A stretch of DNA of 64,000 bases. Origin: Opitutales bacterium. GTDB taxonomy: Bacteria > Verrucomicrobiota > Verrucomicrobiia > Opitutales > UBA953. The position numbers were made by a program, and so were the translations under genes. The stretch's first letter is position 1, and each line of letters starts with the position of its first letter. The stretch lies in NCBI GenBank assembly GCA_030725715.1, contig JANRFG010000016.1, positions 1 to 64,000 of the forward strand. Direction: 5' to 3'. Below are positions 1 through 64,000 of this stretch, one piece after another. The notes beneath the pieces were generated by a model that worked only from the letters and a program-made list of their open reading frames with translations, did no database searches and was not told the origin of the DNA.

Positions 1-138
1 TGGGGACAAGCGCTGGCGCGAGGGGACATGCTGGTACGGTGACAAGGGGGGCAAGGGGAGACGCATCGTTTCGGGTGGCAGGTGGCACCTCCGGGTGGCA
101 GGTGGCGGGAGTACTGTGTGCAAAGGTGAATTTAAGGA

Positions 139-215
139 CAGGGCTAGGGGTAGTACTTAAAAGAAGAGGGCTAGGTATCATTAAGATCCTAGCCCTAACT
201 CTGGCCCTAGCCCTG
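139..215. repeat. Nested inverted repeat of AGGGCTAGGG units
   Basis: Outer arms of 11 bases lie at 139-149 (CAGGGCTAGGG) and 205-215 (CCCTAGCCCTG). A second pair of 9-base arms sits inside at 167-175 (AGGGCTAGG) and 188-196 (CCTAGCCCT). The RNA could fold as a double-stacked hairpin beyond the 3' end of speA. Bases 1-138 hold short G-rich direct repeats (GGGTGGCAGGTGGC-like at about 74-107) and no convincing gene. Confidence 0.7.
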
Positions 216-233
216 CGGAGCCGATAGCTCCGC
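215..233 (-). terminator. Hairpin directly after speA stop
   Basis: A perfect 7-bp stem (GCGGAGC at 215-221, GCTCCGC at 227-233) with a 5-base loop starts at the base after the speA stop codon on the minus strand. No T-run follows, so it may be an mRNA 3'-end stabiliser or a weak terminator rather than a canonical intrinsic terminator. The nested repeat at 139-215 follows it. Confidence 0.45.
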
Positions 234-2183
234 TTACTTCTTCTTGGAGGCCTTCTTGGCCTTCGCTTCCTCGCGGTGCGGGATCAGGTAGGTGCGGCCG
301 CGGATGAGGCGTTCGTAGAGATCGACCATCGCCACGCCTTCGCGGGGGCGGACCGAGTCGGCCTTCGTGGCGCGGTCCACCTGGCGCTTGAGCATGCGGC
401 AGAGGTCTTCGGCGTTATACTGGATCATGCCGAGGATGCGTTCGACCGAGTAGCCCGAGATGCTTTCTTCTATGTAGAAACCGTCCGCCTCGTCGTCTTC
501 GAGGAAGACGTGGGCCTCGTTCACGCGGCCGAAGAGATTATGGAGGTCGCCCATGATGTCCTGGTAGGCACCGACCATGAAGGCGCCGACGTAGTAGGGC
601 TGGCCTTCCTTGAACGGATGGAGGGCGAGGGTCTTGCGGACGTCTTCGAGGTCGATGAAGTCGTCCACCTTGCCGTCGGAGTCGCAGGTGATGTCGACGA
701 GCGTCGCCTGGACCGTCGGGCGCTCGTTGAGACGGTGGATCGGCGCGATCGGGAAGAGCTGGTCGAGGGCCCAGTGGTCGAGCAGGGATTGGAAGACCGA
801 GAAGTTGCAGACGTACTGCTCGGCCAGCATCGAGTCGAGACGGGCGAGTTCGTCGGGGATGTCCGCTCCGTCCTTGAGGTCGTCGCGGATCTGCCGGCAG
901 ATGTCCCAGAACAGGCGGTCGGCGGCGGCGCGCTCTTCGAGGCGCAGGTTGCCTAGGCTGAAACGGGCGTGGGCCTCTTCGCGCTTCTCCTTGGCGTCGT
1001 GGTAGCGTTCCAGCGGGTCGAACTTCCGCTTGTTCTTCCGGATGGCTTCAAGTTCTTTGACCAGCGGGTGGGTCTTGCCCTTGGACGTGTCGACCTTGCC
1101 GTCGTCGCGGGTGATGCGGTCGACCGCTTCGAAGATCAGGATCGAGTGCGGGGCGACGAGGGCGCGGCCGGATTCGGACACGATGTCCGGGACCTCGACC
1201 TTGCTCTCTTCGCAGATCTGCTTGACGTTGGCGACCACGTCGCGGGCGTAGACTTCCATGCTGTAGTTCATGGAAGACTCATAGGCCGAGCGGCTGCCGT
1301 CGTAGTCGATGCCCAGGCCGCCGCCGACGTCGAGCAGGCCCATCGGGAAGCCCATGCGCTTCAGTTCGCAGTAGAAACGGGTGGCCTCGACCACGGCCTT
1401 CTTGATCGTGCCGATGTTGGGGACCTGGGAGCCGATGTGGAAGTGGACGAGGCGCAGGGAGTCCTTCATCTTCGCCTTGGTGAGGCGCTGGGCGACCTCG
1501 ACGATCTCGGAGGCCGTGAGGCCGAACTTGGCGTTCTCGCCGGTGCTGTCGGCCCACTTGCCTTCGCCGGCGGTGGTGAGCTTGACGCGGAGGCCGATGT
1601 GCGGCTGCACGCCCATGCGGCGGGCGATACGGATGATGGCGTCGATCTCGGAGAGCTGTTCGACGACGATGATGGTCTGCTTGCCGAGGCGGCGGCCCAT
1701 CAGGGCGAGCTCGATGTATTCCTCGTCCTTGTAGCCGTTGCAGATGAGCAGGGCCTTGCGGTTCTCGAGGAGCGCGAGGGCGATGATCAGCTCGGGCTTC
1801 GAGCCGGCCTCGAGGCCGAAATCATATTCTTCGCCGGCGTCGAGGATCTCTTCGACGACTTCGCGGAGCTGGTTGACCTTGATCGGGAAGACGCCGCGGT
1901 AACGGCCGTCGTAATCCTCTTCCTTGATGGCGCTGCGGAAGGCCTCATTGATCTGCGTCACGCGGTTGCGCAGGAGGTCCTGGACGCGGATGGTCAGCGG
2001 GGGCTTCAGGCCGGACGCTTCGACCTCCTTGACGATGTCGGTGATGCGGATCTTCCGGTGGTCGCCTTTCGGGTGCACGCAGAGGTGGCCCTTCGGGTCC
2101 ACGGAGAAGTTGTTACCTCCCCATCGTTTGAAGCCGTAGTATTCTTCGGCGTCTTTGGTCGTCCAGGGCTGCGGTTTGCTCAC
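234..2183 (-). CDS. speA: Biosynthetic arginine decarboxylase
   Basis: A 649-residue fold-III, PLP-dependent decarboxylase that converts arginine to agmatine, the first step of putrescine and spermidine synthesis; cytoplasmic. The PLP lysine is K102 in FPIKVNQ. HFHIGSQ, DVGGGLGIDYDG and SESGRA are the barrel motifs that bind phosphate and substrate, and the C-terminal FSVFQSLLDHWALDQLFP stretch is typical of the SpeA family. Length is normal for the family (about 630-660). The first codon is GTG; no nearby in-frame ATG explains the conserved N-terminus better. The C-terminus is lysine/alanine rich (KAKKASKKK). It stands alone, divergent from the plus-strand glycosylase gene at 2295, with a hairpin right after the stop. 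Confidence 0.96.
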   Translation of the reverse strand: MSKPQPWTTKDAEEYYGFKRWGGNNFSVDPKGHLCVHPKGDHRKIRITDIVKEVEASGLKPPLTIRVQDLLRNRVTQINEAFRSAIKEEDYDGRYRGVFPIKVNQLREVVEEILDAGEEYDFGLEAGSKPELIIALALLENRKALLICNGYKDEEYIELALMGRRLGKQTIIVVEQLSEIDAIIRIARRMGVQPHIGLRVKLTTAGEGKWADSTGENAKFGLTASEIVEVAQRLTKAKMKDSLRLVHFHIGSQVPNIGTIKKAVVEATRFYCELKRMGFPMGLLDVGGGLGIDYDGSRSAYESSMNYSMEVYARDVVANVKQICEESKVEVPDIVSESGRALVAPHSILIFEAVDRITRDDGKVDTSKGKTHPLVKELEAIRKNKRKFDPLERYHDAKEKREEAHARFSLGNLRLEERAAADRLFWDICRQIRDDLKDGADIPDELARLDSMLAEQYVCNFSVFQSLLDHWALDQLFPIAPIHRLNERPTVQATLVDITCDSDGKVDDFIDLEDVRKTLALHPFKEGQPYYVGAFMVGAYQDIMGDLHNLFGRVNEAHVFLEDDEADGFYIEESISGYSVERILGMIQYNAEDLCRMLKRQVDRATKADSVRPREGVAMVDLYERLIRGRTYLIPHREEAKAKKASKKK

Positions 2184-2294
2184 GTCGGTAGGGAGGTGGA
2201 CTTTTTATCCTGCGGGGGGAAGCGCAAGGGGAAATCTCACCCCGGAAGAAGCCTTCCGGCTCGCCTCGGCGGTGTCGGCGGTTTGTCTGAAGGC

Positions 2295-3023
2295 ATGTCC
2301 GCCGAACCCGTCATCCGAGCGACGATCGCGTTACGGAAGGCTCTGGCCGGACGTTCCTTTCCCGCGCCCGCGGATTTCGTCTACCAACCCCTGGATTACG
2401 CCTGGGCTTCGCATGAGGCCTATCTGCGACGCTATGCGGCTTCCAGGCCGAAGAAGGTGCTCTTCCTGGGCATGAATCCGGGTCCTTTCGGGATGGCCCA
2501 GACCGGCGTGCCGTTCGGGGAGATCGCCGCCGTCCGGGACTGGATGGGGCTGGAGATGCCGGTCGGACGTCCGGAGAAAGAGCACCCGGGCAAGAAGGTG
2601 ACCGGGTTCGCCTGTCACCGTTCGGAGGTCAGCGGCCGCCGCCTATGGGGTCTCTGCCAGGAGCGGTTCGGGACGGCCGAGGCCTTCTTCGCCGAACACC
2701 TGGTCCATAACTACTGCCCGCTCCTGTTCCTTGAGAACACCAAGCAAGGGCGCAACGTCATCCCGGAGGAGCTCCCGAACGAGGTCATGGAGCCGGTGAA
2801 CAAGGAGTGTGACAAGTTGCTGCGGGTCATCGTCGAGACCCTGGGCGTCAGTACCGTCGTCGGCGTGGGCGGCTACGCCGAGACCCGCGCCCGCGAAGCC
2901 TTGGACGGCCTGCTGGTGAAGTACGCGAAGGTCCCTCATCCGAGTCCGGCGAACCCCGTGGCGAACCGCGGCTGGTCGGCGGCGGCGACGAAGGCCTTGG
3001 TCGAACAAGGAGTCTGGGCCTGA
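2295..3023 (+). CDS. SMUG1-like uracil-DNA glycosylase
   Basis: A 242-residue single-strand-selective monofunctional uracil-DNA glycosylase (SMUG1 branch of the UDG superfamily), which removes uracil and oxidised pyrimidines for base-excision repair. Motif 1 is FLGMNPGPFGMAQTGVPFGE, beginning at residue 57; N61 matches the family's catalytic asparagine. The C-terminal HPSPANPVANRGW matches the SMUG1 HPSPRNPxANKGW block. The ATG at 2295 was chosen because the family homology starts just after it; the reading frame stays open upstream only as an antisense artefact over speA. The gene's TGA overlaps the next ATG (TGATG at 3021-3025), so the methyltransferase is probably translationally coupled to it. 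Confidence 0.9.
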   Translation: MSAEPVIRATIALRKALAGRSFPAPADFVYQPLDYAWASHEAYLRRYAASRPKKVLFLGMNPGPFGMAQTGVPFGEIAAVRDWMGLEMPVGRPEKEHPGKKVTGFACHRSEVSGRRLWGLCQERFGTAEAFFAEHLVHNYCPLLFLENTKQGRNVIPEELPNEVMEPVNKECDKLLRVIVETLGVSTVVGVGGYAETRAREALDGLLVKYAKVPHPSPANPVANRGWSAAATKALVEQGVWA

Positions 3024-3826
3024 TGGGGCTCATCGAAGAGATCCTCGTCCGCCCCAGGCTACGTCAGAAGCTGTGGGCGTGGTGGTATCCTTTTTTCACG
3101 CGACGCGTCCGGGCCCAAGGCATCGACTTCCTGAATTACGCCTTTGAGTCCGAGGACGCCACGGCTCTGCCGTTGTCCGCCGCTGACGAATCGAACCGCC
3201 CCAATATCCAGCTCTATGAGCACGTCCGCGGAGACATCGCCTTGACCGGCTTGCGCGTACTCGAGGTCAGCTGCGGGCACGGCGGCGGAGCCTCTTATTT
3301 CGCCCGGACCTATCGCCCGACCGAATATGTCGGGTTGGATCTCAATCCCGAGGGCATCCTTCATTGCCGGACGCGGCATCAGGTCGAAGGCCTATGTTTC
3401 CAGGTGGGCGATGCCCAGCGGCTGCCGTTCGCCGATGCCAGCTTCGATGTCGTCCTCAACGTCGAGGCATCGCATTGCTATCCCGACTTCCCGGGCTTTC
3501 TCGACGAAGTCGCCCGCGTGCTCAAGCCAGGCGGAAGATTCGGGCATGCCGACCTGCGTTATCAGGGCGGCGTAGATGAGTGGGTCGTCGCCTTGGCGAA
3601 GCATCCCCGTCTGCGTCTGGACGAGATGCGCCTCATTAATCCTGAGGTGATCCGCGGCATGGAACTCAATACCCCTCGTTACGAGGCCATGGTGAAACAG
3701 GCCCTGCCGCGCTTCCTGCATAAACTTGCGCTCGATTTCGCGGGCGTAAAAGGCTCGCGGCTGCATCGCGACGCCTTGAGTAGCGAAATGAGCTACCGCT
3801 CGTATAAGCTCACCAAGCTCGCCTGA
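3023..3826 (+). CDS. Class I SAM-dependent methyltransferase
   Basis: A 267-residue soluble methyltransferase. SAM motif I is VLEVSCGHGGGASYFA (residues 79-94), the acidic residue of motif II is D106 in GLDL, and motif IV/post-I includes LPFADASFDVVLNVEASHCY. The SCGHGGG plus EASHCYP combination resembles the phthiotriolone/fatty-acid O-methyltransferase group, so a lipid or polyketide hydroxyl is a possible substrate, but this is only inference. It overlaps the glycosylase stop by one base. A direct role in DNA repair is not suggested by the sequence; the pair may just share a promoter. There is no signal peptide. Confidence 0.85.
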   Translation: MGLIEEILVRPRLRQKLWAWWYPFFTRRVRAQGIDFLNYAFESEDATALPLSAADESNRPNIQLYEHVRGDIALTGLRVLEVSCGHGGGASYFARTYRPTEYVGLDLNPEGILHCRTRHQVEGLCFQVGDAQRLPFADASFDVVLNVEASHCYPDFPGFLDEVARVLKPGGRFGHADLRYQGGVDEWVVALAKHPRLRLDEMRLINPEVIRGMELNTPRYEAMVKQALPRFLHKLALDFAGVKGSRLHRDALSSEMSYRSYKLTKLA

Positions 3827-3895
3827 GGCAGAGGGCTGCGACGAGGGGCGTAACTTGGGCTGGTCAAAGCCATTGGGGTTGCTATCAAGGATGGC

Positions 3896-5428
3896 ATGCG
3901 TCACCCCATGCTCCCTCTCTTCCTGGCGTGCCTGTCGTTTCTCGGGCGCGCGGCCGAACGTCCTAACATCCTTTTCATCCTCACGGACGACCAAGGCTAC
4001 GGCGATGTGAGCGCCCACGGTAACCCGATTCTCAAGACTCCGAACCTGGACAAACTCCGCGGGGAGAGCGTGCGCTTCACCGATTTCCAGGTCTCGCCGA
4101 CCTGCGCCCCGACGCGTAGCGCGTTACTGACCGGACGCCATGAGTTCAAGAACGGCGTCACGCATACCATCTTGGAGCGCGAACGAATGGCCCTGGGCGC
4201 CGCCACGCTGACCGAACAATTGCAGAAGGCTGGTTATCGGACCGGTATCTTCGGCAAGTGGCACCTCGGTGACGAAGCCGAGTATCAGCCGAACAAGCGC
4301 GGCTTCGACGAGGTCTTCATCCACGGCGCCGGCGGCATCGGGCAGAGCTATCCCGGCAGCTGCGGCGACGTCCCCGGCAATTCCTATTACGGACCGACCA
4401 TCCTGCATAACGGTAAGTTCGTGAAGACTTCCGGCTATTGCACCGATGAGTTCTTCGCTCAGGCGACCCGCTGGATCGAAGGCGAAGCCGCTGCCAAGCG
4501 TCCCTTCTACGCCTATATCGCGACCAATGCCCCGCATGGCCCTTATCACGCCCGTCCGGAGGATGCGGCCCTTTATGAGGGCAAAGGACTCGGCAAGAAC
4601 ACCGAGAACTTCTTCGGCATGCTGCACAACATCGACCAGAACGTCGGTAAGATCCTGGCCAAGCTCGAGGCCCTTGGGATCGCGAAGGACACCTTGGTCG
4701 TCTTCATGAACGACAACGGCGGCACCGCGGGCGTGAAGGTCTTCAACGCCGGCATGCGGGCGGCCAAGGGGTCCCCCTACATGGGCGGCATCCGCGCGAT
4801 CTCCTTCTGGCGCCTGCCCGGACGCTTCCAGCCCATGGACGTCAAGGCACTCGCGGCGCACGTCGACTTCGCCCCTACGATCCTCGAACTCACCGGGGCC
4901 TCGGCCACTGCGACCATGAAGTCCCAGCTCGAAGGACGCAGCCTGCTGCCCTTGCTGCAGGCCAAGGTAGGCGAGAACATCGCTTGGCCGGACCGGACCC
5001 TCTTCACGCATGTCGGCCGCTGGGGTAACATGCTCAAAGGCGTCGACCCTGAGGTCGGTAAGTATGCCCAGACCAGCGTGCGGACCGTCCGCTGGCATCT
5101 CGTTTCCTCCGCCCCGATCCCGCAACCCGGCCAGAAAGCGGGAGGCAAGAAAGGCAAGAACCCCAAGAATACCCCGGCGGCGGTCTCGGCGCCCCAGTCA
5201 TCGGCTGACATCAAGCCGGCCCAAGCCAATTGGCAGCTCTTCGACCTATCCGTCGACTATGGTGAGACCACCGATGTCGCCGCCCAGCATCCGGAAGTCG
5301 TCGCCGACCTCATCGCCAAGCATGATACCTGGTGGAAGGAATGCCGCCCGCTCATGGTCAACGAGAACGTCGCCGGCCCGGCCGAGAATCCCTTCAAGGT
5401 GATGTATCGGGAGCAGATGGGGAAGTAA
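3896..5428 (+). CDS. Secreted Cys-type sulfatase (arylsulfatase family)
   Basis: A 510-residue type I sulfatase, expected to hydrolyse sulfate esters, plausibly on algal or mucin-like polysaccharides. A hydrophobic N-terminus ending near residue 19 looks like a Sec signal. Metal-binding D31-D32 lie in ILTDDQGYGD. The sulfatase signature CAPTRSALLTGR places C70 in the CxPxR motif that is matured to formylglycine. GKWHLGD supplies the conserved Lys/His and NDNGG the C-terminal metal ligands. A Lys/Ala-rich insert (about 415-435) precedes the C-terminal segment. The ATG at 3896 is preceded by CAAGG, one of the few plausible ribosome sites in the window. No formylglycine-generating enzyme gene is visible here. 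Confidence 0.93.
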   Translation: MRHPMLPLFLACLSFLGRAAERPNILFILTDDQGYGDVSAHGNPILKTPNLDKLRGESVRFTDFQVSPTCAPTRSALLTGRHEFKNGVTHTILERERMALGAATLTEQLQKAGYRTGIFGKWHLGDEAEYQPNKRGFDEVFIHGAGGIGQSYPGSCGDVPGNSYYGPTILHNGKFVKTSGYCTDEFFAQATRWIEGEAAAKRPFYAYIATNAPHGPYHARPEDAALYEGKGLGKNTENFFGMLHNIDQNVGKILAKLEALGIAKDTLVVFMNDNGGTAGVKVFNAGMRAAKGSPYMGGIRAISFWRLPGRFQPMDVKALAAHVDFAPTILELTGASATATMKSQLEGRSLLPLLQAKVGENIAWPDRTLFTHVGRWGNMLKGVDPEVGKYAQTSVRTVRWHLVSSAPIPQPGQKAGGKKGKNPKNTPAAVSAPQSSADIKPAQANWQLFDLSVDYGETTDVAAQHPEVVADLIAKHDTWWKECRPLMVNENVAGPAENPFKVMYREQMGK

Positions 5429-5436
5429 CCTATATC

Positions 5437-5611
5437 AGTTGAATCGTTGATCTGTTGATCGGTTGGCCAGAGAGGACGACTGCTACCTCTCGTAGCTAAT
5501 CGCTTACCTGGAGGCAAGTTAAGTGCCACGGAGAGGCCTCATGGACTGATTAATGCCGAGCCGTAATTGGCCTAGGTCTGGCCAACAGTTCAACCGTTCA
5601 ACAGGTCAACT
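5437..5611. repeat. Long imperfect inverted repeat built of GTTGA units
   Basis: The 32-base left arm (5437-5468) starts AGTTGA and ends GTTGGCC. The right arm (5580-5611) reads GGCCAACAGTTCAACCGTTC and continues. Reverse-complemented, the two match except at about eight or nine positions, each arm carrying repeated GTTGA words with 8-base spacing. The 111-base interior has no gene. It lies between convergent genes (sulfatase and DUF1501), so it could act as a bidirectional 3' structure. Confidence 0.65.
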
Positions 5612-5617
5612 TTTCAA

Positions 5618-7081
5618 TTAGGCCAGCAGCTTCTTGACCACTTCGCCGTGGATGTCGGTGAGGCGGAAGTCGCGGCCTTGGTAGCGGTACGTCAGGCGGG
5701 TATGCTCGACGCCCATCAGGTGCAGGATCGTCGCGTTGAGGTCGTGCACGTGGACGCCGTCCTTGACGATGTTGTAGCTGAAGTCGTCGGTCTCGCCGTA
5801 GGTCGTGCCCTTGTTGACGCCGGCGCCGGCCATGAGGACGGTGAAGCAGCGAGGGTGGTGGTCGCGACCATAGTTCGTCTCCGTGAGCGCGCCCTGCGAG
5901 TAGGTCGTGCGGCCGAATTCGCCGCCCCAGACGATCAACGTATCGTCGAGGAGTCCGCGCTGCTTGAGGTCGGTGAGCAGGCCGGCCGTGGCCTGGTCGG
6001 TGTCATTGCACTGTCCCTTGATGGCCTTCGGGAGGCCGCCGTGGTGGTCCCAGCCCATATGGAAGAGCTGGATGAAGCGGACGTCGCGCTCGCAGAGACG
6101 ACGGGCCAGGAGACAGTTCGAGGCGTAGGAACCCGGGCGTTTCACGTCGGGACCGTAGAGATCGAGCACGTGCTGCGGTTCCTTGGAAAGGTCGAGCAGG
6201 TCGGGCACGCTCGTCTGCATGCGGAAGGCCATCTCGTATTGGGAGATGCGGGTCTGGATCTCGGGGTCGCCCAGCACACCGTGGCGCTGGTTGTTCAGCG
6301 CGGCGAGCTCGTCGAGCTGTTCGCGTCGCACTTCGCGCGGGATGCCCTCGGGGTCCTTCAGGTAGAGGACGCGTTCGCCCTTATTGCGGAGCTTAACCCC
6401 TTGGAGCTTGGAGGGGAGGAAGCCTGCGCCCCAAAGGCGGTCGTACAACGGCTGGTCGGCCGGACGGCCGCTGCCAAAAGAGGTCATCACCACGTAAGCG
6501 GGCAGGTCGGCGTTCTCGCTGCCGAGGCCGTAAGCGGACCAGGCGCCGATGCTGGGACGACCGGCGAGCTGGGAGCCCGTCTGCATGAACGTGATCGCCG
6601 GGTCGTGGTTGATGGCTTCCGTATGCATCCCGCGGACGACGCACCATTCGTCCGACTTGGAGGCGATATGAGGGATCAGTTCGCTGAACCAGTTGCCCGA
6701 CTGGCCGTGCTGCTTGAACTTGAAGATCGACGGCGCGACGGGGAAGTTCTTCTGGCCCGACGTCATCGTCGTCAGGCGCTGGCCCTTGCGGATCGATTCC
6801 GGCAGGTCCTTGCCACGCATCGCTTCGAGCTGCGGCTTGGGGTCGAAGAGGTCCATCTGCGACGGCGCACCCGATTGGAAGAGATAGATGATGCGCTTCG
6901 CCTTCGGTTTGAAGTTCGGGAAGCCCAGGCCAGGGTTGGCGGCGAAGCCGGGCGTGCCCATCAGCGAGCCCAACGCGGCGAGGCCGATGCCGCCGGCGGA
7001 ACCCTTGATGAAAGTGCGACGCGACAGGGCCATCTTCGTGGCCTGGTCGAGTCCGAGGAATTGACGGTCGTTGCAGTTCAT
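5618..7081 (-). CDS. DUF1501 protein, Tat-exported (pair 1)
   Basis: A 487-residue DUF1501 family protein, distantly related to the sulfatase/alkaline phosphatase fold, of unknown reaction. The N-terminus has a twin-arginine signal (SRRTFIKG followed by a small-residue hydrophobic stretch). Conserved features include FLFQSGAPSQMDLFDPK near the start, WGGEFGRT, GRDHHPRCF and the terminal VHDLNATILHLMG block. The ATG at 7081 was chosen because it overlaps the stop of the PSD1 gene by four bases (ATGA, 7078-7081) and places the Tat motif near the terminus; an upstream TTG would add an arginine-rich non-homologous tail. PSD1 and DUF1501 genes are near-constant neighbours in PVC genomes and probably act together outside the cytoplasm. 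Confidence 0.9.
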   Translation of the reverse strand: MNCNDRQFLGLDQATKMALSRRTFIKGSAGGIGLAALGSLMGTPGFAANPGLGFPNFKPKAKRIIYLFQSGAPSQMDLFDPKPQLEAMRGKDLPESIRKGQRLTTMTSGQKNFPVAPSIFKFKQHGQSGNWFSELIPHIASKSDEWCVVRGMHTEAINHDPAITFMQTGSQLAGRPSIGAWSAYGLGSENADLPAYVVMTSFGSGRPADQPLYDRLWGAGFLPSKLQGVKLRNKGERVLYLKDPEGIPREVRREQLDELAALNNQRHGVLGDPEIQTRISQYEMAFRMQTSVPDLLDLSKEPQHVLDLYGPDVKRPGSYASNCLLARRLCERDVRFIQLFHMGWDHHGGLPKAIKGQCNDTDQATAGLLTDLKQRGLLDDTLIVWGGEFGRTTYSQGALTETNYGRDHHPRCFTVLMAGAGVNKGTTYGETDDFSYNIVKDGVHVHDLNATILHLMGVEHTRLTYRYQGRDFRLTDIHGEVVKKLLA

Positions 7082-10000
7082 TCGCGGGTGACGGTTTCGT
7101 CGAGGTTGAGGAGGATGTTGGCGGTCGCGGTCCAAGCGGCCAGTTGGTTGCGGTCGAGGTCGGTCGCGGCAGGACTCACGCCTTGGGCGAGGAGCTTCGG
7201 CGCGAGGGTGGCGTCAGCGGCATACGTCGCCAACCGTTTCTCGAGTCCCTTGCGCAAGACCGCGAGCTCAGCGGACGTCGCGTCACGGCGGACGACTTTG
7301 CGGAACGTCCAGGCCAGTTTGGCATCATTATCGCCCGGTTGGCGGAGCGATTGTTCGGCGAGCTTACGGGCGGCTTCGACGAACGTGACCTCGTTGAGCA
7401 GCGAGAGCGCCTGCATCGGCGTATTGGAGCGCGAGCGCTTCACCGTGCAGACCTCGCGGCCGGGCGAGTCGAAGAGGAGCATCGTGGGCGGAGCCGCGGT
7501 GCGCTTCCAGATCGTGTAGAGCGAGCGGCGCCAGAGCCCTTCGCCGGCGTCGGCCTTGTAGTTGCGCATGTCGCCGTAGACGCTGGTCTCGTCCCAGACG
7601 GCTTCGGGCATGTAAGGCTTCACGCTGGGTCCGCCTTGCTTGTCGACGAGCAGACCGGCGGTCCAGAGGGCCTGGTCGCGGATCACTTCGGCCGGGAGGC
7701 GGAAGCGTGGGCCGCGGGCGACGAGTCGGTTATCCGGATCTTTCTCCAGCATCTCCGTCGTGACCGCGGCGCTGCGGCGATAGGCGGCGCTGGACATGAT
7801 CAGCTTGTACATCGCCTTCATGTCCCACTTGCGGTCGACGAATTCGACGGCCAGCCAGTCAAGCAGCTCGGGATGGCTCGGCCACTCCGCCTGGGAGCCG
7901 AAGTTCTCGGAGGTTTTCACCAGACCGATGCCGAAGAAGCGCTCCCAGGCACGATTTACCCAGACGCGGGCCGTGAGAGGGTGTTGGCCGCTGACGAGCC
8001 AGCGGGCGAAGCCGAGTCGGTTGTTCGGTTCGCCGGCCGGCATCGGCGGCAGGGCCCGGAAGAGGGCGCGTTCGACCTTTGGGCCGATCTTGTCGTATTC
8101 GCCGCGCAGCAGGATGAAGGCATCGCGCGGCTTCGGCAGTTCCTTCATCACCATCACCGTGACCGGCGCCGCAAGGGCGGCATCCCGGGCCGCCTTGGCG
8201 GCGGTGACTTTTGACGTCGCGACGGAGCGAGGGTGCTCGGGGCTCTCAGCGAAGAGTTTCGCCAAGGCCTTGCGATCGGCCGCGGTCAGTTGTTCCGCCG
8301 GCTTGGCGAGGAGTCTACGGGCGGTTTCGGCCGCCGGGTCGGTCTTGATCGAGAGCAGCTTGGCGTCGACGGACGAAGTGTTGAGGCGGAAGCGGCCGAT
8401 GCTGTGGGCGGAGACGGAGTCATGGCGCATCACCAGGACGAGCTTGGCGCCGGCGGGGATGGGCGTCGGCGAGACCGTGAAGATGGCCTTACGGGGGACG
8501 CGGTTCTTGGCTTCGTTGCCGGCGATGGCCCAGCCGGCCTTGTCGTTGGAGGCTTTCTTCGCCTTGCCCTTGGCCATCGGGGCGGGGGCGAGTTTGGCGA
8601 TCGTCCATCCGGCCTGATCGAAATCGGCTTCGGCCTTGAGCAGCGGGATGTTTGTCGTCTTACCATCGGCCGTCCTGAGGCGGACCTCGAAGGAGCTGAG
8701 CACGAAGTTGCCGTTGAAGGCGCGGCCGAGGCTCTTGTTGGGCAGCGAGTCGTCGGGGAGGGCTTCGAGACGGACGGCCGTCAGCATCGAGCCGGAGGGG
8801 GTGGCTTCGACCACGTAGGTCTCCTTGGCGGCAGTACCTCCGGAGACCAGCCAGGAACCGTCGTCGAGGCGTTTGAATTCAGCGTTCTCCTTGGCCGAGA
8901 CCTTTTCGTCGACCAGCGATTCCCAGGCCACGCCGAACTTGGAGACGGCGGCGCGCTGCTTCGTGAGCCAGCTGGCGTAGGCTTCCGGCTGATCGGCCGG
9001 GATGGCCTTGAGCGCCTGTTCGGCCGTGGCGAGCGCTGCAGCCGCTTCATCGATTTTCTGCTGTTGTTCCTTGGTCGGCAGTGACAGCACCGGAGGCGTG
9101 TTGCCACCTGCGCGTGTTCGGCCGGAACCGCCGAACTCACCGAGCACGCCGGACTCGTCGTTGGAGTTGAAGTAGGCGAACATCTGGTAGAACTCCTTCT
9201 GCGAGATCGGGTCGTACTTATGGTCGTGGCAACGGCAGCAGTTCATCGTCAGCCCTATCCAGGTGGAACCTGTGGTCTCGATGCGGTCGATGACGTTTTC
9301 GGCGAACCATTCCTCGACGATGCGGCCTCCCTCGCCGTTGAGACGATGGTTCCGGTGGAAGGCCGTGGCGACGATCTGATCGCGGGTCGGGTTCGGCAGC
9401 AGGTCGCCCGCCAGCTGCTCGATGGTGAAGGTGTCGAACGGCTGGTTGTCGTTGAAGGCCTTGATGACCCAGTCGCGGTAGGGCCACATCGTGCGCTGCG
9501 TGTCGCTCTGGAAGCCGTTGGAGTCGGCGTAACGGGCGAAGTCGAGCCACTGCATGGCCATGTTTTCGCCGTAGTGAGGTGAGGCCAGAAGGCGATCGAG
9601 GGCTTTGGACCAGGCCTCGGGCGAGTTGTCGGCCAGAAAAGCCTGCAGGTCGGCATCGGAAGGCGGCAGGCCGGTCAGGTCGAGCGCCGCCCGCCGAAGC
9701 AGGGTGGCCTTGGGGGCGGGGCCGTTAGGCGTGAGTCCCTTGGTGGCGAGCGGAGCCGCGAGGAAGGCGTCGATCGCGTTGCCGCCAGCGGGAATTTTCG
9801 GGACGGCCGGCTTGGCCGGAATCTGGAAGGCCCAGTGGCCTTGATACTCGGCGCCTTCCTTGATCCATCGTTCCACGAGCGCGATCTGGTCCTTCGTGAG
9901 AACCTTGTGGAATTCCGCCGGCGGCATGTGATCGTCCGGATCGTCGGTCCGGAGTCGCTTCATGACCTCGCTGACTTCGGGTTTGCCCGGCACGATCGCC

Positions 10001-10209
10001 GGATCGCCGGACTTACCGCCCTTACGGGCGGCATCGAGGGAGTCGAGGCGCAGGCCGCCCTTGATCTTGTTCTCGTCAGGGCCGTGGCAGGCGAAGCACG
10101 TGTCGGAGAAGATCGGACGGATGTCACGGTTGAACTGCACTTTCTCGGCGGAAGCGCTGAGCGCGCCGAGGAGACAAGCGGCGGTGAGACTAAGACGGGA
10201 AAGGCGCAT
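7078..10209 (-). CDS. PSD1/DUF1549/DUF1553 planctomycete cytochrome (pair 1)
   Basis: A 1043-residue secreted protein. Residues 1-22 form a Sec signal. The PSC1-type cytochrome domain has CFACH (residues 38-42) and the GGLRLDS block. The DUF1549 domain follows with CCRCHDHKYDPI, a second CxxCH, then a variable beta-rich middle region (possible carbohydrate-binding module), then DUF1553 with WVNRAWERFFG and PSHPELLDWLA. Function is not established; the family is thought to join redox chemistry to polysaccharide breakdown. The ATG at 10209 gives a clean signal peptide, whereas the frame extends only seven codons to a TTG. It overlaps the downstream DUF1501 gene by four bases. CGTTATG at 10218-10224 also occurs at the same place before pair 2. 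Confidence 0.92.
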   Translation of the reverse strand: MRLSRLSLTAACLLGALSASAEKVQFNRDIRPIFSDTCFACHGPDENKIKGGLRLDSLDAARKGGKSGDPAIVPGKPEVSEVMKRLRTDDPDDHMPPAEFHKVLTKDQIALVERWIKEGAEYQGHWAFQIPAKPAVPKIPAGGNAIDAFLAAPLATKGLTPNGPAPKATLLRRAALDLTGLPPSDADLQAFLADNSPEAWSKALDRLLASPHYGENMAMQWLDFARYADSNGFQSDTQRTMWPYRDWVIKAFNDNQPFDTFTIEQLAGDLLPNPTRDQIVATAFHRNHRLNGEGGRIVEEWFAENVIDRIETTGSTWIGLTMNCCRCHDHKYDPISQKEFYQMFAYFNSNDESGVLGEFGGSGRTRAGGNTPPVLSLPTKEQQQKIDEAAAALATAEQALKAIPADQPEAYASWLTKQRAAVSKFGVAWESLVDEKVSAKENAEFKRLDDGSWLVSGGTAAKETYVVEATPSGSMLTAVRLEALPDDSLPNKSLGRAFNGNFVLSSFEVRLRTADGKTTNIPLLKAEADFDQAGWTIAKLAPAPMAKGKAKKASNDKAGWAIAGNEAKNRVPRKAIFTVSPTPIPAGAKLVLVMRHDSVSAHSIGRFRLNTSSVDAKLLSIKTDPAAETARRLLAKPAEQLTAADRKALAKLFAESPEHPRSVATSKVTAAKAARDAALAAPVTVMVMKELPKPRDAFILLRGEYDKIGPKVERALFRALPPMPAGEPNNRLGFARWLVSGQHPLTARVWVNRAWERFFGIGLVKTSENFGSQAEWPSHPELLDWLAVEFVDRKWDMKAMYKLIMSSAAYRRSAAVTTEMLEKDPDNRLVARGPRFRLPAEVIRDQALWTAGLLVDKQGGPSVKPYMPEAVWDETSVYGDMRNYKADAGEGLWRRSLYTIWKRTAAPPTMLLFDSPGREVCTVKRSRSNTPMQALSLLNEVTFVEAARKLAEQSLRQPGDNDAKLAWTFRKVVRRDATSAELAVLRKGLEKRLATYAADATLAPKLLAQGVSPAATDLDRNQLAAWTATANILLNLDETVTRE

Positions 10210-10268
10210 GGGGTAAGCGTTATGGGACAATTAAGACACCCTCGGGTTCATGGCAATTGGCACTTAAC

Positions 10269-10295
10269 AAAAACCCCCTCGAATGAGGGGTTTTG
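10269..10295 (-). terminator. Intrinsic terminator of the DUF1080/DUF1501 operon
   Basis: On the minus strand the RNA reads AAAACCCCTC-ATTC-GAGGGGG followed by five T. The stem pairs 10275-10280 with 10285-10290 and is extended by the A/T run. It begins about 21 bases after the stop of the double DUF1080 gene and separates that operon from the downstream PSD1 gene. Confidence 0.85.
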
Positions 10296-10315
10296 AAGGA
10301 GTCTGCCGGAAGGCC

Positions 10316-11611
10316 TTACTTGGCGGCCAGGTCCTTGATCGCGATGTTCCGGAACTCGGCCGGGTCGTTGTGGCCGGCGAAGCCGAAGTAGCCGTTCTTG
10401 CGGTCCTTGCCCGGGTGGGGGCTCTTCGCCATGACCGTGGTCATGTCGACCTTGGCGAGATCGGTCTCGAGGATGACGAAGCCGTTGAGCTCGACCTTGA
10501 GCGTGGAGCCGACGACCGTGACTTCCTGGAAGTTCCATTCGCCGATCGGGCGCTGGAAGCCGCGCTGGGCGCCGACCATGCCGTAGGCGGAGCCGTGGAC
10601 CTGCCGGGGGTCGATCTTACCCTTCACCTTGTCGTAGTTGTCGTCCAGCACCTGGAGTTCGCACATGCCGACGTAGGCCGTATTGCCGGTGCCGGGGTAG
10701 CGGAGGGCGAGGCCATTGTTGCCGCCCTTCGGCAGTTTGAACTCGAGACGCACGGCGAAGTCGGTCAGGTCCTGGTCGTAGTAAGGCGTCCCGCCCTTGC
10801 CGGTCTTGCAGCGGATGGCGCCGTCGACGACTTCGTAGTTCTCGACCGGGCCGGCCCAGCCGGTGAAGTCCTTGCCGTTGAAGATGGACTTGTAGCCGGC
10901 GGCGGCCTTCGCGGAGAGGATGCGGCTGGCTTCTTCGCCGGCGATCTCGCGGATCGCGACGTTGCGCCAGCGGATCGGGGCGCCGTGGGTCTGGAGGCAG
11001 ATCGGGCCCTTGGCGGCGAGGGCGGCCTTGCGGTCGTAGTAGTTCTCCATGGTCGCATGGTCGACGGTCTGCTTGCCGTTGAGCCAGACGCTGACACGGG
11101 CGCCGACCATCACGACGCGGAGCGTATTCCATTCGCCGGCCGGCTTGTCAGCCAGGACCAGCGGATCCTTGCCGGGCTTGCCGGGGGAGTTGTTCCAGAG
11201 GGCGCCGGAGCCGAGCTGGGCGCCGTGCTTGTGGGCCTTCTCGTCGGTCGGATCCCAGATCTGGACCTGCGGGGCGCCGCGGAGGTAGACGCCGGAGTCG
11301 CCCTTCGGCGCCATGTTGTATTCCAAGGTCAGTTCGAAGTCGCCGTATTCCTTGTCGGTGGTGGCGTAAGGTCCCGTGCCTGGGTTGTAGATCTCACCGT
11401 CCTTCACGGACCAATGTTGTGCGAAGTCGTCGCGCATCTTCTTGAGCATCGCGTCCTTCTTCTCGCCCGTGAGCTTGGCCACCGAGTGAGGGTTATAACC
11501 GTGCCAGCCGGCAAGGTCCTTGCCGTTGAAGAGCGAGGTGAAGCCGGCCGGGGCATCGGCGGCGATGAGCGCGGAGGTCGCGAGGGCGAGGAGGGCGGGG
11601 AGGAGGCGCAT
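10316..11611 (-). CDS. Secreted protein with two DUF1080 domains
   Basis: A 431-residue protein with a Sec signal (1-18) and two tandem DUF1080 (3-keto-disaccharide hydrolase/lyase-like, concanavalin-like jelly roll) domains: about 24-222, starting TSLFNGKDLAGW, and about 241-430, starting KSIFNGKDFTGW. Both keep the WNTLRV/WNFQEVT strand and ILNGK-like motif typical of the family. Known members cleave 3-keto-glycosides in the periplasm; the substrate here is unknown. The two halves are divergent, so this is an old duplication or fusion. It is the last gene before the terminator at 10269-10295. The 36-base gap upstream contains a GGGGTA tract. Confidence 0.9.
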   Translation of the reverse strand: MRLLPALLALATSALIAADAPAGFTSLFNGKDLAGWHGYNPHSVAKLTGEKKDAMLKKMRDDFAQHWSVKDGEIYNPGTGPYATTDKEYGDFELTLEYNMAPKGDSGVYLRGAPQVQIWDPTDEKAHKHGAQLGSGALWNNSPGKPGKDPLVLADKPAGEWNTLRVVMVGARVSVWLNGKQTVDHATMENYYDRKAALAAKGPICLQTHGAPIRWRNVAIREIAGEEASRILSAKAAAGYKSIFNGKDFTGWAGPVENYEVVDGAIRCKTGKGGTPYYDQDLTDFAVRLEFKLPKGGNNGLALRYPGTGNTAYVGMCELQVLDDNYDKVKGKIDPRQVHGSAYGMVGAQRGFQRPIGEWNFQEVTVVGSTLKVELNGFVILETDLAKVDMTTVMAKSPHPGKDRKNGYFGFAGHNDPAEFRNIAIKDLAAK

Positions 11612-11620
11612 GACTGAAGA

Positions 11621-11639
11621 GGGGTAGGGGTAGGGGTAG
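11621..11639 (+). repeat. GGGGTA tract, potential G-quadruplex
   Basis: Three complete GGGGTA units occupy the gap between two minus-strand DUF1080 genes. Related longer tracts occur at 19132-19157 and 56439-56470. With only three full runs, quadruplex formation would need an extra G-run from nearby sequence. Confidence 0.6.
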
Positions 11640-11647
11640 TAGGTCGA

Positions 11648-12319
11648 TTACAGGGGCTCGAGGGTGCAGCGCTTGACCTCGAAGGCGCCGCCTTCGACCT
11701 GCAGGCCGATGAAGCCTTCGGAGAGATTGGTGCCGGTGGCCTTGTTCACTTCCTTGCCGTTGACGAGGATCGTGACCGTGTTGCCGTCGCAGACGGTCGT
11801 GAAGGTATTCCATTCGCCGGCCGGCTTCTCGGCGTCGGCCTGCTTGCCGAGGCGATAGCCACGGATCTTGCCGGTCTTCTTGTCCTTGAGCTCCGTACCG
11901 CCGGAGAGCGTGGCGCCGTTCCAGAAGTAGAAGTCGCCCTGGTTCTTGTGCATGCCTTGGCACTCGATGCTCTTCGGCCAGACCGCGTCGGGGGGCGTCA
12001 TGTGCACGACCACCCCGGTGTTGCCCGGCTTGGTGAAGCGCCATTCGACCGTGAAGCGATACTGCTTGTAGCTCTGGGTGGTGCGGAGGAAGCCGCTGGG
12101 CTTGCCCGTGCATGCGAGGATGCCGTCCTTGATGGACCAGGAATCCTTGCCGGCTTCCGGGAAGACAGACCAGCCGGCGGTGTCCTTGCCGTTGAAAAGT
12201 TCGGTCTTGGCGGACGGCGTGACGGCGGTCGTGCCGTCGGCCGACTCGTTGAGGCAGCCAGTTTGTAGTAGGGAGGAAACCAGCAGGGCGGCCGCGAGGG
12301 CGAGGCGGGGGAGGGGCAT
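11648..12319 (-). CDS. DUF1080 lipoprotein
   Basis: A 223-residue lipoprotein with lipobox LQTGC (C22) and one DUF1080 domain (about 38-222), beginning TELFNGKDTAGWSVF. Conserved strands include RFTVEWRFTKPGNTGVVVHM, KSIECQG and GEWNTFTTVCDGNTVTILVNG. Expected to sit on a membrane facing the periplasm and to act on a 3-keto-sugar glycoside, by family analogy. It is downstream of the pair-2 DUF1501 gene (78-base gap holding a hairpin) and upstream of the two-domain DUF1080 gene, all on the minus strand. The leader before ATG is C-rich without a Shine-Dalgarno sequence. Confidence 0.9.
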   Translation of the reverse strand: MPLPRLALAAALLVSSLLQTGCLNESADGTTAVTPSAKTELFNGKDTAGWSVFPEAGKDSWSIKDGILACTGKPSGFLRTTQSYKQYRFTVEWRFTKPGNTGVVVHMTPPDAVWPKSIECQGMHKNQGDFYFWNGATLSGGTELKDKKTGKIRGYRLGKQADAEKPAGEWNTFTTVCDGNTVTILVNGKEVNKATGTNLSEGFIGLQVEGGAFEVKRCTLEPL

Positions 12320-12359
12320 GGAACGACCTTAGGGTTTCAACCTGACCGTTGAAGTCTAA

Positions 12360-12382
12360 ACGCCGAAATTTAACGGCGTTAA
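12360..12382 (-). other. Hairpin between DUF1501 and DUF1080 lipoprotein genes
   Basis: Arms AACGCCG and CGGCGTT, separated by an A/T-rich loop, lie 16 or so bases beyond the DUF1501 stop on the minus strand. There is no proper T-run, so it could be an attenuator, partial terminator or processing site that sets expression of the DUF1080 genes relative to the pair upstream. Confidence 0.4.
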
Positions 12383-12397
12383 AGTGTCGTTTACCGC

Positions 12398-13834
12398 TCA
12401 GGCCATGATGCCCTTCACCACCTTGCCGGCGACGCCCGTGAGGCGCACGTCGAGGCCCTGGAACTTCACGTTCAGACGGTGATGATCGATCCCCATCAGC
12501 GCGAGCATCGTGGCGTGCAGGTCGTGGACATCGACGACGTTCTCGACGGCGTTGTAGCCGAGTTCGTCGGTGGCTCCGTAGGTCGTGCCGGCCTTCACGC
12601 CGCCTCCGGCGAGGAAGACCGAATACCCGGCGATGTGGTGGTCACGGCCGGTGCCCTGTCCCATGGGGGTGCGACCGAATTCGCCGCCCCAGAGGATCAG
12701 GGTGTCGTCGAGCATGCCGCGTTCCTTGAGGTCGCGGATGAGGGCGCCGGTCGCCTTGTCGACGTCTTCCGCGCCCATCTTCATGCCGTTATCGAGGCCG
12801 CCGTGGAGGTCCCAGGCGCGGTGGTAGAGCTGGATCATGCGCACGCCGCGTTCAGCGAGGCGGCGGGCCATGAGGCAATTGGAAGCGAAGGAGCCGTCGC
12901 CGATCTCCTTGATGCCATAGGACTCGATCGTCTTTGCCGACTCGCTCTTGAAGTCGAGCAGCTCGGGGACGCTCGACTGCATCTTGAACGCCATCTCGTA
13001 CTGGGCCACGCGGGTGGCGATCTCCGGATCGACGGTCTCCTGGGCCAGCTGGCCGTTGAGGCGACGGATCTCGTCGATGACCTGACGCTGCGTGCTCTGG
13101 CAGACGCCTTCGGGGTTACCGATATAGTGGACGGCCTCGCCCTTGGATTGGAACTGGATACCTTGGTACTTGCTGGGCAGGACGCCGCTGGACCACTGGC
13201 GGGAGGAGATCGGCTGCTGACCGGTGCGGCCGGCCGAAGTGAGCACGATATAGCCCGGGAGGTTCTCGGTCTCAGAGCCCAGCCCGTAGAGCAACCAGGA
13301 GCCCATGCTCGGGCGGCCCTTGATGATCGAGCCCGTGTTGAAGAAGGCGTGGGCCGTATCGTGGTTGATCTGTTCCGTCTTGAGCGAACGCACGACGCAG
13401 AGGTCGTCGGCGACGGAGCCGATGTGCGGGAAGATGTCGGTGAGCTCCATGCCCGACTTGCCCCACTTCTTGAATTCAAACGAACCTCCACGGGCCTTGA
13501 GGACGGCGCCCTGGAGCTGGGCGATCTGCTGGCCTTTGGTGAAGGATTCCGGGAAGGGCTGGCCTTCGAGTTTCTTCAGGACAGGTTTGTTGTCGAAGAG
13601 CTCGAGGTGAGGCGGGCCGCCGGCCATGCAGAGGAAGATGACGCGCTTGGCCTTCACCGGGAGGTGCGGGGCCTTGAGCACGCCCTTGGAGAACGGCGCG
13701 GCGTGCAGGTCGGCGAAACCGGACTTCGCGGCGAGCATGGCGAAGGCCGCGCTGCCGAGGCCGTAGGCGCTCTTCGTGAGGAAGCTCCGTCGGTTGATCG
13801 ACAGGGCGTGGGCGACGGGGTCGTAAGGGCGCAT
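12398..13834 (-). CDS. DUF1501 protein, Tat-exported (pair 2)
   Basis: A 478-residue DUF1501 protein with Tat motif NRRSFLTK at residues 14-21 followed by a hydrophobic helix ending near SGFA. Family landmarks are FLCMAGGPPHLELFDNKP, HIGSVADDLCVVRSL, WGGEFGRTPMGQG-GRDHH, and the terminal VHDLHATMLALMGIDH. The reaction is unknown. The ATG lies four bases after the stop of the PSD1 gene, so the two are co-transcribed and probably coupled. DUF1080 genes follow on the same strand, which distinguishes this cassette from the other two. Confidence 0.91.
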   Translation of the reverse strand: MRPYDPVAHALSINRRSFLTKSAYGLGSAAFAMLAAKSGFADLHAAPFSKGVLKAPHLPVKAKRVIFLCMAGGPPHLELFDNKPVLKKLEGQPFPESFTKGQQIAQLQGAVLKARGGSFEFKKWGKSGMELTDIFPHIGSVADDLCVVRSLKTEQINHDTAHAFFNTGSIIKGRPSMGSWLLYGLGSETENLPGYIVLTSAGRTGQQPISSRQWSSGVLPSKYQGIQFQSKGEAVHYIGNPEGVCQSTQRQVIDEIRRLNGQLAQETVDPEIATRVAQYEMAFKMQSSVPELLDFKSESAKTIESYGIKEIGDGSFASNCLMARRLAERGVRMIQLYHRAWDLHGGLDNGMKMGAEDVDKATGALIRDLKERGMLDDTLILWGGEFGRTPMGQGTGRDHHIAGYSVFLAGGGVKAGTTYGATDELGYNAVENVVDVHDLHATMLALMGIDHHRLNVKFQGLDVRLTGVAGKVVKGIMA

Positions 13835-13838
13835 GGGC

Positions 13839-16800
13839 TTAGTAGCGGGTGATCGCTTCGTGGGAGTTGAGGAGGACGCGGCAGGCTTGCGTCCAGGCGG
13901 CGAGTTCGGCCGGGTCGAGGCCGGCGGGCGTCGGAGCCTGGCCGACCTTCAGGAGCTTCGTCGCGTCTTCAGGGTGAGCCTGGTAATAGGCCTTCTGATC
14001 GGCGACGAGTTTCTCGAGCGACGGACGCTCGCTGGCTTTGATCTCGCGGCCGACCGCGAGGCGGAAGGCGAGGGCGAGGCGCTCGTCGGCCGGACGGGCC
14101 AGGAGGCGGGCGGCGAACGCGCGGGCGGCTTCGACGAAGACGGGATCGTTGAGCAGCGTCAGCGCCTGCTGCGGCGTATTGCTGTAGCTGCGGAGCGCGG
14201 TGCATTCATCGCGGGCGGGGGCGTCGAAGTTGACGAGCATCGGGTGCAGGAACATGCGCTGCCAATGCATGTAGAGGCCGCGGCGCCACTGGTCCGGGCC
14301 GGTGCTGGCGACGTAGGTGCGGTTCGGGAACTGGATCGGCTCGTAATAGCCGGCCGGCTGGTAGGGCTTGGCGCTGGGGCCGCCGATGTCGGCGGCGTGC
14401 AGGAGTCCGGAGACGGCGAGCGCGTTATCGCGGATGAATTCGGCGTCGAGACGGCGGGGATTCTGGGAGGCGAGCAGACGGTTAGCCGGATCGATCTCCT
14501 TGAGGTCGGGGCGCAGGCTGCTGCTCTGGCGGTAGGTCCGGCTCGTGACCATCAGGCGGACCATGCGCTTCACGTCCCAGCCCTTGTCGCGGAACTCCAG
14601 GGCGAGCCATTCGAGGAGCTCGGGGTGGGAGGGGAGTTCGCCTTGCGAGCCAAGGTCATCAAGCACGGCGGTAAGGCCGGTACCGTAGAACGCCTGCCAC
14701 AGGCGGTTCATGAACGTGCGGGCCGTGATCGGGTTGTCCTTCGAGGTGATCCAGTCGGCGAGGTCGAGACGGGTGAGTCGCTTCTGTTCGGTGCTCGTGC
14801 GCAGGCCGGGCAGGAACGAAGGCGTCGAAGGCAGCACGACCGGCCCGGATTGGTCCAGGAAGTTGCCGCGCGGAAGGACGCGGACCTCGAGCGGCTTGGT
14901 GGCCTGCGTCACCATCGTCCAAGCATAGCCTTGGTTCTGACGGCGGAGTTCGGCGTTCAAGCTGCGCGCTTTGAGCAAGGATTCGCGGCGGCTCGCCGAG
15001 GCGGCCAGGAAGCTCGGCATCGCGGCCGCGGTCGGCTGGGCCGTGGATGCGGCGGAGAGATTGGCCGGGCTCGTGACCTGCAGCGGGTCGTGGTGGCTGA
15101 GCGGAGAGAGCGACACCTTGAGGGTCAGTGCCGGAGCATTCACGAGATGGACGACGAACTTTTCGTCGGGCTTCAGCATCGCCGGGACGTCGAGGACCCA
15201 GACCGCATGGACGTCGGCGGAGGGCATCTTGAGCGACCACCCGCTGTTGATGTCCGTATGTTCGATGCCGCTCTTGTAAAGAGGCTCCCGGTGCGAAGCA
15301 TCGGCGAGGGTCACGCCCACGCCGCGTTCCTTGCCCTTGGCGTCGGCGATGGCGAAGCGCACGCCGAGATTCGCGGTAGCATCGGCGGGCAGGGAACCTT
15401 TAGGCAGGTCGATCCGCACCGAAGCGACGGAGCTTCCTGGCGCGTCGAAACGGAGGGCGAAGTCGTCCCCCTTGCCGAGGGCCTTCGGGATCTTCACCAG
15501 GCTGTCGGCGGCGAAGGCGGTCGGTGCGGGCGCGTCAGGGGCCTTGGCCTTCATCTTCGCCTTGGCGGCTTCGGTGTTCTTGGCGGCAGCCTTGGCCTTG
15601 CCGGCGGCGGCGGGCGTCGCGGGCTTGAGGAGTGAGGTGCCGGCCGGGCTGATCAGGCCGGAGGGATGCCGGGCAAGCGTAGCTTTGATGCCTTGCCGCC
15701 AGGCATGGTAGCCCGCGAGGGCCTGCGGGTCGGCGGCGAGGGCCTTGGCGGCCGCGGCGTAGTGAGCCTCGAGTTCGGCGCGGAGACGGGCGTCCTGCTT
15801 GACGAGGTAGGCGTTCTTCACGCGGGCTTCAGGGAAGAACGGGTGTTCGTTGCCGACGCCTTTCAGTTCAGGCTCCGGGGTGTAGTTGTAGTTGGCGTAG
15901 ACGCCCCACTGCTTCACGTCGGCGAAGAAGGCCTGCAGGGAGTAGAAGTCCGCGGACTTGATCGGGTCGAACTTGTGGTCGTGGCACTCCGCGCAGCCGA
16001 ACGTGCTGCCCAGCCAGGCGTTGGAGACCGAGCGCACGCGCTCCGCGCCATACTTGGCGAGGTATTCCTTGAGCTGGGCGCCGCCCTCGCGGGTCATCAT
16101 GTTCAGGCGGTTGTAGCCGCTCGCCGTCAGTTGTTCTTCGGTCGGGTTAGGCAGCAGGTCGCCGGCGAGCTGCTCGCGCGTGAAGACATCGAAAGGCTTG
16201 TTGGTGTTGAAGGCGTTGATGACGTAGTCGCGGTAGGGGAAGATGCGCTGGTTCTGGTCGCCGTGGTAGCCGACCGTGTCGGCGAAGCGGGCGATATCCA
16301 GCCACCAGACCGCCATCCGCTCGCCGAAGTGCGGTGAGCCGAGCAGGCGGTCGACCTGCTGCTCGAAAGCGTCGGCTGACTTATCCGCAACGAAGGCGGC
16401 GGTCTCGGCGGGCGTGGGCGGCAGGCCGGTGAGGTCGAGGGAGAGACGACGGAGGAGGCGCTCCTTGGAGGCCTCAGGCGACATCGACGCCTTCTTCTCG
16501 GCGAGCTTGGCGGCGACGAACGCGTCGATCGGGTTCTTGCCGCCGGCCGGCATCGGCGGGACGACCGGGGCTTCGAGCGGCTTATAGGCCCAGTGGGGTT
16601 CGTAGACCGCGCCTTGGGCGACCCAGCGACGGAAGAGATCCTTCTGGGCGGACGTCAGCGTCTTGTGCGCTTCCTTCTCCGGCATGATGTCTTCGGGGTC
16701 GTCCGAGAAGATGCGTTTGATGATCTCGCTCTCCTCGGGTTTGCCGGGAACGATCGCGATTTCGCCGCTCTTGCCGGCTTTCAGCGCTTCTTCGCCGATG

Positions 16801-16970
16801 TCGAGGCGCAGTCCGCCCTTGCGGGACTTCGGGTCGAAGCCGTGGCAATGGAAGCACGTGTCCGACATGATCGGCCGGATGTCGCGGTTGAAGCGGACGA
16901 CGTCACCGGAAGGGTCGGCGCCGAGTAGGCTGACGACGGCGAGACAGGCGGCGGACGGCAGAAGACGCAT
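13839..16970 (-). CDS. PSD1/DUF1549/DUF1553 planctomycete cytochrome (pair 2)
   Basis: A 1043-residue secreted protein with a Sec signal (about 1-18), first heme motif CFHCH (39-43), the KGGLRLD block, DUF1549 with the second motif CAECHDHKFDPI, and DUF1553 with FMNRLWQAFYG and PSHPELLEWLALEF. The middle contains an Ala/Lys/Pro-rich linker of roughly 35 residues before a beta-sandwich-like segment; this linker is absent from the other two paralogues. The ATG at 16970 gives the signal peptide; 14 further codons reach only a TTG. CGTTATG at 16980-16986 precedes it, as in pair 1. Its function is inferred to be extracytoplasmic redox or carbohydrate processing. Confidence 0.92.
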   Translation of the reverse strand: MRLLPSAACLAVVSLLGADPSGDVVRFNRDIRPIMSDTCFHCHGFDPKSRKGGLRLDIGEEALKAGKSGEIAIVPGKPEESEIIKRIFSDDPEDIMPEKEAHKTLTSAQKDLFRRWVAQGAVYEPHWAYKPLEAPVVPPMPAGGKNPIDAFVAAKLAEKKASMSPEASKERLLRRLSLDLTGLPPTPAETAAFVADKSADAFEQQVDRLLGSPHFGERMAVWWLDIARFADTVGYHGDQNQRIFPYRDYVINAFNTNKPFDVFTREQLAGDLLPNPTEEQLTASGYNRLNMMTREGGAQLKEYLAKYGAERVRSVSNAWLGSTFGCAECHDHKFDPIKSADFYSLQAFFADVKQWGVYANYNYTPEPELKGVGNEHPFFPEARVKNAYLVKQDARLRAELEAHYAAAAKALAADPQALAGYHAWRQGIKATLARHPSGLISPAGTSLLKPATPAAAGKAKAAAKNTEAAKAKMKAKAPDAPAPTAFAADSLVKIPKALGKGDDFALRFDAPGSSVASVRIDLPKGSLPADATANLGVRFAIADAKGKERGVGVTLADASHREPLYKSGIEHTDINSGWSLKMPSADVHAVWVLDVPAMLKPDEKFVVHLVNAPALTLKVSLSPLSHHDPLQVTSPANLSAASTAQPTAAAMPSFLAASASRRESLLKARSLNAELRRQNQGYAWTMVTQATKPLEVRVLPRGNFLDQSGPVVLPSTPSFLPGLRTSTEQKRLTRLDLADWITSKDNPITARTFMNRLWQAFYGTGLTAVLDDLGSQGELPSHPELLEWLALEFRDKGWDVKRMVRLMVTSRTYRQSSSLRPDLKEIDPANRLLASQNPRRLDAEFIRDNALAVSGLLHAADIGGPSAKPYQPAGYYEPIQFPNRTYVASTGPDQWRRGLYMHWQRMFLHPMLVNFDAPARDECTALRSYSNTPQQALTLLNDPVFVEAARAFAARLLARPADERLALAFRLAVGREIKASERPSLEKLVADQKAYYQAHPEDATKLLKVGQAPTPAGLDPAELAAWTQACRVLLNSHEAITRY

Positions 16971-17037
16971 AGGGGATGTCGTTATGACACTCCCCCTTGC
17001 CCGGGGTTTCAAACGATTAATAGGGAAGACCGCCTAA

Positions 17038-19122
17038 TCAGCGGGCCTGCCAGTTGACCGCGTCGATGAGGACGTAGCCCTTGGCCCCGGCGTTACTGAC
17101 GGTCACCTTGGCTGGCCCGGCCGGGAATCGATAGGTGCCAAGCGTCAGCAGACCGTTCGGAGCCCCTTTGCCCGTCAGGTCGACGCGGAGTTCGGCCACG
17201 CCATCGGCGTGCCCGATACGGACCAAGGCGTCGCGGCTCCGGTTGGCGTTAGGGACGACCGTCAGGCTGACGGCGTAGGTGCCTGCTGCGGGTAGCTTGC
17301 CGATGAAGGTCGCGGAGGCCGGTCCGGCGGAGCCCTTGTCGTCATGGCGGTAGCCAGAGCCGACGAAGCCACCGTTGGCGGAGCTCTGTTTCCATTCACC
17401 GGTGAGCACCGCCTCGTCGTCATCGACGGTGACCCCGGGAAGCGAGGATGCCGGCTTGGCCGAACCATGCCCCTTGGGCTTCTGCTTGGACGACTCATGC
17501 TCGAGCACCTGGCCGTCGGCGAGCAGGCGGGCACGGAGGGTCGCGTAGGGGACGTCCTGCACGGCGAGGTTGCCGTCGATGGCGAGCGCGGCGGCGGTGG
17601 CGGCCGATTGGCCGAGGATCATGAAGACGGGCTCCATGCGGATCGACCCGTAGGCGATGTGCGTGGCGCTGCAGGCCACGGGAGCGAAGAGGTTGGCGAT
17701 CTCACCGCGCTTCGGGACCAGGGAGCCGTACGCGATCGAGTAGGGGGAGATCGGCACGCCGATGTCGCCTTCGTTCTGCACGTTGCCTTCCGGTGTCACG
17801 TAACGGCGCACGTTATGGGAGTCGATGGTGTAGGAGCCCATGCCCACGGAGTCAGGCGTCGGCTTCTTCTTGGTGAGCTCGTTCTCGGTCATCACGAACG
17901 CTCCGACCATGCGGCGGGCCTCGCGGACATAGATCTGATGCGGCCAGTGGCCGTTGTCCTTGAATTCATCTTTCGGCAGGCCCCAACGGTTGGCTTCCTC
18001 CCGGACGTCGGCCGGCACGCGTGGGTCGTTGGCGAGGAACCAGAGCAGGCCTTGCTGGTAGGTGCGGTGCTCGGCGAGGATCTCCTTGCGGCGCTCGTAG
18101 GAGGCCTCCGGGTAGTCGTAGTTCATCCCGATGTTATCAAAACTGAAGGGCCCGTGGTTGTTCGTGTCGGTCTTGCGGTTCGGGAGCAGGTCGAACTTGT
18201 GGAACGTCTGGCGCCAGCCGGCGTCGAGGACGCGGACCAGCAGCTCATACTGCGAGGCGTCGTAATTCGCCGGTTTCGGGAAGGGGATGCGGTTGTCCGG
18301 GTGATCCGTCGCGCACCAGCGGTAGCAGTAGGCTTGGACACGCTTGTCGCCCTCGCCGCGGACGCCGGGCGGTTCGGAAGAGATGCGGGGCAAGAGACCT
18401 GAAGCAGGGTCGCCGGGGACTTTGTAGGCGCTGATCGGCTTCTTCACGGCGCCGAAGTGGTGGCCGTGATGGAGGATGCCGACCTGGTTGCCGTTCCATT
18501 CCTCGCCGTAGGCGTAATTCGCCTCGCGGCCCACATGGTAGCTGACGCCCGCGGCGGCGAGGAGGTCACCTTCGTAGGTCGCATCGATGAACATCTTCCC
18601 GGCGAACTTCTTGCCGGAGAGCATCGTGATCTCGGCGATGCGTCCGTCGGCGACGCGCACGCCCTTGGCGCGGTCGAGCCATTCGTCGCGGAGGACGGTC
18701 AGGCCGAACTCCTTCACGTAATCCTCGAAGACCTTCCCCGCGACGCTCGGTTCGAAGATCCACATCGTACGTTCGTCCTTGTCCATCGCCACCGTGCCCT
18801 GGCCCTTGTTGCCGAAGGCTTCGGTCTGCTGCCACTTCCAGGTCTCCGGCTTCTGATACTCGACCCAGACGCGGTGGTAGAAGTTGCGGGCCAGACCGCC
18901 GATGACGGCCTTGTTGCCGGTGTCCGTGTAGCCCAGGCCGCCGCTGCTCAGGCCGCCGAGGTGGACGTCGGGGCCGACGATGACCACGGACTTGCCCATC
19001 TTCTTGGCTTGGACGGCGGCGATGACCCCGGCGGAAGTGCCGCCATAGACCACGACGTCATAAGTCTCTGCCGCAGTGAGACGCAGGGCGAACAGGCAGA
19101 GCAGGGAGAGGCGGAGGAGCAT
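17038..19122 (-). CDS. Secreted FAD-dependent oxidoreductase with golvesin/xanthan-lyase-like C-terminus
   Basis: A 694-residue flavoprotein of the FAD_oxidored (PF12831-like) type with an N-terminal Sec signal (1-18). The dinucleotide motif GGTSAG is at 27-32, followed by VDVHLGGLSSGGLGYTD-like sequence, MFIDATYEGDLLAAAGV and the terminal IMGQ/AATAAALA FAD-binding region. The last 130 or so residues (from about 565) form a beta-sandwich resembling golvesin/xanthan lyase modules, suggesting binding to a polysaccharide. The substrate is unknown; a sugar or glycosidic hydroxyl is plausible from context. It sits between the pair-2 and pair-3 cassettes on the same strand, 67 bases before the pair-2 PSD1 gene. 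Confidence 0.85.
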   Translation of the reverse strand: MLLRLSLLCLFALRLTAAETYDVVVYGGTSAGVIAAVQAKKMGKSVVIVGPDVHLGGLSSGGLGYTDTGNKAVIGGLARNFYHRVWVEYQKPETWKWQQTEAFGNKGQGTVAMDKDERTMWIFEPSVAGKVFEDYVKEFGLTVLRDEWLDRAKGVRVADGRIAEITMLSGKKFAGKMFIDATYEGDLLAAAGVSYHVGREANYAYGEEWNGNQVGILHHGHHFGAVKKPISAYKVPGDPASGLLPRISSEPPGVRGEGDKRVQAYCYRWCATDHPDNRIPFPKPANYDASQYELLVRVLDAGWRQTFHKFDLLPNRKTDTNNHGPFSFDNIGMNYDYPEASYERRKEILAEHRTYQQGLLWFLANDPRVPADVREEANRWGLPKDEFKDNGHWPHQIYVREARRMVGAFVMTENELTKKKPTPDSVGMGSYTIDSHNVRRYVTPEGNVQNEGDIGVPISPYSIAYGSLVPKRGEIANLFAPVACSATHIAYGSIRMEPVFMILGQSAATAAALAIDGNLAVQDVPYATLRARLLADGQVLEHESSKQKPKGHGSAKPASSLPGVTVDDDEAVLTGEWKQSSANGGFVGSGYRHDDKGSAGPASATFIGKLPAAGTYAVSLTVVPNANRSRDALVRIGHADGVAELRVDLTGKGAPNGLLTLGTYRFPAGPAKVTVSNAGAKGYVLIDAVNWQAR

Positions 19123-19131
19123 GGCCGAAAA

Positions 19132-19157
19132 GGGGTAGGGGTGGGGGTAGGGGTAGG
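19132..19157 (+). repeat. GGGGTA tract, potential G-quadruplex
   Basis: Four runs of at least four G separated by TA or T lie in the 48-base gap between the hydrolase stop and the flavoprotein start. Both flanking genes are on the minus strand, so their RNA would be C-rich and the G-quadruplex would form on the opposite DNA strand. Confidence 0.65.
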
Positions 19158-19170
19158 TTACCTGCCTCGG

Positions 19171-20015
19171 TCAGCGGTGGGCGGACTGCTTGGCGATGAA
19201 GTTCAGGATCGCGAGGCGCGCGGGGTCGTCGAGGTTCCGGATGTTATGTCCGACGGTGCCGTGGTCGCGGTCGTCAATGCGCAGCGAATAGTTCTCCGTA
19301 TGTCCAACTGCCTTTAGGGTCGTCACGAAGAACATGTTCTCCTCGGCGCGGCTGAGCATGTCATTCTGGGCGTAGATCGTGAGGATCGGCGGCAGTGATT
19401 TGCGGATATGGAAAGCGGGAGCGGCTTCGTCGGAAGTGATGCCATAGCGGGCTTGGCCACGTTCTTCGCGGACGGTGTAATGGTTGAAGACCTGGCCGCT
19501 GACTTGGGCGATGCCGGCGACCGAGCCGAGCGTGAGACCGTGCGGCTTCAGCCGTTCCGGGTCCATGCCTACGAGCAGGGCGAGGTAGCCGCCGGCCGAG
19601 TGGCCACCGATGAAGACCTTGCGCGGGTCGCCGCCATGTTCGGCGATATGCTTGACCGTCCAGGCGAAGGCCGCGGCGGCATCATCGACGTAGGCCGGAT
19701 ACTTCGCCTTCGGGCTGAGCCGGTAGTCAGGCGTCACGACCGCGACCCCCGCCCGGGCCAGGCTCTCGCGGATCTCGACGCAGTATTCCGAGTTCAGGTC
19801 CTTGCCGCCGTTCTTCAGTCCGCCGCCGTAGAACCAGACGTAGGTCGCGAAACCCTTGGCACCCATGGGCACGGTGAGGTCGAGCTTGCAACGCTCCTGC
19901 TCGTAGGGCGTGAGCGAAACGACGTCATCCTTGTAGGTGATGTCCTTAAGGACCTTGGTCTCGACCGCCCCGGCTGGGGCGCAGGCGAGACAGAGCAGCA
20001 GGAGAGCGAGGCGCA

Positions 20016-20016
<1 letters not shown>
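19171..20016 (-). CDS. Secreted alpha/beta hydrolase (esterase/lipase family)
   Basis: A 281-residue hydrolase with a Sec signal (1-16). The oxyanion segment is WFYGGGLKNGG, the nucleophile elbow GHSAGG places serine at S140, DYRLSPKAKYPAYVDDA is the typical HSL/carboxylesterase block, and the C-terminal RDHGTVGH supplies the histidine. It probably removes acyl groups from a carbohydrate or its oligomers. The ATG at 20016 overlaps the DUF1501 stop by one base (TGATG on the minus strand), so it belongs to the pair-3 operon as third gene. A longer frame upstream is arginine-rich shadow sequence. Confidence 0.88.
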
Positions 20017-21454
<1,438 letters not shown>

Positions 21455-21455
<1 letters not shown>

Positions 21456-24400
21456 CAGTCGGCGAAGGCGAATTCGTTGCTTTGGAGGAGGACCTGGGCG
21501 AACGTGGAAAGGGCCGATTGGCGGTCAGGCTTGCGGCCGAACTCGCCGGCGGCGGAACTGATGACTTCGCCGGTCTGGGCGTCCTTGATGACCGGCGACC
21601 AAGTGAAGCCGTCGCTGTTGGAGCCGACGAACTGGTCGGCGATGAAGTCGATGCTTTCTCCCGCGGCCAGCTCCACCGAGGCGAGCTCGACCGGGGCGGA
21701 GGCTCCGCCTTTGACGATGACTTCGGCGAGCAGGCCGCGACGGGAAGAGACGATGCGGGCGCGGACGCCGTCGCTGGCCTTGCTCTGGACGGCGAGGGCG
21801 CCTTCGAGGCGATACTTGCCCGGACTGCCGGCTGTCCAGCGACGGATGGCGGCGGTCTCCGGCAGGCTGCCGGTGTGGCCGCCCTTGGGCGTCAGGAAGA
21901 CGAAGGCGTATTTCTTGTCCGGGATCTGCGCGGTGGGGGCGATGCGGTCTTTGACGCGGGTCGTCATCGCCGTGAAGGCCGTCGTCTTCGTCTTCGGGTC
22001 GTAGCCACCGAAGCCGTTGGTCCAAGCCGCCGGGGCCGGGGCTGCCGCCGCTTCGCGCAGGTACTCGAGGGCCAGTGCGGTCTCGTCGGCGCGAGGCGTG
22101 CGGGCGAGGATGGCGAGATAGAGCGCGCGGACCTTGGCGGCGTCGTCCGGTTGGGTCGAGACCTTCGCGGCCAGTTCGTCGGCGAGCGAGCGGCCGAACG
22201 GATGGTTGAGCATCCAGAGCGACTGCTGCGGCGTCGTGGTCTGGTTGCGCTTGGGCACGTGATAGTCGGGATTGGCGAAGTCGAACGTCCGGAAGAAGGC
22301 CGGCAGGTTCTGGCGGTCGATGTGGCCGTAGATCGTGCGGCGGGGCGTGCCGAAGGCGCTCACCAGGTCGAAGGGCTGGCCGCCCAGCTTGGAGTCATCC
22401 AGGCGTCCGGCCACGCGCAGCATGCTGTCGCGCAGGGCTTCGAAATCGAGGCGACGGCGATGGGCGCGCCAGTGCAACGAGTTGTCGGGGTCCTTGGCGA
22501 CGGCGTCGGCCCGGAGATCGGCGGACTGCAGGAAAGTGCGCGAGAGGACGATCGAGCGGATCAGCTTCTTCATCGACCAGCCCTCCTTCATGAACGAGCT
22601 CGCCAGATGCTCCAGCAGGGCGGGGTTCTTGCCCGGCGTGGTCCGGACGCCGAAGTCGCTCGGGGTCTCGACGAGCGGCTGGCCGAGGAGATGCATCCAG
22701 ACGCGGTTGACCATCACGCGGGCGGTCAACGGGTTGGTCGGGCTCGCGATGGCGTTGGCGAGGTCGAGTCGGCCGCTGCCCTGGGTGAACTCCTTGGGCG
22801 GACCGTCGGAGAGGATCGAGAGATACTGTCGGGGGACCTTCTTGCCCGGGCGCGACGCGCTTCCGCGGAGGAAGACGACGCCTTTCGCCGCCTTGGCCTT
22901 GTCGACCAGCGCCATCGCGTGAGGCGGGCTCTTCGGACTGGTGGCCTTGAAGCCCGAGACGTCGATCTGCAGCTTTTTGCGGGTGTTGCGGTCGGCGACG
23001 TTATAGGTGCCGATCAGCGAAGCGGGCGTCATGGCCGTCGGTCCGCTGGGATGGAGGATCAGGTCGCGCCAGGGCTTCCACTCGGCTTGGGTGGCATGCT
23101 CCGGCTTGCGGGCTTCGGAGAGCAGGGCGGCGTAGGTCGCGGTCAGTTCAGCCAATTTCGTCGGCGCCTTGGCCTTCAGCCGGGTGCGGAGCAGCGGGTC
23201 GGCGAACGAGGTGGGCTGAGACAGCAGCGCCGCGAAGCGCTTCGGGAACTCGGCGTCGGCGACGCCCTGCAGGCTCACCCAGGCGCCCCAGACCGGGTCG
23301 GTCGGCGCCAGTTTCGGCTTCAGCGCGTTCTTCCAGCCGCCGAGCACGGCCGCATAGAGGTTCGCCGCCTTGGCCTTCTGGTTGGCATCGAGTTTGGCGT
23401 CCTTGAGGGACTCCATCGTCAGATTGAGATAGGCCGTCGTCTTCTCCGGAGAGAAGGAGAGGTCGTAGCGGCTCTGGATGAAGTCATTCAACTTCTTCTG
23501 GCGCACCGCCAGTTCGGCTTCGAATTCCTCCGTCTCCTTGGTGCGGGTGAACGGCTTCAGCGGTGGGAGCTCCTTGGGCTCCTCGCTGGAGTTGAAGATC
23601 GCGTAGAGGGAATAATATTCCGTCGTCGGCAGCGGATCGAACTTATGGTCGTGGCAGCGCGAGCAGGCCATCGTCAGGCCTTGGGTGCCGCGCATGACGA
23701 CGTCGATGCGGTCGTCGATGATGTCGGGCGTGCTGTTGAGGAAGCGGCGGCCGAGGGTCAGGAAGCCCAGCGCGGCGAGGTCGCGGTTGTTCTCCGGATC
23801 CTTGACGATCTGGTCGGCGGCTACCTGCAGGCGGAGGAACTGATCGTAGGGCAGGTCGTCGTTGAAGGCCTTCACCACCCAGTCGCGATAGGTGTAGGCG
23901 TACGGATAGCGGCGCTCTTCCTGGAAGACGTAGCCCTTCGTGTCGGCGTAGCGGGCGACGTCGAGCCAGTGACGGCCCCAGCGTTCGCCGAAGGCCGTCG
24001 AGGCCAGGAGACGGTCGACGAGTTTCTCGATCGCCTGCGGATCCTGGTCGGCGACGAAGGTGGCGATCTCGGCGGCGGTCGGCTGGTAGCCGGCGAGCGC
24101 GAGGGTCAGACGGCGGATGATGACTTCGCGGCCGGCCTGCGGATTGAAGTGGAGGCCGGCTTCCTTGAGCTTGGCCAGGACGAACCGATCGAGGGGCTGG
24201 CTGATCTGGGCGACGTCGGTCGAAGTAACGACGGGCGGCGTCGGCGCGACGACCGGTTGGAAGGCCCAGTGCTTCCGCGGGTCGTGGGCGTTAGGCTTGG
24301 CTTCTTCCGGCCAGGGCAGTCCTTGACGCACCCATTCCGTGAGCGCCGCGATCGCCTTGGGCGGAAGCTTCTCGTCCTCGCCCGGCATGGCGTAGACATC

Positions 24401-24688
24401 CGGGGCTTTGGCATGATTGACCGAGAGGATCAGTCGGCTGACCTCCGGTTTGCCGGGGACGACGACCGGGCCGAGTTCGCCGCCCTTGAGGACGAACTCG
24501 CGGGAATCCAGGCGCAGTCCGGACTTCTGCTTCTTCTCTCCGTGGCACTTATAGCAATGATCGGCGAGGGCGGGGCGTACTTCCTTTTCGAAGAACTCCA
24601 ACTGGGCGGCGGTAGGCGTAGGGGAAGGCTCCGCGGCCCCGACCGAAACCGTCAGGAAAAGAGGAGCGAGTAATTGCCGGAAAGACAT
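21455..24688 (-). CDS. PSD1/DUF1549/DUF1553 planctomycete cytochrome (pair 3)
   Basis: A 1077-residue secreted protein with a Sec signal (1-19). The first heme motif is CYKCH (45-49), followed by KSGLRLDSRE; the second is CSRCHDHKFDPL in DUF1549; DUF1553 has VMVNRVWMHLLGQPLV. Unlike pairs 1 and 2 it carries a longer C-terminus after DUF1553 (about residues 930-1077) including a beta-rich region. The chosen ATG at 24688 leaves out a TTG two codons upstream. It is the first gene of the minus-strand block, divergent from the propeller gene at 24836, so a divergent promoter region should lie in 24689-24835. Confidence 0.92.
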
Positions 24689-24835
24689 CGTCAAAGGGGT
24701 GGGACAGGGCGGGGTGCCCTAAGTTCCTTAAACGTGTTGGCTGTCATCGGGATGTAAAGCCACCGCTGGGTAATTCCGACCGATGCCGTCTTTTGGCCTA
24801 AGTTGGGGTTGAACCCGACCGGAAACAGGGTGTCT

Positions 24836-27800
24836 ATGAGCCACCCCAGTTCACTTATGTCGCACGTATCCCGTCAGGCCAGCCTCTCGTTGCTGACCCT
24901 CCTCGCGTTGGCCGCCCCGGCCCTCGCCGCCGACCCCAAGCCGGTGGCCGAGTCGCCCATCCTGCTCGCCAAGGACAAGCAGCGCTTGGTCGACTTCTCC
25001 GCCGACCTCAATGGCTCCAAGGAACTTTACCTGATGGTGGCCGAACTGGACGGTAACGCCTGCGACTGGGCTGACTGGATCGAGCCCGAGGTCGTCCTGA
25101 TGGATGGCACGGTGGTCGACCTGACCAAGCTCAAGTGGACGAGCGCCGAATCGCTCGGACAGACCCGCGTCGGCAAGAACTACGACGGCAAGCCGCTCAA
25201 GGTCGCCGGCAAGCAGTACGAACGTGGCATCGGCACGCATGCCTCCTCTTTCATCGCCTACCAGCTGCCGGGTCCGGCCAAGTCTTTCCGGGCCAAGGTC
25301 GGCCTCGATGACGGCGGCGCCATCCGCGGGGGCAAGCCCAGCTCGGCCGACGTGAAGTTCGCGGTCTTCACCTCGCGTCCGGCCAAGTACAAGCCGGTCG
25401 ACTTCGACAGCGGCCCGTTGGCCGTCCCGACCGAACTTTTCACGGTGCCGGAAGGCTTCGAAGTGACCGTCTGGGCGACCTCGCCGCAGATCTTCAATCC
25501 GACGAACATCGATTTCGACGAACGCGGCCGGATGTATGTCGCCGAAGGCGTGAACTACCGTGGCAAGAAGGGCCGTCGTCCCGAAGGCGACCGCATCGTG
25601 GTGCTCGAAGACACGACCGGCACGGGCAAGGCCGACAAGGTCACGGTCTTCACGCAGGAGGAGAATCTCATCTCGCCCCTCGGCGTGGCGCACATCGACG
25701 GCAAGATCGTCGTCTCCCAGCCGCCGGACCTCCTGGTCTACACCGACGCCAATGGCGACGGCGTCTTCGATCCCAAGGTCGACAAGCGCGAGGTGCTCCT
25801 GACCGGCTTCAACGGCCGTAACCACGACCACTCCCTCCACAGCGCGACGTTCGGTCCGGACGGTAAGTGGAACTTCAACCAGGGTAACACCTGCGCCCAG
25901 TTCACGGACAGGTCGGGCAAGACCTTCCGCATCGGCAGCCCTTATAATCATGGCGAATGGACCAAGCAGGCGGTCGACGCCCAGAAGGTCGCCGGCCTCC
26001 GCAGCGATGACGGCAACGTCTGGGTCGGCGGCTTCTCCGTGCGCATGAACAGCGACGGCACGAACGCCCGCATCGTCGGCCACAACTACCGCAACAGCTA
26101 CGAGCAGTCCATCAACTCGTTCGGCGATATGTACCAGAGCGACAACGACGATCCGCCCGCCTGCCGCGTCTCCCTGATCATGGAAGGTGGTAACGCCGGT
26201 TTCGCCTCCGCCGACGGTCAGCGCTCCTGGCGTGCCGACAAGCGTCCTGGTCAGGAAACCCCGGTCGCCGAGTGGCGCCAGGACGACCCCGGCACCATGC
26301 CGGCCGGCGACGTCTATGGCGGTGGCTCGCCGACCGGCGTGGCCTTCTATGAGAACGGCGCGCTCGATCCGAAATGGAACGGTCTCCTCCTTGCCTGCGA
26401 AGCCGGCAAGAACGTCGTCTTCGGTTATCTGCCCAAGCCTGACGGCGCCGGCATGAAGCTCGAGCGCTTTGATTTCCTCACCTCCAACAAGGAGAAGGAG
26501 TGGGCCGGTTCCGACTTCCTCGGTGGCAAGCCCACCGGCAACCTGAAGACCAAGTTCCGTCCGTCCGACGTGTGCGTCGGCCCGGATGGAGCCATCTACG
26601 TCGCTGATTGGTTCGACCCGGGCGTCGGTGGCCACGGTACCCGCGACAACAGCCTCTCCGGAACTATCTACCGCATCGCTCCGAAGGGCTTCAAGTCCGT
26701 CGTCCCGAAGATCGACCTCACCACCGTGGCCGGCCAGATCGCTGCGCTGCGCAGCCCCGCCCCGAACGTCCGCGCCGGTGGTTTCAATCGTCTCAAGGCC
26801 GCCGGTGACAAGGTCGTCGACGACGTCGCCGCGCTCCTCGCCGACGCCAATCCGTATGTCGCCTCCCGCGCGGTCTGGCTGCTCGCGCAGCTCGGTGACA
26901 AGGGGGTGGCGCTGGCTCGTAAGGAACTAGTATCCTCGGATGACACCCGTCGTCTCGTGGCTTTCCGCGCCCTGCGTGCGGCCGACCGTGACGTCTTCGC
27001 GCTCTGTCAGTCGCTGGCCAAGGACACGTCTGCCGCCGTCCGTCGCGAGGTCGCCATCGCGCTCCGTGATTTCAAGACCCCTGAGGCCGTCGAAGTCTTG
27101 GTCTCGATCGCCCAGCAGTTCGATGGTCAGGACCGTGCCTACCTCGAAGCCATCGGCCTCGCCGCGACCGACCGCGAGCCCGCGGTGCATGCCGCCATCG
27201 CCAAGGTCATGGCCAAGCCCGCCCTCGAGTGGAGTCCGGCCTACGCCTGGCTCACCTGGCGTCTGCACCCGGCTTCCGCCGTCCGCGACGTCCGCGCCCG
27301 CCTGCTTTCCGGCAAACTCAACGAGACCGAACTCAAGCGCGACCTCACGACGCTGGCTTTCACGCGCAGCGCCGAAGCCGCCGGTACGATGGTCGAACTC
27401 TCGCTGAACAAGCAGTTCGCGCAGGCGGATCTCGCCAAGTGGTGGGTCGGGAACCGCAAGTCGGGCATCTGGAAGGCGTTCGACGTCGATGCGATCGTGA
27501 AGGCCCGTGGCGGTGACGCCTCGGCGGCCAAGCTCGTCGGCTCCGACCTCCCGGCGGAGATGCCGGGAGCCAAGGCGCTCGCCCCGGTCGAAGCCATCGC
27601 CGCCCTCAAGGGGGATGCGGCCAATGGCAAGGGCGCCGCGGCGGTCTGCCAGGCCTGCCACAAGTTCGACGGCAAGGGCGTCGATTTCGGTCCGGACATG
27701 ACGACCTATGCCAAGCAGCAGTCGCTCGAGTCGCTCATCCTGAACATCGCCCAGCCGTCCAATAACATCTCGCACGGCTTCGAAGGCACCCGGCTGGTGC

Positions 27801-28009
27801 TCGACGACGGCATGGTCATCACCGGCATGGTGCTGTCCTCGGGTGATCCGCTGATGATCAAGTCCATGGGCGGCCTCGTGCAGTCCGTTCCCCGCGCCCG
27901 GATCAAGGAACAGAAGCTCCTCGACCGCTCGCTCATGTTCACGCCGGCCCAGATGGGATTGACGGAGCAGGGCATCGCGGACATCGCGGCTTACCTGCGG
28001 AGTCTCTGA
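24836..28009 (+). CDS. PVC-type NPCBM-propeller-HEAT-cytochrome c protein
   Basis: A 1057-residue secreted protein. After the signal (about 1-32) comes an NPCBM-like carbohydrate-binding module (about 35-185, with RGIGTHASSFIAY), then a PQQ-dehydrogenase-type beta-propeller (about 205-600, PEGFEVTVWATSP, DGAIYVADWFDP), then HEAT repeats (about 630-830), and a C-terminal cytochrome c with CQACH at 938-942 and the GPDMTTYAK block. The architecture suits oxidation of a polysaccharide-derived alcohol or sugar with electron transfer to heme, but no substrate is known. ATG 24836 was chosen for position; ATG 24857 is an alternative. A terminator follows at 28058-28088. Confidence 0.9.
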   Translation: MSHPSSLMSHVSRQASLSLLTLLALAAPALAADPKPVAESPILLAKDKQRLVDFSADLNGSKELYLMVAELDGNACDWADWIEPEVVLMDGTVVDLTKLKWTSAESLGQTRVGKNYDGKPLKVAGKQYERGIGTHASSFIAYQLPGPAKSFRAKVGLDDGGAIRGGKPSSADVKFAVFTSRPAKYKPVDFDSGPLAVPTELFTVPEGFEVTVWATSPQIFNPTNIDFDERGRMYVAEGVNYRGKKGRRPEGDRIVVLEDTTGTGKADKVTVFTQEENLISPLGVAHIDGKIVVSQPPDLLVYTDANGDGVFDPKVDKREVLLTGFNGRNHDHSLHSATFGPDGKWNFNQGNTCAQFTDRSGKTFRIGSPYNHGEWTKQAVDAQKVAGLRSDDGNVWVGGFSVRMNSDGTNARIVGHNYRNSYEQSINSFGDMYQSDNDDPPACRVSLIMEGGNAGFASADGQRSWRADKRPGQETPVAEWRQDDPGTMPAGDVYGGGSPTGVAFYENGALDPKWNGLLLACEAGKNVVFGYLPKPDGAGMKLERFDFLTSNKEKEWAGSDFLGGKPTGNLKTKFRPSDVCVGPDGAIYVADWFDPGVGGHGTRDNSLSGTIYRIAPKGFKSVVPKIDLTTVAGQIAALRSPAPNVRAGGFNRLKAAGDKVVDDVAALLADANPYVASRAVWLLAQLGDKGVALARKELVSSDDTRRLVAFRALRAADRDVFALCQSLAKDTSAAVRREVAIALRDFKTPEAVEVLVSIAQQFDGQDRAYLEAIGLAATDREPAVHAAIAKVMAKPALEWSPAYAWLTWRLHPASAVRDVRARLLSGKLNETELKRDLTTLAFTRSAEAAGTMVELSLNKQFAQADLAKWWVGNRKSGIWKAFDVDAIVKARGGDASAAKLVGSDLPAEMPGAKALAPVEAIAALKGDAANGKGAAAVCQACHKFDGKGVDFGPDMTTYAKQQSLESLILNIAQPSNNISHGFEGTRLVLDDGMVITGMVLSSGDPLMIKSMGGLVQSVPRARIKEQKLLDRSLMFTPAQMGLTEQGIADIAAYLRSL

Positions 28010-28057
28010 GCAACAGGGGACAAGCTGGCAGGCTGGCCGGTGGACAAGGAGCGGAGA

Positions 28058-28088
28058 GGGTCGGGGTCTGCGGACTCCGGCCCTTTTT
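28058..28088 (+). terminator. Intrinsic terminator after the propeller gene
   Basis: GGGTCGGGGTC (28058-28068) pairs with GACTCCGGCCC (28073-28083) with two wobble pairs and a 4-base loop, followed by five T at 28084-28088. It lies 49 bases beyond the stop of the NPCBM-propeller gene. Confidence 0.88.
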
Positions 28089-28092
28089 GTCG

Positions 28093-28146
28093 TATGGGGT
28101 CAGACCGCTTCTGAACGATAACCGTCAGAAGCGGTCTGACCCCATA
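28093..28146. repeat. Perfect 22-bp inverted repeat with GGGGTCAGACC core
   Basis: The left arm at 28093-28114 starts TATGGGGTCAGACCGC and the right arm at 28125-28146 ends CTGACCCCATA; they are perfect complements around a 10-base loop. It sits directly after a terminator and upstream of the next gene (45 bases before its ATG). GGGGTCAGACC hairpins are recurrent in bacterial intergenic DNA and often associated with REP-type transposases, so this is likely a second REP family. Confidence 0.85.
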
Positions 28147-28190
28147 CTTTATTCTGTCCCTTGCCCAGTAGTTATCCCTATGTATTCCCC

Positions 28191-30458
28191 ATGCGCTCCC
28201 CCCTTGTCGCTCTCTTCCTTTCGGTGGGTCTCCTCTTCGGCCAGGCCAAGAAACCCGCGAAGAAGGCCACCGTCGCCGCTCCGGTCGCGGAAGCCTCCGG
28301 CCAGTGGATTCTCGGCACAGTCGGCGTCGGCAAGCAGAAGGATGGCTCGATTGATTCGACCGGCCTCAAGGGCCTGGCGATCCGCCTAGGTGACGACGGC
28401 AAGAAGGGCATCGCTTACGACCTCGACCTGTGTCGTCCGATCGGCGCGTGGTCGGGCAAGTTCACCACCGAGATGAATCTGATGTCCCGCGGGGACTACC
28501 CGACGGCCATCGGTGAGACGATCTTCGTGACCGGAGATTTCGCAGGCCTCATGCCCGGAGCCGACGCGGCCACGCTCTCGCCGCGGAAAGGCTTCGGTCC
28601 GCTCCCGGCCGACCAGGCCCGCTTCCAGGGATTCCATAATGCCGGTCGCTCGGTGGTCGTCCGCTGGGACGTCGGCGGTACGGCCGTCGACGAGACCGCC
28701 GAGGTCGTCACGGCCAACGAAGTCCAGTTCGTCGTGCGCACCCTCGAGGTCGCCCCTTCGGCCAGGGGCATCACGGTCATGCTCGGTAAATCAGCCGACG
28801 CCGCGCGTATCGTCACGCTGGGCGCCTCCAAGGTCGAGACGATCGATGGCCATGCCGTGGCCCGCATCGATGGATCCAAAGATATCACGACCGTCCGCAT
28901 CGCTTATCTGCCGCTGGGCGTGCCTCTCCCGCAGGCTTTTGACACCGACCTGCCGTCCAGACTGCTCAAGGCCACGAAGACCCTGTGGCCGGAGGTCGTC
29001 GAGACGACCGGTAAACCCTCGGACAAGACCGGCGAGCCTTACGTCGTGGATGACGTGAAGCTGCCGGTGACCAATCCTTGGAAGGCGCCGATGTTCACCT
29101 CGGCCTTCGACTTCCTGCCGGATGGTCGCGCCGTGATCGCCACTTTCCACGGCGACGTCTTCGTCGCCTCCGGCATCGACGACAAGCTCGCCAAGGTCAC
29201 CTGGCGTCGTTTCGCCGCGGGACTTTACCACCCGCTCGGACTCAAGGTCGTGAACGGCGAGGTGCTCGTCACCTGCCGCGACGGCATCTGGAAGTTGCGC
29301 GACACCGACGGCGACGGCGAGGCGGACAGCTACGACGTCTTCAATTTCGAGCTGCAGACCACGAAGAACTTCCACGAGTACGTCTTCGACCTGCAGGCTG
29401 ACGCCGCGGGAAACCTCTACTTCATCAAGGCCGGGCCCGTCCGTAAGGGCGGCCGCGGGTTCGACGAGATCTGCGACCACCACGGCGCGCTCTTCAAAGT
29501 CTCGCCCGACGGCAAGAAGTTCGAGGTCTTCGCGACCGGCTTCCGTGCCCCTAACGGCATCGGGATGAGCCCGACGGGCCAGATCACCACCGGCGACAAC
29601 GAAGGAACTTGGACGCCCATGTGCCGCCTCAACTGGGTGAAGCAGGGTGGGTTTTATGGCGTGGTCGATCTCGCCCACCGCCCGACGGCGCCGACCGATT
29701 ACGACCGTCCGCTTTGCTGGTTCCCCAAGGAAATCGACAACTCCAGCGGTGGCCAGGTCTGGGTGACCTCCGATAAGTTCGGTCCATGGAAGGACCGTCT
29801 CCTGCATCTCAGCTACGGCACCTGCTCGCTTTACGGCGTCCTCCCGCAGGAAGTGAGCTTCAACGGCCAGCCCCAGATGCAGGGCGGCGTGACCCGCTTC
29901 AACGTCGACTTCGGCAGCGGCGTCATGCGTGCCCGCTTCAACCCTAAGGACGGACAGCTCTACGTGACCGGTCTGCGTGGCTGGCAGACCACCGCGACCC
30001 AGAACGGCTGCTTCCAGCGCGTCCGCTATACCGGAGCCGCCGCCCGCATGCCGATCGCGCTGGCCGCGACCAAGCAGGGCGTCCGCGTCGACTTCACCTG
30101 CGAACTTGACGCTCAGGCCGCGGCCGACGTCGCCAATTGGAACGTCGAAGCCTGGAACTACATCTGGTCTTCTGCCTACGGCTCGCCGGAGATCTCCACC
30201 ACGGAGACCAAGGTCGCTGCGACCGAGCTCGGGAACGATGGCCGTCTTCAATTCAGCAAGGCCCAGATGGCGGAGCGTAAGCACGACCCTCTCGTCGTGA
30301 AGTCCGCGACCTTGTCCGCCGACCTTAAGTCCGTCTTCCTCGCGATTTCTGACCTTCGTCCGGCCATGCAGATGCAGCTCAAGTATGAGCTCAAGTCCGC
30401 CGACGGCGCCGAACTGCGAGGGCAGGTGATCAATACCATCCACGCCTTGGCGGAGTAA
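28191..30458 (+). CDS. Secreted beta-propeller protein (DUF6797-like N-terminus)
   Basis: A 755-residue secreted protein: signal (1-18), Lys/Ala linker, an N-terminal beta-rich domain resembling DUF6797 (about 35-275, assignment tentative), and a sugar dehydrogenase-type beta-propeller (about 290-640, FATGFRAPNGIGMSPTGQI, DTDGDGEADSYDVF calcium-like loops). No CxxCH motif is present, unlike the three other giant propeller proteins here, so it would need a separate electron acceptor. The ATG at 28191 gives a clean signal; ten extra codons reach only a TTG. The rhodanese gene follows after seven bases and is likely co-transcribed. Confidence 0.85.
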   Translation: MRSPLVALFLSVGLLFGQAKKPAKKATVAAPVAEASGQWILGTVGVGKQKDGSIDSTGLKGLAIRLGDDGKKGIAYDLDLCRPIGAWSGKFTTEMNLMSRGDYPTAIGETIFVTGDFAGLMPGADAATLSPRKGFGPLPADQARFQGFHNAGRSVVVRWDVGGTAVDETAEVVTANEVQFVVRTLEVAPSARGITVMLGKSADAARIVTLGASKVETIDGHAVARIDGSKDITTVRIAYLPLGVPLPQAFDTDLPSRLLKATKTLWPEVVETTGKPSDKTGEPYVVDDVKLPVTNPWKAPMFTSAFDFLPDGRAVIATFHGDVFVASGIDDKLAKVTWRRFAAGLYHPLGLKVVNGEVLVTCRDGIWKLRDTDGDGEADSYDVFNFELQTTKNFHEYVFDLQADAAGNLYFIKAGPVRKGGRGFDEICDHHGALFKVSPDGKKFEVFATGFRAPNGIGMSPTGQITTGDNEGTWTPMCRLNWVKQGGFYGVVDLAHRPTAPTDYDRPLCWFPKEIDNSSGGQVWVTSDKFGPWKDRLLHLSYGTCSLYGVLPQEVSFNGQPQMQGGVTRFNVDFGSGVMRARFNPKDGQLYVTGLRGWQTTATQNGCFQRVRYTGAAARMPIALAATKQGVRVDFTCELDAQAAADVANWNVEAWNYIWSSAYGSPEISTTETKVAATELGNDGRLQFSKAQMAERKHDPLVVKSATLSADLKSVFLAISDLRPAMQMQLKYELKSADGAELRGQVINTIHALAE

Positions 30459-30465
30459 GTATCCG

Positions 30466-30900
30466 ATGAGTTTCCCAAAGATGACGGCTTCGACGATCCT
30501 CCTCGTGGCCGGCGTCTTGCTCGGCGTTTTCCTCCTCTGGCGCGGTTATGTCGGCGGCGGCGACGCCGTCCTCGCTGCTACTAATACCAACGTGCGCAAC
30601 CTGTCGGCCACCGAGGCCCGGGTCTGGCTTCGTGAGCATCCCTCGGCCCAGTTGCTCGATGTCCGTTCCGCCGGCGAGCATGCCGATGGCGCGATTGCCG
30701 GTTCCATCAATATCTCGATCGGCGACGCCGAGTTTGAGGCCAAGGTGCGTGACCGGTTCGATCCGGCCCGTCCCGTATTCGTCTACTGTGCCAGCGGCAT
30801 GCGCAGCCGAAGGGCGCTTCCTAGGTTGAAGGCCATCGGTTTCGGCGAGATCGGGCACCTCGACGGCGGCTATCACTCCTGGGGTGAGGCCAATCGTTGA
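30466..30900 (+). CDS. Membrane-anchored rhodanese-like protein
   Basis: A 144-residue protein with one N-terminal transmembrane helix (about 8-25) and a rhodanese domain (about 45-144). The active-site loop is YCASGMRS with catalytic C108; LLDVRSAGEHADGAIAGSINI is the conserved CH2A/B segment. It would transfer sulfur or handle a sulfane/persulfide on the outer face of the cytoplasmic membrane, if the helix is oriented N-in. It sits seven bases after the propeller gene. A functional link with that protein is unknown. Confidence 0.88.
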   Translation: MSFPKMTASTILLVAGVLLGVFLLWRGYVGGGDAVLAATNTNVRNLSATEARVWLREHPSAQLLDVRSAGEHADGAIAGSINISIGDAEFEAKVRDRFDPARPVFVYCASGMRSRRALPRLKAIGFGEIGHLDGGYHSWGEANR

Positions 30901-30936
30901 GAAACAGTCGGGTTAATCTCGAAGACCCGGCGTGGC

Positions 30937-32088
30937 CTAAGACCGGAAGCGCATGATCCGGCGGTATTCCGCGGGAGTCATGTTCTCGGAGCGGCGGAAG
31001 GCGGCGAAGAAGGAGTTCAGGTTCGGGTAGCCGCAACGGTGGGCGATCGCCTCGATCTTCTCGGAAGATCCTGCGAGCAGCCGTTTGGCTGAGTCGATGC
31101 GGACGGTGCGCAGTCGGTCGCCCGGCGTGCAGCCGACGTGTTTCACGAAGGCCTGGCGGAGTCCGCGTTCGGACATATGGGCGATGGCGGCCAGTTCCTT
31201 GACCCCGAGCGGGCCGGCGAAGTGGTCGGTGATGTGATGGAGGGCTCGCACGACGCCTTCATGGCCCGTGGCCAGGATGTCGCTGCTCATGCGCGTGATC
31301 ACGCCGGCGGGCGGGATGCGGATCGGTTCGGGCGGAGGCGTCTCGCCGCGCATCAGGCGGTCAAGAAGTTCGGCACCGCGGTAGCCTTGCTCTTCGAGGT
31401 TGGTATCGACGCCCGATACGTATTTCTTGATCGCGCCGACCGAGAGCAGGTAGTCGTCTATGCCCACGATCGCCACCTGCGTGGGTACATGCAGGCCGGC
31501 CTCTTCGCAGAGCTCACGGACCTCGACGGCGAGGGTGCCGTTGGCGGCGAAGACCGCCAAGGGCTTCGGCGCGGCCTTAAGGCGGGTCAGCAGCCAGGCT
31601 CGGCGGCGCTGCCACTCGTCCCGGGCGTCGGCCTTCTTGCCGGTGTTGTTCCAGCGCAGGTGTTCGCACGGGAGGCCGCGTCGGCGAAGGGCCTCCATGA
31701 AGGCCTGACCGCGTTCCACCTGCGACCAGTTCTCGGTGTCGCTGAAGAAGCAGAAGTTTCCCATCCCACGTTCGATGAAGTGTTCCGCCGCGATCTCACC
31801 GGTCTTGGCGTGGTCTTGGACGACGTGGGCGAACGGGGTGCCACGGCGACGTAGGGAGAAGTCGACCGTCGGCTTGTCGGCCTTCAGTACGAAGTCCGCT
31901 AGGTCGTCCCCGGCGCCGAGCCAGGCGAGGACACCGTCGCCGTTCCAACCCCAAGGGATTACCTTCTCGTGGATGATGCTGTGGGAAGCCAGATGCCAGC
32001 GGTGCTCGGAAGCGTAAGTGGCGATGCCTTGGAGCAGGCGATGATCATACCAGCCAAGGGCGAGAAGCACGTTCCGGGGTCGTTTCAT
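30937..32088 (-). CDS. XylR-type regulator (LacI-like sensor plus AraC DNA-binding domain)
   Basis: A 383-residue transcription factor. The N-terminal two-thirds (about 5-275) is a periplasmic-binding-like sugar sensor (VLLALGWYDHRLLQGIATYA, VAIVGIDD) and the C-terminal 100 residues are an AraC/XylS domain with two helix-turn-helix units (GVKELAAIAHMSERGLRQAF, IAHRCGYPNLNSFFAAFRR). This arrangement matches the E. coli XylR group, which activates pentose genes. No xylose genes are adjacent, so the effector and targets are unclear; nearby hydrolase and dehydrogenase operons are candidates. It is not co-directional with any catabolic gene next to it. Confidence 0.9.
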   Translation of the reverse strand: MKRPRNVLLALGWYDHRLLQGIATYASEHRWHLASHSIIHEKVIPWGWNGDGVLAWLGAGDDLADFVLKADKPTVDFSLRRRGTPFAHVVQDHAKTGEIAAEHFIERGMGNFCFFSDTENWSQVERGQAFMEALRRRGLPCEHLRWNNTGKKADARDEWQRRRAWLLTRLKAAPKPLAVFAANGTLAVEVRELCEEAGLHVPTQVAIVGIDDYLLSVGAIKKYVSGVDTNLEEQGYRGAELLDRLMRGETPPPEPIRIPPAGVITRMSSDILATGHEGVVRALHHITDHFAGPLGVKELAAIAHMSERGLRQAFVKHVGCTPGDRLRTVRIDSAKRLLAGSSEKIEAIAHRCGYPNLNSFFAAFRRSENMTPAEYRRIMRFRS

Positions 32089-32295
32089 GGCTTGGAGCAG
32101 CTGATCGAAGCGGTGGGTTTATAAATCGGCACAAGCGGGCGTCGGTTCGGTCGATGTGCGTATACGGATACTTTAGGCGGAATCCCCATTGTTTAATGGG
32201 CTATGACGAAATCATGAGCCACCGCCAGCGGCGTGCAATCGCCGATAACTGCAGGAACTATCCGAATATCGGCATACCAGCCGAATCCCTCCCTC
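32089..32295. other. Intergenic region between regulator and ABC-F gene
   Basis: These 207 bases contain no supported gene. They are less GC-rich than their surroundings. TTTATAAA at about 32118-32125 lies upstream of the regulator on its strand, a CGTATACG palindrome is at 32159-32166, and GCCGATA/TATCGGC arms are at 32241-32247 and 32267-32273. The promoter of the regulator, and perhaps its own operator, should be here. Confidence 0.4.
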
Positions 32296-34107
32296 TTAGC
32301 CGTCCTTGCGGGCGTCGAGGTCCATCCAGCGAGCGAGAGCCTCGGCGTGCTCGGCTTCCGCGGCATGGAGGCGCTTCTGGAGAGCGGCCGCCTTGGCGCC
32401 GCCGTCCTTGTAGATCTCCGGGTCGCCGAGCTGGACGCTGATCTGGGCTTGTTCGGCTTCGAGCTGTTCGATCTTACCGGGCAGCGTTTCCAGTTCCTTG
32501 CGTTCCTTATTGTTGAGCTTCGCACCGGCCTGGGCCGGGGCGGAAGATTTCGCGGCGGCGGGTTTGGCGGCCGTGCCGATCGCCGCCGTGCGCTTGGCCA
32601 CGGCGATACGGGCCAGTTCGTTGCGCCAGTCGGTATAGCCGCCGGCGTGTTCGGTCACGATACCATCGCCTTCGAAGACCAGTGTGCTGGTCACGACGTT
32701 GTCGAGGAAGGCGCGGTCGTGGGAGACCATGATCAGCGTGCCCGCGTAATCCACCAGGATGTCTTCGAGGACGTCGAGCGTCTCGGCGTCGAGGTCGTTG
32801 GTCGGTTCGTCGAGCACGAGCACGTTGGCCGGCTTGGTGAAGAGGCGGGCGAGCAGGAGTCGGTTGCGTTCTCCGCCGGAGAGCACCTTGGCCTTAGAGC
32901 GGGCGCGGGAGGGGTCGAAAAGGAAGTCTTGCAGGTAACTGATCACGTGGCGCGAGCGGCCCTGGACCGTGACCGTATCGCTGTCGCCGGCGAGGTTCTC
33001 GGCGACCGTCTTATTGTCGTCGATCTGGTCGCGCATCTGGTCGAAGTAGATGACTTCCATCTTCGTGCCGAACTTCAGGTCACCGGAAGTCGGCGCCAGC
33101 TGGCCGAGGAGCATCTTGACCAAGGTCGTCTTGCCGGCGCCGTTCGGGCCGATCAGGCCGACCTTGTCGCCGCGGTTGAGGACGAAACTGAAGTCCCGGA
33201 TCAGGGGGGTGCCCGAGGGGTAGGCGAAGGCGATGTTCTCGGCTTCGACGACGCGGACGCCGGAGCGCTCGGCTTCGCTGATCTCCATCTTGGCGGAACC
33301 GGCGACGGAGCGCAAAGCACCGCGTTGGGCGCGCATCTTAATAAGCGCCTCCATGCGGGCGTTGGATTTCGTGCGGCGGGCGCCGGGGCTGCGGCGGGAC
33401 CAGGCTTCTTCCTGACCGAGCTTCTTATCGAAGGCGGCGCGCTGGCGTTCCTCGGCGACGAAGAGCTCTTCTTTGCGGACGAGGTAGGTGTCGTAGTCGC
33501 AGGACCAACTGGCCAGTTTGCCGCGGTCGAGTTCGATGATGCGGTTGGCCATGCGCCGTAGGAAGGCGCGGTCGTGCGTGACGAAGAGCAGGGGGATCTT
33601 CTGTTCGAGCAGGAACTCTTCCATCCAGAGGATCGAATCGAGGTCCATATGGTTGGTCGGCTCGTCCAGGAGGAGCAGGCCGGGCTTGGCGGCGAGGGCT
33701 TTGGCGAGGAGGCAGCGGCGCTTCAGGCCGCCGGAGAGGGCGTCGAAGGCGCGGTCTTCGGGCAGACCGAGGCGGGCGATCAGGTCATCGACGCGCAGGT
33801 CCTTCTCCCAGTCTTCGGACGCGTCGTCGTCGCGGAGTCCGGAGGTGACGATGTCCCGGACGTTGCCCGGGAGGCTTTCGGGGATCTCTTGGGTCAGTCG
33901 GGCGATGCAGACGCCTTCGGGGATGGTCACCGTGCCCGTGTCGGGGGCGGATTCGCCCGCGGCGATGCGCATGAGGGTGGTCTTACCGGCGCCGTTACGG
34001 CCGAGCAGACAGACGCGTTCGCCTTCCTCGATCTGGAGGTTGAGGTGGTCCAGGACGGGAGGGCCGCCGAAACTGACATAGACGTCGAGAAGACTGAGAA
34101 GGGCCAT
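32296..34107 (-). CDS. ABC-F family ATPase (Uup-like)
   Basis: A 603-residue soluble protein with two ATP-binding cassettes and no membrane segments. Cassette 1 has GRNGAGKTTLM and LSGGLKRRCLLAKAL; cassette 2 has GPNGAGKTTLVKMLLG and LSGGERNRLLLARLF. Walker B is LLLDEPTNHMD and LVLDEPTNDLD. The linker between is basic, and the C-terminal about 90 residues form a coiled coil (NKERKELETLPGKIEQLEAE), matching Uup. ABC-F proteins act on ribosomes or DNA; Uup is linked to DNA stability and ribosome assembly. The ATG at 34107 is well supported by homology; upstream codons are shadow. It sits divergent from the hydrolase gene at 34279. Confidence 0.93.
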   Translation of the reverse strand: MALLSLLDVYVSFGGPPVLDHLNLQIEEGERVCLLGRNGAGKTTLMRIAAGESAPDTGTVTIPEGVCIARLTQEIPESLPGNVRDIVTSGLRDDDASEDWEKDLRVDDLIARLGLPEDRAFDALSGGLKRRCLLAKALAAKPGLLLLDEPTNHMDLDSILWMEEFLLEQKIPLLFVTHDRAFLRRMANRIIELDRGKLASWSCDYDTYLVRKEELFVAEERQRAAFDKKLGQEEAWSRRSPGARRTKSNARMEALIKMRAQRGALRSVAGSAKMEISEAERSGVRVVEAENIAFAYPSGTPLIRDFSFVLNRGDKVGLIGPNGAGKTTLVKMLLGQLAPTSGDLKFGTKMEVIYFDQMRDQIDDNKTVAENLAGDSDTVTVQGRSRHVISYLQDFLFDPSRARSKAKVLSGGERNRLLLARLFTKPANVLVLDEPTNDLDAETLDVLEDILVDYAGTLIMVSHDRAFLDNVVTSTLVFEGDGIVTEHAGGYTDWRNELARIAVAKRTAAIGTAAKPAAAKSSAPAQAGAKLNNKERKELETLPGKIEQLEAEQAQISVQLGDPEIYKDGGAKAAALQKRLHAAEAEHAEALARWMDLDARKDG

Positions 34108-34278
34108 TGCCCGGAGATGTGGGGAAGGGGAAGGGCGGAGGCGAGGAAAATGGCCGTCCGACCCCATGGCAGTCGTTATCTCGCTAGAAGGAACACTTGT
34201 CCGTCAGGTGGGTCGTAGTCTAGACCTAGGGCGCCCCAAGACGGCCTGCCTTCAGGTCGGTCATTCCCCTTACTCCGC

Positions 34279-36300
34279 ATGCGCTCCCTCCTGCTTCTTT
34301 CCCTTTTCGCCGCGACGGCCTTGGCCGACGGTCCGAAGGATAATATTCCCGCCGCCGTCCGGCCGATTCCGCCGACCGACAAGGCCGTGGCTCTGCCCGA
34401 GGCCGACCAGGTCTCGCTGGCCAAGGAGCTCGCCGAGCTGCGTGCGGCCATCGACGCCGCCGCCAAGGCTCAGGCGAAGAACCCGCGCCTCGAGGAGTTC
34501 CTGGCGGACATCGAGATCTTCCACAAGGCCGTCGACTGGGCCGGAAGGTACAACGAGTACTTCAAGAAGGACGAATTCAAGTCCGCCCACGACCTGATCG
34601 TCGAGGGCAAGGCCCGCGCCGCCTCGTTCCTCAAGGGAGAGACCCCGTGGACCCGTCAGACCGGCCTGGTCGTACGCGGCTACAAGTCGAAGATCGACGG
34701 GTCGGTCCAGCCTTACGGCATGGTCATCCCTGACAATTACGCCGGCTCGCTGATGCGCCTTGATTTCTGGTGCCACGGGCGTGGTGAGACCTTGAGCGAA
34801 CTCGCGTTCCTCAGCGACCGCCGCAAGAACGTCGGCCAACTTCCGGCCAACAATCGCTTGGTCCTCCATCTTTACGGCCGTTACTGCTGCGCCAACAAGA
34901 TGGCCGGCGAAGTCGACCTCTGGGAGGCCTATGCCCATGCCCGTAAGAGCTACAATATCGACGACGACCGCCTCTTCATCCGTGGATTCTCCATGGGCGG
35001 CGCGGCCGTCTGGCAGTTCGGCGCCCACTACACGGATCGCTGGTGCGGTATCAATCCCGGTGCCGGCTTCTCCGAGACCCCTGAGTTCCTGAACGTCTTC
35101 CAGAATGAGGACGTCTCTAAGATCCCGTCCTGGCAGAAGACCCTGTGGTCCTGGTATAACGCCACCGACACCGCCATCAACTTCCGCAACGCCCCGACGG
35201 TCGCCTACAGCGGCGAGATCGACAAGCAGAAGCAGGCTGCCGACGTCATGGCCCGCGAGATGGGCAAGGTCGGCCTGGGGCTCACGCACATCATCGGACC
35301 GCAGACCGCCCATAAGATCCATCCGGACTCCATGGTCGAGATCGAGCGCCGCCTCGCCGCCATCGCCGCGAGCGGTCGCGTACGCACGCCGAAGGAAGTC
35401 TCCTTCGCCACCTACTTCCTGCGCTATGACCGCATGCACTGGGTGCAGGTCGACCGCATGGTCGAACATTGGAAGCAGGCCCGCGTCGACGCCAAGCTGG
35501 TCGACGAACGTGCCATCGAGGTCAAGACGACCAACGTCGCCGGCCTGACGCTCGACTTCGCCCCGGGCGATGCCGTCCAGTCGCAGTTCGCCCCGACCGC
35601 CGTGACCATCGACGGCCACAAGGTCCTGACCTCGGTCAAGACCGCTTCGGACCGTTCATGGAAGGCCACCTTCGCCCGTGATTCGAAGAACGGCGAGTGG
35701 ACGCAGGTCGCCGCGCATGCCGACAAGGGTGCGCATAAGCGTCACGGCCTTTCCGGCCCGATCGACGACGCGTTCATGGACTCCTTCTTGTACGTCGCCC
35801 CGACCGGCCAGCCGTTCAACGCCAAGGTCGGCGGTTGGGCCAAGTCCGAGATGGAGCGCGGCGCCCGCGAATGGCGTCGTCAGTTCCGCGGCGATGCGCC
35901 GACGAAGACCGACGCGCAGGTCAAGGACGAGGACATCGCCAAGAGCAACCTCATCCTCTGGGGTGATCCTTCCTCGAACGCCGTCCTCGCCAAGATCGTC
36001 GCCAAGCTCCCGATCCAGTGGACCGCCGACAAACTCGTCGTCGATGGCAAGACCTACTCGTCCGCCGACCATGCGCCGATCCTCGTTTACCCGAACCCGT
36101 TGAACCCGCAGAAGTATGTCGTGATCAACAGCAGCTTCACCTACCGCGAATACGACTACCTCAACAACGCCCGTCAGGTCGCCAAGTTGCCCGACTGGGC
36201 CGTCGTCGACCTTAAGGTCGCCCCTGATGCTGTCGCCCCGGGCGCCATCCCCGCCGCCGGCTTCTTCGACGAAGCCTGGCAGTTCCGCGCTTCCAAGTAA
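34279..36300 (+). CDS. Secreted alpha/beta hydrolase, prolyl-oligopeptidase-like
   Basis: A 673-residue protein with a Sec signal (1-16). The alpha/beta core spans about 140-360: oxyanion region HGRGE (166-170), nucleophile elbow GFSMGG with S238, and a histidine likely in the AHKIHPDS segment near 350. The C-terminal 300 residues have beta-rich parts and no recognised domain; the extended form is found in PVC/Planctomycetes. An esterase or peptidase role is inferred; polysaccharide deacylation fits the neighbours. The GMC oxidoreductase starts 16 bases after its stop, so the two are likely in one operon. Confidence 0.82.
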   Translation: MRSLLLLSLFAATALADGPKDNIPAAVRPIPPTDKAVALPEADQVSLAKELAELRAAIDAAAKAQAKNPRLEEFLADIEIFHKAVDWAGRYNEYFKKDEFKSAHDLIVEGKARAASFLKGETPWTRQTGLVVRGYKSKIDGSVQPYGMVIPDNYAGSLMRLDFWCHGRGETLSELAFLSDRRKNVGQLPANNRLVLHLYGRYCCANKMAGEVDLWEAYAHARKSYNIDDDRLFIRGFSMGGAAVWQFGAHYTDRWCGINPGAGFSETPEFLNVFQNEDVSKIPSWQKTLWSWYNATDTAINFRNAPTVAYSGEIDKQKQAADVMAREMGKVGLGLTHIIGPQTAHKIHPDSMVEIERRLAAIAASGRVRTPKEVSFATYFLRYDRMHWVQVDRMVEHWKQARVDAKLVDERAIEVKTTNVAGLTLDFAPGDAVQSQFAPTAVTIDGHKVLTSVKTASDRSWKATFARDSKNGEWTQVAAHADKGAHKRHGLSGPIDDAFMDSFLYVAPTGQPFNAKVGGWAKSEMERGAREWRRQFRGDAPTKTDAQVKDEDIAKSNLILWGDPSSNAVLAKIVAKLPIQWTADKLVVDGKTYSSADHAPILVYPNPLNPQKYVVINSSFTYREYDYLNNARQVAKLPDWAVVDLKVAPDAVAPGAIPAAGFFDEAWQFRASK

Positions 36301-36316
36301 TCACCTCTTTCTCACC

Positions 36317-38092
36317 ATGGCTATCATCACCGAAAAAGACCTGCAGCCCAACTATGACGTGATCGTCGTCGGTTCCGGCGCGGGCGGCGGTCAGTCCGCC
36401 TACACGCTCACCATGAACGGCGTGAAGGTCCTCATGCTCGAGGCCGGTCGCAATTACGACCCGGTCACCGAGACCCCGATGTTCCAGTCCAAGGCCGACG
36501 CGCCCCTGCTCGGCATGGGCACGCGCGAGAAGCCTTTCGGCTTCCACGACGCGACGGTCGATGGTGGTTGGGAAGTCCCCGGCGAGCCTTATACCCAGGC
36601 TTCGACCGACCCCAAGCAGCGTTTCGACTGGTGGCGCGCCCGCATGCTCGGCGGACGTACCAACCACTGGGGACGTATCTCGCTCCGCAACGGACCTTAC
36701 GACTTCAAGCCCTATTCCCGGGATGGCCTCGGTTTTGACTGGCCGCTCAGCTACGAAGACGTCGCCCCTTATTACGATAAGGTCGAGATGCTCGTCGGCG
36801 TCTACGGTTCGAACGAAGGCCTCGAGAATACGCCTGACTCGCCGAACGGCACACTGCTCCCGCCGCCCAAGGCGCGAGCCGGTGAACTCTACGTCAAGAA
36901 GCACGTCGCCAAGTTCGGCATCCCCGTGATCCCGATCCATCGCGCGATCCTCTCCACCCGACAGGACCACGTGAACTTCCCGGCCCGCCTGCACCCGAAT
37001 AATCCTAAGGCGCAGAAGATCATCGCCAAGGCCATGCAGGAGCGCGCGGCGTGTTTCTGGGCGACCGACTGCGGTCGCGGCTGCTCGATCAAGGCCAACT
37101 ACCAGTCGACCACCGTGCACCTTCCGCCGGCGCTCGCGACCGGCAACCTCGATATCCTTTGCAACGCCCATGCCCGCGAGGTCACCGTCGGAGCCGACGG
37201 CAAGGCCAACGGCGTCATCTACATCGACAAGGTCACCGGCCAGGAGCGCGCCGTGAAGGGTCGGGCGGTCATCCTCGCCGCCAGCTCGGGCGAGACCGCC
37301 CGCATCTTGCTCAACTCGAAGTCCAACCGCTTCCCGAACGGACTCGCCAACGGCTCCGGCCTCGTCGGCAAATATATCATGGACACCGTAGGCGCGGGCC
37401 TCGGTGGCAGCGTGCCGGCCTTCGAGAATCTTCCCGTGCATAATGAAGAAGGCGCGGGGACCCACGTCTATATCCCTTGGTGGCTGTATAAGGATGCCAG
37501 CAAGCTCGGCTTTGCCCGCGGCTACCACATCGAGTTCGGCACCGGACGACGGATGCCCGGCTTGGGCACCGGCGGGGCCAGCCCTGGCTACGGCAAGAGC
37601 TACAAGGAAGAGGTCCGTCAGAAGTATGGCGCCGGCATCGGCTTCGCCGGCCGCGGCGAGATGATTCCGAACGAAGACTCCTTCTGCGAACTCGATCCGA
37701 CCGTGAAGGACAAGTGGGGCATCCCCGTCCTGCGCTTCCATTGGAAGTGGTCCGAGCACGAGACCAAGCAAGCCGCGCACATGGAGGCCACCTTCGCGAT
37801 GATGATCGAAGCCATCGGCGGCAAGACCCGGACGCCGCAAGCTGACGGATCCAAGGCCATCGATACAGGCGGCCGCATCATCCATGAGGTCGGGGGCGCC
37901 ATTATGGGCGCGAACGCCAAGAAGTCGGTCGCCAACCAGTGGAATCAGTGCTGGGAGGTCCCGAACCTGCTCCTCAACGACGGCTCCGCGTTCTGCAGCA
38001 ACGCCGACAAGAACCCCACGCTCACCATCATGGCGCTCGCGTGGCGCGCCACCGACCATCTCATCGAAGAGATGCGTAAAGGTAATCTCTAA
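36317..38092 (+). CDS. GMC oxidoreductase, large subunit of a sugar dehydrogenase
   Basis: A 591-residue FAD flavoprotein of the GMC family. The dinucleotide motif GSGAGGG begins at residue 19 (VIVVGSGAGGGQSAY). GGRTNHWGR and the C-terminal EVGGAIMG and NPTLTIMALAWRA blocks carry the FAD contacts and catalytic residues. It has no signal peptide: export would depend on the Tat signal of the next subunit, as in fructose, gluconate and glucoside 3-dehydrogenases. The start ATG at 36317 matches the family N-terminus; the frame extends upstream without homology. Substrate likely a sugar or glycoside. Stop and next ATG overlap by one base (TAATG). Confidence 0.9.
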   Translation: MAIITEKDLQPNYDVIVVGSGAGGGQSAYTLTMNGVKVLMLEAGRNYDPVTETPMFQSKADAPLLGMGTREKPFGFHDATVDGGWEVPGEPYTQASTDPKQRFDWWRARMLGGRTNHWGRISLRNGPYDFKPYSRDGLGFDWPLSYEDVAPYYDKVEMLVGVYGSNEGLENTPDSPNGTLLPPPKARAGELYVKKHVAKFGIPVIPIHRAILSTRQDHVNFPARLHPNNPKAQKIIAKAMQERAACFWATDCGRGCSIKANYQSTTVHLPPALATGNLDILCNAHAREVTVGADGKANGVIYIDKVTGQERAVKGRAVILAASSGETARILLNSKSNRFPNGLANGSGLVGKYIMDTVGAGLGGSVPAFENLPVHNEEGAGTHVYIPWWLYKDASKLGFARGYHIEFGTGRRMPGLGTGGASPGYGKSYKEEVRQKYGAGIGFAGRGEMIPNEDSFCELDPTVKDKWGIPVLRFHWKWSEHETKQAAHMEATFAMMIEAIGGKTRTPQADGSKAIDTGGRIIHEVGGAIMGANAKKSVANQWNQCWEVPNLLLNDGSAFCSNADKNPTLTIMALAWRATDHLIEEMRKGNL

Positions 38093-38772
38093 TGCCTACG
38101 AACATGGAAAACATTCCCGCAGATAATTCCGGCCAGATCGACCGCCGCCAGGCGCTCAAGTGGATCGGAGCCGCCGCCGCGGCCGCCGCGGTGTTTCCGC
38201 ATGCCTCGGCTCAGGACCGGCTGGCTCCGCCGTCGGCCTCTCCCGGAGGCAAGCGTATCGGTTGGGACCCGCTGCTGAACAAGAACTACGTCCCGGGCGA
38301 TCTTTGGGCGCTCACGCTGACCCCGAAGCAGCGTAAGGCCGCCGCCTCGCTGACCGACCTGATCCTGCCGCCTGACAATCCGAGCGACAAGCTGCCCTCG
38401 CAGCTCGGGGTCCAGGCCTTCATCGATGAGTGGATCAGCTCGCCTTACGACGAGACCGCCAAGGACCGACCGGTCATCACCGAGGGCCTCGACTGGCTCG
38501 ACGCCGAAGCCCAGCGCCGTTTCCAGAAGGACTTCGCTGAGCTCGCCGAGCCGCAGAAGTGCGCGATCGCCGACGATATCTGCGGCAAGACCGCGGTGAA
38601 GAAGGAGTTCCGGTCCGCCCAGAACTTCTTCAATCGTTTCCGCTACCTCGCCGCGAGCGGTTATTACAGCACGCCGCAGGGTTGGAAAGACGTCGGCTAC
38701 GTCGGCAACGTGCCGACCCTCAACTTCGATGGTCCGACCCCGGAGGCATTGAAGCACCTGGGGTTGGCCTGA
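38092..38772 (+). CDS. Gluconate 2-dehydrogenase subunit 3-like protein (Tat-exported small subunit)
   Basis: A 226-residue protein with a twin-arginine signal (DRRQALKWIGAAAA, R18-R19) and a gluconate_2-dh3 domain (about 60-215; LTPKQRKAAASLTDLILPPDNP is the family's typical opening). Such subunits chaperone and co-export the GMC large subunit and help dock it to a cytochrome. It overlaps the large-subunit stop by one base, so stoichiometric expression is likely. No dedicated small cytochrome c follows; the nearest heme domain is in the 1208-residue gene downstream. A terminator closes the unit at 38796-38826. Confidence 0.9.
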   Translation: MPTNMENIPADNSGQIDRRQALKWIGAAAAAAAVFPHASAQDRLAPPSASPGGKRIGWDPLLNKNYVPGDLWALTLTPKQRKAAASLTDLILPPDNPSDKLPSQLGVQAFIDEWISSPYDETAKDRPVITEGLDWLDAEAQRRFQKDFAELAEPQKCAIADDICGKTAVKKEFRSAQNFFNRFRYLAASGYYSTPQGWKDVGYVGNVPTLNFDGPTPEALKHLGLA

Positions 38773-38795
38773 GATCGAGGGCCGGAGGCCACGAG

Positions 38796-38826
38796 GACCG
38801 GAGGTTGCAAAACCTTCGGTCTTTTT
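38796..38826 (+). terminator. Intrinsic terminator of the GMC operon
   Basis: GACCGGAGGTT (38796-38806), loop GCAA, and AACCTTCGGTC (38811-38821) form an 11-bp stem with a single G-T wobble, followed by five T at 38822-38826. It ends the 34279-38772 operon. Confidence 0.9.
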
Positions 38827-38845
38827 GTGTCTACAGGATGTATCG

Positions 38846-38901
38846 GGTAGGGTTGAGCGCCCTCGCTCAACCGCGGCTGACCGAGGGCGGTCAGCCCTAC
38901 C
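38846..38901. repeat. Paired GTAG-hairpin element (REPIN-like)
   Basis: GGTAGGG at 38846-38852 and CCCTACC at 38895-38901 border two hairpins: GGTTGAGCG/CGCTCAACC (38851-38859, 38864-38872) and GGCTGACCG/CGGTCAGCC (38875-38883, 38888-38896). Each half reads GTAG then hairpin from its own outer end. This matches the 5'-GTAG-hairpin layout recognised by RAYT transposases. Confidence 0.75.
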
Positions 38902-38957
38902 TCTGCATTTAAACTCTTGGAACAAACCCTTGGGCGGATTGCCTAACTCCCAACCCC

Positions 38958-41900
38958 ATGAAGCGCCTTGTTCCTGTCCTTTGCCTCTTCGCCGGAGCCC
39001 TCGGACTCTTAGCCGCACCAGCGCCTTTGTTCGACGGTAAGACGCTGACGGGCTGGGAGGGAGACGCCAAGGTCTGGCGGGTCGAGAACGGCGAGATCGT
39101 CGGCGGTTCCTTGCAAGGTAATCCGCGCAACGAGTTCCTCACGACCAAGCGTACCTTTTACAACTTCCGCCTGACGCTCGAGTATAAGCTGACCGGCACC
39201 GAAGGCTTCGTTAACGCCGGCGTGCAGTTCCGCAGCCTACGCGCTACCAATCCGCCCAACGAGATGATCGGCTATCAGGCCGATATCGGCCATGGCCATA
39301 CCGGCTCGCTCTACGACGAATCCCGTCGCAAGAAGTTCCTCGCCCGGGCTGGCACCGGGGTTGGCGCTTATGGTGTGAAGGCCGATACCGAGATCGCCGA
39401 ACTCGAGAAGAAGGGCGAATGGAATAAGTATGAAATCCGGGCCGAAGGTCCCCGCATCACGATCTTCCTCAACGGCAAGGCGACCTTGGATTACACCGAG
39501 ACCGATCCTTCGATTGACGACGCCTACGGACTCATCGGCCTGCAGATCCATGGTAACTGCAAGGCCGAGATCCGCTTCCGGAACATCACCATCGATCCGA
39601 TGACCGAAGTGCCGGTCGTCACGAAGAGCGCGGTCTTCAACCGTTTCGGCGAACCGAAGGCGGCTTGGGTTGCGCCGGCGCCGTTCAAGGATGGCAAGTT
39701 TTCACTCGGTCAGGACGAAGTCGTCGTCTTCATCGGCCAGGAGAACCTCGTGCGCGAGGCCAAGTCGGGGGAACTCGAATCACGGCTCGCCACGGCCTTC
39801 GCCGACAAGAACCCTGTCTTCCGCTCCATGGCCTGGGAGGCCGACACGGTGCATGAACAATGGCGCGACCTGAATTTCGGTCCGTGGAAGGGTCAGCTCG
39901 AGACCGCCGGAGCGACGACTTTGTTCGTGCAGTTTGGTCAGGCCGAAGCGCTGCAGGGGCAGGGCCGCCTGGCCAAGTTCAAGGCCGACTACCACAAGTT
40001 GCTCGACGACCTGAGCCGCCATACGCCTCGCATCGTCCTGCTCTCGCCGGCCGGGTTCATGGCTTCGACCCGTCCGCCGAACCTGCGTTCCCCCGCGAAG
40101 CTCGCGGACTTGGAAGCCTATGCGGCCGCCGTGGCCGAGATCGCCCAGCAGCGGGGCTTGCCTTACGTGAAGCTCACCCAGGCGGCAGAGCCTCATGCGT
40201 CGGTCGACGGCCTGCATCTTTCGGCCGAAGGCCTGGCCGCGATCGGACAGGAGTTCGCCCGGGCGGTGGCTTTGCCGGAGTCTCCGCATTGCTCGGACGG
40301 CTTGCGCAATGCCATCGTCGAGAAGAACCGTCTCTGGGCGGATTGCTGGCGTCCGGCCAACTGGTCGTTCGTCTACGGCGACCGCATCTCGCAGAACTAC
40401 GGCAAGGGCTTCGGCCCCGTGCCGTCGCTGAAGCAGAACTTCGAGGCGTACAAGCCTTTGGTGTCGGCTTGGGACAAGCACATCCAGGCCTTGTCCCGGG
40501 GTGAGCGGTCCGTCGAACCCGCCGCGCAGGCCGGACCGAACGTCAGCACCGAGAAGGTGATGAGCGCCGCCGAGGAGCAGGCGACGTTCAAGGTCGCCGA
40601 CGGTTTCGTGGTCAATCTGTTCGCCGACGAATCCCTCGGCGTCGCCAAGCCCACCCAGTTCGCCTGGGACGCCAAAGGTCGGCTCTACGTCTGCTGTTCA
40701 CCGACCTATCCGCAGGCCGTCCCCGGCGTGAAGCCGCGTGACTACATCTTGCGGCTCGAGGACACCGACGGCGATGGCAAGGCCGATAAGTCCGTGCGCT
40801 TCGCCGAGGGCCTCACGATGGTCCAGGGCGTCGAACCTTTGGTAGAGAAAGACGGGTTCATCTCCCTGATCGTCTGCGATTTCGACCGGCTGCTTCTGCT
40901 CACGGACAAGGATGGGGACGGCAAGGCCGACGAGACGACGGTGCTCATGTCTGGTTTCGGCGTCGGCGACACCCATCAGCTGGTGAACTCGGTCAGCCAT
41001 GGTCCCGACGGTACGCTCTGGATGAGCCAAGGCCTCCACGCCATCACGCGCATCGAGACCCCTTATGGCATCGTCAGCCTGCCTAAGTCGGGCCTGATGC
41101 GCTACGATTACAAGCGTCAGCGTCTCCAGCCGTTCTTCCAGTATGGCAAGGCCGGCCACAACTGCTGGGGTGTCGCTTTCGATGACTATTTCCAGCCCTT
41201 CCATAAGAGCGGCGACCGCGTCGCGGGGTATTACAGCCTGCCTGGCTTGGGCGCGATCGAGACCCCCGACGAATATGCCGGGACTCACTCGCTTTTCGAT
41301 TCCCCGCTGAAGTCCAACTCCGTGGAAATCTTAGGGACCAAGGCGATGCCCCCGGAGCTCCAAGGCGCCGCCTTCATCGGCGGCTATTACGGTAACACGC
41401 TCGACCTGCATCGCTTCGTCGACGACGGCTCCGGCTTCAAGACCGAGCGGATCGTCAGCCCCATCACCTCGAGCAGCAAGGCCTTCCGCCCCGTGGACGT
41501 CTCGGTCGGACCGGATGGCGCCTTGTATGCCTGCGATTGGTTCAACGCCGTCATCGGCCATTACCAGGCCAGCTATGCGGACCCGCGTCGCGATCGTTCG
41601 CATGGGCGCATCTGGCGGATCACTGCCAAAGGGCTGCCGACCGTGAAACAGCCGGACCTCGTAGCGATGTCGGAGAGTGATTTGTTCACCCAGCTCGGCT
41701 CACCCGAGCGTTGGACCCGTTATCAGGCTCGCCGTCTGCTTTTCACTCGCCCGACTGATAAGGTCGCCGCCGCCGCGGATGCCTTTATCGCTAAGGACCG
41801 CTCGGAGTCGCAACATCTCGAAGCTATGGGCGTACTGCAGTCGCATGGACTCGTCCGCACTGCTCTGCTGGATCGCCTGCAGTCCTCGGCCGACTTCCGG

Positions 41901-42584
41901 ATTCGTGCCTATGCTGCCCGTGTCGTCGGGGAATGGTCTGACCGGCTTCCTGATGCCCAAGCGCGTCTGGCCAAGGCCGTCGCTGACAGCCACCCCCGCG
42001 TGCGGCTCGAAGCCGTCGTGGCCCTCAGCCATGTCGGCGGGCAGGCCTCATTGCGTACCGCGCTCGGCGCGGTCGACCAGCCTACGGACAAGTTCTTGGA
42101 TTACGCCCTCAAGCAGACCGTTCGGCATCTCCTGCCGACCTCCGGACAAATCGCCATAGAACTATCCGCTCCGCAGGCTGCTTACCTGAAGAAGCTCGCA
42201 AGTAGCGGACCGGCCGTCGTCTCGGCCGGACAAGCCATCTACGAGGCCCTCTGCCTGAATTGCCATCAGGCTTCCGGTCAAGGTCTGACCGGCGTGTACC
42301 CGCCATTGGCCAAGAGCGAGTGGGTCGCTGGCGATCCGCAGACGCTCATCAAACTTACCATCCATGGTCTGGCTGGTCCGACCAAGGTCCTCGGCAAGGA
42401 TTACGGCCTCGTCCCCATGCCCCCCATGGGCCTTGACGACCAACAGCTCGCCGACGTCCTCACTTATGTCCGCTCGGCCTTCGGCAATTCGGCTCCGGCG
42501 GTGACACCGGCGGAGGTCAAGGCTGTGCGTGATGCGACCAAGGGTCGCACCGCCCCTTGGACAGCGGCGGAGTTGGGGAAGTGA
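38958..42584 (+). CDS. Five-module fusion: DUF1080-SGNH-propeller-HEAT-cytochrome c
   Basis: A 1208-residue secreted protein. Modules in order: signal (1-20); DUF1080 (about 22-213, LFDGKTLTGWEGDAKVWRV); an SGNH-hydrolase fold (about 235-430: block I FIGQENL at 258-264, FVQFGQAE at 323-330, later DGLHLSAEG); linker; sugar dehydrogenase-type propeller (about 530-900, with calcium-binding-like DTDGDGKADKS and DKDGDGKADET); HEAT-like helices (about 930-1080); cytochrome c with CLNCH at 1099-1103. The SGNH block I lacks the catalytic serine (QE where DS is expected), so this domain may only bind. Fusion implies that glycoside cleavage, oxidation and electron transfer are coupled on one chain; that coupling is inference. 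Confidence 0.88.
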   Translation: MKRLVPVLCLFAGALGLLAAPAPLFDGKTLTGWEGDAKVWRVENGEIVGGSLQGNPRNEFLTTKRTFYNFRLTLEYKLTGTEGFVNAGVQFRSLRATNPPNEMIGYQADIGHGHTGSLYDESRRKKFLARAGTGVGAYGVKADTEIAELEKKGEWNKYEIRAEGPRITIFLNGKATLDYTETDPSIDDAYGLIGLQIHGNCKAEIRFRNITIDPMTEVPVVTKSAVFNRFGEPKAAWVAPAPFKDGKFSLGQDEVVVFIGQENLVREAKSGELESRLATAFADKNPVFRSMAWEADTVHEQWRDLNFGPWKGQLETAGATTLFVQFGQAEALQGQGRLAKFKADYHKLLDDLSRHTPRIVLLSPAGFMASTRPPNLRSPAKLADLEAYAAAVAEIAQQRGLPYVKLTQAAEPHASVDGLHLSAEGLAAIGQEFARAVALPESPHCSDGLRNAIVEKNRLWADCWRPANWSFVYGDRISQNYGKGFGPVPSLKQNFEAYKPLVSAWDKHIQALSRGERSVEPAAQAGPNVSTEKVMSAAEEQATFKVADGFVVNLFADESLGVAKPTQFAWDAKGRLYVCCSPTYPQAVPGVKPRDYILRLEDTDGDGKADKSVRFAEGLTMVQGVEPLVEKDGFISLIVCDFDRLLLLTDKDGDGKADETTVLMSGFGVGDTHQLVNSVSHGPDGTLWMSQGLHAITRIETPYGIVSLPKSGLMRYDYKRQRLQPFFQYGKAGHNCWGVAFDDYFQPFHKSGDRVAGYYSLPGLGAIETPDEYAGTHSLFDSPLKSNSVEILGTKAMPPELQGAAFIGGYYGNTLDLHRFVDDGSGFKTERIVSPITSSSKAFRPVDVSVGPDGALYACDWFNAVIGHYQASYADPRRDRSHGRIWRITAKGLPTVKQPDLVAMSESDLFTQLGSPERWTRYQARRLLFTRPTDKVAAAADAFIAKDRSESQHLEAMGVLQSHGLVRTALLDRLQSSADFRIRAYAARVVGEWSDRLPDAQARLAKAVADSHPRVRLEAVVALSHVGGQASLRTALGAVDQPTDKFLDYALKQTVRHLLPTSGQIAIELSAPQAAYLKKLASSGPAVVSAGQAIYEALCLNCHQASGQGLTGVYPPLAKSEWVAGDPQTLIKLTIHGLAGPTKVLGKDYGLVPMPPMGLDDQQLADVLTYVRSAFGNSAPAVTPAEVKAVRDATKGRTAPWTAAELGK

Positions 42585-42590
42585 GTGCAA

Positions 42591-42699
42591 GGTAGGGCAC
42601 GAACGTAGTCGTGCCCCTACCTACCGGCCACCATGCTGCGGCCGGTACAACGTTCGCCGAATGGTGAACGCTGGTAGGGGCGGGGCTACGCCACGCCCT
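42591..42699. repeat. REPIN-like inverted pair left of the RAYT gene
   Basis: Copy 1 (42591-42647): hairpin GGGCACGA/TCGTGCCC with GTAG ends on both sides, followed by a second hairpin TACCGGCC/GGCCGGTA (42622-42629, 42640-42647) whose loop contains ACCATG. Copy 2 (42651-42699) is oriented oppositely: GTAGGGGCGGGGCTACGCC stem plus CGTTC(GCC)..GAACG hairpin with the same ACCAT loop on its own strand. The pair is immediately upstream of the transposase gene. Copy 1 is repeated at 43218-43267 (50 bases, two mismatches). Confidence 0.85.
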
Positions 42700-42776
42700 T
42701 CGTGATATATCCTCCTAGTTCAGAGTGAGGGTTTACCTTACTTGCCGTCTGTGGCGTCCTGTCGTCTCTGTCATGA

Positions 42777-43232
42777 ATGCCCTACAAGGAGCGAAAAAGA
42801 TTGCTGCACGACAGGCCTGCGTGGGTTTCGGGTGAAGATCCAATATTCCTAACTTTGTGCGGTCGCCCTCGTAGGGTTAATCAATTTGTGAACACCGATG
42901 CGTGGAGCGCCGTCCTGGAATCCTCAGCCGGACTAGAATCCATAGGGCGATGGCGATCGCTTCTGATTCTAGCCATGCCGGACCATCTGCATCTGATCGT
43001 ATTGATTCCTCGGACGCCTGGCATCGACTCCCTCATGACGGACTTCAAGCGAAGCGTCTCCTTTAGGTACCCTATCGATTGGCAGCGGGACGGATTCGAT
43101 CATCGATTACGGAACCGTGCACAGTTGCGTGCCAAGTGGAACTATGTGCTCATGAATCCGGTCCGGGCCGGATTATGCAAGACGACCGAAGAGTGGCCCT
43201 ATGTCTGGTCTCCGGGGAGGGCACGAACGTAG
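42777..43232 (+). CDS. REP-associated tyrosine transposase (RAYT, Y1/TnpA_REP family)
   Basis: A 151-residue HUH single-strand transposase. The MPDHLHLIVLIP segment carries the HLH metal-binding histidines, TDFKRSVSF is the conserved basic helix, WQRDGFDHRLRN leads to the catalytic tyrosine region (KWNYVLMNPVRAGL holds the tyrosine), and EWPYVWS closes the fold. Such enzymes nick at REP hairpins preceded by GTAG. The gene is less GC-rich than neighbours, a sign of recent acquisition. Its stop codon and last four residues lie within the right-hand REP copy (43218-43267). It probably spreads hairpins rather than itself; no IS ends or target duplication were seen. Confidence 0.92.
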   Translation: MPYKERKRLLHDRPAWVSGEDPIFLTLCGRPRRVNQFVNTDAWSAVLESSAGLESIGRWRSLLILAMPDHLHLIVLIPRTPGIDSLMTDFKRSVSFRYPIDWQRDGFDHRLRNRAQLRAKWNYVLMNPVRAGLCKTTEEWPYVWSPGRART

Positions 43233-43267
43233 TCGTGCCCCTACCTTCCGGCCACCATGCGGCGGCC
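43218..43267. repeat. REP copy right of the RAYT gene
   Basis: Fifty bases match 42594-42643 with two mismatches: the GGGCACGA/TCGTGCCC hairpin then CCGGCCACCATGC. Just beyond, TGATCGTTC at 43271-43279 resembles the end of the other REP type (compare CGAACGATCA at 56521-56530), suggesting a partly deleted inverted partner reaching into the 3' end of the Tm-1-like gene. Confidence 0.85.
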
Positions 43268-43277
43268 TGCTGATCGT

Positions 43278-44483
43278 TCACGAACGGCAGCCGATCAGCT
43301 CGATCAGCTTATAGGCGCAGGCCTGGGCGAACTCCTTGTCGTTGATCGCGAGGTCGAATTCCTGCACCGGAACCTTGGCGTGCTTTTTCAAGGCAGTGAA
43401 GAGGGCTTCGTCGGCCGCGGCGTCGTGGAAAGGCTGGCCGGCGGCGCTGATGACCGAGATGGCCTTTTTCGGAATCATGATCGCGGTACCTGCCTGATAG
43501 GCGTTGGCCTTCTTCGCCACGATCTCGCCCAGCTGACGGCATTCGTCCGCGGTCGTGCGCATGAGCGTGATCTGCGGGTTATGGATGTAGAAGTTACGTC
43601 CGGCGAACTTGGCCGGCACGGAGGCCTTCTCGCCGAAGTTCACCATGTCGAGGCAGCCCGGGGCGACGACGACCGGAATGTTCGCCTTGGCGGCGGCGTC
43701 CATGCGCTCCGGACCGGCGTTAAGGTTACCGCCGACCAGTTCATCCGCCCATTCGGTCGTGGTGACATCGAGGACGCCGGCGACGATACCGCTCTCGATG
43801 ACCGATTCCATGATACGTCCACCCGTGCCCGTGGCGGCGAAGACGAGCACCTCGTAGCCGGCGGCCTCGAGGACTTTCTTGGCTTCGGTGACGCACGTGG
43901 TCGTGTTGCCGAACTGGCTGGCGACGATGAGCGGCTTGGACGCACCGACTTCGGGGACGGCGCCGACCATGCCGCAGATCGCGCCGGCGGCGCGGGTGAA
44001 GATGACGCGGGAGAGGCGATTCAGGCCGGCCACGTCGGCGATGCTCGGCATCATCGTGATGTCCTTGGTGCCGAGGTAGGGGGCGACATTGCCTGCGGCA
44101 AGGGTCGAGACCATCAGCTTCGGGAAGCCGAGGGGCAGGGCGCGCATCGCCGCCGTGCCGATGGCCGTACCGCCGCCACCGCCGAGGGAGATGATGCCAT
44201 CGATGCGGCCTTCGGCGGCGAGCTTGGCCACGCAGGCCGGGGCAGCCTTGGTCATGGCGACGACGCATTCGCCACGATCCTTCTTAGCCATCAGGGCGGC
44301 CAGATCGATGCCAGTGGCGGAGGCGACCTGTTCGCGGGTGATATCGGGCTGCACCGTGGCGGGGCCACCGGTGCCGACGTCGATCAGCAGCGGCTTGTGG
44401 CCGTGCTTGACGATGAGCGCGGCCACGAAGGCATGTTCTTCGCCCTTGGAATCAAGCGTACCGAGAACTGCGATCGTGGCCAT
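43278..44483 (-). CDS. Tm-1-like ATP-binding protein (UPF0261)
   Basis: A 401-residue protein of the UPF0261/Tm-1-like ATP-binding family. The N-terminal LGTLDSKGEEHAF, VGTGGP, and glycine-rich GGGGGTAIGTAAM segments are typical nucleotide-contacting blocks; the C-terminal KHAKVPVQEFDLAINDKEFAQA is also conserved. It equals the N-terminal half of tomato Tm-1, which blocks tobamovirus replication; the bacterial function is unknown, probably metabolic. It starts four bases after the partner gene's stop, and the pair corresponds to one fused protein in plants and fungi. Its 3' end abuts a REP element. Confidence 0.92.
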   Translation of the reverse strand: MATIAVLGTLDSKGEEHAFVAALIVKHGHKPLLIDVGTGGPATVQPDITREQVASATGIDLAALMAKKDRGECVVAMTKAAPACVAKLAAEGRIDGIISLGGGGGTAIGTAAMRALPLGFPKLMVSTLAAGNVAPYLGTKDITMMPSIADVAGLNRLSRVIFTRAAGAICGMVGAVPEVGASKPLIVASQFGNTTTCVTEAKKVLEAAGYEVLVFAATGTGGRIMESVIESGIVAGVLDVTTTEWADELVGGNLNAGPERMDAAAKANIPVVVAPGCLDMVNFGEKASVPAKFAGRNFYIHNPQITLMRTTADECRQLGEIVAKKANAYQAGTAIMIPKKAISVISAAGQPFHDAAADEALFTALKKHAKVPVQEFDLAINDKEFAQACAYKLIELIGCRS

Positions 44484-44487
44484 GGGC

Positions 44488-45360
44488 TCAGAAGAACTTT
44501 CGCTTCACCGGGATCTGCTTGAAGCGCTGGGTCAGGTCGGTGAGGGACTGTTCGACCGCCATGCGTTCGAGGCTCGAGGCGCCGACGAAGCCGTCGGTAT
44601 CGGTGTGCTCGTTGATGAAGGCGGCGTCTTCCGGGGTGTTGATCGGACCGCCGTGGCTGAGGAAGATGAGGTCCTTGCGGACGGACTTCGCGGCGTCGAT
44701 GATGCCCTGGGTGATCTTGGCGGCTTCCGGTAGGGTCATCGTGGCGTTGGTCACGCCGATCGAACCGCCGACCGTGGTGCCCACGTGGGCGATGATGACG
44801 TCGGCGCCGGCTTCGGCCATGGCCTTGGACTCTTCAGGCGAACCGACGTAGACGATCGTGAACATCTCCATCTTGCGGGCGAGGGCGACGGTCTCGAACT
44901 CCTTCTTCACGCTCATGCCGGTCTCTTCGAGAATCTGGCGGAACTTGCCGTCGATGATCGTGTGGGTCGGGAAGTTGTTGATGCCGGAGAAACCCATGTC
45001 CTTAACCTTGCCGAGCCAATGCCACATGCGGCGGCGTGGGTCGGTGGCGTGGACGCCGCAGATGACCGGGATCTCTTCGACGACGGGGAGCACTTCGTAT
45101 TCGCCGATCTCCATCGCGACGGCGTTGGCGTCACCGTAGGCCATCATGCCGGCGGTCGAGCCATGGCCGGCCATGCGGAAGCGGCCGGAGTTATAGACGA
45201 TGACCAAGTCGGCTCCGCCGCGTTCGATGAACTTGGCGCTGATGCCCGTGCCGGCGCCCGCGGCGATGATCGGCTTGCCCTTCGACATCGTGTCGCGGAG
45301 CCGCTCGATGACTTCGGTGCGGGTGTAAGGGTTTCCTTTTCCGGTCCAGGGGTTGGGCAT
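44488..45360 (-). CDS. PEP-hydrolase-like TIM-barrel protein (Tm-1 C-terminal half)
   Basis: A 290-residue TIM-barrel protein of the phosphoenolpyruvate hydrolase-like/TIM-barrel signal transduction family (PF09370-like). AAGAGTGISAKFIERGGADLVIVYNSGRFRM is split across the first barrel strands; NFPTHTIIDGKFR, IIAHVGTTVGGSIG and FLSHGGPINTPEDAAFI supply further strands. Family reactions suggested include hydrolysis of a phosphorylated three-carbon unit or retro-aldol chemistry, not proven. It pairs with the UPF0261 gene four bases downstream and is divergent from an AraC-type regulator. Confidence 0.9.
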   Translation of the reverse strand: MPNPWTGKGNPYTRTEVIERLRDTMSKGKPIIAAGAGTGISAKFIERGGADLVIVYNSGRFRMAGHGSTAGMMAYGDANAVAMEIGEYEVLPVVEEIPVICGVHATDPRRRMWHWLGKVKDMGFSGINNFPTHTIIDGKFRQILEETGMSVKKEFETVALARKMEMFTIVYVGSPEESKAMAEAGADVIIAHVGTTVGGSIGVTNATMTLPEAAKITQGIIDAAKSVRKDLIFLSHGGPINTPEDAAFINEHTDTDGFVGASSLERMAVEQSLTDLTQRFKQIPVKRKFF

Positions 45361-45426
45361 GGTGATATGAGAGGGGAAGGGTGGTCGGGGGTTGCTCCGC
45401 GGGGAGATAGGTCTTATGCAAAGGAG

Positions 45427-46332
45427 GTGGCCCGCAAGAGCGATTTAAAACATTACAGCGAAACGCAACTCCGTCATTCTGAGGCGGACATCGAGAACCC
45501 GCGTTCCCGCCGCCAGATCGTGGCTGCCGCCGACTATCAGGACGAACGTCCGTGGGTCCTGTCCGGGGTTCGCTGTAAGGAGCTAGGACTTTTCGAAATC
45601 GCCCACCTCGGCGTGGCCGAGATGCTGGCGCCTTATGAGGTAGTCCGAGCTAACCAAAGCGGGGCCTTCTTCATGGCTTGCCTGTCCGGACAAGGGCAGG
45701 TCTGGGTCGACGGCCGCTGGCGTACCATCGCGGCCGGCCAGGCCTGCCTGCAGCCGGCGGGTATCCGTAACTCTTTCCGTATCGGACGAAGCAAGCGGTG
45801 GGATTTCTGCTGGATCCGCTTCGCCGGCGGCGTGCGCTCCAATACCATCTTTCGGGCCAGTTCCCCTGTGCTCGCCGATTTCGATGCCGAGCCCTTACGT
45901 GCGGCCATCACCGGTCTGCTCGCCGAGCTCAAGGGTGCCGGGGTCTCCCGTCGCAGTCATCAATGGATCGAACTGACTTATGACTACGTCCGCAGTTTCG
46001 CCGGCAGCTTCCGCGGCGATCCGCGCGTCCAACGTCTTTGGGATCTGGTGCAGGGCCGGCTGGACTTCGCTTGGGACACCAAGTCGCTGGCCCGGGAGTC
46101 CGGGCTTAGTTTCGAACACCTCCGCCGTCTCTGCCTGAAGGATATCGGGCGCACGCCGATGAACCACCTGACCCACCTGCGTATCCAGCAGGCCATCCGC
46201 TTGATCAGCGAGACCGACGACAAACTGGCCGTCATCGCCCACAAGGTCGGTTTCGCCAACGGCAACAGCCTTTCCTCGGCCTTCAAGAAGTCGACCGGGC
46301 ATGCCCCCTCGCACTTCCGGGCTGCGGCCTGA
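45427..46332 (+). CDS. AraC family transcriptional regulator
   Basis: About 301 residues if begun at GTG 45427. The N-terminal half is a cupin-like sensor (ACLSGQGQVWVDGRWRTIAAG) and the C-terminal 100 residues carry two helix-turn-helix units (DTKSLARESGLSFEHLRRL, KLAVIAHKVGFANGNSLSSAFKK). It is divergent from the Tm-1-like pair and probably controls it, perhaps autoregulating. The start is uncertain: AAGGAGG at 45421-45427 looks like a rare Shine-Dalgarno site but touches the GTG, so no start is correctly spaced after it; ATG 45367 is an alternative that would add 20 residues and leave only six bases to the divergent gene. Confidence 0.88.
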   Translation: MARKSDLKHYSETQLRHSEADIENPRSRRQIVAAADYQDERPWVLSGVRCKELGLFEIAHLGVAEMLAPYEVVRANQSGAFFMACLSGQGQVWVDGRWRTIAAGQACLQPAGIRNSFRIGRSKRWDFCWIRFAGGVRSNTIFRASSPVLADFDAEPLRAAITGLLAELKGAGVSRRSHQWIELTYDYVRSFAGSFRGDPRVQRLWDLVQGRLDFAWDTKSLARESGLSFEHLRRLCLKDIGRTPMNHLTHLRIQQAIRLISETDDKLAVIAHKVGFANGNSLSSAFKKSTGHAPSHFRAAA

Positions 46333-46433
46333 CCCTCGCAATCGGAGGGAAATGTGCATTTGAGAGGGGTCGGGTTGCGGCTAGGGACACTCCTAAGTGT
46401 TGTAGGCGGAGGGCGGCTTCTTTTGATGACTCC

Positions 46434-49400
46434 ATGCTTCCCCGCATCACCCCGTTCCTGAGCTTCGCTTTGGCCTGTGCCGCCGCCGTCCTTGGCGCCG
46501 CCCCGCTCAAGGTCACTGTCGTCGCCGACGACCCTGCCGCCGTCAAATCGCTCGTCGCCGAGCTCACCGCCGCCGGCGCCGTGGTGACCGAAGCGGACCG
46601 TCCGCGTGACATCCTTTCCGCCAAGCACGACAAGGACGAGGTCATCGTCCTTTATCGTAAGGACTACGCTCCCTACGAGGTCATCGATCGCGCGGCCTTG
46701 GCTGACCTCTCACATCGTGGCATCGGTTTCGTCGCCCTCCGTGGCGCGATCGCGGGTCCGTCCGCTTCTTGGGCGCGTGATACCTTCGGCGCGGGTTGGA
46801 CGCCGGAGAGCCGCCGCTTCCGCGCCTTGATGATGCTCAACATCCGGACGGACGCCCATCCGCTGGCCAAGGACGCCTCCACTTTCGACGTCACCGACCA
46901 GACGGTCTTCAACCTCGAGCTCAACGAGAAGATCCACGTGCTTGCCTCCTCGTTCACGTCGAAGGTCAGCGCCAACCGTAAGAACATCACCGAAGTCTCC
47001 GACAAGGCCTCGATCTACGATATCCAGCCGCAGGCCTGGGTCTTCGAGAATTCGCGCCTCCGTTCGGCGGTCTTTCTGCAGGGCGAAGCCGAGACGCTCG
47101 CCCATGCCAGCTACCGCACCTTCATCAAGCGTGGCATCGCCTGGGCTGGTCGTCGCGCCAATGTGGACGAACTCTGCACGCCCAAGGACCTCGTCGACCT
47201 GCGTTACCCCGTCGGTGGTCCGAGCCGCGCCGAGAAGGCCATCACCGCCTTCCAGATGCAGCCGGGCTTTAAGGCCAGCGTCATCGTGACCGAACCCCTC
47301 ATCAACAAGCCCATCGCCGTCCAGTGGGATGAGCGTGGCCGCCTCTGGGTCGCCGAGACCCCCGAATACCCGAACGGCCGCCGTCCGCTGACCGCTGAGT
47401 CCTGGCGCGAGGGCGGGGTGCTGGTGCCTGGCAGCTATGATCGTCCGGCGCAGGACAAGATCAGCGTCCTCGTCGACACCGACGGCGACGGCAAGGCCGA
47501 CCAGAAGCAGCTCTTCCACGAAGGCCTCGAACTCATCACCGGCTTCTGCCACTACAAGGATGGCGTGATCGTCGTCTGCCAGCCGAACATCGTCTGGCTC
47601 CGCGACACGAACGGCGATGGCAAAGCGGATAAGGAAGTCGTCCTCTACGGTGGTTTCACTCCTGGCGACACGCACTTCGTCGCCAATCACTTCGTCCTGG
47701 CTCCGGATGGTTGGGTCTACGCCAGCCACGGCGGCGGCGGCGAAGCCACGTTCCCGAAAGACCCTGCGAAGAAGGTGCGCATCTCGGCGGGTACCTTCCG
47801 TTTCAAGCCCGACGGTTCGGCCATCGAGCAGATCGCTTCACAGGGCGGCAACAGCTTCGGCAACGAAGTCACCGGCAAGATGGAGTTCTTCCACGGCAAG
47901 GCGACCAACGGCAACCCGATCCAGCACGCCGTCATCCCCGAGTCCATCCTGGCCAAGGCCCCGGGCACGCCGGCCAAGGCTTTCAGCTCCGTGAATCCGC
48001 GTCGTCCGGTGTTGCGTACCGATCTGCCGGATCGCGCTCCTCTGCTGCAGATCGACCAAGTCGGCTATTACACCGCGGCTTGTTCCGTGGCTGTCCAGGA
48101 GCATGGCGCCTGGCCCGAGGACTACCGTGACGGTATCTTCATCACCGAGCCGATCCTCGACGTCATCCACTTCGAGAAACTCGTCCCCAATGGCCCGACT
48201 TTCCTCGGTGAAGTGACCATCAAGGATCGGGAATGGCTCCGCTCGACGGACCATTGGTTCTGCCCGATCGACGTCTCGTTCGGTCCCGATGGTGCGCTCT
48301 ACGTACTCGATTTCTATACCCCAGTCGTCGCGCACAACGACACCCGTGGTCCCATGCACAGCAAATCCGGCGCCTCCGTCCGCCCGGACCGCGAGCACTA
48401 CTTCGGCCGTATCTACCGCATCCAGCATGACGCCGCGCCGAAGCTTGCGATCCCTGACCTCTCCAAGGCCGATATCACCGGGCTCGTCGCCGCTTTCGAC
48501 CACCCGAACAAGGTCGTCCGTTTCAACGCCCTCCGCGTGCTCATGGACAAGGAGGCCGGCCTACTCGCCTCCGCCATCGGTCCGCTCGTGACCATGGTCC
48601 GTAGCGAGGCCAAGTCCGAAGCCCGCATCGCGGCGCTCTGGGCTCTCCAGCGTCTTGATCGTCTCGAAGACGGCCTCCTGCAGGCCCTCTGCGCTGATGA
48701 GGACCCCTACGTCCGTAAGAACGCCTTCCTGGTCGCCGAGGCCGGACACAGCAAGCTCCCGACCCCCGTCTACGCCAAGGCCTTGCAGGACGCTGAACCG
48801 CGCGTCCGTCTGGCCGCCCTGCGCGCCATGGGTGCCGCGCCGCTCGAAGCCTCCGCCGGCGCTTTGCTGCTCTCCGCGCAGGCCAGCCTGACGGATGATT
48901 GGTCCAAGGCCGCCGCCACCGCTGCCGCTGCCGCTAACCCAGGCCCCGTGCTCGCGGGTATTCTGGCTGGTCCGGCTGACGCCACTGGCGCCGACTTCGC
49001 CCGCACGCTCGCCGCCTCTTTGACCGGTGAAGATGCCGTCGCGGTCCTGGCGGCCTCCGCCAAATCCGCCAACAAGCCGGTCGTCACGGCCGTCCTGCGT
49101 GAACTGTCTGCTCGTCGCGTCGCCGCTCCGGCTGTGCTCGACTCGGCCCGTCAGTCTCTGCGCACGCTGATCGCCGACCAGGATGGAGCCGTCGGTGCTT
49201 CCGCCGCCGCGGTCGCCGCGCTTTGGTTCACCGATGGCAGCCTCAAGGCCGAGCTCGCCGCCGCGGCGGTCCGTCTCTTGCCCGTGCTCTCTGACGCCAA
49301 GGCCTCGGTCGAAGCACAGGTCGCCGCCGCCCGCGTGCTCGTCCAGCTTCGCGACGCCGCCCCGGAAGTCCGTCCGGCTCTCGCGCAAGCCCTTGCCGGT

Positions 49401-51557
49401 TCCAATGAAGCCGTGGCCGTCGCCACTGCCGGAGCCCTCGCCGCCAGCGGGGACGCCTCCGTCGGCAAGATGCTCTACGCCGCCTTCCCTAAGTCGGTCG
49501 GCTCTTTCCGCGCCACCTTGTTCTCCGCGCTCGTCGGCCGTGCCGAGTGGGCCGGGCTGGTACTCGACGCGCTAGACGCCAAGTCGCTTTCCGCGATGCA
49601 GCTCGGACCCATGCAGGTCTCGCAACTCGTGCGTCACCCGGACGAAGCCGTCGCCAAGCGCGCCGCCACCGTCCTTGCCAAACTGAACGCCGGCAGCAGC
49701 CCGGCCAAGGACGACATCGTCTCGAAGCTCCGTAGCGAGGTCGAGAAGCCCGGCGACGCCGTCAAGGGCAAGGAGCTCTTCGTCGCCGTCTGCCAGACCT
49801 GCCATAAGGTCGGCAATGTCGGCAATGACTTCGGTCCGAACCTGCAGGGCATCGGCTCGCACCCGCCCGCCGAGATGCTCGTGCACATCGTCGATCCGAA
49901 CCGCATGGTCGACGACGAACACCGCACCTGGAACTTCAAGATGAAGGACGGCACGCAGTACTCGGCCCTGATCGGCAGCGAGAACCCGACCTTCGTGAAG
50001 CTCAAGCTCCCGGCCGGTCAGTCCGCTGAGCTCAAGGTCGCCGATATCGTCAGCCGCGAGCGCAGCCCGAACTCCCTCATGCCGGAAGGCTTCGAGTCGC
50101 TCGGCGCCGAAGGCCTGCGCAATGTCATCGCTTATCTCCGCAGCGTGGCCATCAGTCCGGAAGGTGAGACCGTCGGACGTTTCCGCCTGCTCGAACTTCG
50201 TGCGGCCTTCACCGCCTCGACGAATACCGGCCTCTACGCCAGCAAGGAAGCTAAGCGCGACACCTTGCCGTTCGCCCAGTTCGGCCAGGTCCAGTCCAAC
50301 GGCGTCCCTTACAAGGTCGTCGACCCCAAGACCGCCAAGGACGGACTCAACGTCATCGTCCTCAAGGGCGGCGCGAATAAAGGCGCCTATTCGAAGTCCT
50401 TCCCGCAGAAGGTCGAGATCCCCGTCGGCTCCGTCGCCAATCGCATCCACTTCCTCGGCGCCGTCGGCGGCTGGGGCGCCCACGGTGACGCCGTCGCCAT
50501 GGTCGCCGAGGTCCGCTTCCTCAGCGGCAAGGTGCAGCGCAAGGTCTTCTACGGCGGCGTCGACTTCGCCGACTACAACGGCACGGGCGACGTCCCGAAG
50601 TCCAAGTCCGCCCGTCAGCTTCTCTCCGGTGACGGCCGCCAGGTGCGCACGCATTGGATTCCGGTCGAAAGCAATGAGATCATCGAAAAGATTGTCCTGA
50701 GCTCGGAAGACACGACCATCGCTCCGACCACCGTCGCCGTCACCATCGAGATCGGTGGCCCGGCGAACCCGCCCGCGGGCAAGAACGTCGGTGCGCCCAA
50801 GGCCGGCAAGAAGAAGGGCAAGGCCAACGAAGGCCCCAGCGACCTGCTTCCCAAGGATAACCCCAAGACCACCCAGGCCTATGGTCAGTCCTTCGGGCCG
50901 CGTAAGGACGGCCAGCTCCGGGTGCTCGTCTCCGGCGCCGGCAGTTCGCACAACTTCCCGGCCTTCTTCCTCGGCACGGACGCCCTGACCGCCAAGGCAG
51001 CTGGTTATGACGTCGCTTCGACGCCGAACCTCAAGGAGACCCTCGCGCTGCTCCCGCAGGCGGATCTGCTGCTGTTCAGCGGTAACCATGCCCAGTTCGG
51101 CACGCCAGAGTTCCAGAAGGCCATCCGTGACTTCGCCGCAGCCGGGAAGGGCATCGTCCTCCTGCATGCCGCCACCTGGTATAACTGGCCGCTGACCACC
51201 AAGTATAACGACGAGTTCGTGTGCGGCGGTTCGCGTAACCACGGCCATAGTGATTTCACCTTCACCGTCACCAAGCCCGAACACCCGATCATGAAGGGCG
51301 TTCCCGCCACTTTCGTGATCAACGACGAAAGCTACAATATTGAGCTCACCCGTCCCGAAGGCGCCGACGTCCTCGGCACCATTCCTCGTCAGACTCCCAA
51401 GGAAGGACTGTCGAACATCCTGCCGTCCGTCTGGACCGTCAAGTATCCTGGCGCTCGCGTGGTCTGCATCGCCCTCGGCCATGACGAGAAGTCGCACGAC
51501 CATCCGGCCTACAAGCAGCTCCTTCTGAACTCCCTCACCTGGGTATCTAACAAGTGA
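46434..51557 (+). CDS. Giant ThuA-propeller-HEAT-cytochrome c-ThuA protein
   Basis: A 1707-residue secreted protein. Signal (1-22); N-terminal ThuA-like trehalose-utilisation domain (about 24-245); sugar dehydrogenase-type propeller (about 270-655, with DTDGDGKADQKQ); HEAT repeats (about 670-1060, Ala-rich); cytochrome c (about 1105-1240, CQTCH at 1120-1124, then NDFGPNLQGIG); a beta-sandwich segment (about 1250-1440); Lys-rich linker; a second ThuA domain (about 1480-1705) with LLHAATWYNWP and NHGHSDF. ThuA domains are linked to 3-keto-disaccharide metabolism in rhizobia. The C-terminal one keeps its landmark motifs better than the N-terminal one. Standalone gene, no clear terminator. Confidence 0.9.
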   Translation: MLPRITPFLSFALACAAAVLGAAPLKVTVVADDPAAVKSLVAELTAAGAVVTEADRPRDILSAKHDKDEVIVLYRKDYAPYEVIDRAALADLSHRGIGFVALRGAIAGPSASWARDTFGAGWTPESRRFRALMMLNIRTDAHPLAKDASTFDVTDQTVFNLELNEKIHVLASSFTSKVSANRKNITEVSDKASIYDIQPQAWVFENSRLRSAVFLQGEAETLAHASYRTFIKRGIAWAGRRANVDELCTPKDLVDLRYPVGGPSRAEKAITAFQMQPGFKASVIVTEPLINKPIAVQWDERGRLWVAETPEYPNGRRPLTAESWREGGVLVPGSYDRPAQDKISVLVDTDGDGKADQKQLFHEGLELITGFCHYKDGVIVVCQPNIVWLRDTNGDGKADKEVVLYGGFTPGDTHFVANHFVLAPDGWVYASHGGGGEATFPKDPAKKVRISAGTFRFKPDGSAIEQIASQGGNSFGNEVTGKMEFFHGKATNGNPIQHAVIPESILAKAPGTPAKAFSSVNPRRPVLRTDLPDRAPLLQIDQVGYYTAACSVAVQEHGAWPEDYRDGIFITEPILDVIHFEKLVPNGPTFLGEVTIKDREWLRSTDHWFCPIDVSFGPDGALYVLDFYTPVVAHNDTRGPMHSKSGASVRPDREHYFGRIYRIQHDAAPKLAIPDLSKADITGLVAAFDHPNKVVRFNALRVLMDKEAGLLASAIGPLVTMVRSEAKSEARIAALWALQRLDRLEDGLLQALCADEDPYVRKNAFLVAEAGHSKLPTPVYAKALQDAEPRVRLAALRAMGAAPLEASAGALLLSAQASLTDDWSKAAATAAAAANPGPVLAGILAGPADATGADFARTLAASLTGEDAVAVLAASAKSANKPVVTAVLRELSARRVAAPAVLDSARQSLRTLIADQDGAVGASAAAVAALWFTDGSLKAELAAAAVRLLPVLSDAKASVEAQVAAARVLVQLRDAAPEVRPALAQALAGSNEAVAVATAGALAASGDASVGKMLYAAFPKSVGSFRATLFSALVGRAEWAGLVLDALDAKSLSAMQLGPMQVSQLVRHPDEAVAKRAATVLAKLNAGSSPAKDDIVSKLRSEVEKPGDAVKGKELFVAVCQTCHKVGNVGNDFGPNLQGIGSHPPAEMLVHIVDPNRMVDDEHRTWNFKMKDGTQYSALIGSENPTFVKLKLPAGQSAELKVADIVSRERSPNSLMPEGFESLGAEGLRNVIAYLRSVAISPEGETVGRFRLLELRAAFTASTNTGLYASKEAKRDTLPFAQFGQVQSNGVPYKVVDPKTAKDGLNVIVLKGGANKGAYSKSFPQKVEIPVGSVANRIHFLGAVGGWGAHGDAVAMVAEVRFLSGKVQRKVFYGGVDFADYNGTGDVPKSKSARQLLSGDGRQVRTHWIPVESNEIIEKIVLSSEDTTIAPTTVAVTIEIGGPANPPAGKNVGAPKAGKKKGKANEGPSDLLPKDNPKTTQAYGQSFGPRKDGQLRVLVSGAGSSHNFPAFFLGTDALTAKAAGYDVASTPNLKETLALLPQADLLLFSGNHAQFGTPEFQKAIRDFAAAGKGIVLLHAATWYNWPLTTKYNDEFVCGGSRNHGHSDFTFTVTKPEHPIMKGVPATFVINDESYNIELTRPEGADVLGTIPRQTPKEGLSNILPSVWTVKYPGARVVCIALGHDEKSHDHPAYKQLLLNSLTWVSNK

Positions 51558-51559
51558 AG

Positions 51560-51681
51560 AGAGTATCGAGTCTGGAGTATCGAGTATCGGGGGAGTGACA
51601 TAGATTCCTCACGATTAAGTCCTCCGACCCTCCTGCAAACTTTGACTCTTCCTATACTCAATACTCCAAACTCAATACTCT
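51560..51681. repeat. Long imperfect inverted repeat with GAGTAT units
   Basis: Left arm 51560-51587 and right arm 51654-51681 (28 bases each). Reverse-complementing the right arm gives the left arm with all observed differences being C/T changes (CGAGT versus TGAGT), which would be G-T wobbles in RNA. The central 66 bases hold no gene. It lies between the giant ThuA protein and the Dabb gene and may serve as a terminator-like 3' structure. Confidence 0.7.
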
Positions 51682-51688
51682 AGCTACC

Positions 51689-51985
51689 ATGGTCTACCAC
51701 TACGGAACTTTCGTTTTCAAACAAGGCGTCACCCCGGCCCAGATCGACAACTGCTTCGCCGAGATGCGCGGCATGGTCGGCAAGATCCCCGGCTTGCTCT
51801 CCATGCAGCACGGCGTCTACCAGAGCGACGAAGGCTTGAACGACGGCTTCACCCACGGGTTCGTCATGACCTTCGACACCCCGCAGAGCCGCGACCGTTA
51901 CCTTCCTCACCCCGAGCACGAGCGCGTGAAGGAAATCGTCGTCCCGAACCTCGAGCGCGTGATGGTCTTCGACTTCACCGTCTGA
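51689..51985 (+). CDS. Dabb family protein (stress-responsive A/B barrel)
   Basis: A 98-residue single-domain protein. VYHYGTFVFKQGVT at the start, IPGLLSMQHGVYQSDEGLNDGF in the middle and FVMTFDTPQSRDRYLPHPEHERVK at the end are the classic Dabb ferredoxin-like layout; members are dimeric. Function is unknown; some relatives are small lyases or cyclases, others detoxification-related. No export signal. A truncated copy of its 3' end occurs at 53756-53834, beyond the mqo gene. Confidence 0.9.
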   Translation: MVYHYGTFVFKQGVTPAQIDNCFAEMRGMVGKIPGLLSMQHGVYQSDEGLNDGFTHGFVMTFDTPQSRDRYLPHPEHERVKEIVVPNLERVMVFDFTV

Positions 51986-52104
51986 GGACCTGTTCGATGC
52001 GCCGTCAGGCGAACAAGCGATGCCGTAGGCTCGGGCGGAGCCAATCCCTTCCGACTCCTACCGCGCCTCGCGGCGAAGGGTAAGTTTCCTGGTTGATCCG
52101 CCGG

Positions 52105-53610
52105 TCAGCTTGCCCGGAGCCCGAGGATCTTATCCGCCTGCTGGCTATACTCGCGGTACTGCTCGGCGTTCTCAGGGAGCTTGATATCCAGGTCGTAGGT
52201 CGGGATCATCGCCTTCATCCGCGCATGCCCCTCGGGGCTGGCGAGCAAGGCGGGGAAGCATTTCTTGATGACCTCGAGCACGATATTCACTGAGACCGAG
52301 GCGCCCGGCGAGGCTCCGAGCAGCGCGGAGATGCTGCACGCGGCATCGGTGATGACCTCGGTGCCGTAGTGGACAATGCCGGCCTGACCATCCGTCTTCT
52401 TGATGGCCTGCACCCGGATGCCTGCGTCGATCAGTTTCCAATCCTTGGCCTGGGCGGCCGGGTAGAAAATTTTCAGTACCTCGATGCGGTTCCGCATGCT
52501 CTGCGTGCCCTGCTGGATGAGGTAGCGGACCAGGTCGAGGTTATGGATACCAATATTGACGAGGGTCGAAAGGTTATCCGGACGAATGGAGAAGGGCAGG
52601 TCGGTGTAGCGGCCCTGCTGGTGCAGGAACTTCGTCGTCCAGGCGGCGAAGGGACCGAAAAGCAGCGTTTTCCTACCATCCAAGATGCGGGTGTCGAGGT
52701 GCGGCACAGCCATCGTCGGGGCCGCGGCGAGCGCTTGACCATAGACCTTGGCTTGGTGCTTCTCGACGATTTCCGGATTGTCGCAAACGAGCCACTGGCC
52801 GCCGATAGGGAAACCGCCTAGGCCCTTTGCCTCCGGAATGCCGGACATCTGTAGCAGCGGAAGCGTGCCGCCGCCCGCGCCGACAAAGACGAACTTGGCG
52901 CGGTTTGTCCGAACCAGCCCCGTCGCTGACTCCTTCACGCGGACTTCCCAGCCCGTACCGTCTCTACGCAGGCCGATCACGCGATGGCCGGAGGCGATGC
53001 CGCATCCCTCCTGCCGTCCAAGCCAGCTTAGTAGTTTGCGAGAGATGGCGCCAAAGTTCACATCGGTGCCCCCGTCCATCTTGGTCGCGGCAATGGGTCC
53101 GTCGCCCCGACCTTCGACCAGGAGCGGTGCCCAACTCGCCAGGGTGGTGCGGTCAGTGGTGAAGAGCATCTCCCGGAAGAAATGGTGGGCCGACATTCCG
53201 GCGTGGCGGGCCTTGAGGAATTCCACCTGGTCAGCTCCATGCACGAAGCTGATGTGGGGAACGGGATTGATGAATTCCCTCGGCTGACTGGCCATATCGT
53301 TGGCCACCGCGTAGCTCCAGAAGTGTTTCGATTGCTCGAACTGCTCGAAGATCTCGATGACCTTGGCCACCTTAACCGAGCCATCCGCCTCGCGCTTGGG
53401 CGTGTAACTCAGCTCGCAGATCCCCGCGTGCCCGGTGCCGGCGTTGTTCCAGCCATCCGAACTCTCCTGTGCCAAGCCATCGCCGGCTTCATAGAGCTGG
53501 ATGGAAAGTCGCGGATCGAGCCGCTTCAGCATCGCTCCGAGATTGGCCGACATCACGCCGCTGCCAATCAGGATGACATCGGGGTCTTCAACGTGGGTGG
53601 CGTTCGGCAT
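52105..53610 (-). CDS. mqo: Malate:quinone oxidoreductase
   Basis: A 501-residue membrane-associated FAD enzyme that oxidises malate to oxaloacetate and passes electrons to quinone, bypassing NAD malate dehydrogenase in the TCA cycle. The FAD motif is VILIGSGVMSANLGAML (GSGVMS at 16-21), with WNNAGTGHAGICELSYTP, NPVPHISFVHG, VGAGGGTLPLLQ and the C-terminal ACSISALLGASPGASVS block, all diagnostic of MQO. Length is normal. ATG 53610 fits the family; further upstream codons are non-homologous. It runs opposite to its neighbours and lies between two copies of a Dabb 3' end, suggesting insertion as a block. Confidence 0.95.
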   Translation of the reverse strand: MPNATHVEDPDVILIGSGVMSANLGAMLKRLDPRLSIQLYEAGDGLAQESSDGWNNAGTGHAGICELSYTPKREADGSVKVAKVIEIFEQFEQSKHFWSYAVANDMASQPREFINPVPHISFVHGADQVEFLKARHAGMSAHHFFREMLFTTDRTTLASWAPLLVEGRGDGPIAATKMDGGTDVNFGAISRKLLSWLGRQEGCGIASGHRVIGLRRDGTGWEVRVKESATGLVRTNRAKFVFVGAGGGTLPLLQMSGIPEAKGLGGFPIGGQWLVCDNPEIVEKHQAKVYGQALAAAPTMAVPHLDTRILDGRKTLLFGPFAAWTTKFLHQQGRYTDLPFSIRPDNLSTLVNIGIHNLDLVRYLIQQGTQSMRNRIEVLKIFYPAAQAKDWKLIDAGIRVQAIKKTDGQAGIVHYGTEVITDAACSISALLGASPGASVSVNIVLEVIKKCFPALLASPEGHARMKAMIPTYDLDIKLPENAEQYREYSQQADKILGLRAS

Positions 53611-53755
53611 TTGTTTTGGAAAGCGTTGGTTAATGGACGTCGGGAGATGGTCGGGTCGGGCTGCCAGCGGAACCACTGGGCGGCTTTTGCAAGGCTTAGC
53701 CCTTACTCCCCGCATGGCAAGTCCGTTGGGGGTCGAACACGGGGTCAGGCCTCGG
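53611..53755. other. Intergenic region upstream of mqo
   Basis: About 145 bases between mqo and the Dabb remnant. They should hold the mqo promoter (minus strand). No hairpin, operator-like palindrome or gene was recognised. Confidence 0.4.
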
Positions 53756-53834
53756 CACCCCGAGCACGAGCACGTGAAATTGATCGTCGTACCGAACCCT
53801 CGAGCGCGTGATGGTTTTTGACGTTACCGTCTGA
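53756..53834 (+). pseudogene. Dabb gene 3' fragment
   Basis: Seventy-nine bases match the last 78 bases of the intact Dabb gene (51908-51985) with about eight substitutions and one inserted C that shifts frame after HPEHEHVKLIVVPN. The shared TGA is at 53832-53834. No upstream Dabb sequence precedes it, so this is a truncated relic. Both copies are on the plus strand and bracket mqo. Confidence 0.85.
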
Positions 53835-53841
53835 GCCCTAT

Positions 53842-55008
53842 TCAGGCTTCGTCGTAGAGTCCCTTGCGTCCAGCCATCAGCCAGCTGACCGCGCACGCGA
53901 CCAGGGCGTAGCCGCCGATCGACCAACCGAAGAGTTCGCAGGCCATGACGGCGCAGGCGAGTGGGACGGCGCCGGCTCCGGCGAAGACGGCTACGAAGCC
54001 CAGCGCGGCGCAGATGCTCAGGGGAAGACTCGACAAGACCGCGGCGGCACTGCCGAGGGTGGCACCCACGAAGAAGAGCGGGGTGACTTCGCCGCCGCGG
54101 AAACCGGCGGTGACGCACATGAGCGTGAATACGAGCTTGAAGATGAAGGTCAGCGGAGCGGCGGGTTCGACCAAGGCGGATTCGATGACCGGCAGACCGA
54201 GCCCCGTGAGGTCCGCCGAGTGATGGAAGTAGATCGCGGCCGAGAACAAGGTGCCGGTGAAGAAGATCCGGGCGTAAGGCTCAGGGTTGGGCCTCGCTGC
54301 CTCGCGGCGGCTTAGCCAGACGTAGAACCACGCGATGCCCCCGCAGACGAGGCCGAGGGCCACGGCGGAACCCAGCCCTTTCAGGTCGTAGGTGGCCGGA
54401 GCAGGAAGGCGGTAGTTGGCGTGGGTGGCGAAGAAGAGTTTACGACCCACTAGATCTGCGAGATAGGCAGTAGCCAGGCAGGGGATGATCGCCCAACTAC
54501 GCTGACGGACAAACTCGAGCGCGAAGATCGCCGCGGCGATCGGGGTACCGAAGACGGCGGCGAAACCGGCGGAGACACCGCAGAGGATGAGCGCGCGGCG
54601 CTCTGATTCGTTCAGCTCGATCCAGCGCGAGCCTTGGTCGGCGATGGCTCCGCCCATCTGGAGAGCCGTGCCCTCGCGACCCACCGAGGCGCCGCCGAGG
54701 TGCGAGAGCAGGGTAGTGCCGATGATGGAGGGACCCATGGCGGCAGGCAGGGGGCTGGTCGGATCCTTGATCTGGGCGATCAGGGTCTTCACGCCCCCGG
54801 CAGAAGCTTTCAGCGGGCCCTTGTAGAGCCAGACCGTGAGCAGCCCGATGAAGGGCAAAGAGACGAGCAGCCAAGGGGTGGACCGATAGAGCGCCGTGAC
54901 CGCTTCAAGGGCGTGAAGGAAACCCGCCCCGGCGGCGCCGACGACGAGGGACACGGCAAGGATGATGGTCGTCCAACGCAGAAGAGACTTGGGGCTCAGG
55001 GGGTCCAT
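53842..55008 (-). CDS. CLC family transporter, CLC-F-like
   Basis: A 388-residue integral membrane protein with about ten hydrophobic helices. The gating-glutamate motif is GREGTALQMGG (110-120), the GREGT form typical of fluoride/proton antiporters (CLC-F) rather than GREGP of chloride CLCs. GFRGGEVTPLFFVGATLG near 295 and FGTPIAAAIFALE are also CLC-F-like. The N-terminal filter motif that reads GNNLI/V in characterised CLC-F is SAGGVKTL here (69-76), so selectivity is uncertain. No CBS domain. Its start is divergent from the Gfo/Idh/MocA gene. Confidence 0.85.
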   Translation of the reverse strand: MDPLSPKSLLRWTTIILAVSLVVGAAGAGFLHALEAVTALYRSTPWLLVSLPFIGLLTVWLYKGPLKASAGGVKTLIAQIKDPTSPLPAAMGPSIIGTTLLSHLGGASVGREGTALQMGGAIADQGSRWIELNESERRALILCGVSAGFAAVFGTPIAAAIFALEFVRQRSWAIIPCLATAYLADLVGRKLFFATHANYRLPAPATYDLKGLGSAVALGLVCGGIAWFYVWLSRREAARPNPEPYARIFFTGTLFSAAIYFHHSADLTGLGLPVIESALVEPAAPLTFIFKLVFTLMCVTAGFRGGEVTPLFFVGATLGSAAAVLSSLPLSICAALGFVAVFAGAGAVPLACAVMACELFGWSIGGYALVACAVSWLMAGRKGLYDEA

Positions 55009-55067
55009 GGCGATGTTCGGATGAAAACGACGGGCGGGGCGGGGTAAAGGGATTATAGGGTCGATTA

Positions 55068-55093
55068 GGACAGCACGTGGTGCTGTCCCTGCC
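55068..55093 (-). repeat. Single REP-like hairpin, GCAG variant
   Basis: A perfect 9-bp stem (GGACAGCAC/GTGCTGTCC, 55068-55088, loop GTG) followed by CCTGCC. On the minus strand it reads GGCAG then GGGACAGCACCACG; the same unit with GTAG occurs twice at 57983-58053. Preceding CGATTA is also shared with that element. It lies between the CLC and Gfo/Idh/MocA genes. Confidence 0.7.
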
Positions 55094-55148
55094 TGGTGAG
55101 GCCGTTGAAAACCTTTGCGGGCGTCTGACCGAGACTCAGTCTGTGGGC

Positions 55149-56420
55149 ATGGAACACCCCATCCAACGTCGCGATTTCGTATCCACCCTGGCCATCGGCG
55201 GTCTCGCCCTGGCCGCCGCTCCGGCCGTCCTGCGCGGCCAGTCGGTCCCCTCCAAGATCAAGGTCGCCCTGATCGGTTGCGGCGGCCGTGGCACCGGCGC
55301 CCTTGGACAGTTCATCGCCGCCTGCAAGATTCTTGGCGCCGAAGCCGAGGTCGTCGCCCTTGCCGATGCCTTCGAAGATCGCGCCAAGCGCCTGAACGAG
55401 ACGTATAAACTTCCGTCCAACCGAGTTTTCGTCGGCTACGACGCCTACCAGAAGGTCATGGCCACCGATTGCGCCTTCGTGCTCATGGCGACCCCGCCGG
55501 CTTTCCGTCCGGTGCACTTCGCCGCGGCCGTCGCCGCCGGCAAGCACTGCTTCGTCGAGAAGCCCGTCGCCGTCGATCCGGTCGGCGCCCGCGCCATCAT
55601 CGCCACCGGCGAGGAAGCCAAGAAGAAGGGGCTCGCGGTCGTCGCCGGCACGCAGCGTCGCCACGACGCCTCGTACATGAAGAACAAGGCGCTCATCGAC
55701 GCCGGGGTCATCGGCGAGCTCCGCGGTGGCGTCGTGCAGTGGAACGGCACCGTGCCGTGGGTCCGTCGTCGCGCCAAGGGTGAATCCGACGCGGACTACA
55801 TGAACCGTAACTGGCTCAACTTCACCGAGCTTTCCGGCGACCATATCGTCGAGCAGCACATCCATAACGTCGACGTCGCCATCTGGTTCCTCGGCCGCAC
55901 TCCGGTCAGCGCCCTCGGTTTCGGCGGCCGCGCCCGTCGTGACACCGGCAACATGTTCGACTTCTTCAGCGTGGATTACGACTTCGGCGACGGCGTGCGC
56001 ATCCATAGCCAGTGCCGCCAGATCACCGGCACCTCCGGTCGCGTCGGCGAGTTCTTCACCGGAGCCGAAGGCTCGTGCTTCGGCTCCGGCAAGGTCTTCG
56101 CCAAGGCGGGCAAGAAGTACCAGACGCCGGACATCAAGCTGGATACCCATGACTCCATGGTGCAGGAGCACGTCGACCTCATCCGGAGCGCCTTCAACGG
56201 CAAGCCGCTCAATGACGCCCGCCAGATCGCCGAGACCAATCTCGCCGTGATCCTGGGTCGCATCTCCGCCTACACCGGCGAACTCATCAAGTTCGACGAC
56301 CTGCTGAAGCACGAAAATTCCCCTTATTACAATCTGAAGGCTTCCGTCGGACCGCTCGATTTCGAGAAAGGCACCGTCCAGCTGCCCGCCGAAGTACCGA
56401 CGATTCCGGGTAAGGCCTGA
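55149..56420 (+). CDS. Tat-exported Gfo/Idh/MocA family oxidoreductase
   Basis: A 423-residue NAD(P)-type oxidoreductase with twin-arginine signal (QRRDFVSTLAIGG, R7-R8), Rossmann motif VALIGCGGRGTG (39-50), the EKPVAVDP segment with the catalytic lysine (K139), and HNVDVAIWFLG containing the conserved histidine. Export of a nucleotide-binding enzyme folded in the cytoplasm is typical of Gfo/Idh/MocA proteins in PVC and related bacteria and implies tightly bound cofactor. The substrate is a sugar or glycoside, unidentified. It converges with the FAD oxidoreductase gene, and the gap is filled by a hairpin, G-tract and REP element. Confidence 0.9.
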   Translation: MEHPIQRRDFVSTLAIGGLALAAAPAVLRGQSVPSKIKVALIGCGGRGTGALGQFIAACKILGAEAEVVALADAFEDRAKRLNETYKLPSNRVFVGYDAYQKVMATDCAFVLMATPPAFRPVHFAAAVAAGKHCFVEKPVAVDPVGARAIIATGEEAKKKGLAVVAGTQRRHDASYMKNKALIDAGVIGELRGGVVQWNGTVPWVRRRAKGESDADYMNRNWLNFTELSGDHIVEQHIHNVDVAIWFLGRTPVSALGFGGRARRDTGNMFDFFSVDYDFGDGVRIHSQCRQITGTSGRVGEFFTGAEGSCFGSGKVFAKAGKKYQTPDIKLDTHDSMVQEHVDLIRSAFNGKPLNDARQIAETNLAVILGRISAYTGELIKFDDLLKHENSPYYNLKASVGPLDFEKGTVQLPAEVPTIPGKA

Positions 56421-56437
56421 CGAGGGCGGAGCCCTCG
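56421..56437 (+). terminator. Hairpin after the Gfo/Idh/MocA gene
   Basis: CGAGGGC-GGA-GCCCTCG is a perfect 7-bp stem starting at the base after the stop codon. It lacks a T-run, so terminator function is uncertain; the GGGGTA tract follows directly. Confidence 0.5.
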
Positions 56438-56438
56438 A

Positions 56439-56470
56439 GGGGTAGGGGCAGGGGTTGGGGTAGGGGTAGG
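56439..56470 (+). repeat. GGGG tract, potential G-quadruplex
   Basis: Five G-runs of four with 2-base spacers (TA, CA, TT, TA), then TAGG. It lies on the sense strand of the Gfo/Idh/MocA gene, downstream of its stop, so the transcript itself could form an RNA quadruplex. Confidence 0.7.
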
Positions 56471-56477
56471 TTGTGCC

Positions 56478-56530
56478 AGGGCGTGGCGTAGCCCCGCCCC
56501 TACCTTCGTTCACCATTCGGCGAACGATCA
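56478..56530 (-). repeat. REP element copy
   Basis: Stem GGGCG(T)GGC-GTA-GCC(C)CGCCC with CCCTACC on its right (GTAG on the minus strand), then CGTTC-ACCATTCGG-CGAACG. It matches the inverted copy at 42651-42699 near the RAYT gene across both hairpins and so extends that family 14 kb away. It ends against the stop codon of the FAD oxidoreductase gene. Confidence 0.85.
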
Positions 56531-56531
56531 A

Positions 56532-57929
56532 TTACCCTTGGCGGACCTTGGGGAGCAGGGCGGAGGCTTCGGACCAGGAGACCTCGTGCGGGGCTCTCTT
56601 GGACGAGGCGGCGAGGGCGCTGGTGACGCCGGCGGCTTCGCCCATGGCGACGGCGTTACCGGTGACGCGATACGACGCATGGGCGATGAAGTCCCCGCTG
56701 ATGCACCGGCCTGCCATCATGAGGCCGTCGACATCGCGAGCGATGAGGGCGCGCAGCGGGATGTCGTAAGGCTTCACCTTCACGCCCATGCTGGAATAAG
56801 CGGATTTATCTTTGGTCAGCGCGTGCACGTCGACCGAGAACGTGGCCCGCACGACGGCGTCATCGTGTCTGGCTCCGTTGGCGACGTCGTTCTTGACCAC
56901 GGTGTAGCGGCCCGCCAGACGGCGGCCGTCCCGCACGCCGATCTGCTCGGCGGTCGCGACGACTTGCATGCCTTTCCAGGGTCCGCCGAGGGAGCGAAGG
57001 CCGCGGACGAGGGAGTTCACTTCGGCTCTGGCTCTTAAGGTCGCCGCGGTCACGGCTTCGGCGTCGGTCGCATTCACGCCATACTCGTGATTGAGCATCG
57101 CAAGGATGAGGTTTCCGCGAACCGGGAAGAACGTGGGCGCTTGGTAGCTAGGATCAGAACCAGCCCGACGAAGCTCGGCCAGCAACCGCTTCTTGTGACC
57201 GTAGCGGTCAGGATTCTCGTAGCCGTCCCCGAAGCGCACGTAGGCGTTGAGGGCGGCGACATCATCGCAGGTCAGCAGGGCGCACATGCTCATCGGCTGG
57301 CAGGGGCAGGCGTTATCGACCCCCAGTTCAAAACTGTTGCCGGCGAGCGCGCCGACATCGCCGTCGCCGGTCGTGTCGATAAGCGTCCGGCCCCGCCAGG
57401 CCTGACGTCCGGACTTGGACTCCGTGATGACACCGACGACATTGCGGCCTTCCTTGATCACGGAAGCGACCCGCGTGTGCAGGTGGATTTTCACGCCAGC
57501 GGCGAGGCAGAGCTCTTCGAGCAGCAGCTTCATCTCCTCCGGGTGATAAGAGATGTCATTCACCCCGCGGCCGTTGATCGCGTCGCGCTCGCGCAGACGA
57601 CGCACCAACTCCTGATTGAAGCCGGGCTTATCGAAATCCAGCAGATAGCCCAGGAGCGAGGACGTCCAGACGCCCCCGAGGGATCCGTGCGTCTCAATCA
57701 GTCGCACCTTCGCTCCCGCGCGGGCGGCGGAAATAGCGGCCGTGACCCCAGCCGGTCCGGCGCCGCAGACGATGACGTCCGCCCAGTCGTCGACCGTGAG
57801 TTCGCGGGCAGGCTCCGTGAAGGTCGCCAAGGTCGAAGCAGCGTCGAGTTTGCTCAGGGCGCCGAGGCCGCCGAGGCCGAGAAGCGAGGAGGACAGGAAG
57901 CGACGGCGGGAGGATGCGTTGGAATCCAT
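56532..57929 (-). CDS. Tat-exported FAD-dependent oxidoreductase
   Basis: A 465-residue flavoprotein with Tat motif SRRRFLSSS (residues 7-15), FAD site VIVCGAGPAG (52-61), TLIDTTGDGDVGALAGNSFELG and C-terminal GLMMAGRCISGDFIAHASYRV, typical of the FAD_oxidored (PF12831) group. It is shorter than the one at 17038 and lacks a C-terminal beta-sandwich. Substrate unknown, extracytoplasmic. The ATG at 57929 is chosen because the Tat signal starts there; the frame upstream has no homology and runs into the REP-like element. Confidence 0.88.
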   Translation of the reverse strand: MDSNASSRRRFLSSSLLGLGGLGALSKLDAASTLATFTEPARELTVDDWADVIVCGAGPAGVTAAISAARAGAKVRLIETHGSLGGVWTSSLLGYLLDFDKPGFNQELVRRLRERDAINGRGVNDISYHPEEMKLLLEELCLAAGVKIHLHTRVASVIKEGRNVVGVITESKSGRQAWRGRTLIDTTGDGDVGALAGNSFELGVDNACPCQPMSMCALLTCDDVAALNAYVRFGDGYENPDRYGHKKRLLAELRRAGSDPSYQAPTFFPVRGNLILAMLNHEYGVNATDAEAVTAATLRARAEVNSLVRGLRSLGGPWKGMQVVATAEQIGVRDGRRLAGRYTVVKNDVANGARHDDAVVRATFSVDVHALTKDKSAYSSMGVKVKPYDIPLRALIARDVDGLMMAGRCISGDFIAHASYRVTGNAVAMGEAAGVTSALAASSKRAPHEVSWSEASALLPKVRQG

Positions 57930-57982
57930 GCGATGAGGTTGGGCGTTTGCCGGGAGAGGTCGAACCGAATGATTTGAATCGA

Positions 57983-58053
57983 GGTAGGGACAGTACCACG
58001 TGCTGTCCTCCGTGGACTGGCCGATTAGGACATCACGTGGTGATGTCCCTACC
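57983..58053. repeat. Inverted pair of GTAG-hairpins (REPIN-like)
   Basis: GGTAGGG at 57983-57989 opens and CCCTACC at 58047-58053 closes the element. The left hairpin GGACAG..CTGTCC lies at 57988-58008; the right, GGACATCAC-GTG-GTGATGTCC, lies at 58028-58048. Both halves read GTAG then GGGACA when followed inward from the ends. It sits between the FAD oxidoreductase and the NIPSNAP terminator. Confidence 0.8.
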
Positions 58054-58065
58054 TCACATAGGCAC

Positions 58066-58091
58066 AAAAAAGCCCCTCGGGTGAGGGGCTT
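58066..58091 (-). terminator. Intrinsic terminator of the esterase-ABC-NIPSNAP operon
   Basis: AAGCCCCTC (58070-58078), loop GGGT, GAGGGGCTT (58083-58091); on the minus strand the stem is followed by a run of six T (58071-58066). It is about 22 bases after the NIPSNAP stop. Confidence 0.9.
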
Positions 58092-58112
58092 GGTGGCAGG
58101 CTGTAGGCCGCC

Positions 58113-58895
58113 TTACTTGACGAAGGAGTAATCGGTCGGCTTGAGGAACTCGGACTTCACGCCGTCCTTGATCGTCAGCGAGCCGCCGGCCTTCTGTTCG
58201 GAAGCCCCCTTGGCGGCGAGCCAGGCGGGGTCGGCGCGGAAGGCGGCGAAACTGGCCTTGGCGGCGTCCTCGGACTTGTGGGTAAGGAGGTAGATGAGGG
58301 TGTTGTCGGCGACGAGCTTGCTCTTCGCGCCCTTCTGGTCGGCGGCGAGGTTCCAGTAGGTCACGTTGGTCATGCCATGCTTCTCGAAGAGCTTCAGCGT
58401 ATGGTCACGGAAGCGGGCGTTGAGGTTAGGCAGGCGGCCGGCTTCGGTCGTATAGGTACGGAGTTCGAAGACACCGACGCCATAATTCTTGGCTGCGGCG
58501 AGGGCGGAGTAGTCGGTGGCGGTCAGGAAGGCGTTCTCGACGCGGGCGACCAGCACGCCGTCTTTGTGGGAGTCAGCGAAAGCCTTCTTCCAAGCGGGGT
58601 CGTTCATGAAGCCCTTCCAGGAGGCGTCGCGGGCGGCCTTGTCGGGGTAGGCGAGGAAGTAGACCAGCTTGCGCTCGGGGTTCTCGCCCACCGGGACGAA
58701 GTAGCCGAGATTGGTCATGCCGTGCTTGGTGAAGAGCGTCGTGGTATGGTCGCGGAAGCGGGCGTGGAGGGCGTCGAGCTTGCCTTCGGCGGCATAGTAG
58801 ACGCGCATCTCGAAGAGACGCGTATCGGCGGCGGACGCCGGGGTGGCGGTCGCGGCCAGCAGGCCGAAGGTGAGGAGGGAGAACAGGGATTTCAT
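58113..58895 (-). CDS. Secreted NIPSNAP family protein, two repeats
   Basis: A 260-residue protein with a Sec signal (1-22) and two NIPSNAP (ferredoxin-like, Dabb-related) repeats: about 25-130, starting LFEMRVYYAAEGKLDALHAR, and about 135-245, starting VFELRTYTTEAGRLPNLNAR; both contain FRDHTxxLFxKHGMTN. Function unknown; family members are enriched near sugar-catabolic genes in PVC and Bacteroidetes. It starts one base after the binding-protein stop, the last gene of the operon. Confidence 0.9.
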   Translation of the reverse strand: MKSLFSLLTFGLLAATATPASAADTRLFEMRVYYAAEGKLDALHARFRDHTTTLFTKHGMTNLGYFVPVGENPERKLVYFLAYPDKAARDASWKGFMNDPAWKKAFADSHKDGVLVARVENAFLTATDYSALAAAKNYGVGVFELRTYTTEAGRLPNLNARFRDHTLKLFEKHGMTNVTYWNLAADQKGAKSKLVADNTLIYLLTHKSEDAAKASFAAFRADPAWLAAKGASEQKAGGSLTIKDGVKSEFLKPTDYSFVK

Positions 58896-58896
58896 G

Positions 58897-59853
58897 TTAT
58901 TTGAGGAATTGGGAAAGGTTGTCGCGGGTGATGAGCTGGAAGGGGATCATCGTCTCCTTGGGGCAGGGCTGCTTCTTCGCGAGCAGGAGCGCGGCGTCGA
59001 CCGAGCCTTTGCCCTGACCGACCGCGTCCTGGAAGACCGTGGCGTCGAGGCGGCCTTCTTTCACCGCCGAGAGCGCTTGGGCGATGGCGTCGATGCCGAT
59101 GACGTAGACATCCTTCTTCAGTTGAGCCCTTTCGAGAGCCAAGAGGGCGCCCATGGCCATCTCGTCATTATGGGCGAAGACCGCCGAGAACTTGCCCTTG
59201 TGGGCCTGGATCCAGTTCTCCGTGATCGCCAGCGCCTTCGCGCGGTCCCAGGAGGCCGTCTGGTGGTCGACCAGCTTGAGTCCAGGGTACTTCGCGAAGA
59301 CCTCGCGGGCGCCGGCTTCGCGCTGGAGCTGGGCGGAGGTGCCCATGATGCCGTGGAGCATCAGGACGCCGCCCTGACCGTTGAGCTTCTTGGCGATCGC
59401 TTCCATCGCGATGCGGCCGGCCTCAAAGTCATTGGAGCCGATGTAGGAATCGCCGACAGACTTCGTCGTCTGATTGACGAGCACCAGCGGGATGCCGGCG
59501 GCCTTGATGCGATCGACGGCCGGGGTACTGGCCTCGAGCTCGCAGGGATTGAGGATGATCGCATCGACCTTCTGCGCGATGAAGTTCTCCACCTGGCTGA
59601 ACTGCTTCTGGACGTCGGACTGGGCGTCGACCATGACCAGCTTCACGCCCGGCTTGGTCTTGGCGTAGTCGACGACGGCCTCGGAGAGCTTGGCGGTATA
59701 CTCGGCCGAAAGGTCACGGGACGAGAAACCGATGAGCAGCTCGCCCTCCTTGCGGGCCTCGGCTTTCTTGCAGCCGGAGAGGAAGGAGGCAGAAAGGGCG
59801 AGGGCACCGACGGCCAGGAAGGCCGCCGCGGCAGTGCGAGGGGTAAGGCGCAT
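58897..59853 (-). CDS. Sugar ABC transporter substrate-binding lipoprotein (RbsB-like)
   Basis: A 318-residue lipoprotein with lipobox LSGC (C28) and a type 1 periplasmic-binding fold. IGFSSRDLSAEYTAKL, DAIILNPCELEAS, IPLVLVNQTT and AHNDEMAMGALLALE match the ribose/autoinducer-2 group. In a Gram-negative cell the lipid would anchor the receptor to a membrane. The ligand is probably a pentose, hexose or small glycoside. It follows the permease by nine bases. Confidence 0.92.
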   Translation of the reverse strand: MRLTPRTAAAAFLAVGALALSASFLSGCKKAEARKEGELLIGFSSRDLSAEYTAKLSEAVVDYAKTKPGVKLVMVDAQSDVQKQFSQVENFIAQKVDAIILNPCELEASTPAVDRIKAAGIPLVLVNQTTKSVGDSYIGSNDFEAGRIAMEAIAKKLNGQGGVLMLHGIMGTSAQLQREAGAREVFAKYPGLKLVDHQTASWDRAKALAITENWIQAHKGKFSAVFAHNDEMAMGALLALERAQLKKDVYVIGIDAIAQALSAVKEGRLDATVFQDAVGQGKGSVDAALLLAKKQPCPKETMIPFQLITRDNLSQFLK

Positions 59854-59862
59854 GCCTGACTT

Positions 59863-60798
59863 TTACGAACGGGCCTGACGTCGGTCGAGCCAAACCGCAC
59901 CCACGATGATGACGCCTTTGATGACCGCTTGGTAATACGAAGAAACCCCCAGTAAATCCAAGCCGTTGTTGATCACCCCGATGAGCAGGACGCCGAGGAG
60001 GGTGCCCGTGATCGTACCGACCCCGCCCGCAAGGCTGGTGCCGCCGATGACCACGGCCGCGATGGCATCCAGCTCATAGGCCTGGCCAGCGTTGGGCTGG
60101 CCGGTAGTGATGCGAGCCGCGAGGACGACGCCGGCGAGGCCGGTAAGGAGTCCGCAGAGACCGTAGGCGAAGAGCTTCACGCGTTCGACCGGCACGCCGG
60201 CGGCGCGGGCGGCGTTCTCGTTACCACCCACAGCGTAGATGTGACGGCCGAGACGGAAGTTGCGGAGGAAGAACCAGGCAGCGAGGGCGACGCCTGCGAA
60301 GCAGAGCACCGGAATCGGGATGCCGAGGAAGTCACCGGCGAGGGCGGTCAACTCATTCGACATGTTCGCGACGGGGCGTCCGCCGCTGACGATGAGCGCC
60401 AGACCGCGGGAGATGGTCATCATCCCGAGCGTCACGATGAACGGAGCGACGCCCCCACGGGTCACCAGGACGCCGTTGACGAGTCCGCAGGCCGCGCCCG
60501 TGAGCAGGCCGACCACGATCGGAACGAAGACCGGATGATCACCTGGGTGGGCGAAGGTCGCGCAGGCGACGCCGCTCAGGGCGACGACCGAGCCGAGGGA
60601 AAGGTCGACGCCGGCGGTGAGCAGGACGAAGGTCACGCCGACGGCCAGGATGCCGTTGATGGAGACCTGGCGGGCGACGTTGGTGAGGTTCGCGACGCTG
60701 AGGAACGTGTCGGTCGTGAGCGTCAGGCCCAGTCCGACCAGCAAGATGACGAACAGGAGTCCGTAACGGTGGAGTAGGTTGCGATCGAGGGTGGGCAT
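59863..60798 (-). CDS. Sugar ABC transporter permease (RbsC-like)
   Basis: A 311-residue membrane protein with about eight to ten hydrophobic segments. GVTFVLLTAGVDLSLGSVVALSG and AAVVIGGTSLAGGVGTITGTLLG (in parts) are the family signature and the EAA-like loop that touches the ATPase. It forms the membrane pore of the carbohydrate importer with the neighbours on each side. It lies four bases after the ATPase stop. Confidence 0.93.
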   Translation of the reverse strand: MPTLDRNLLHRYGLLFVILLVGLGLTLTTDTFLSVANLTNVARQVSINGILAVGVTFVLLTAGVDLSLGSVVALSGVACATFAHPGDHPVFVPIVVGLLTGAACGLVNGVLVTRGGVAPFIVTLGMMTISRGLALIVSGGRPVANMSNELTALAGDFLGIPIPVLCFAGVALAAWFFLRNFRLGRHIYAVGGNENAARAAGVPVERVKLFAYGLCGLLTGLAGVVLAARITTGQPNAGQAYELDAIAAVVIGGTSLAGGVGTITGTLLGVLLIGVINNGLDLLGVSSYYQAVIKGVIIVGAVWLDRRQARS

Positions 60799-60802
60799 GA
60801 CG

Positions 60803-62278
60803 TTATAAAGGCATGGCGTGCCGGAGCACGGTCTCTTGGTCGGTCTCGGTGGCGTCGAGCGTGGCGGCTACGCTGCCACGGCGAAGGACGACAATGCGAT
60901 GGGCCAGCGAAAGGACTTCAGGCAGTTCGGAGGAGACGAGCAAGACGCCCTTGCCGGCACGGGCCAGTTTCTGAATCAGGGCGTAGATCTCGGCTTTTGC
61001 ACCGATGTCGATGCCGCGGGTAGGTTCGTCGAGGATGATGAGGTCCGGGTCGCCAAGCAGGCAGCGGGCGAGGAGGGCCTTCTGTTGATTACCTCCGCTG
61101 AGCTGGGCGATGGGTTGCGACGGACGGCTGGCCTTGACGGCTAATTCCTCCAGACGGGCTCCAACCGTAACGGCTTCGGCGCGATGGTCGATGAGCTGAC
61201 CGCGGCAGAGGGTGCGCAGGGCCGTCAGGGTGATGTTCTGATCGACGCCCAAGGCCGGGATGAGCCCGAGCCCTTTGCGGTCCTCGGTCACCATACCGAT
61301 GCCGGCCGCGAGCGCATCCTGCGGCGACCTGATCACCAACGGCCTACCTTTGAAGGTGATGACACCGCGCGAGGCGGGCTGGAGTCCGTAGACGGCGCTG
61401 ACCACTTCGGTGCGTCCGGCGCCCATCAGGCCGGCAAGGGCGACCACTTCGCCGCGGTGGACCTGGAAACTGACATCTCGGTAGGCCGGCTCACGGGTGA
61501 GTCCGGAAACCTCGAGCAAGATTTCGCCCGTAGGCAGGGAGCGCTTCGGGAAGACATCGGCCATCTCTCGGCCGACCATGAGGGAGATCAACTTGGCTGG
61601 GTCCAGTTCGTTCGCCGGCGCGGTGCTGATCAGGCGACCGTCGCGGAGGACCGAGATACGGTCGGCCAGGCGGAACACCTCGTCCATCTTATGCGTCGTG
61701 TAGACGATCGCCACGCCACGAGCCTTCAGGCGGGCGATGGCCCGGAAGAGGGCGGCGACCTCATGGTCGGAGAGGGCGGCCGTCGGTTCGTCCATCAGGA
61801 TGACGTCGGCCTGCCGTCCGAGCGCCTTGGCGATCTCGACCACCTGCGTCTGCGCCACGGTCAGAGTGCGCATTAGCTTGGATGGATCGATTTCTGATTC
61901 AAGTTCCTGCAACAGTTCTTTCGCCCGACGCAGTTGGGCCGGGCGGTCGATGCGACCGAAGCGTCCGCAGGGTTCGGTACCCAAAGTGATGTTCTCCGCC
62001 ACCGTCAGGTCGGGAATCGGCATCAGCTCCTGATGGATCATCGCGATGCCGGCGACCAAGGCGTCGAGGGGCGAGGCGAAGTCTGCGCGGGCGCCGCGCC
62101 ATTCCACGTGACCTCCGTCCGGACGGTAGAGTCCGGCGAGCACCTTCATCAAGGTCGACTTGCCGGCGCCGTTCTCACCCATGAGCGCGTGCACCTCGCC
62201 GGGCCGGAAATCGACCGACGTCGGATGCAGCACGGTCAGTCCGCCGAAGTCCTTGCGCAGTTCGAGGGCACGGAGCAT
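60803..62278 (-). CDS. Sugar ABC transporter ATPase (RbsA-like)
   Basis: A 491-residue ATPase with two cassettes, as usual for carbohydrate class 2 importers. Cassette 1 has Walker A GENGAGKST (34-42) and VILMDEPTAALSDHE. Cassette 2 has the degenerate A-loop GLMGAGRTEV, signature LSGGNQQKALLARCL and IILDEPTRGIDIGAK. Cytoplasmic, energises uptake. The 19-base gap to the DUF1080 gene upstream contains no terminator, so it is co-transcribed. Confidence 0.94.
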   Translation of the reverse strand: MLRALELRKDFGGLTVLHPTSVDFRPGEVHALMGENGAGKSTLMKVLAGLYRPDGGHVEWRGARADFASPLDALVAGIAMIHQELMPIPDLTVAENITLGTEPCGRFGRIDRPAQLRRAKELLQELESEIDPSKLMRTLTVAQTQVVEIAKALGRQADVILMDEPTAALSDHEVAALFRAIARLKARGVAIVYTTHKMDEVFRLADRISVLRDGRLISTAPANELDPAKLISLMVGREMADVFPKRSLPTGEILLEVSGLTREPAYRDVSFQVHRGEVVALAGLMGAGRTEVVSAVYGLQPASRGVITFKGRPLVIRSPQDALAAGIGMVTEDRKGLGLIPALGVDQNITLTALRTLCRGQLIDHRAEAVTVGARLEELAVKASRPSQPIAQLSGGNQQKALLARCLLGDPDLIILDEPTRGIDIGAKAEIYALIQKLARAGKGVLLVSSELPEVLSLAHRIVVLRRGSVAATLDATETDQETVLRHAMPL

Positions 62279-62297
62279 CGGCGGACGGAAAGCGCGT

Positions 62298-63155
62298 TCA
62301 GCGCTTCGGCAGGTCGGCGGCGACGTCGGCCGGCCAGGCGGTCAGCGGACGGATGGCCATGCGGCGGTATTCGCACTCCGCCGCCTCGGACTGGATCTGC
62401 AGCTTGCCGGACTTAAGGGGGACGTCGACCGTCGAACCCTTCTCGCGGTAGCGGGAATTCAGGAGCACGTTGACCGTCTTACCGTTAAGGCGGAAGACGG
62501 CGTCGCCGTTGAGGGCGAAGCACTCGATCGTGTTCCATTCACCGAAAGGCTTCTCGTCGTAATTCGTGCCGTGCCAAACGCGGGCGTTGACGGTCGTGAC
62601 GGCGCCCTTCGGGTCATAGACGCGTTTCTTGACCGGATCTTCGGTGCGGATCGGGATCTCCGCCATCGCGCCGGATAAAGGCCACCAGTCACCGATATCG
62701 CCTTCCTGGACCTGCAGTTCCTGGCTGCGCATCCAGAATTTTCCGGTAGCGCCGTGTTCTCCGACGCAGAAGATCAGGATACCGTTATCGCGGACCGCGG
62801 TCAGTCGGGGTTCCCAGCGTTTCTCGCCCCAGCGCTGTTCCGTCTTCAGATGGAAGTTGTCGAACGAAGCCAACGAGCTGAGCGCGCCGAAGACCTGGCC
62901 GGTGATATGAAGGACCGTCTCGCCGTCGACCTGCCGGGTCGTGAAGACCTTGAGGGGGTCATTGTTGAGGCCGAGGACCGGGTCGTCTTTCGGCTTGGCG
63001 CCGCGGACGTAGCCCGGGAGATCATAAGCGCGATGGACCGGCCCGAGCCACTTCTCCCACTGGGAGAGCTGAGGGTCGAGCAAGGGTTGGAAGGTCGGCT
63101 CGGCGGCGGCGGCGAGGGCGCCGAGGCAGAGCAGAGAGAGGAAGGCGAGGCGCAT
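62298..63155 (-). CDS. Secreted DUF1080 protein
   Basis: A 285-residue protein with a Sec signal (1-17) and one DUF1080 domain (about 25-275). Landmarks are DNFHLKTEQRWGEKRWEP, GILIFCVGEHGATGKFW, EWNTIECFALNGDAVFRLNGKT and KLQIQSEAAECEYRRMAI. The N-terminal start lacks the usual FNGKxLxGW motif (it reads QLSQWEKW and similar), so it is a divergent subfamily. It probably acts on a periplasmic 3-keto-glycoside. Lies four bases after the esterase stop. Confidence 0.88.
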   Translation of the reverse strand: MRLAFLSLLCLGALAAAAEPTFQPLLDPQLSQWEKWLGPVHRAYDLPGYVRGAKPKDDPVLGLNNDPLKVFTTRQVDGETVLHITGQVFGALSSLASFDNFHLKTEQRWGEKRWEPRLTAVRDNGILIFCVGEHGATGKFWMRSQELQVQEGDIGDWWPLSGAMAEIPIRTEDPVKKRVYDPKGAVTTVNARVWHGTNYDEKPFGEWNTIECFALNGDAVFRLNGKTVNVLLNSRYREKGSTVDVPLKSGKLQIQSEAAECEYRRMAIRPLTAWPADVAADLPKR

Positions 63156-63159
63156 CGGC

Positions 63160-64000
63160 TTAGCGGACGTCGCGCCAGAGCCAGGTCAGCGCCTCCGGTA
63201 GGAGCTGCGCGCCGTGGCGGCTGTTATGGGTGCCCTGACCTTCGACATAGACGTGGTCATAGCCTTTCTCTTTGAGGGCCGCGGCCATCTTACGGTTGGC
63301 CTCGGGCCAGCTGCCGTGCTCGTTGAGCAGGTCGTGGGCGCCTTCCTGCTGGTAGATGCGGATGTTCTTGCGCGGATTGGCGCGGACCCATTCCGGATAG
63401 ACGTCTCCGCCGGTCTCCTTGCCGCCGCTGAGGTTGGCGCGGATCTTGGTGAAGCTGCCGATGGTCGTGAAGACCTTGCTGAAGGCGTCGGGGCGATGCC
63501 AGGCGGCGTTGAAAGCGCAGATGCCGCCCGACGAAGATCCGGCGATGGCACGACGGGCCGGGTCCTTGGAGAACTTCACACCCTTGGATTCCGCGAGCGG
63601 GATCATTTCCTCGAGCAGGAACTTCACATAGAGGTCGGTGACGCTGTCGTATTCGAAGGAACGGTTCGACTTGCCCAGAGGACGGCCCTTCTTGTCCTTG
63701 CCGTTGGGGTTCTTCGGATCGGGCACGAAGCCCGGGGCGATGAACAGGGCGATCGTGACCGGCATCTTCTTCTGGGCGATCAGGTTGTCGAAGACCACCG
63801 GCACCCGCCAGGCGCCGGTACGAGAGGCATAGCCAGGGCCGTCCTGGAACACCATCAGCGCAGCTTCCTTGGAGGGATCATACTGGGCCGGGATGTAGAG
63901 GGCCCACTTCCGACCGTAACCCGGGAAGGTCTTCGAATCCGTCATCTCGTAATCGGTCACGACGCCCTTGGGCACGCCGGCCTTCTCTTGGGAATCAGGG
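63160..64000 (-). CDS. Esterase (Fes/enterochelin esterase-like), 5' end beyond the window
   Basis: At least 280 residues of an alpha/beta hydrolase of the esterase D/Fes type; the frame is open to the window edge, with [12 protein letters not shown] preceding, so the true start is outside. [20 protein letters not shown] and MVFQDGPGY are the family opening. The nucleophile elbow is [11 protein letters not shown], and [19 protein letters not shown] carries the C-terminal histidine. PVC members are commonly linked to xylan or pectin ester hydrolysis. It is the upstream gene visible in the ABC operon. Confidence 0.9.

Follow-up and report, generated by a model that had tools for sequence, protein, structure and literature searches.

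RAYTs and REP sequences in described systems

In Stenotrophomonas, Pseudomonas and E. coli, the gene for a REP-associated tyrosine transposase (RAYT, TnpA_REP) always lies between two oppositely oriented REPs that carry a GTAG tag, the trees of RAYTs and REPs agree, and the abundance of a REP class depends on its cognate RAYT (PMC2817692, PMC3686654). This framing, the co-evolution and the RAYT-dependent abundance were published between 2010 and 2013 for Stenotrophomonas and Pseudomonas (PMC2817692, PMC3686654). For the REPINs of P. fluorescens SBW25, it was proposed in 2011 that they are MITE-like elements moved by RAYTs (PMC3116915). A 2013 study of GTAG REP families, REPtrons and TIRtrons included Opitutus terrae, and GTAG repeats are thus known in Verrucomicrobia (PMC3733652). 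Head-to-head heterodimers, ends with double hairpins and REPs overlapping the 3' end of a RAYT gene were also described there, as were TIRs consisting of a GTAG unit plus a stem-loop that adjoin P. putida 607 and P. fluorescens 4255 (PMC3733652). At the biochemical level, the TnpA_REP of E. coli and others process or cleave their cognate single-stranded REPs in vitro, with a hairpin that is imperfect in some TnpA_REP families and perfect in others (PMC8266576). A full-text phrase search for literature on REP-associated tyrosine transposases in Verrucomicrobia returned PMC3733652 only.

The locus described here was found in a window, i. e. the whole analysed stretch of 64,000 nucleotides, from an uncultured freshwater Opitutae-like member of the Verrucomicrobia (assembly of 1.93 Mb, 95% complete). 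With the RAYTs of Stenotrophomonas, Pseudomonas and E. coli it shares the inverted bracket, the agreement of trees and the RAYT-dependent abundance; it differs from them in its host, an uncultured member of the Verrucomicrobiota, and in a REP that has a second, outer hairpin and whose two halves, termed R and L, are consistently different. The repeated unit is, as in SBW25, an inverted REP doublet with GTAG outside (PMC3116915), but each half contains two hairpins and the copies number about ten, not hundreds. Compared with the families of PMC3733652, those found here are distinct in sequence as far as compared, and they comprise about ten RAYT/REP pairs in one genus, for which abundance was analysed in a double-dissociation test. 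The HUH/Y1 fold and the GTAG tag are common to the enzyme studied here (RAYT-A), E. coli TnpA_REP (structure 4ER8) and the group 3 enzymes of S. maltophilia and Marinomonas (PMC8266576), whereas RAYT-A is only about 22% identical to 4ER8 in the fold alignment and its REPs display an internal mismatch as well as a CTAC loop. RAYT families of this bacterial group likewise have imperfect hairpins in some cases and perfect ones in others. The kind of system is already known; what is added is a two-hairpin REP whose asymmetry is consistent and a genus with many matched RAYT/REP pairs.

The transposase RAYT-A

The open reading frame at 42777-43232 (+ strand) encodes 151 amino acids, the length given in a preliminary description of this DNA. 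Its product matches the NCBIfam model NF047646 (REP_Tyr_transpos) with an E value of 2e-19 and 69.9 bits, the curated cut-off being 80 bits, and Pfam Y1_Tnp weakly with 15.4 bits at a cut-off of 23. The sole sequence match in the PDB is 4ER8 (phmmer 2.4e-6), an E. coli RAYT in complex with a REP hairpin. The same structure ranks first in a Foldseek search with the AlphaFold model (mean pLDDT 82; E 8e-9), followed by ISDra2, IS608 and related IS200-type transposases. H70-L71-H72 forms the HUH motif and Y123 is the candidate for the catalytic tyrosine; both are unchanged across 14 homologues, as is the NP of the NPVRAGL motif (Y-x3-NP), and both are placed in a predicted Y1 transposase fold. Because of the NF047646 match (below the curated cut-off), the sole PDB match to 4ER8 and the top rank of 4ER8 among the fold matches, the open reading frame is, as judged from sequence and predicted structure, a RAYT (TnpA_REP) gene. 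The closest named relatives are MAGs of uncultured Opitutae and Verrucomicrobia.

Two different half-REPs at the RAYT locus

Three half-REPs surround the gene: R at 42651-42699 on the + strand and two copies of L, different in sequence and opposite in orientation, at 42591-42643 and 43215-43267 on the − strand. Each consists of an inner hairpin beside a GTAG tag and of an outer hairpin with an ATGG/ACCAT loop. In R, an outer GTTC/ATGG hairpin (42651-42670) precedes the tag (42674-42677, +) and the inner hairpin (42678-42698), which has a conserved internal mismatch and a CTAC loop. The left L comprises the inner hairpin (42595-42616), followed by the tag, i. e. GTAG on the − strand (CTAC at 42617-42620 on the + strand), and an outer GGCC/ACCAT hairpin (42626-42643). 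The corresponding parts of the right L are located at 43219-43240, 43241-43244 (again CTAC on the + strand) and 43250-43267. The functional GTAG tags of the bracket hence lie outside the inner hairpins, at 42674-42677 (+) and 43241-43244 (−). The GTAG in the + strand loop of L turned out to be the complement of the conserved CTAC loop and not the functional tag. A CTAC loop, complementary to the GTAG tag, occurs in nearly all inner hairpins of A-type R and L, the family to which these repeats belong (e. g. 42686-42689); type C and most other REP families are without it.

RAYT-A sits exactly between R and the right L (R-RAYT-L), and the right L codes for the final residues of the protein and contains its TAG stop codon (43230-43232). 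GTAG-tagged REPs in inverted orientation, R upstream and L downstream, flank the RAYT gene in 6 of 6 orthologous loci. The left L is an extra copy with 94% identity to the right one; within the 50-base portions 42594-42643 and 43218-43267 there are exactly two mismatches. Both copies are two-hairpin units. As DNA, the left one has a much more stable fold than its shuffled versions (z = −4.9; z = −5.6 for the entire 119-nt repeat), and the outer stem of the right copy is weaker (z = −1.0). The main elements of the preliminary description, i. e. a RAYT with its own REPs on both flanks, near-identical two-hairpin copies, a stop codon inside the right copy and a different, oppositely oriented REP next to the left one, were thus confirmed. 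Its reading of 42594-42699 as a REPIN was abandoned: the tags point inward in this stretch, which makes it a tail-to-tail (TT) dimer with an orientation opposite to that of the actual unit in the genome and genus, R-L.

The R-L REPIN in genome and genus

The inner-hairpin pattern has 4 matches in the window, with 0.13 expected, and the two-hairpin pattern was found 8 times in the genome, counted by exact pattern matching as were all genome-wide repeats; its reversed control gave 0. The copy number of A is thus modest, and the counts are far above chance expectation in both window and genome. R-L doublets are present in the genome at C2, C24 and C31. All complete doublets examined across the genus combine one GTTC-type (R) and one GGCC-type (L) outer hairpin, with the GTAG tags outside the inner hairpins, the latter inside and separated by a linker of 0 to about 20 nt, and the ATGG-loop hairpin farther out than the tag. 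As an inverted REP doublet with outside GTAG that is repeated in the genome, R-L is a head-to-head heterodimer, i. e. a REPIN by published usage (PMC3733652, PMC3116915). A solo R of the same A family, 96% identical to R, is located at 56478-56526 (−) between two convergent genes. In an alignment of orthologous sites from 13 genomes, the corresponding site in G034 contains a full R-L REPIN, and the solo R appears to have lost its L half.

Both halves show compensatory stem changes: 12 double-sided cells were counted for R and 12 for L, with 1.8 and 1.9, respectively, in shuffles. The share of paired cells amounts to 96% in the true register and drops below 46% in slid registers. The pair counts of L are based on alignment A3; an alignment of all L copies was set aside, the L stem at the RAYT locus being one base longer. 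As a check on the circularity of the two-hairpin pattern, the inner hairpin was also searched for by itself, which yielded 40 distinct matches in 30 loci. A script assigned outer hairpins of type A to 16 and of type B to 4 of these, and inspection by eye added about ten with variant A/B outer hairpins, the rest being mostly hairpins of other families. With the sorting partly done by eye, this indicates that A/B-type outer hairpins accompany this type of inner hairpin and no other type.

The convergent intergenic site around 56420-56532 and its orthologues (L236-L252) harbor A repeats in G000, G067, G029 and G034, B in G040 and C in G047, and no REPIN in other genomes; it is read as an insertion hotspot.

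The locus in related genomes

Orthologues of RAYT-A (77-83% identity) were found in 5 of 78 other genomes of the family, all within the genus and, together with the genome under study, dispersed over the gyrB tree. All six genes are single-copy and occupy one site after the stop codon of a shared upstream gene, always with R upstream and with L overlapping the 3' end of the gene. Identity to the locus studied here is 94-96% for R, 92-94% for the right L and 78-81% for the gene at the five orthologous loci, and 51-62% for the spacer. The extra left L occurs in three of the five (G065, G042, G045) and is absent in G046 and G068.

A transposase gene between hairpin ends that differ on the left and right is also the layout of IS200/IS605 elements, and R-RAYT-L could therefore be regarded as an ordinary IS200-like element that currently moves as a whole. 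The entire element was, however, found neither at several loci nor at variable positions: each genome has it once and at an unchanging locus, and the genome under study contains just one further RAYT, a paralogue of 47% identity whose ends differ. In addition, dN/dS of RAYT-A is 0.10-0.16 over a dS of about 0.9. Because of copy number and synteny, the reading as an active whole-element IS was discarded, and its probability is regarded as minute.

Most relatives without RAYT-A have, straight after the upstream gene, a gene that we take from its translation to encode an EamA-type transporter, sometimes with another REP type between the two. In G026, a single L is found where L-R-RAYT-L stood, its left flank corresponding to that of the left copy and its right flank to that of the right copy. 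Judging from the alignment, this fits what recombination or deletion between the direct L copies would leave, with the presumed order of events. Target-site duplications were sought at the empty sites; the REP-adjacent flanks were too diverged for target boundaries to be read.

Matching of RAYTs and REPs and their abundance

In the family, inverted GTAG hairpins frame about 40 RAYT loci, and the hairpin sequence tracks the RAYT lineage. Distances between RAYTs and between hairpins are correlated (Mantel r = 0.82, p = 1e-4; with close pairs omitted, r = 0.63), and the mean hairpin difference is 0.35 within one locus versus 0.85 between loci. The second RAYT of the genome under study, the 47% paralogue (C27:3988-4416, L002), has perfect inverted ends of 29 bp of type C, of which 38 exact copies exist in this genome.

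Beyond the RAYT locus, the six genomes with RAYT-A contain 4, 6, 11, 13, 15 and 16 A half-REPs (median 12), and the 49 genomes without it have a median of 0 and a mean of 1.9; the repeats are hence not equally abundant in relatives that lack the gene. This association is significant in a PGLS analysis (p = 1e-4) that draws on incomplete MAGs, exact-match counts, six RAYT-A genomes and a single-gene phylogeny. Adjustment for gyrB phylogeny, genome size, completeness and the other two REP families gave p = 0.003 for A on RAYT-A and p = 4e-5 for C on RAYT-C, the RAYT-C genes being assigned by flank and tree. The cross terms of this model were not significant (B on RAYT-A, 0.76; C on RAYT-A, 0.24; A on RAYT-C, 0.78). 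Unadjusted counts of B and C are also higher in RAYT-A genomes, a difference that is gone only after adjustment. The result is a double dissociation in which repeat abundance goes with the matching RAYT, A with RAYT-A and C with RAYT-C. Neither of the outcomes that the preliminary description had named as refuting, repeats at chance level and equal abundance in relatives lacking the RAYT, was observed.

The hairpins might instead be kept for a role in the host, such as transcription termination, protection of mRNA 3' ends or DNA binding between convergent genes, with the RAYT as a passenger. Indeed, REPs are located at the ends of genes and in the gaps between convergent ones, one convergent-gene site is occupied by differing REPIN types across genomes, and effects of this sort are established for the REPs of other bacteria (PMC8266576). 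This would nevertheless leave unexplained that some 40 RAYTs each have a hairpin type of their own on both sides, that abundance tracks the cognate RAYT alone and that the RAYT-flanking pair is better conserved than the spacer, and a host role as the full explanation is considered unlikely. Alternatively, the A repeats may owe their spread to a different RAYT or to an enzyme since lost, RAYT-A having merely gained them at its ends. Genomes without detected RAYT-A retain up to 12 A half-REPs (G027), and therefore relics, missed genes or other RAYTs contribute; moreover, orphan families exist, since family B has 23 half-copies in the genome under study (G000), yet both RAYTs there carry A or C ends. 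Against this stand the dependence of A on RAYT-A that persists in the adjusted model and the conservation of matched flanks in six scattered genomes, and a different enzyme is accordingly judged very unlikely. The preferred reading remains that of RAYT-A acting on its own REPs.

Several further repeats were observed. The REPINs of family B (e. g. C8:11180-11278) are A-like but have CCCT/AGGG outer loops; a RAYT with B ends was not detected in the same genome. In G065 (C59, L355), complete B REPINs, directly oriented, stand on either side of a RAYT. Type C REPs (GTAG plus GGACAGCACCACGTGCTGTCC-like sequence) form a head-to-head doublet at 57984-58052 and a partial copy at 55067-55094 of the window. 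An apparently type C RAYT of G042 (C107:12118-12563) is split into two fragments with a stop; a type C hairpin is found close by (12760-12785), and type C copies in G042 number 26. A third REP type is represented by a compact head-to-head doublet at 38847-38900 (GGTTGAGCGCCCTCGCTCAACC / GGCTGACCGCCCTCGGTCAGCC). Hairpins of this type bracket a different RAYT subfamily in G062, G052, G027 and G060, and a search for a RAYT of this subfamily in the genome under study found none. Apart from REPs, the window contains three diverged tandem modules at 5617-24400, about 6.8-7.6 kb apart with direct repeats near 5692, 12472 and 20090, which are apparently paralogous gene sets.

Proposed mechanism and outlook

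The locus is very probably a REPtron, i. e. the pairing of a REP family with its cognate RAYT, here the domesticated HUH single-strand transposase RAYT-A, which would mobilize the R-L REPINs; on the sequence comparisons, this mobilization by RAYT-A is well supported. Most likely, RAYT-A would recognize the folded, GTAG-tagged R and L as single-stranded DNA and cut beside them with a predicted HUH/tyrosine center composed of H70, H72 and Y123. The R-L doublet could then be moved by strand transfer as a short non-autonomous element and be inserted mainly into intergenic sites, for example between convergent genes. The RAYT-A gene itself remains at its one locus and is passed on vertically under purifying selection. 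R-RAYT-L resembles a parent form of which R-L would be the miniature, because the RAYT gene occupies the place where REPINs have only a linker of 0-20 nt. Loss of RAYT-A may proceed through recombination between the direct L copies, with one L left behind. A more tentative possibility, doubtful at this stage, is that the A-type REPIN constitutes a two-ended single-strand transposon with R and L as non-equivalent ends, each made up of outer hairpin, GTAG and an inner hairpin whose CTAC loop is complementary to the tag. R-RAYT-L would then be the parent of R-L, and the L copies would provide a route of enzyme loss that leaves orphan REPINs.

The system bears on how REPs are recognized and spread by RAYTs and on why bacteria retain them. 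With about ten RAYT/REP pairs in close relatives, matched abundance, intact as well as emptied loci and one family with two different ends, this genus offers a compact set for swapping experiments on REP recognition outside the Proteobacteria.
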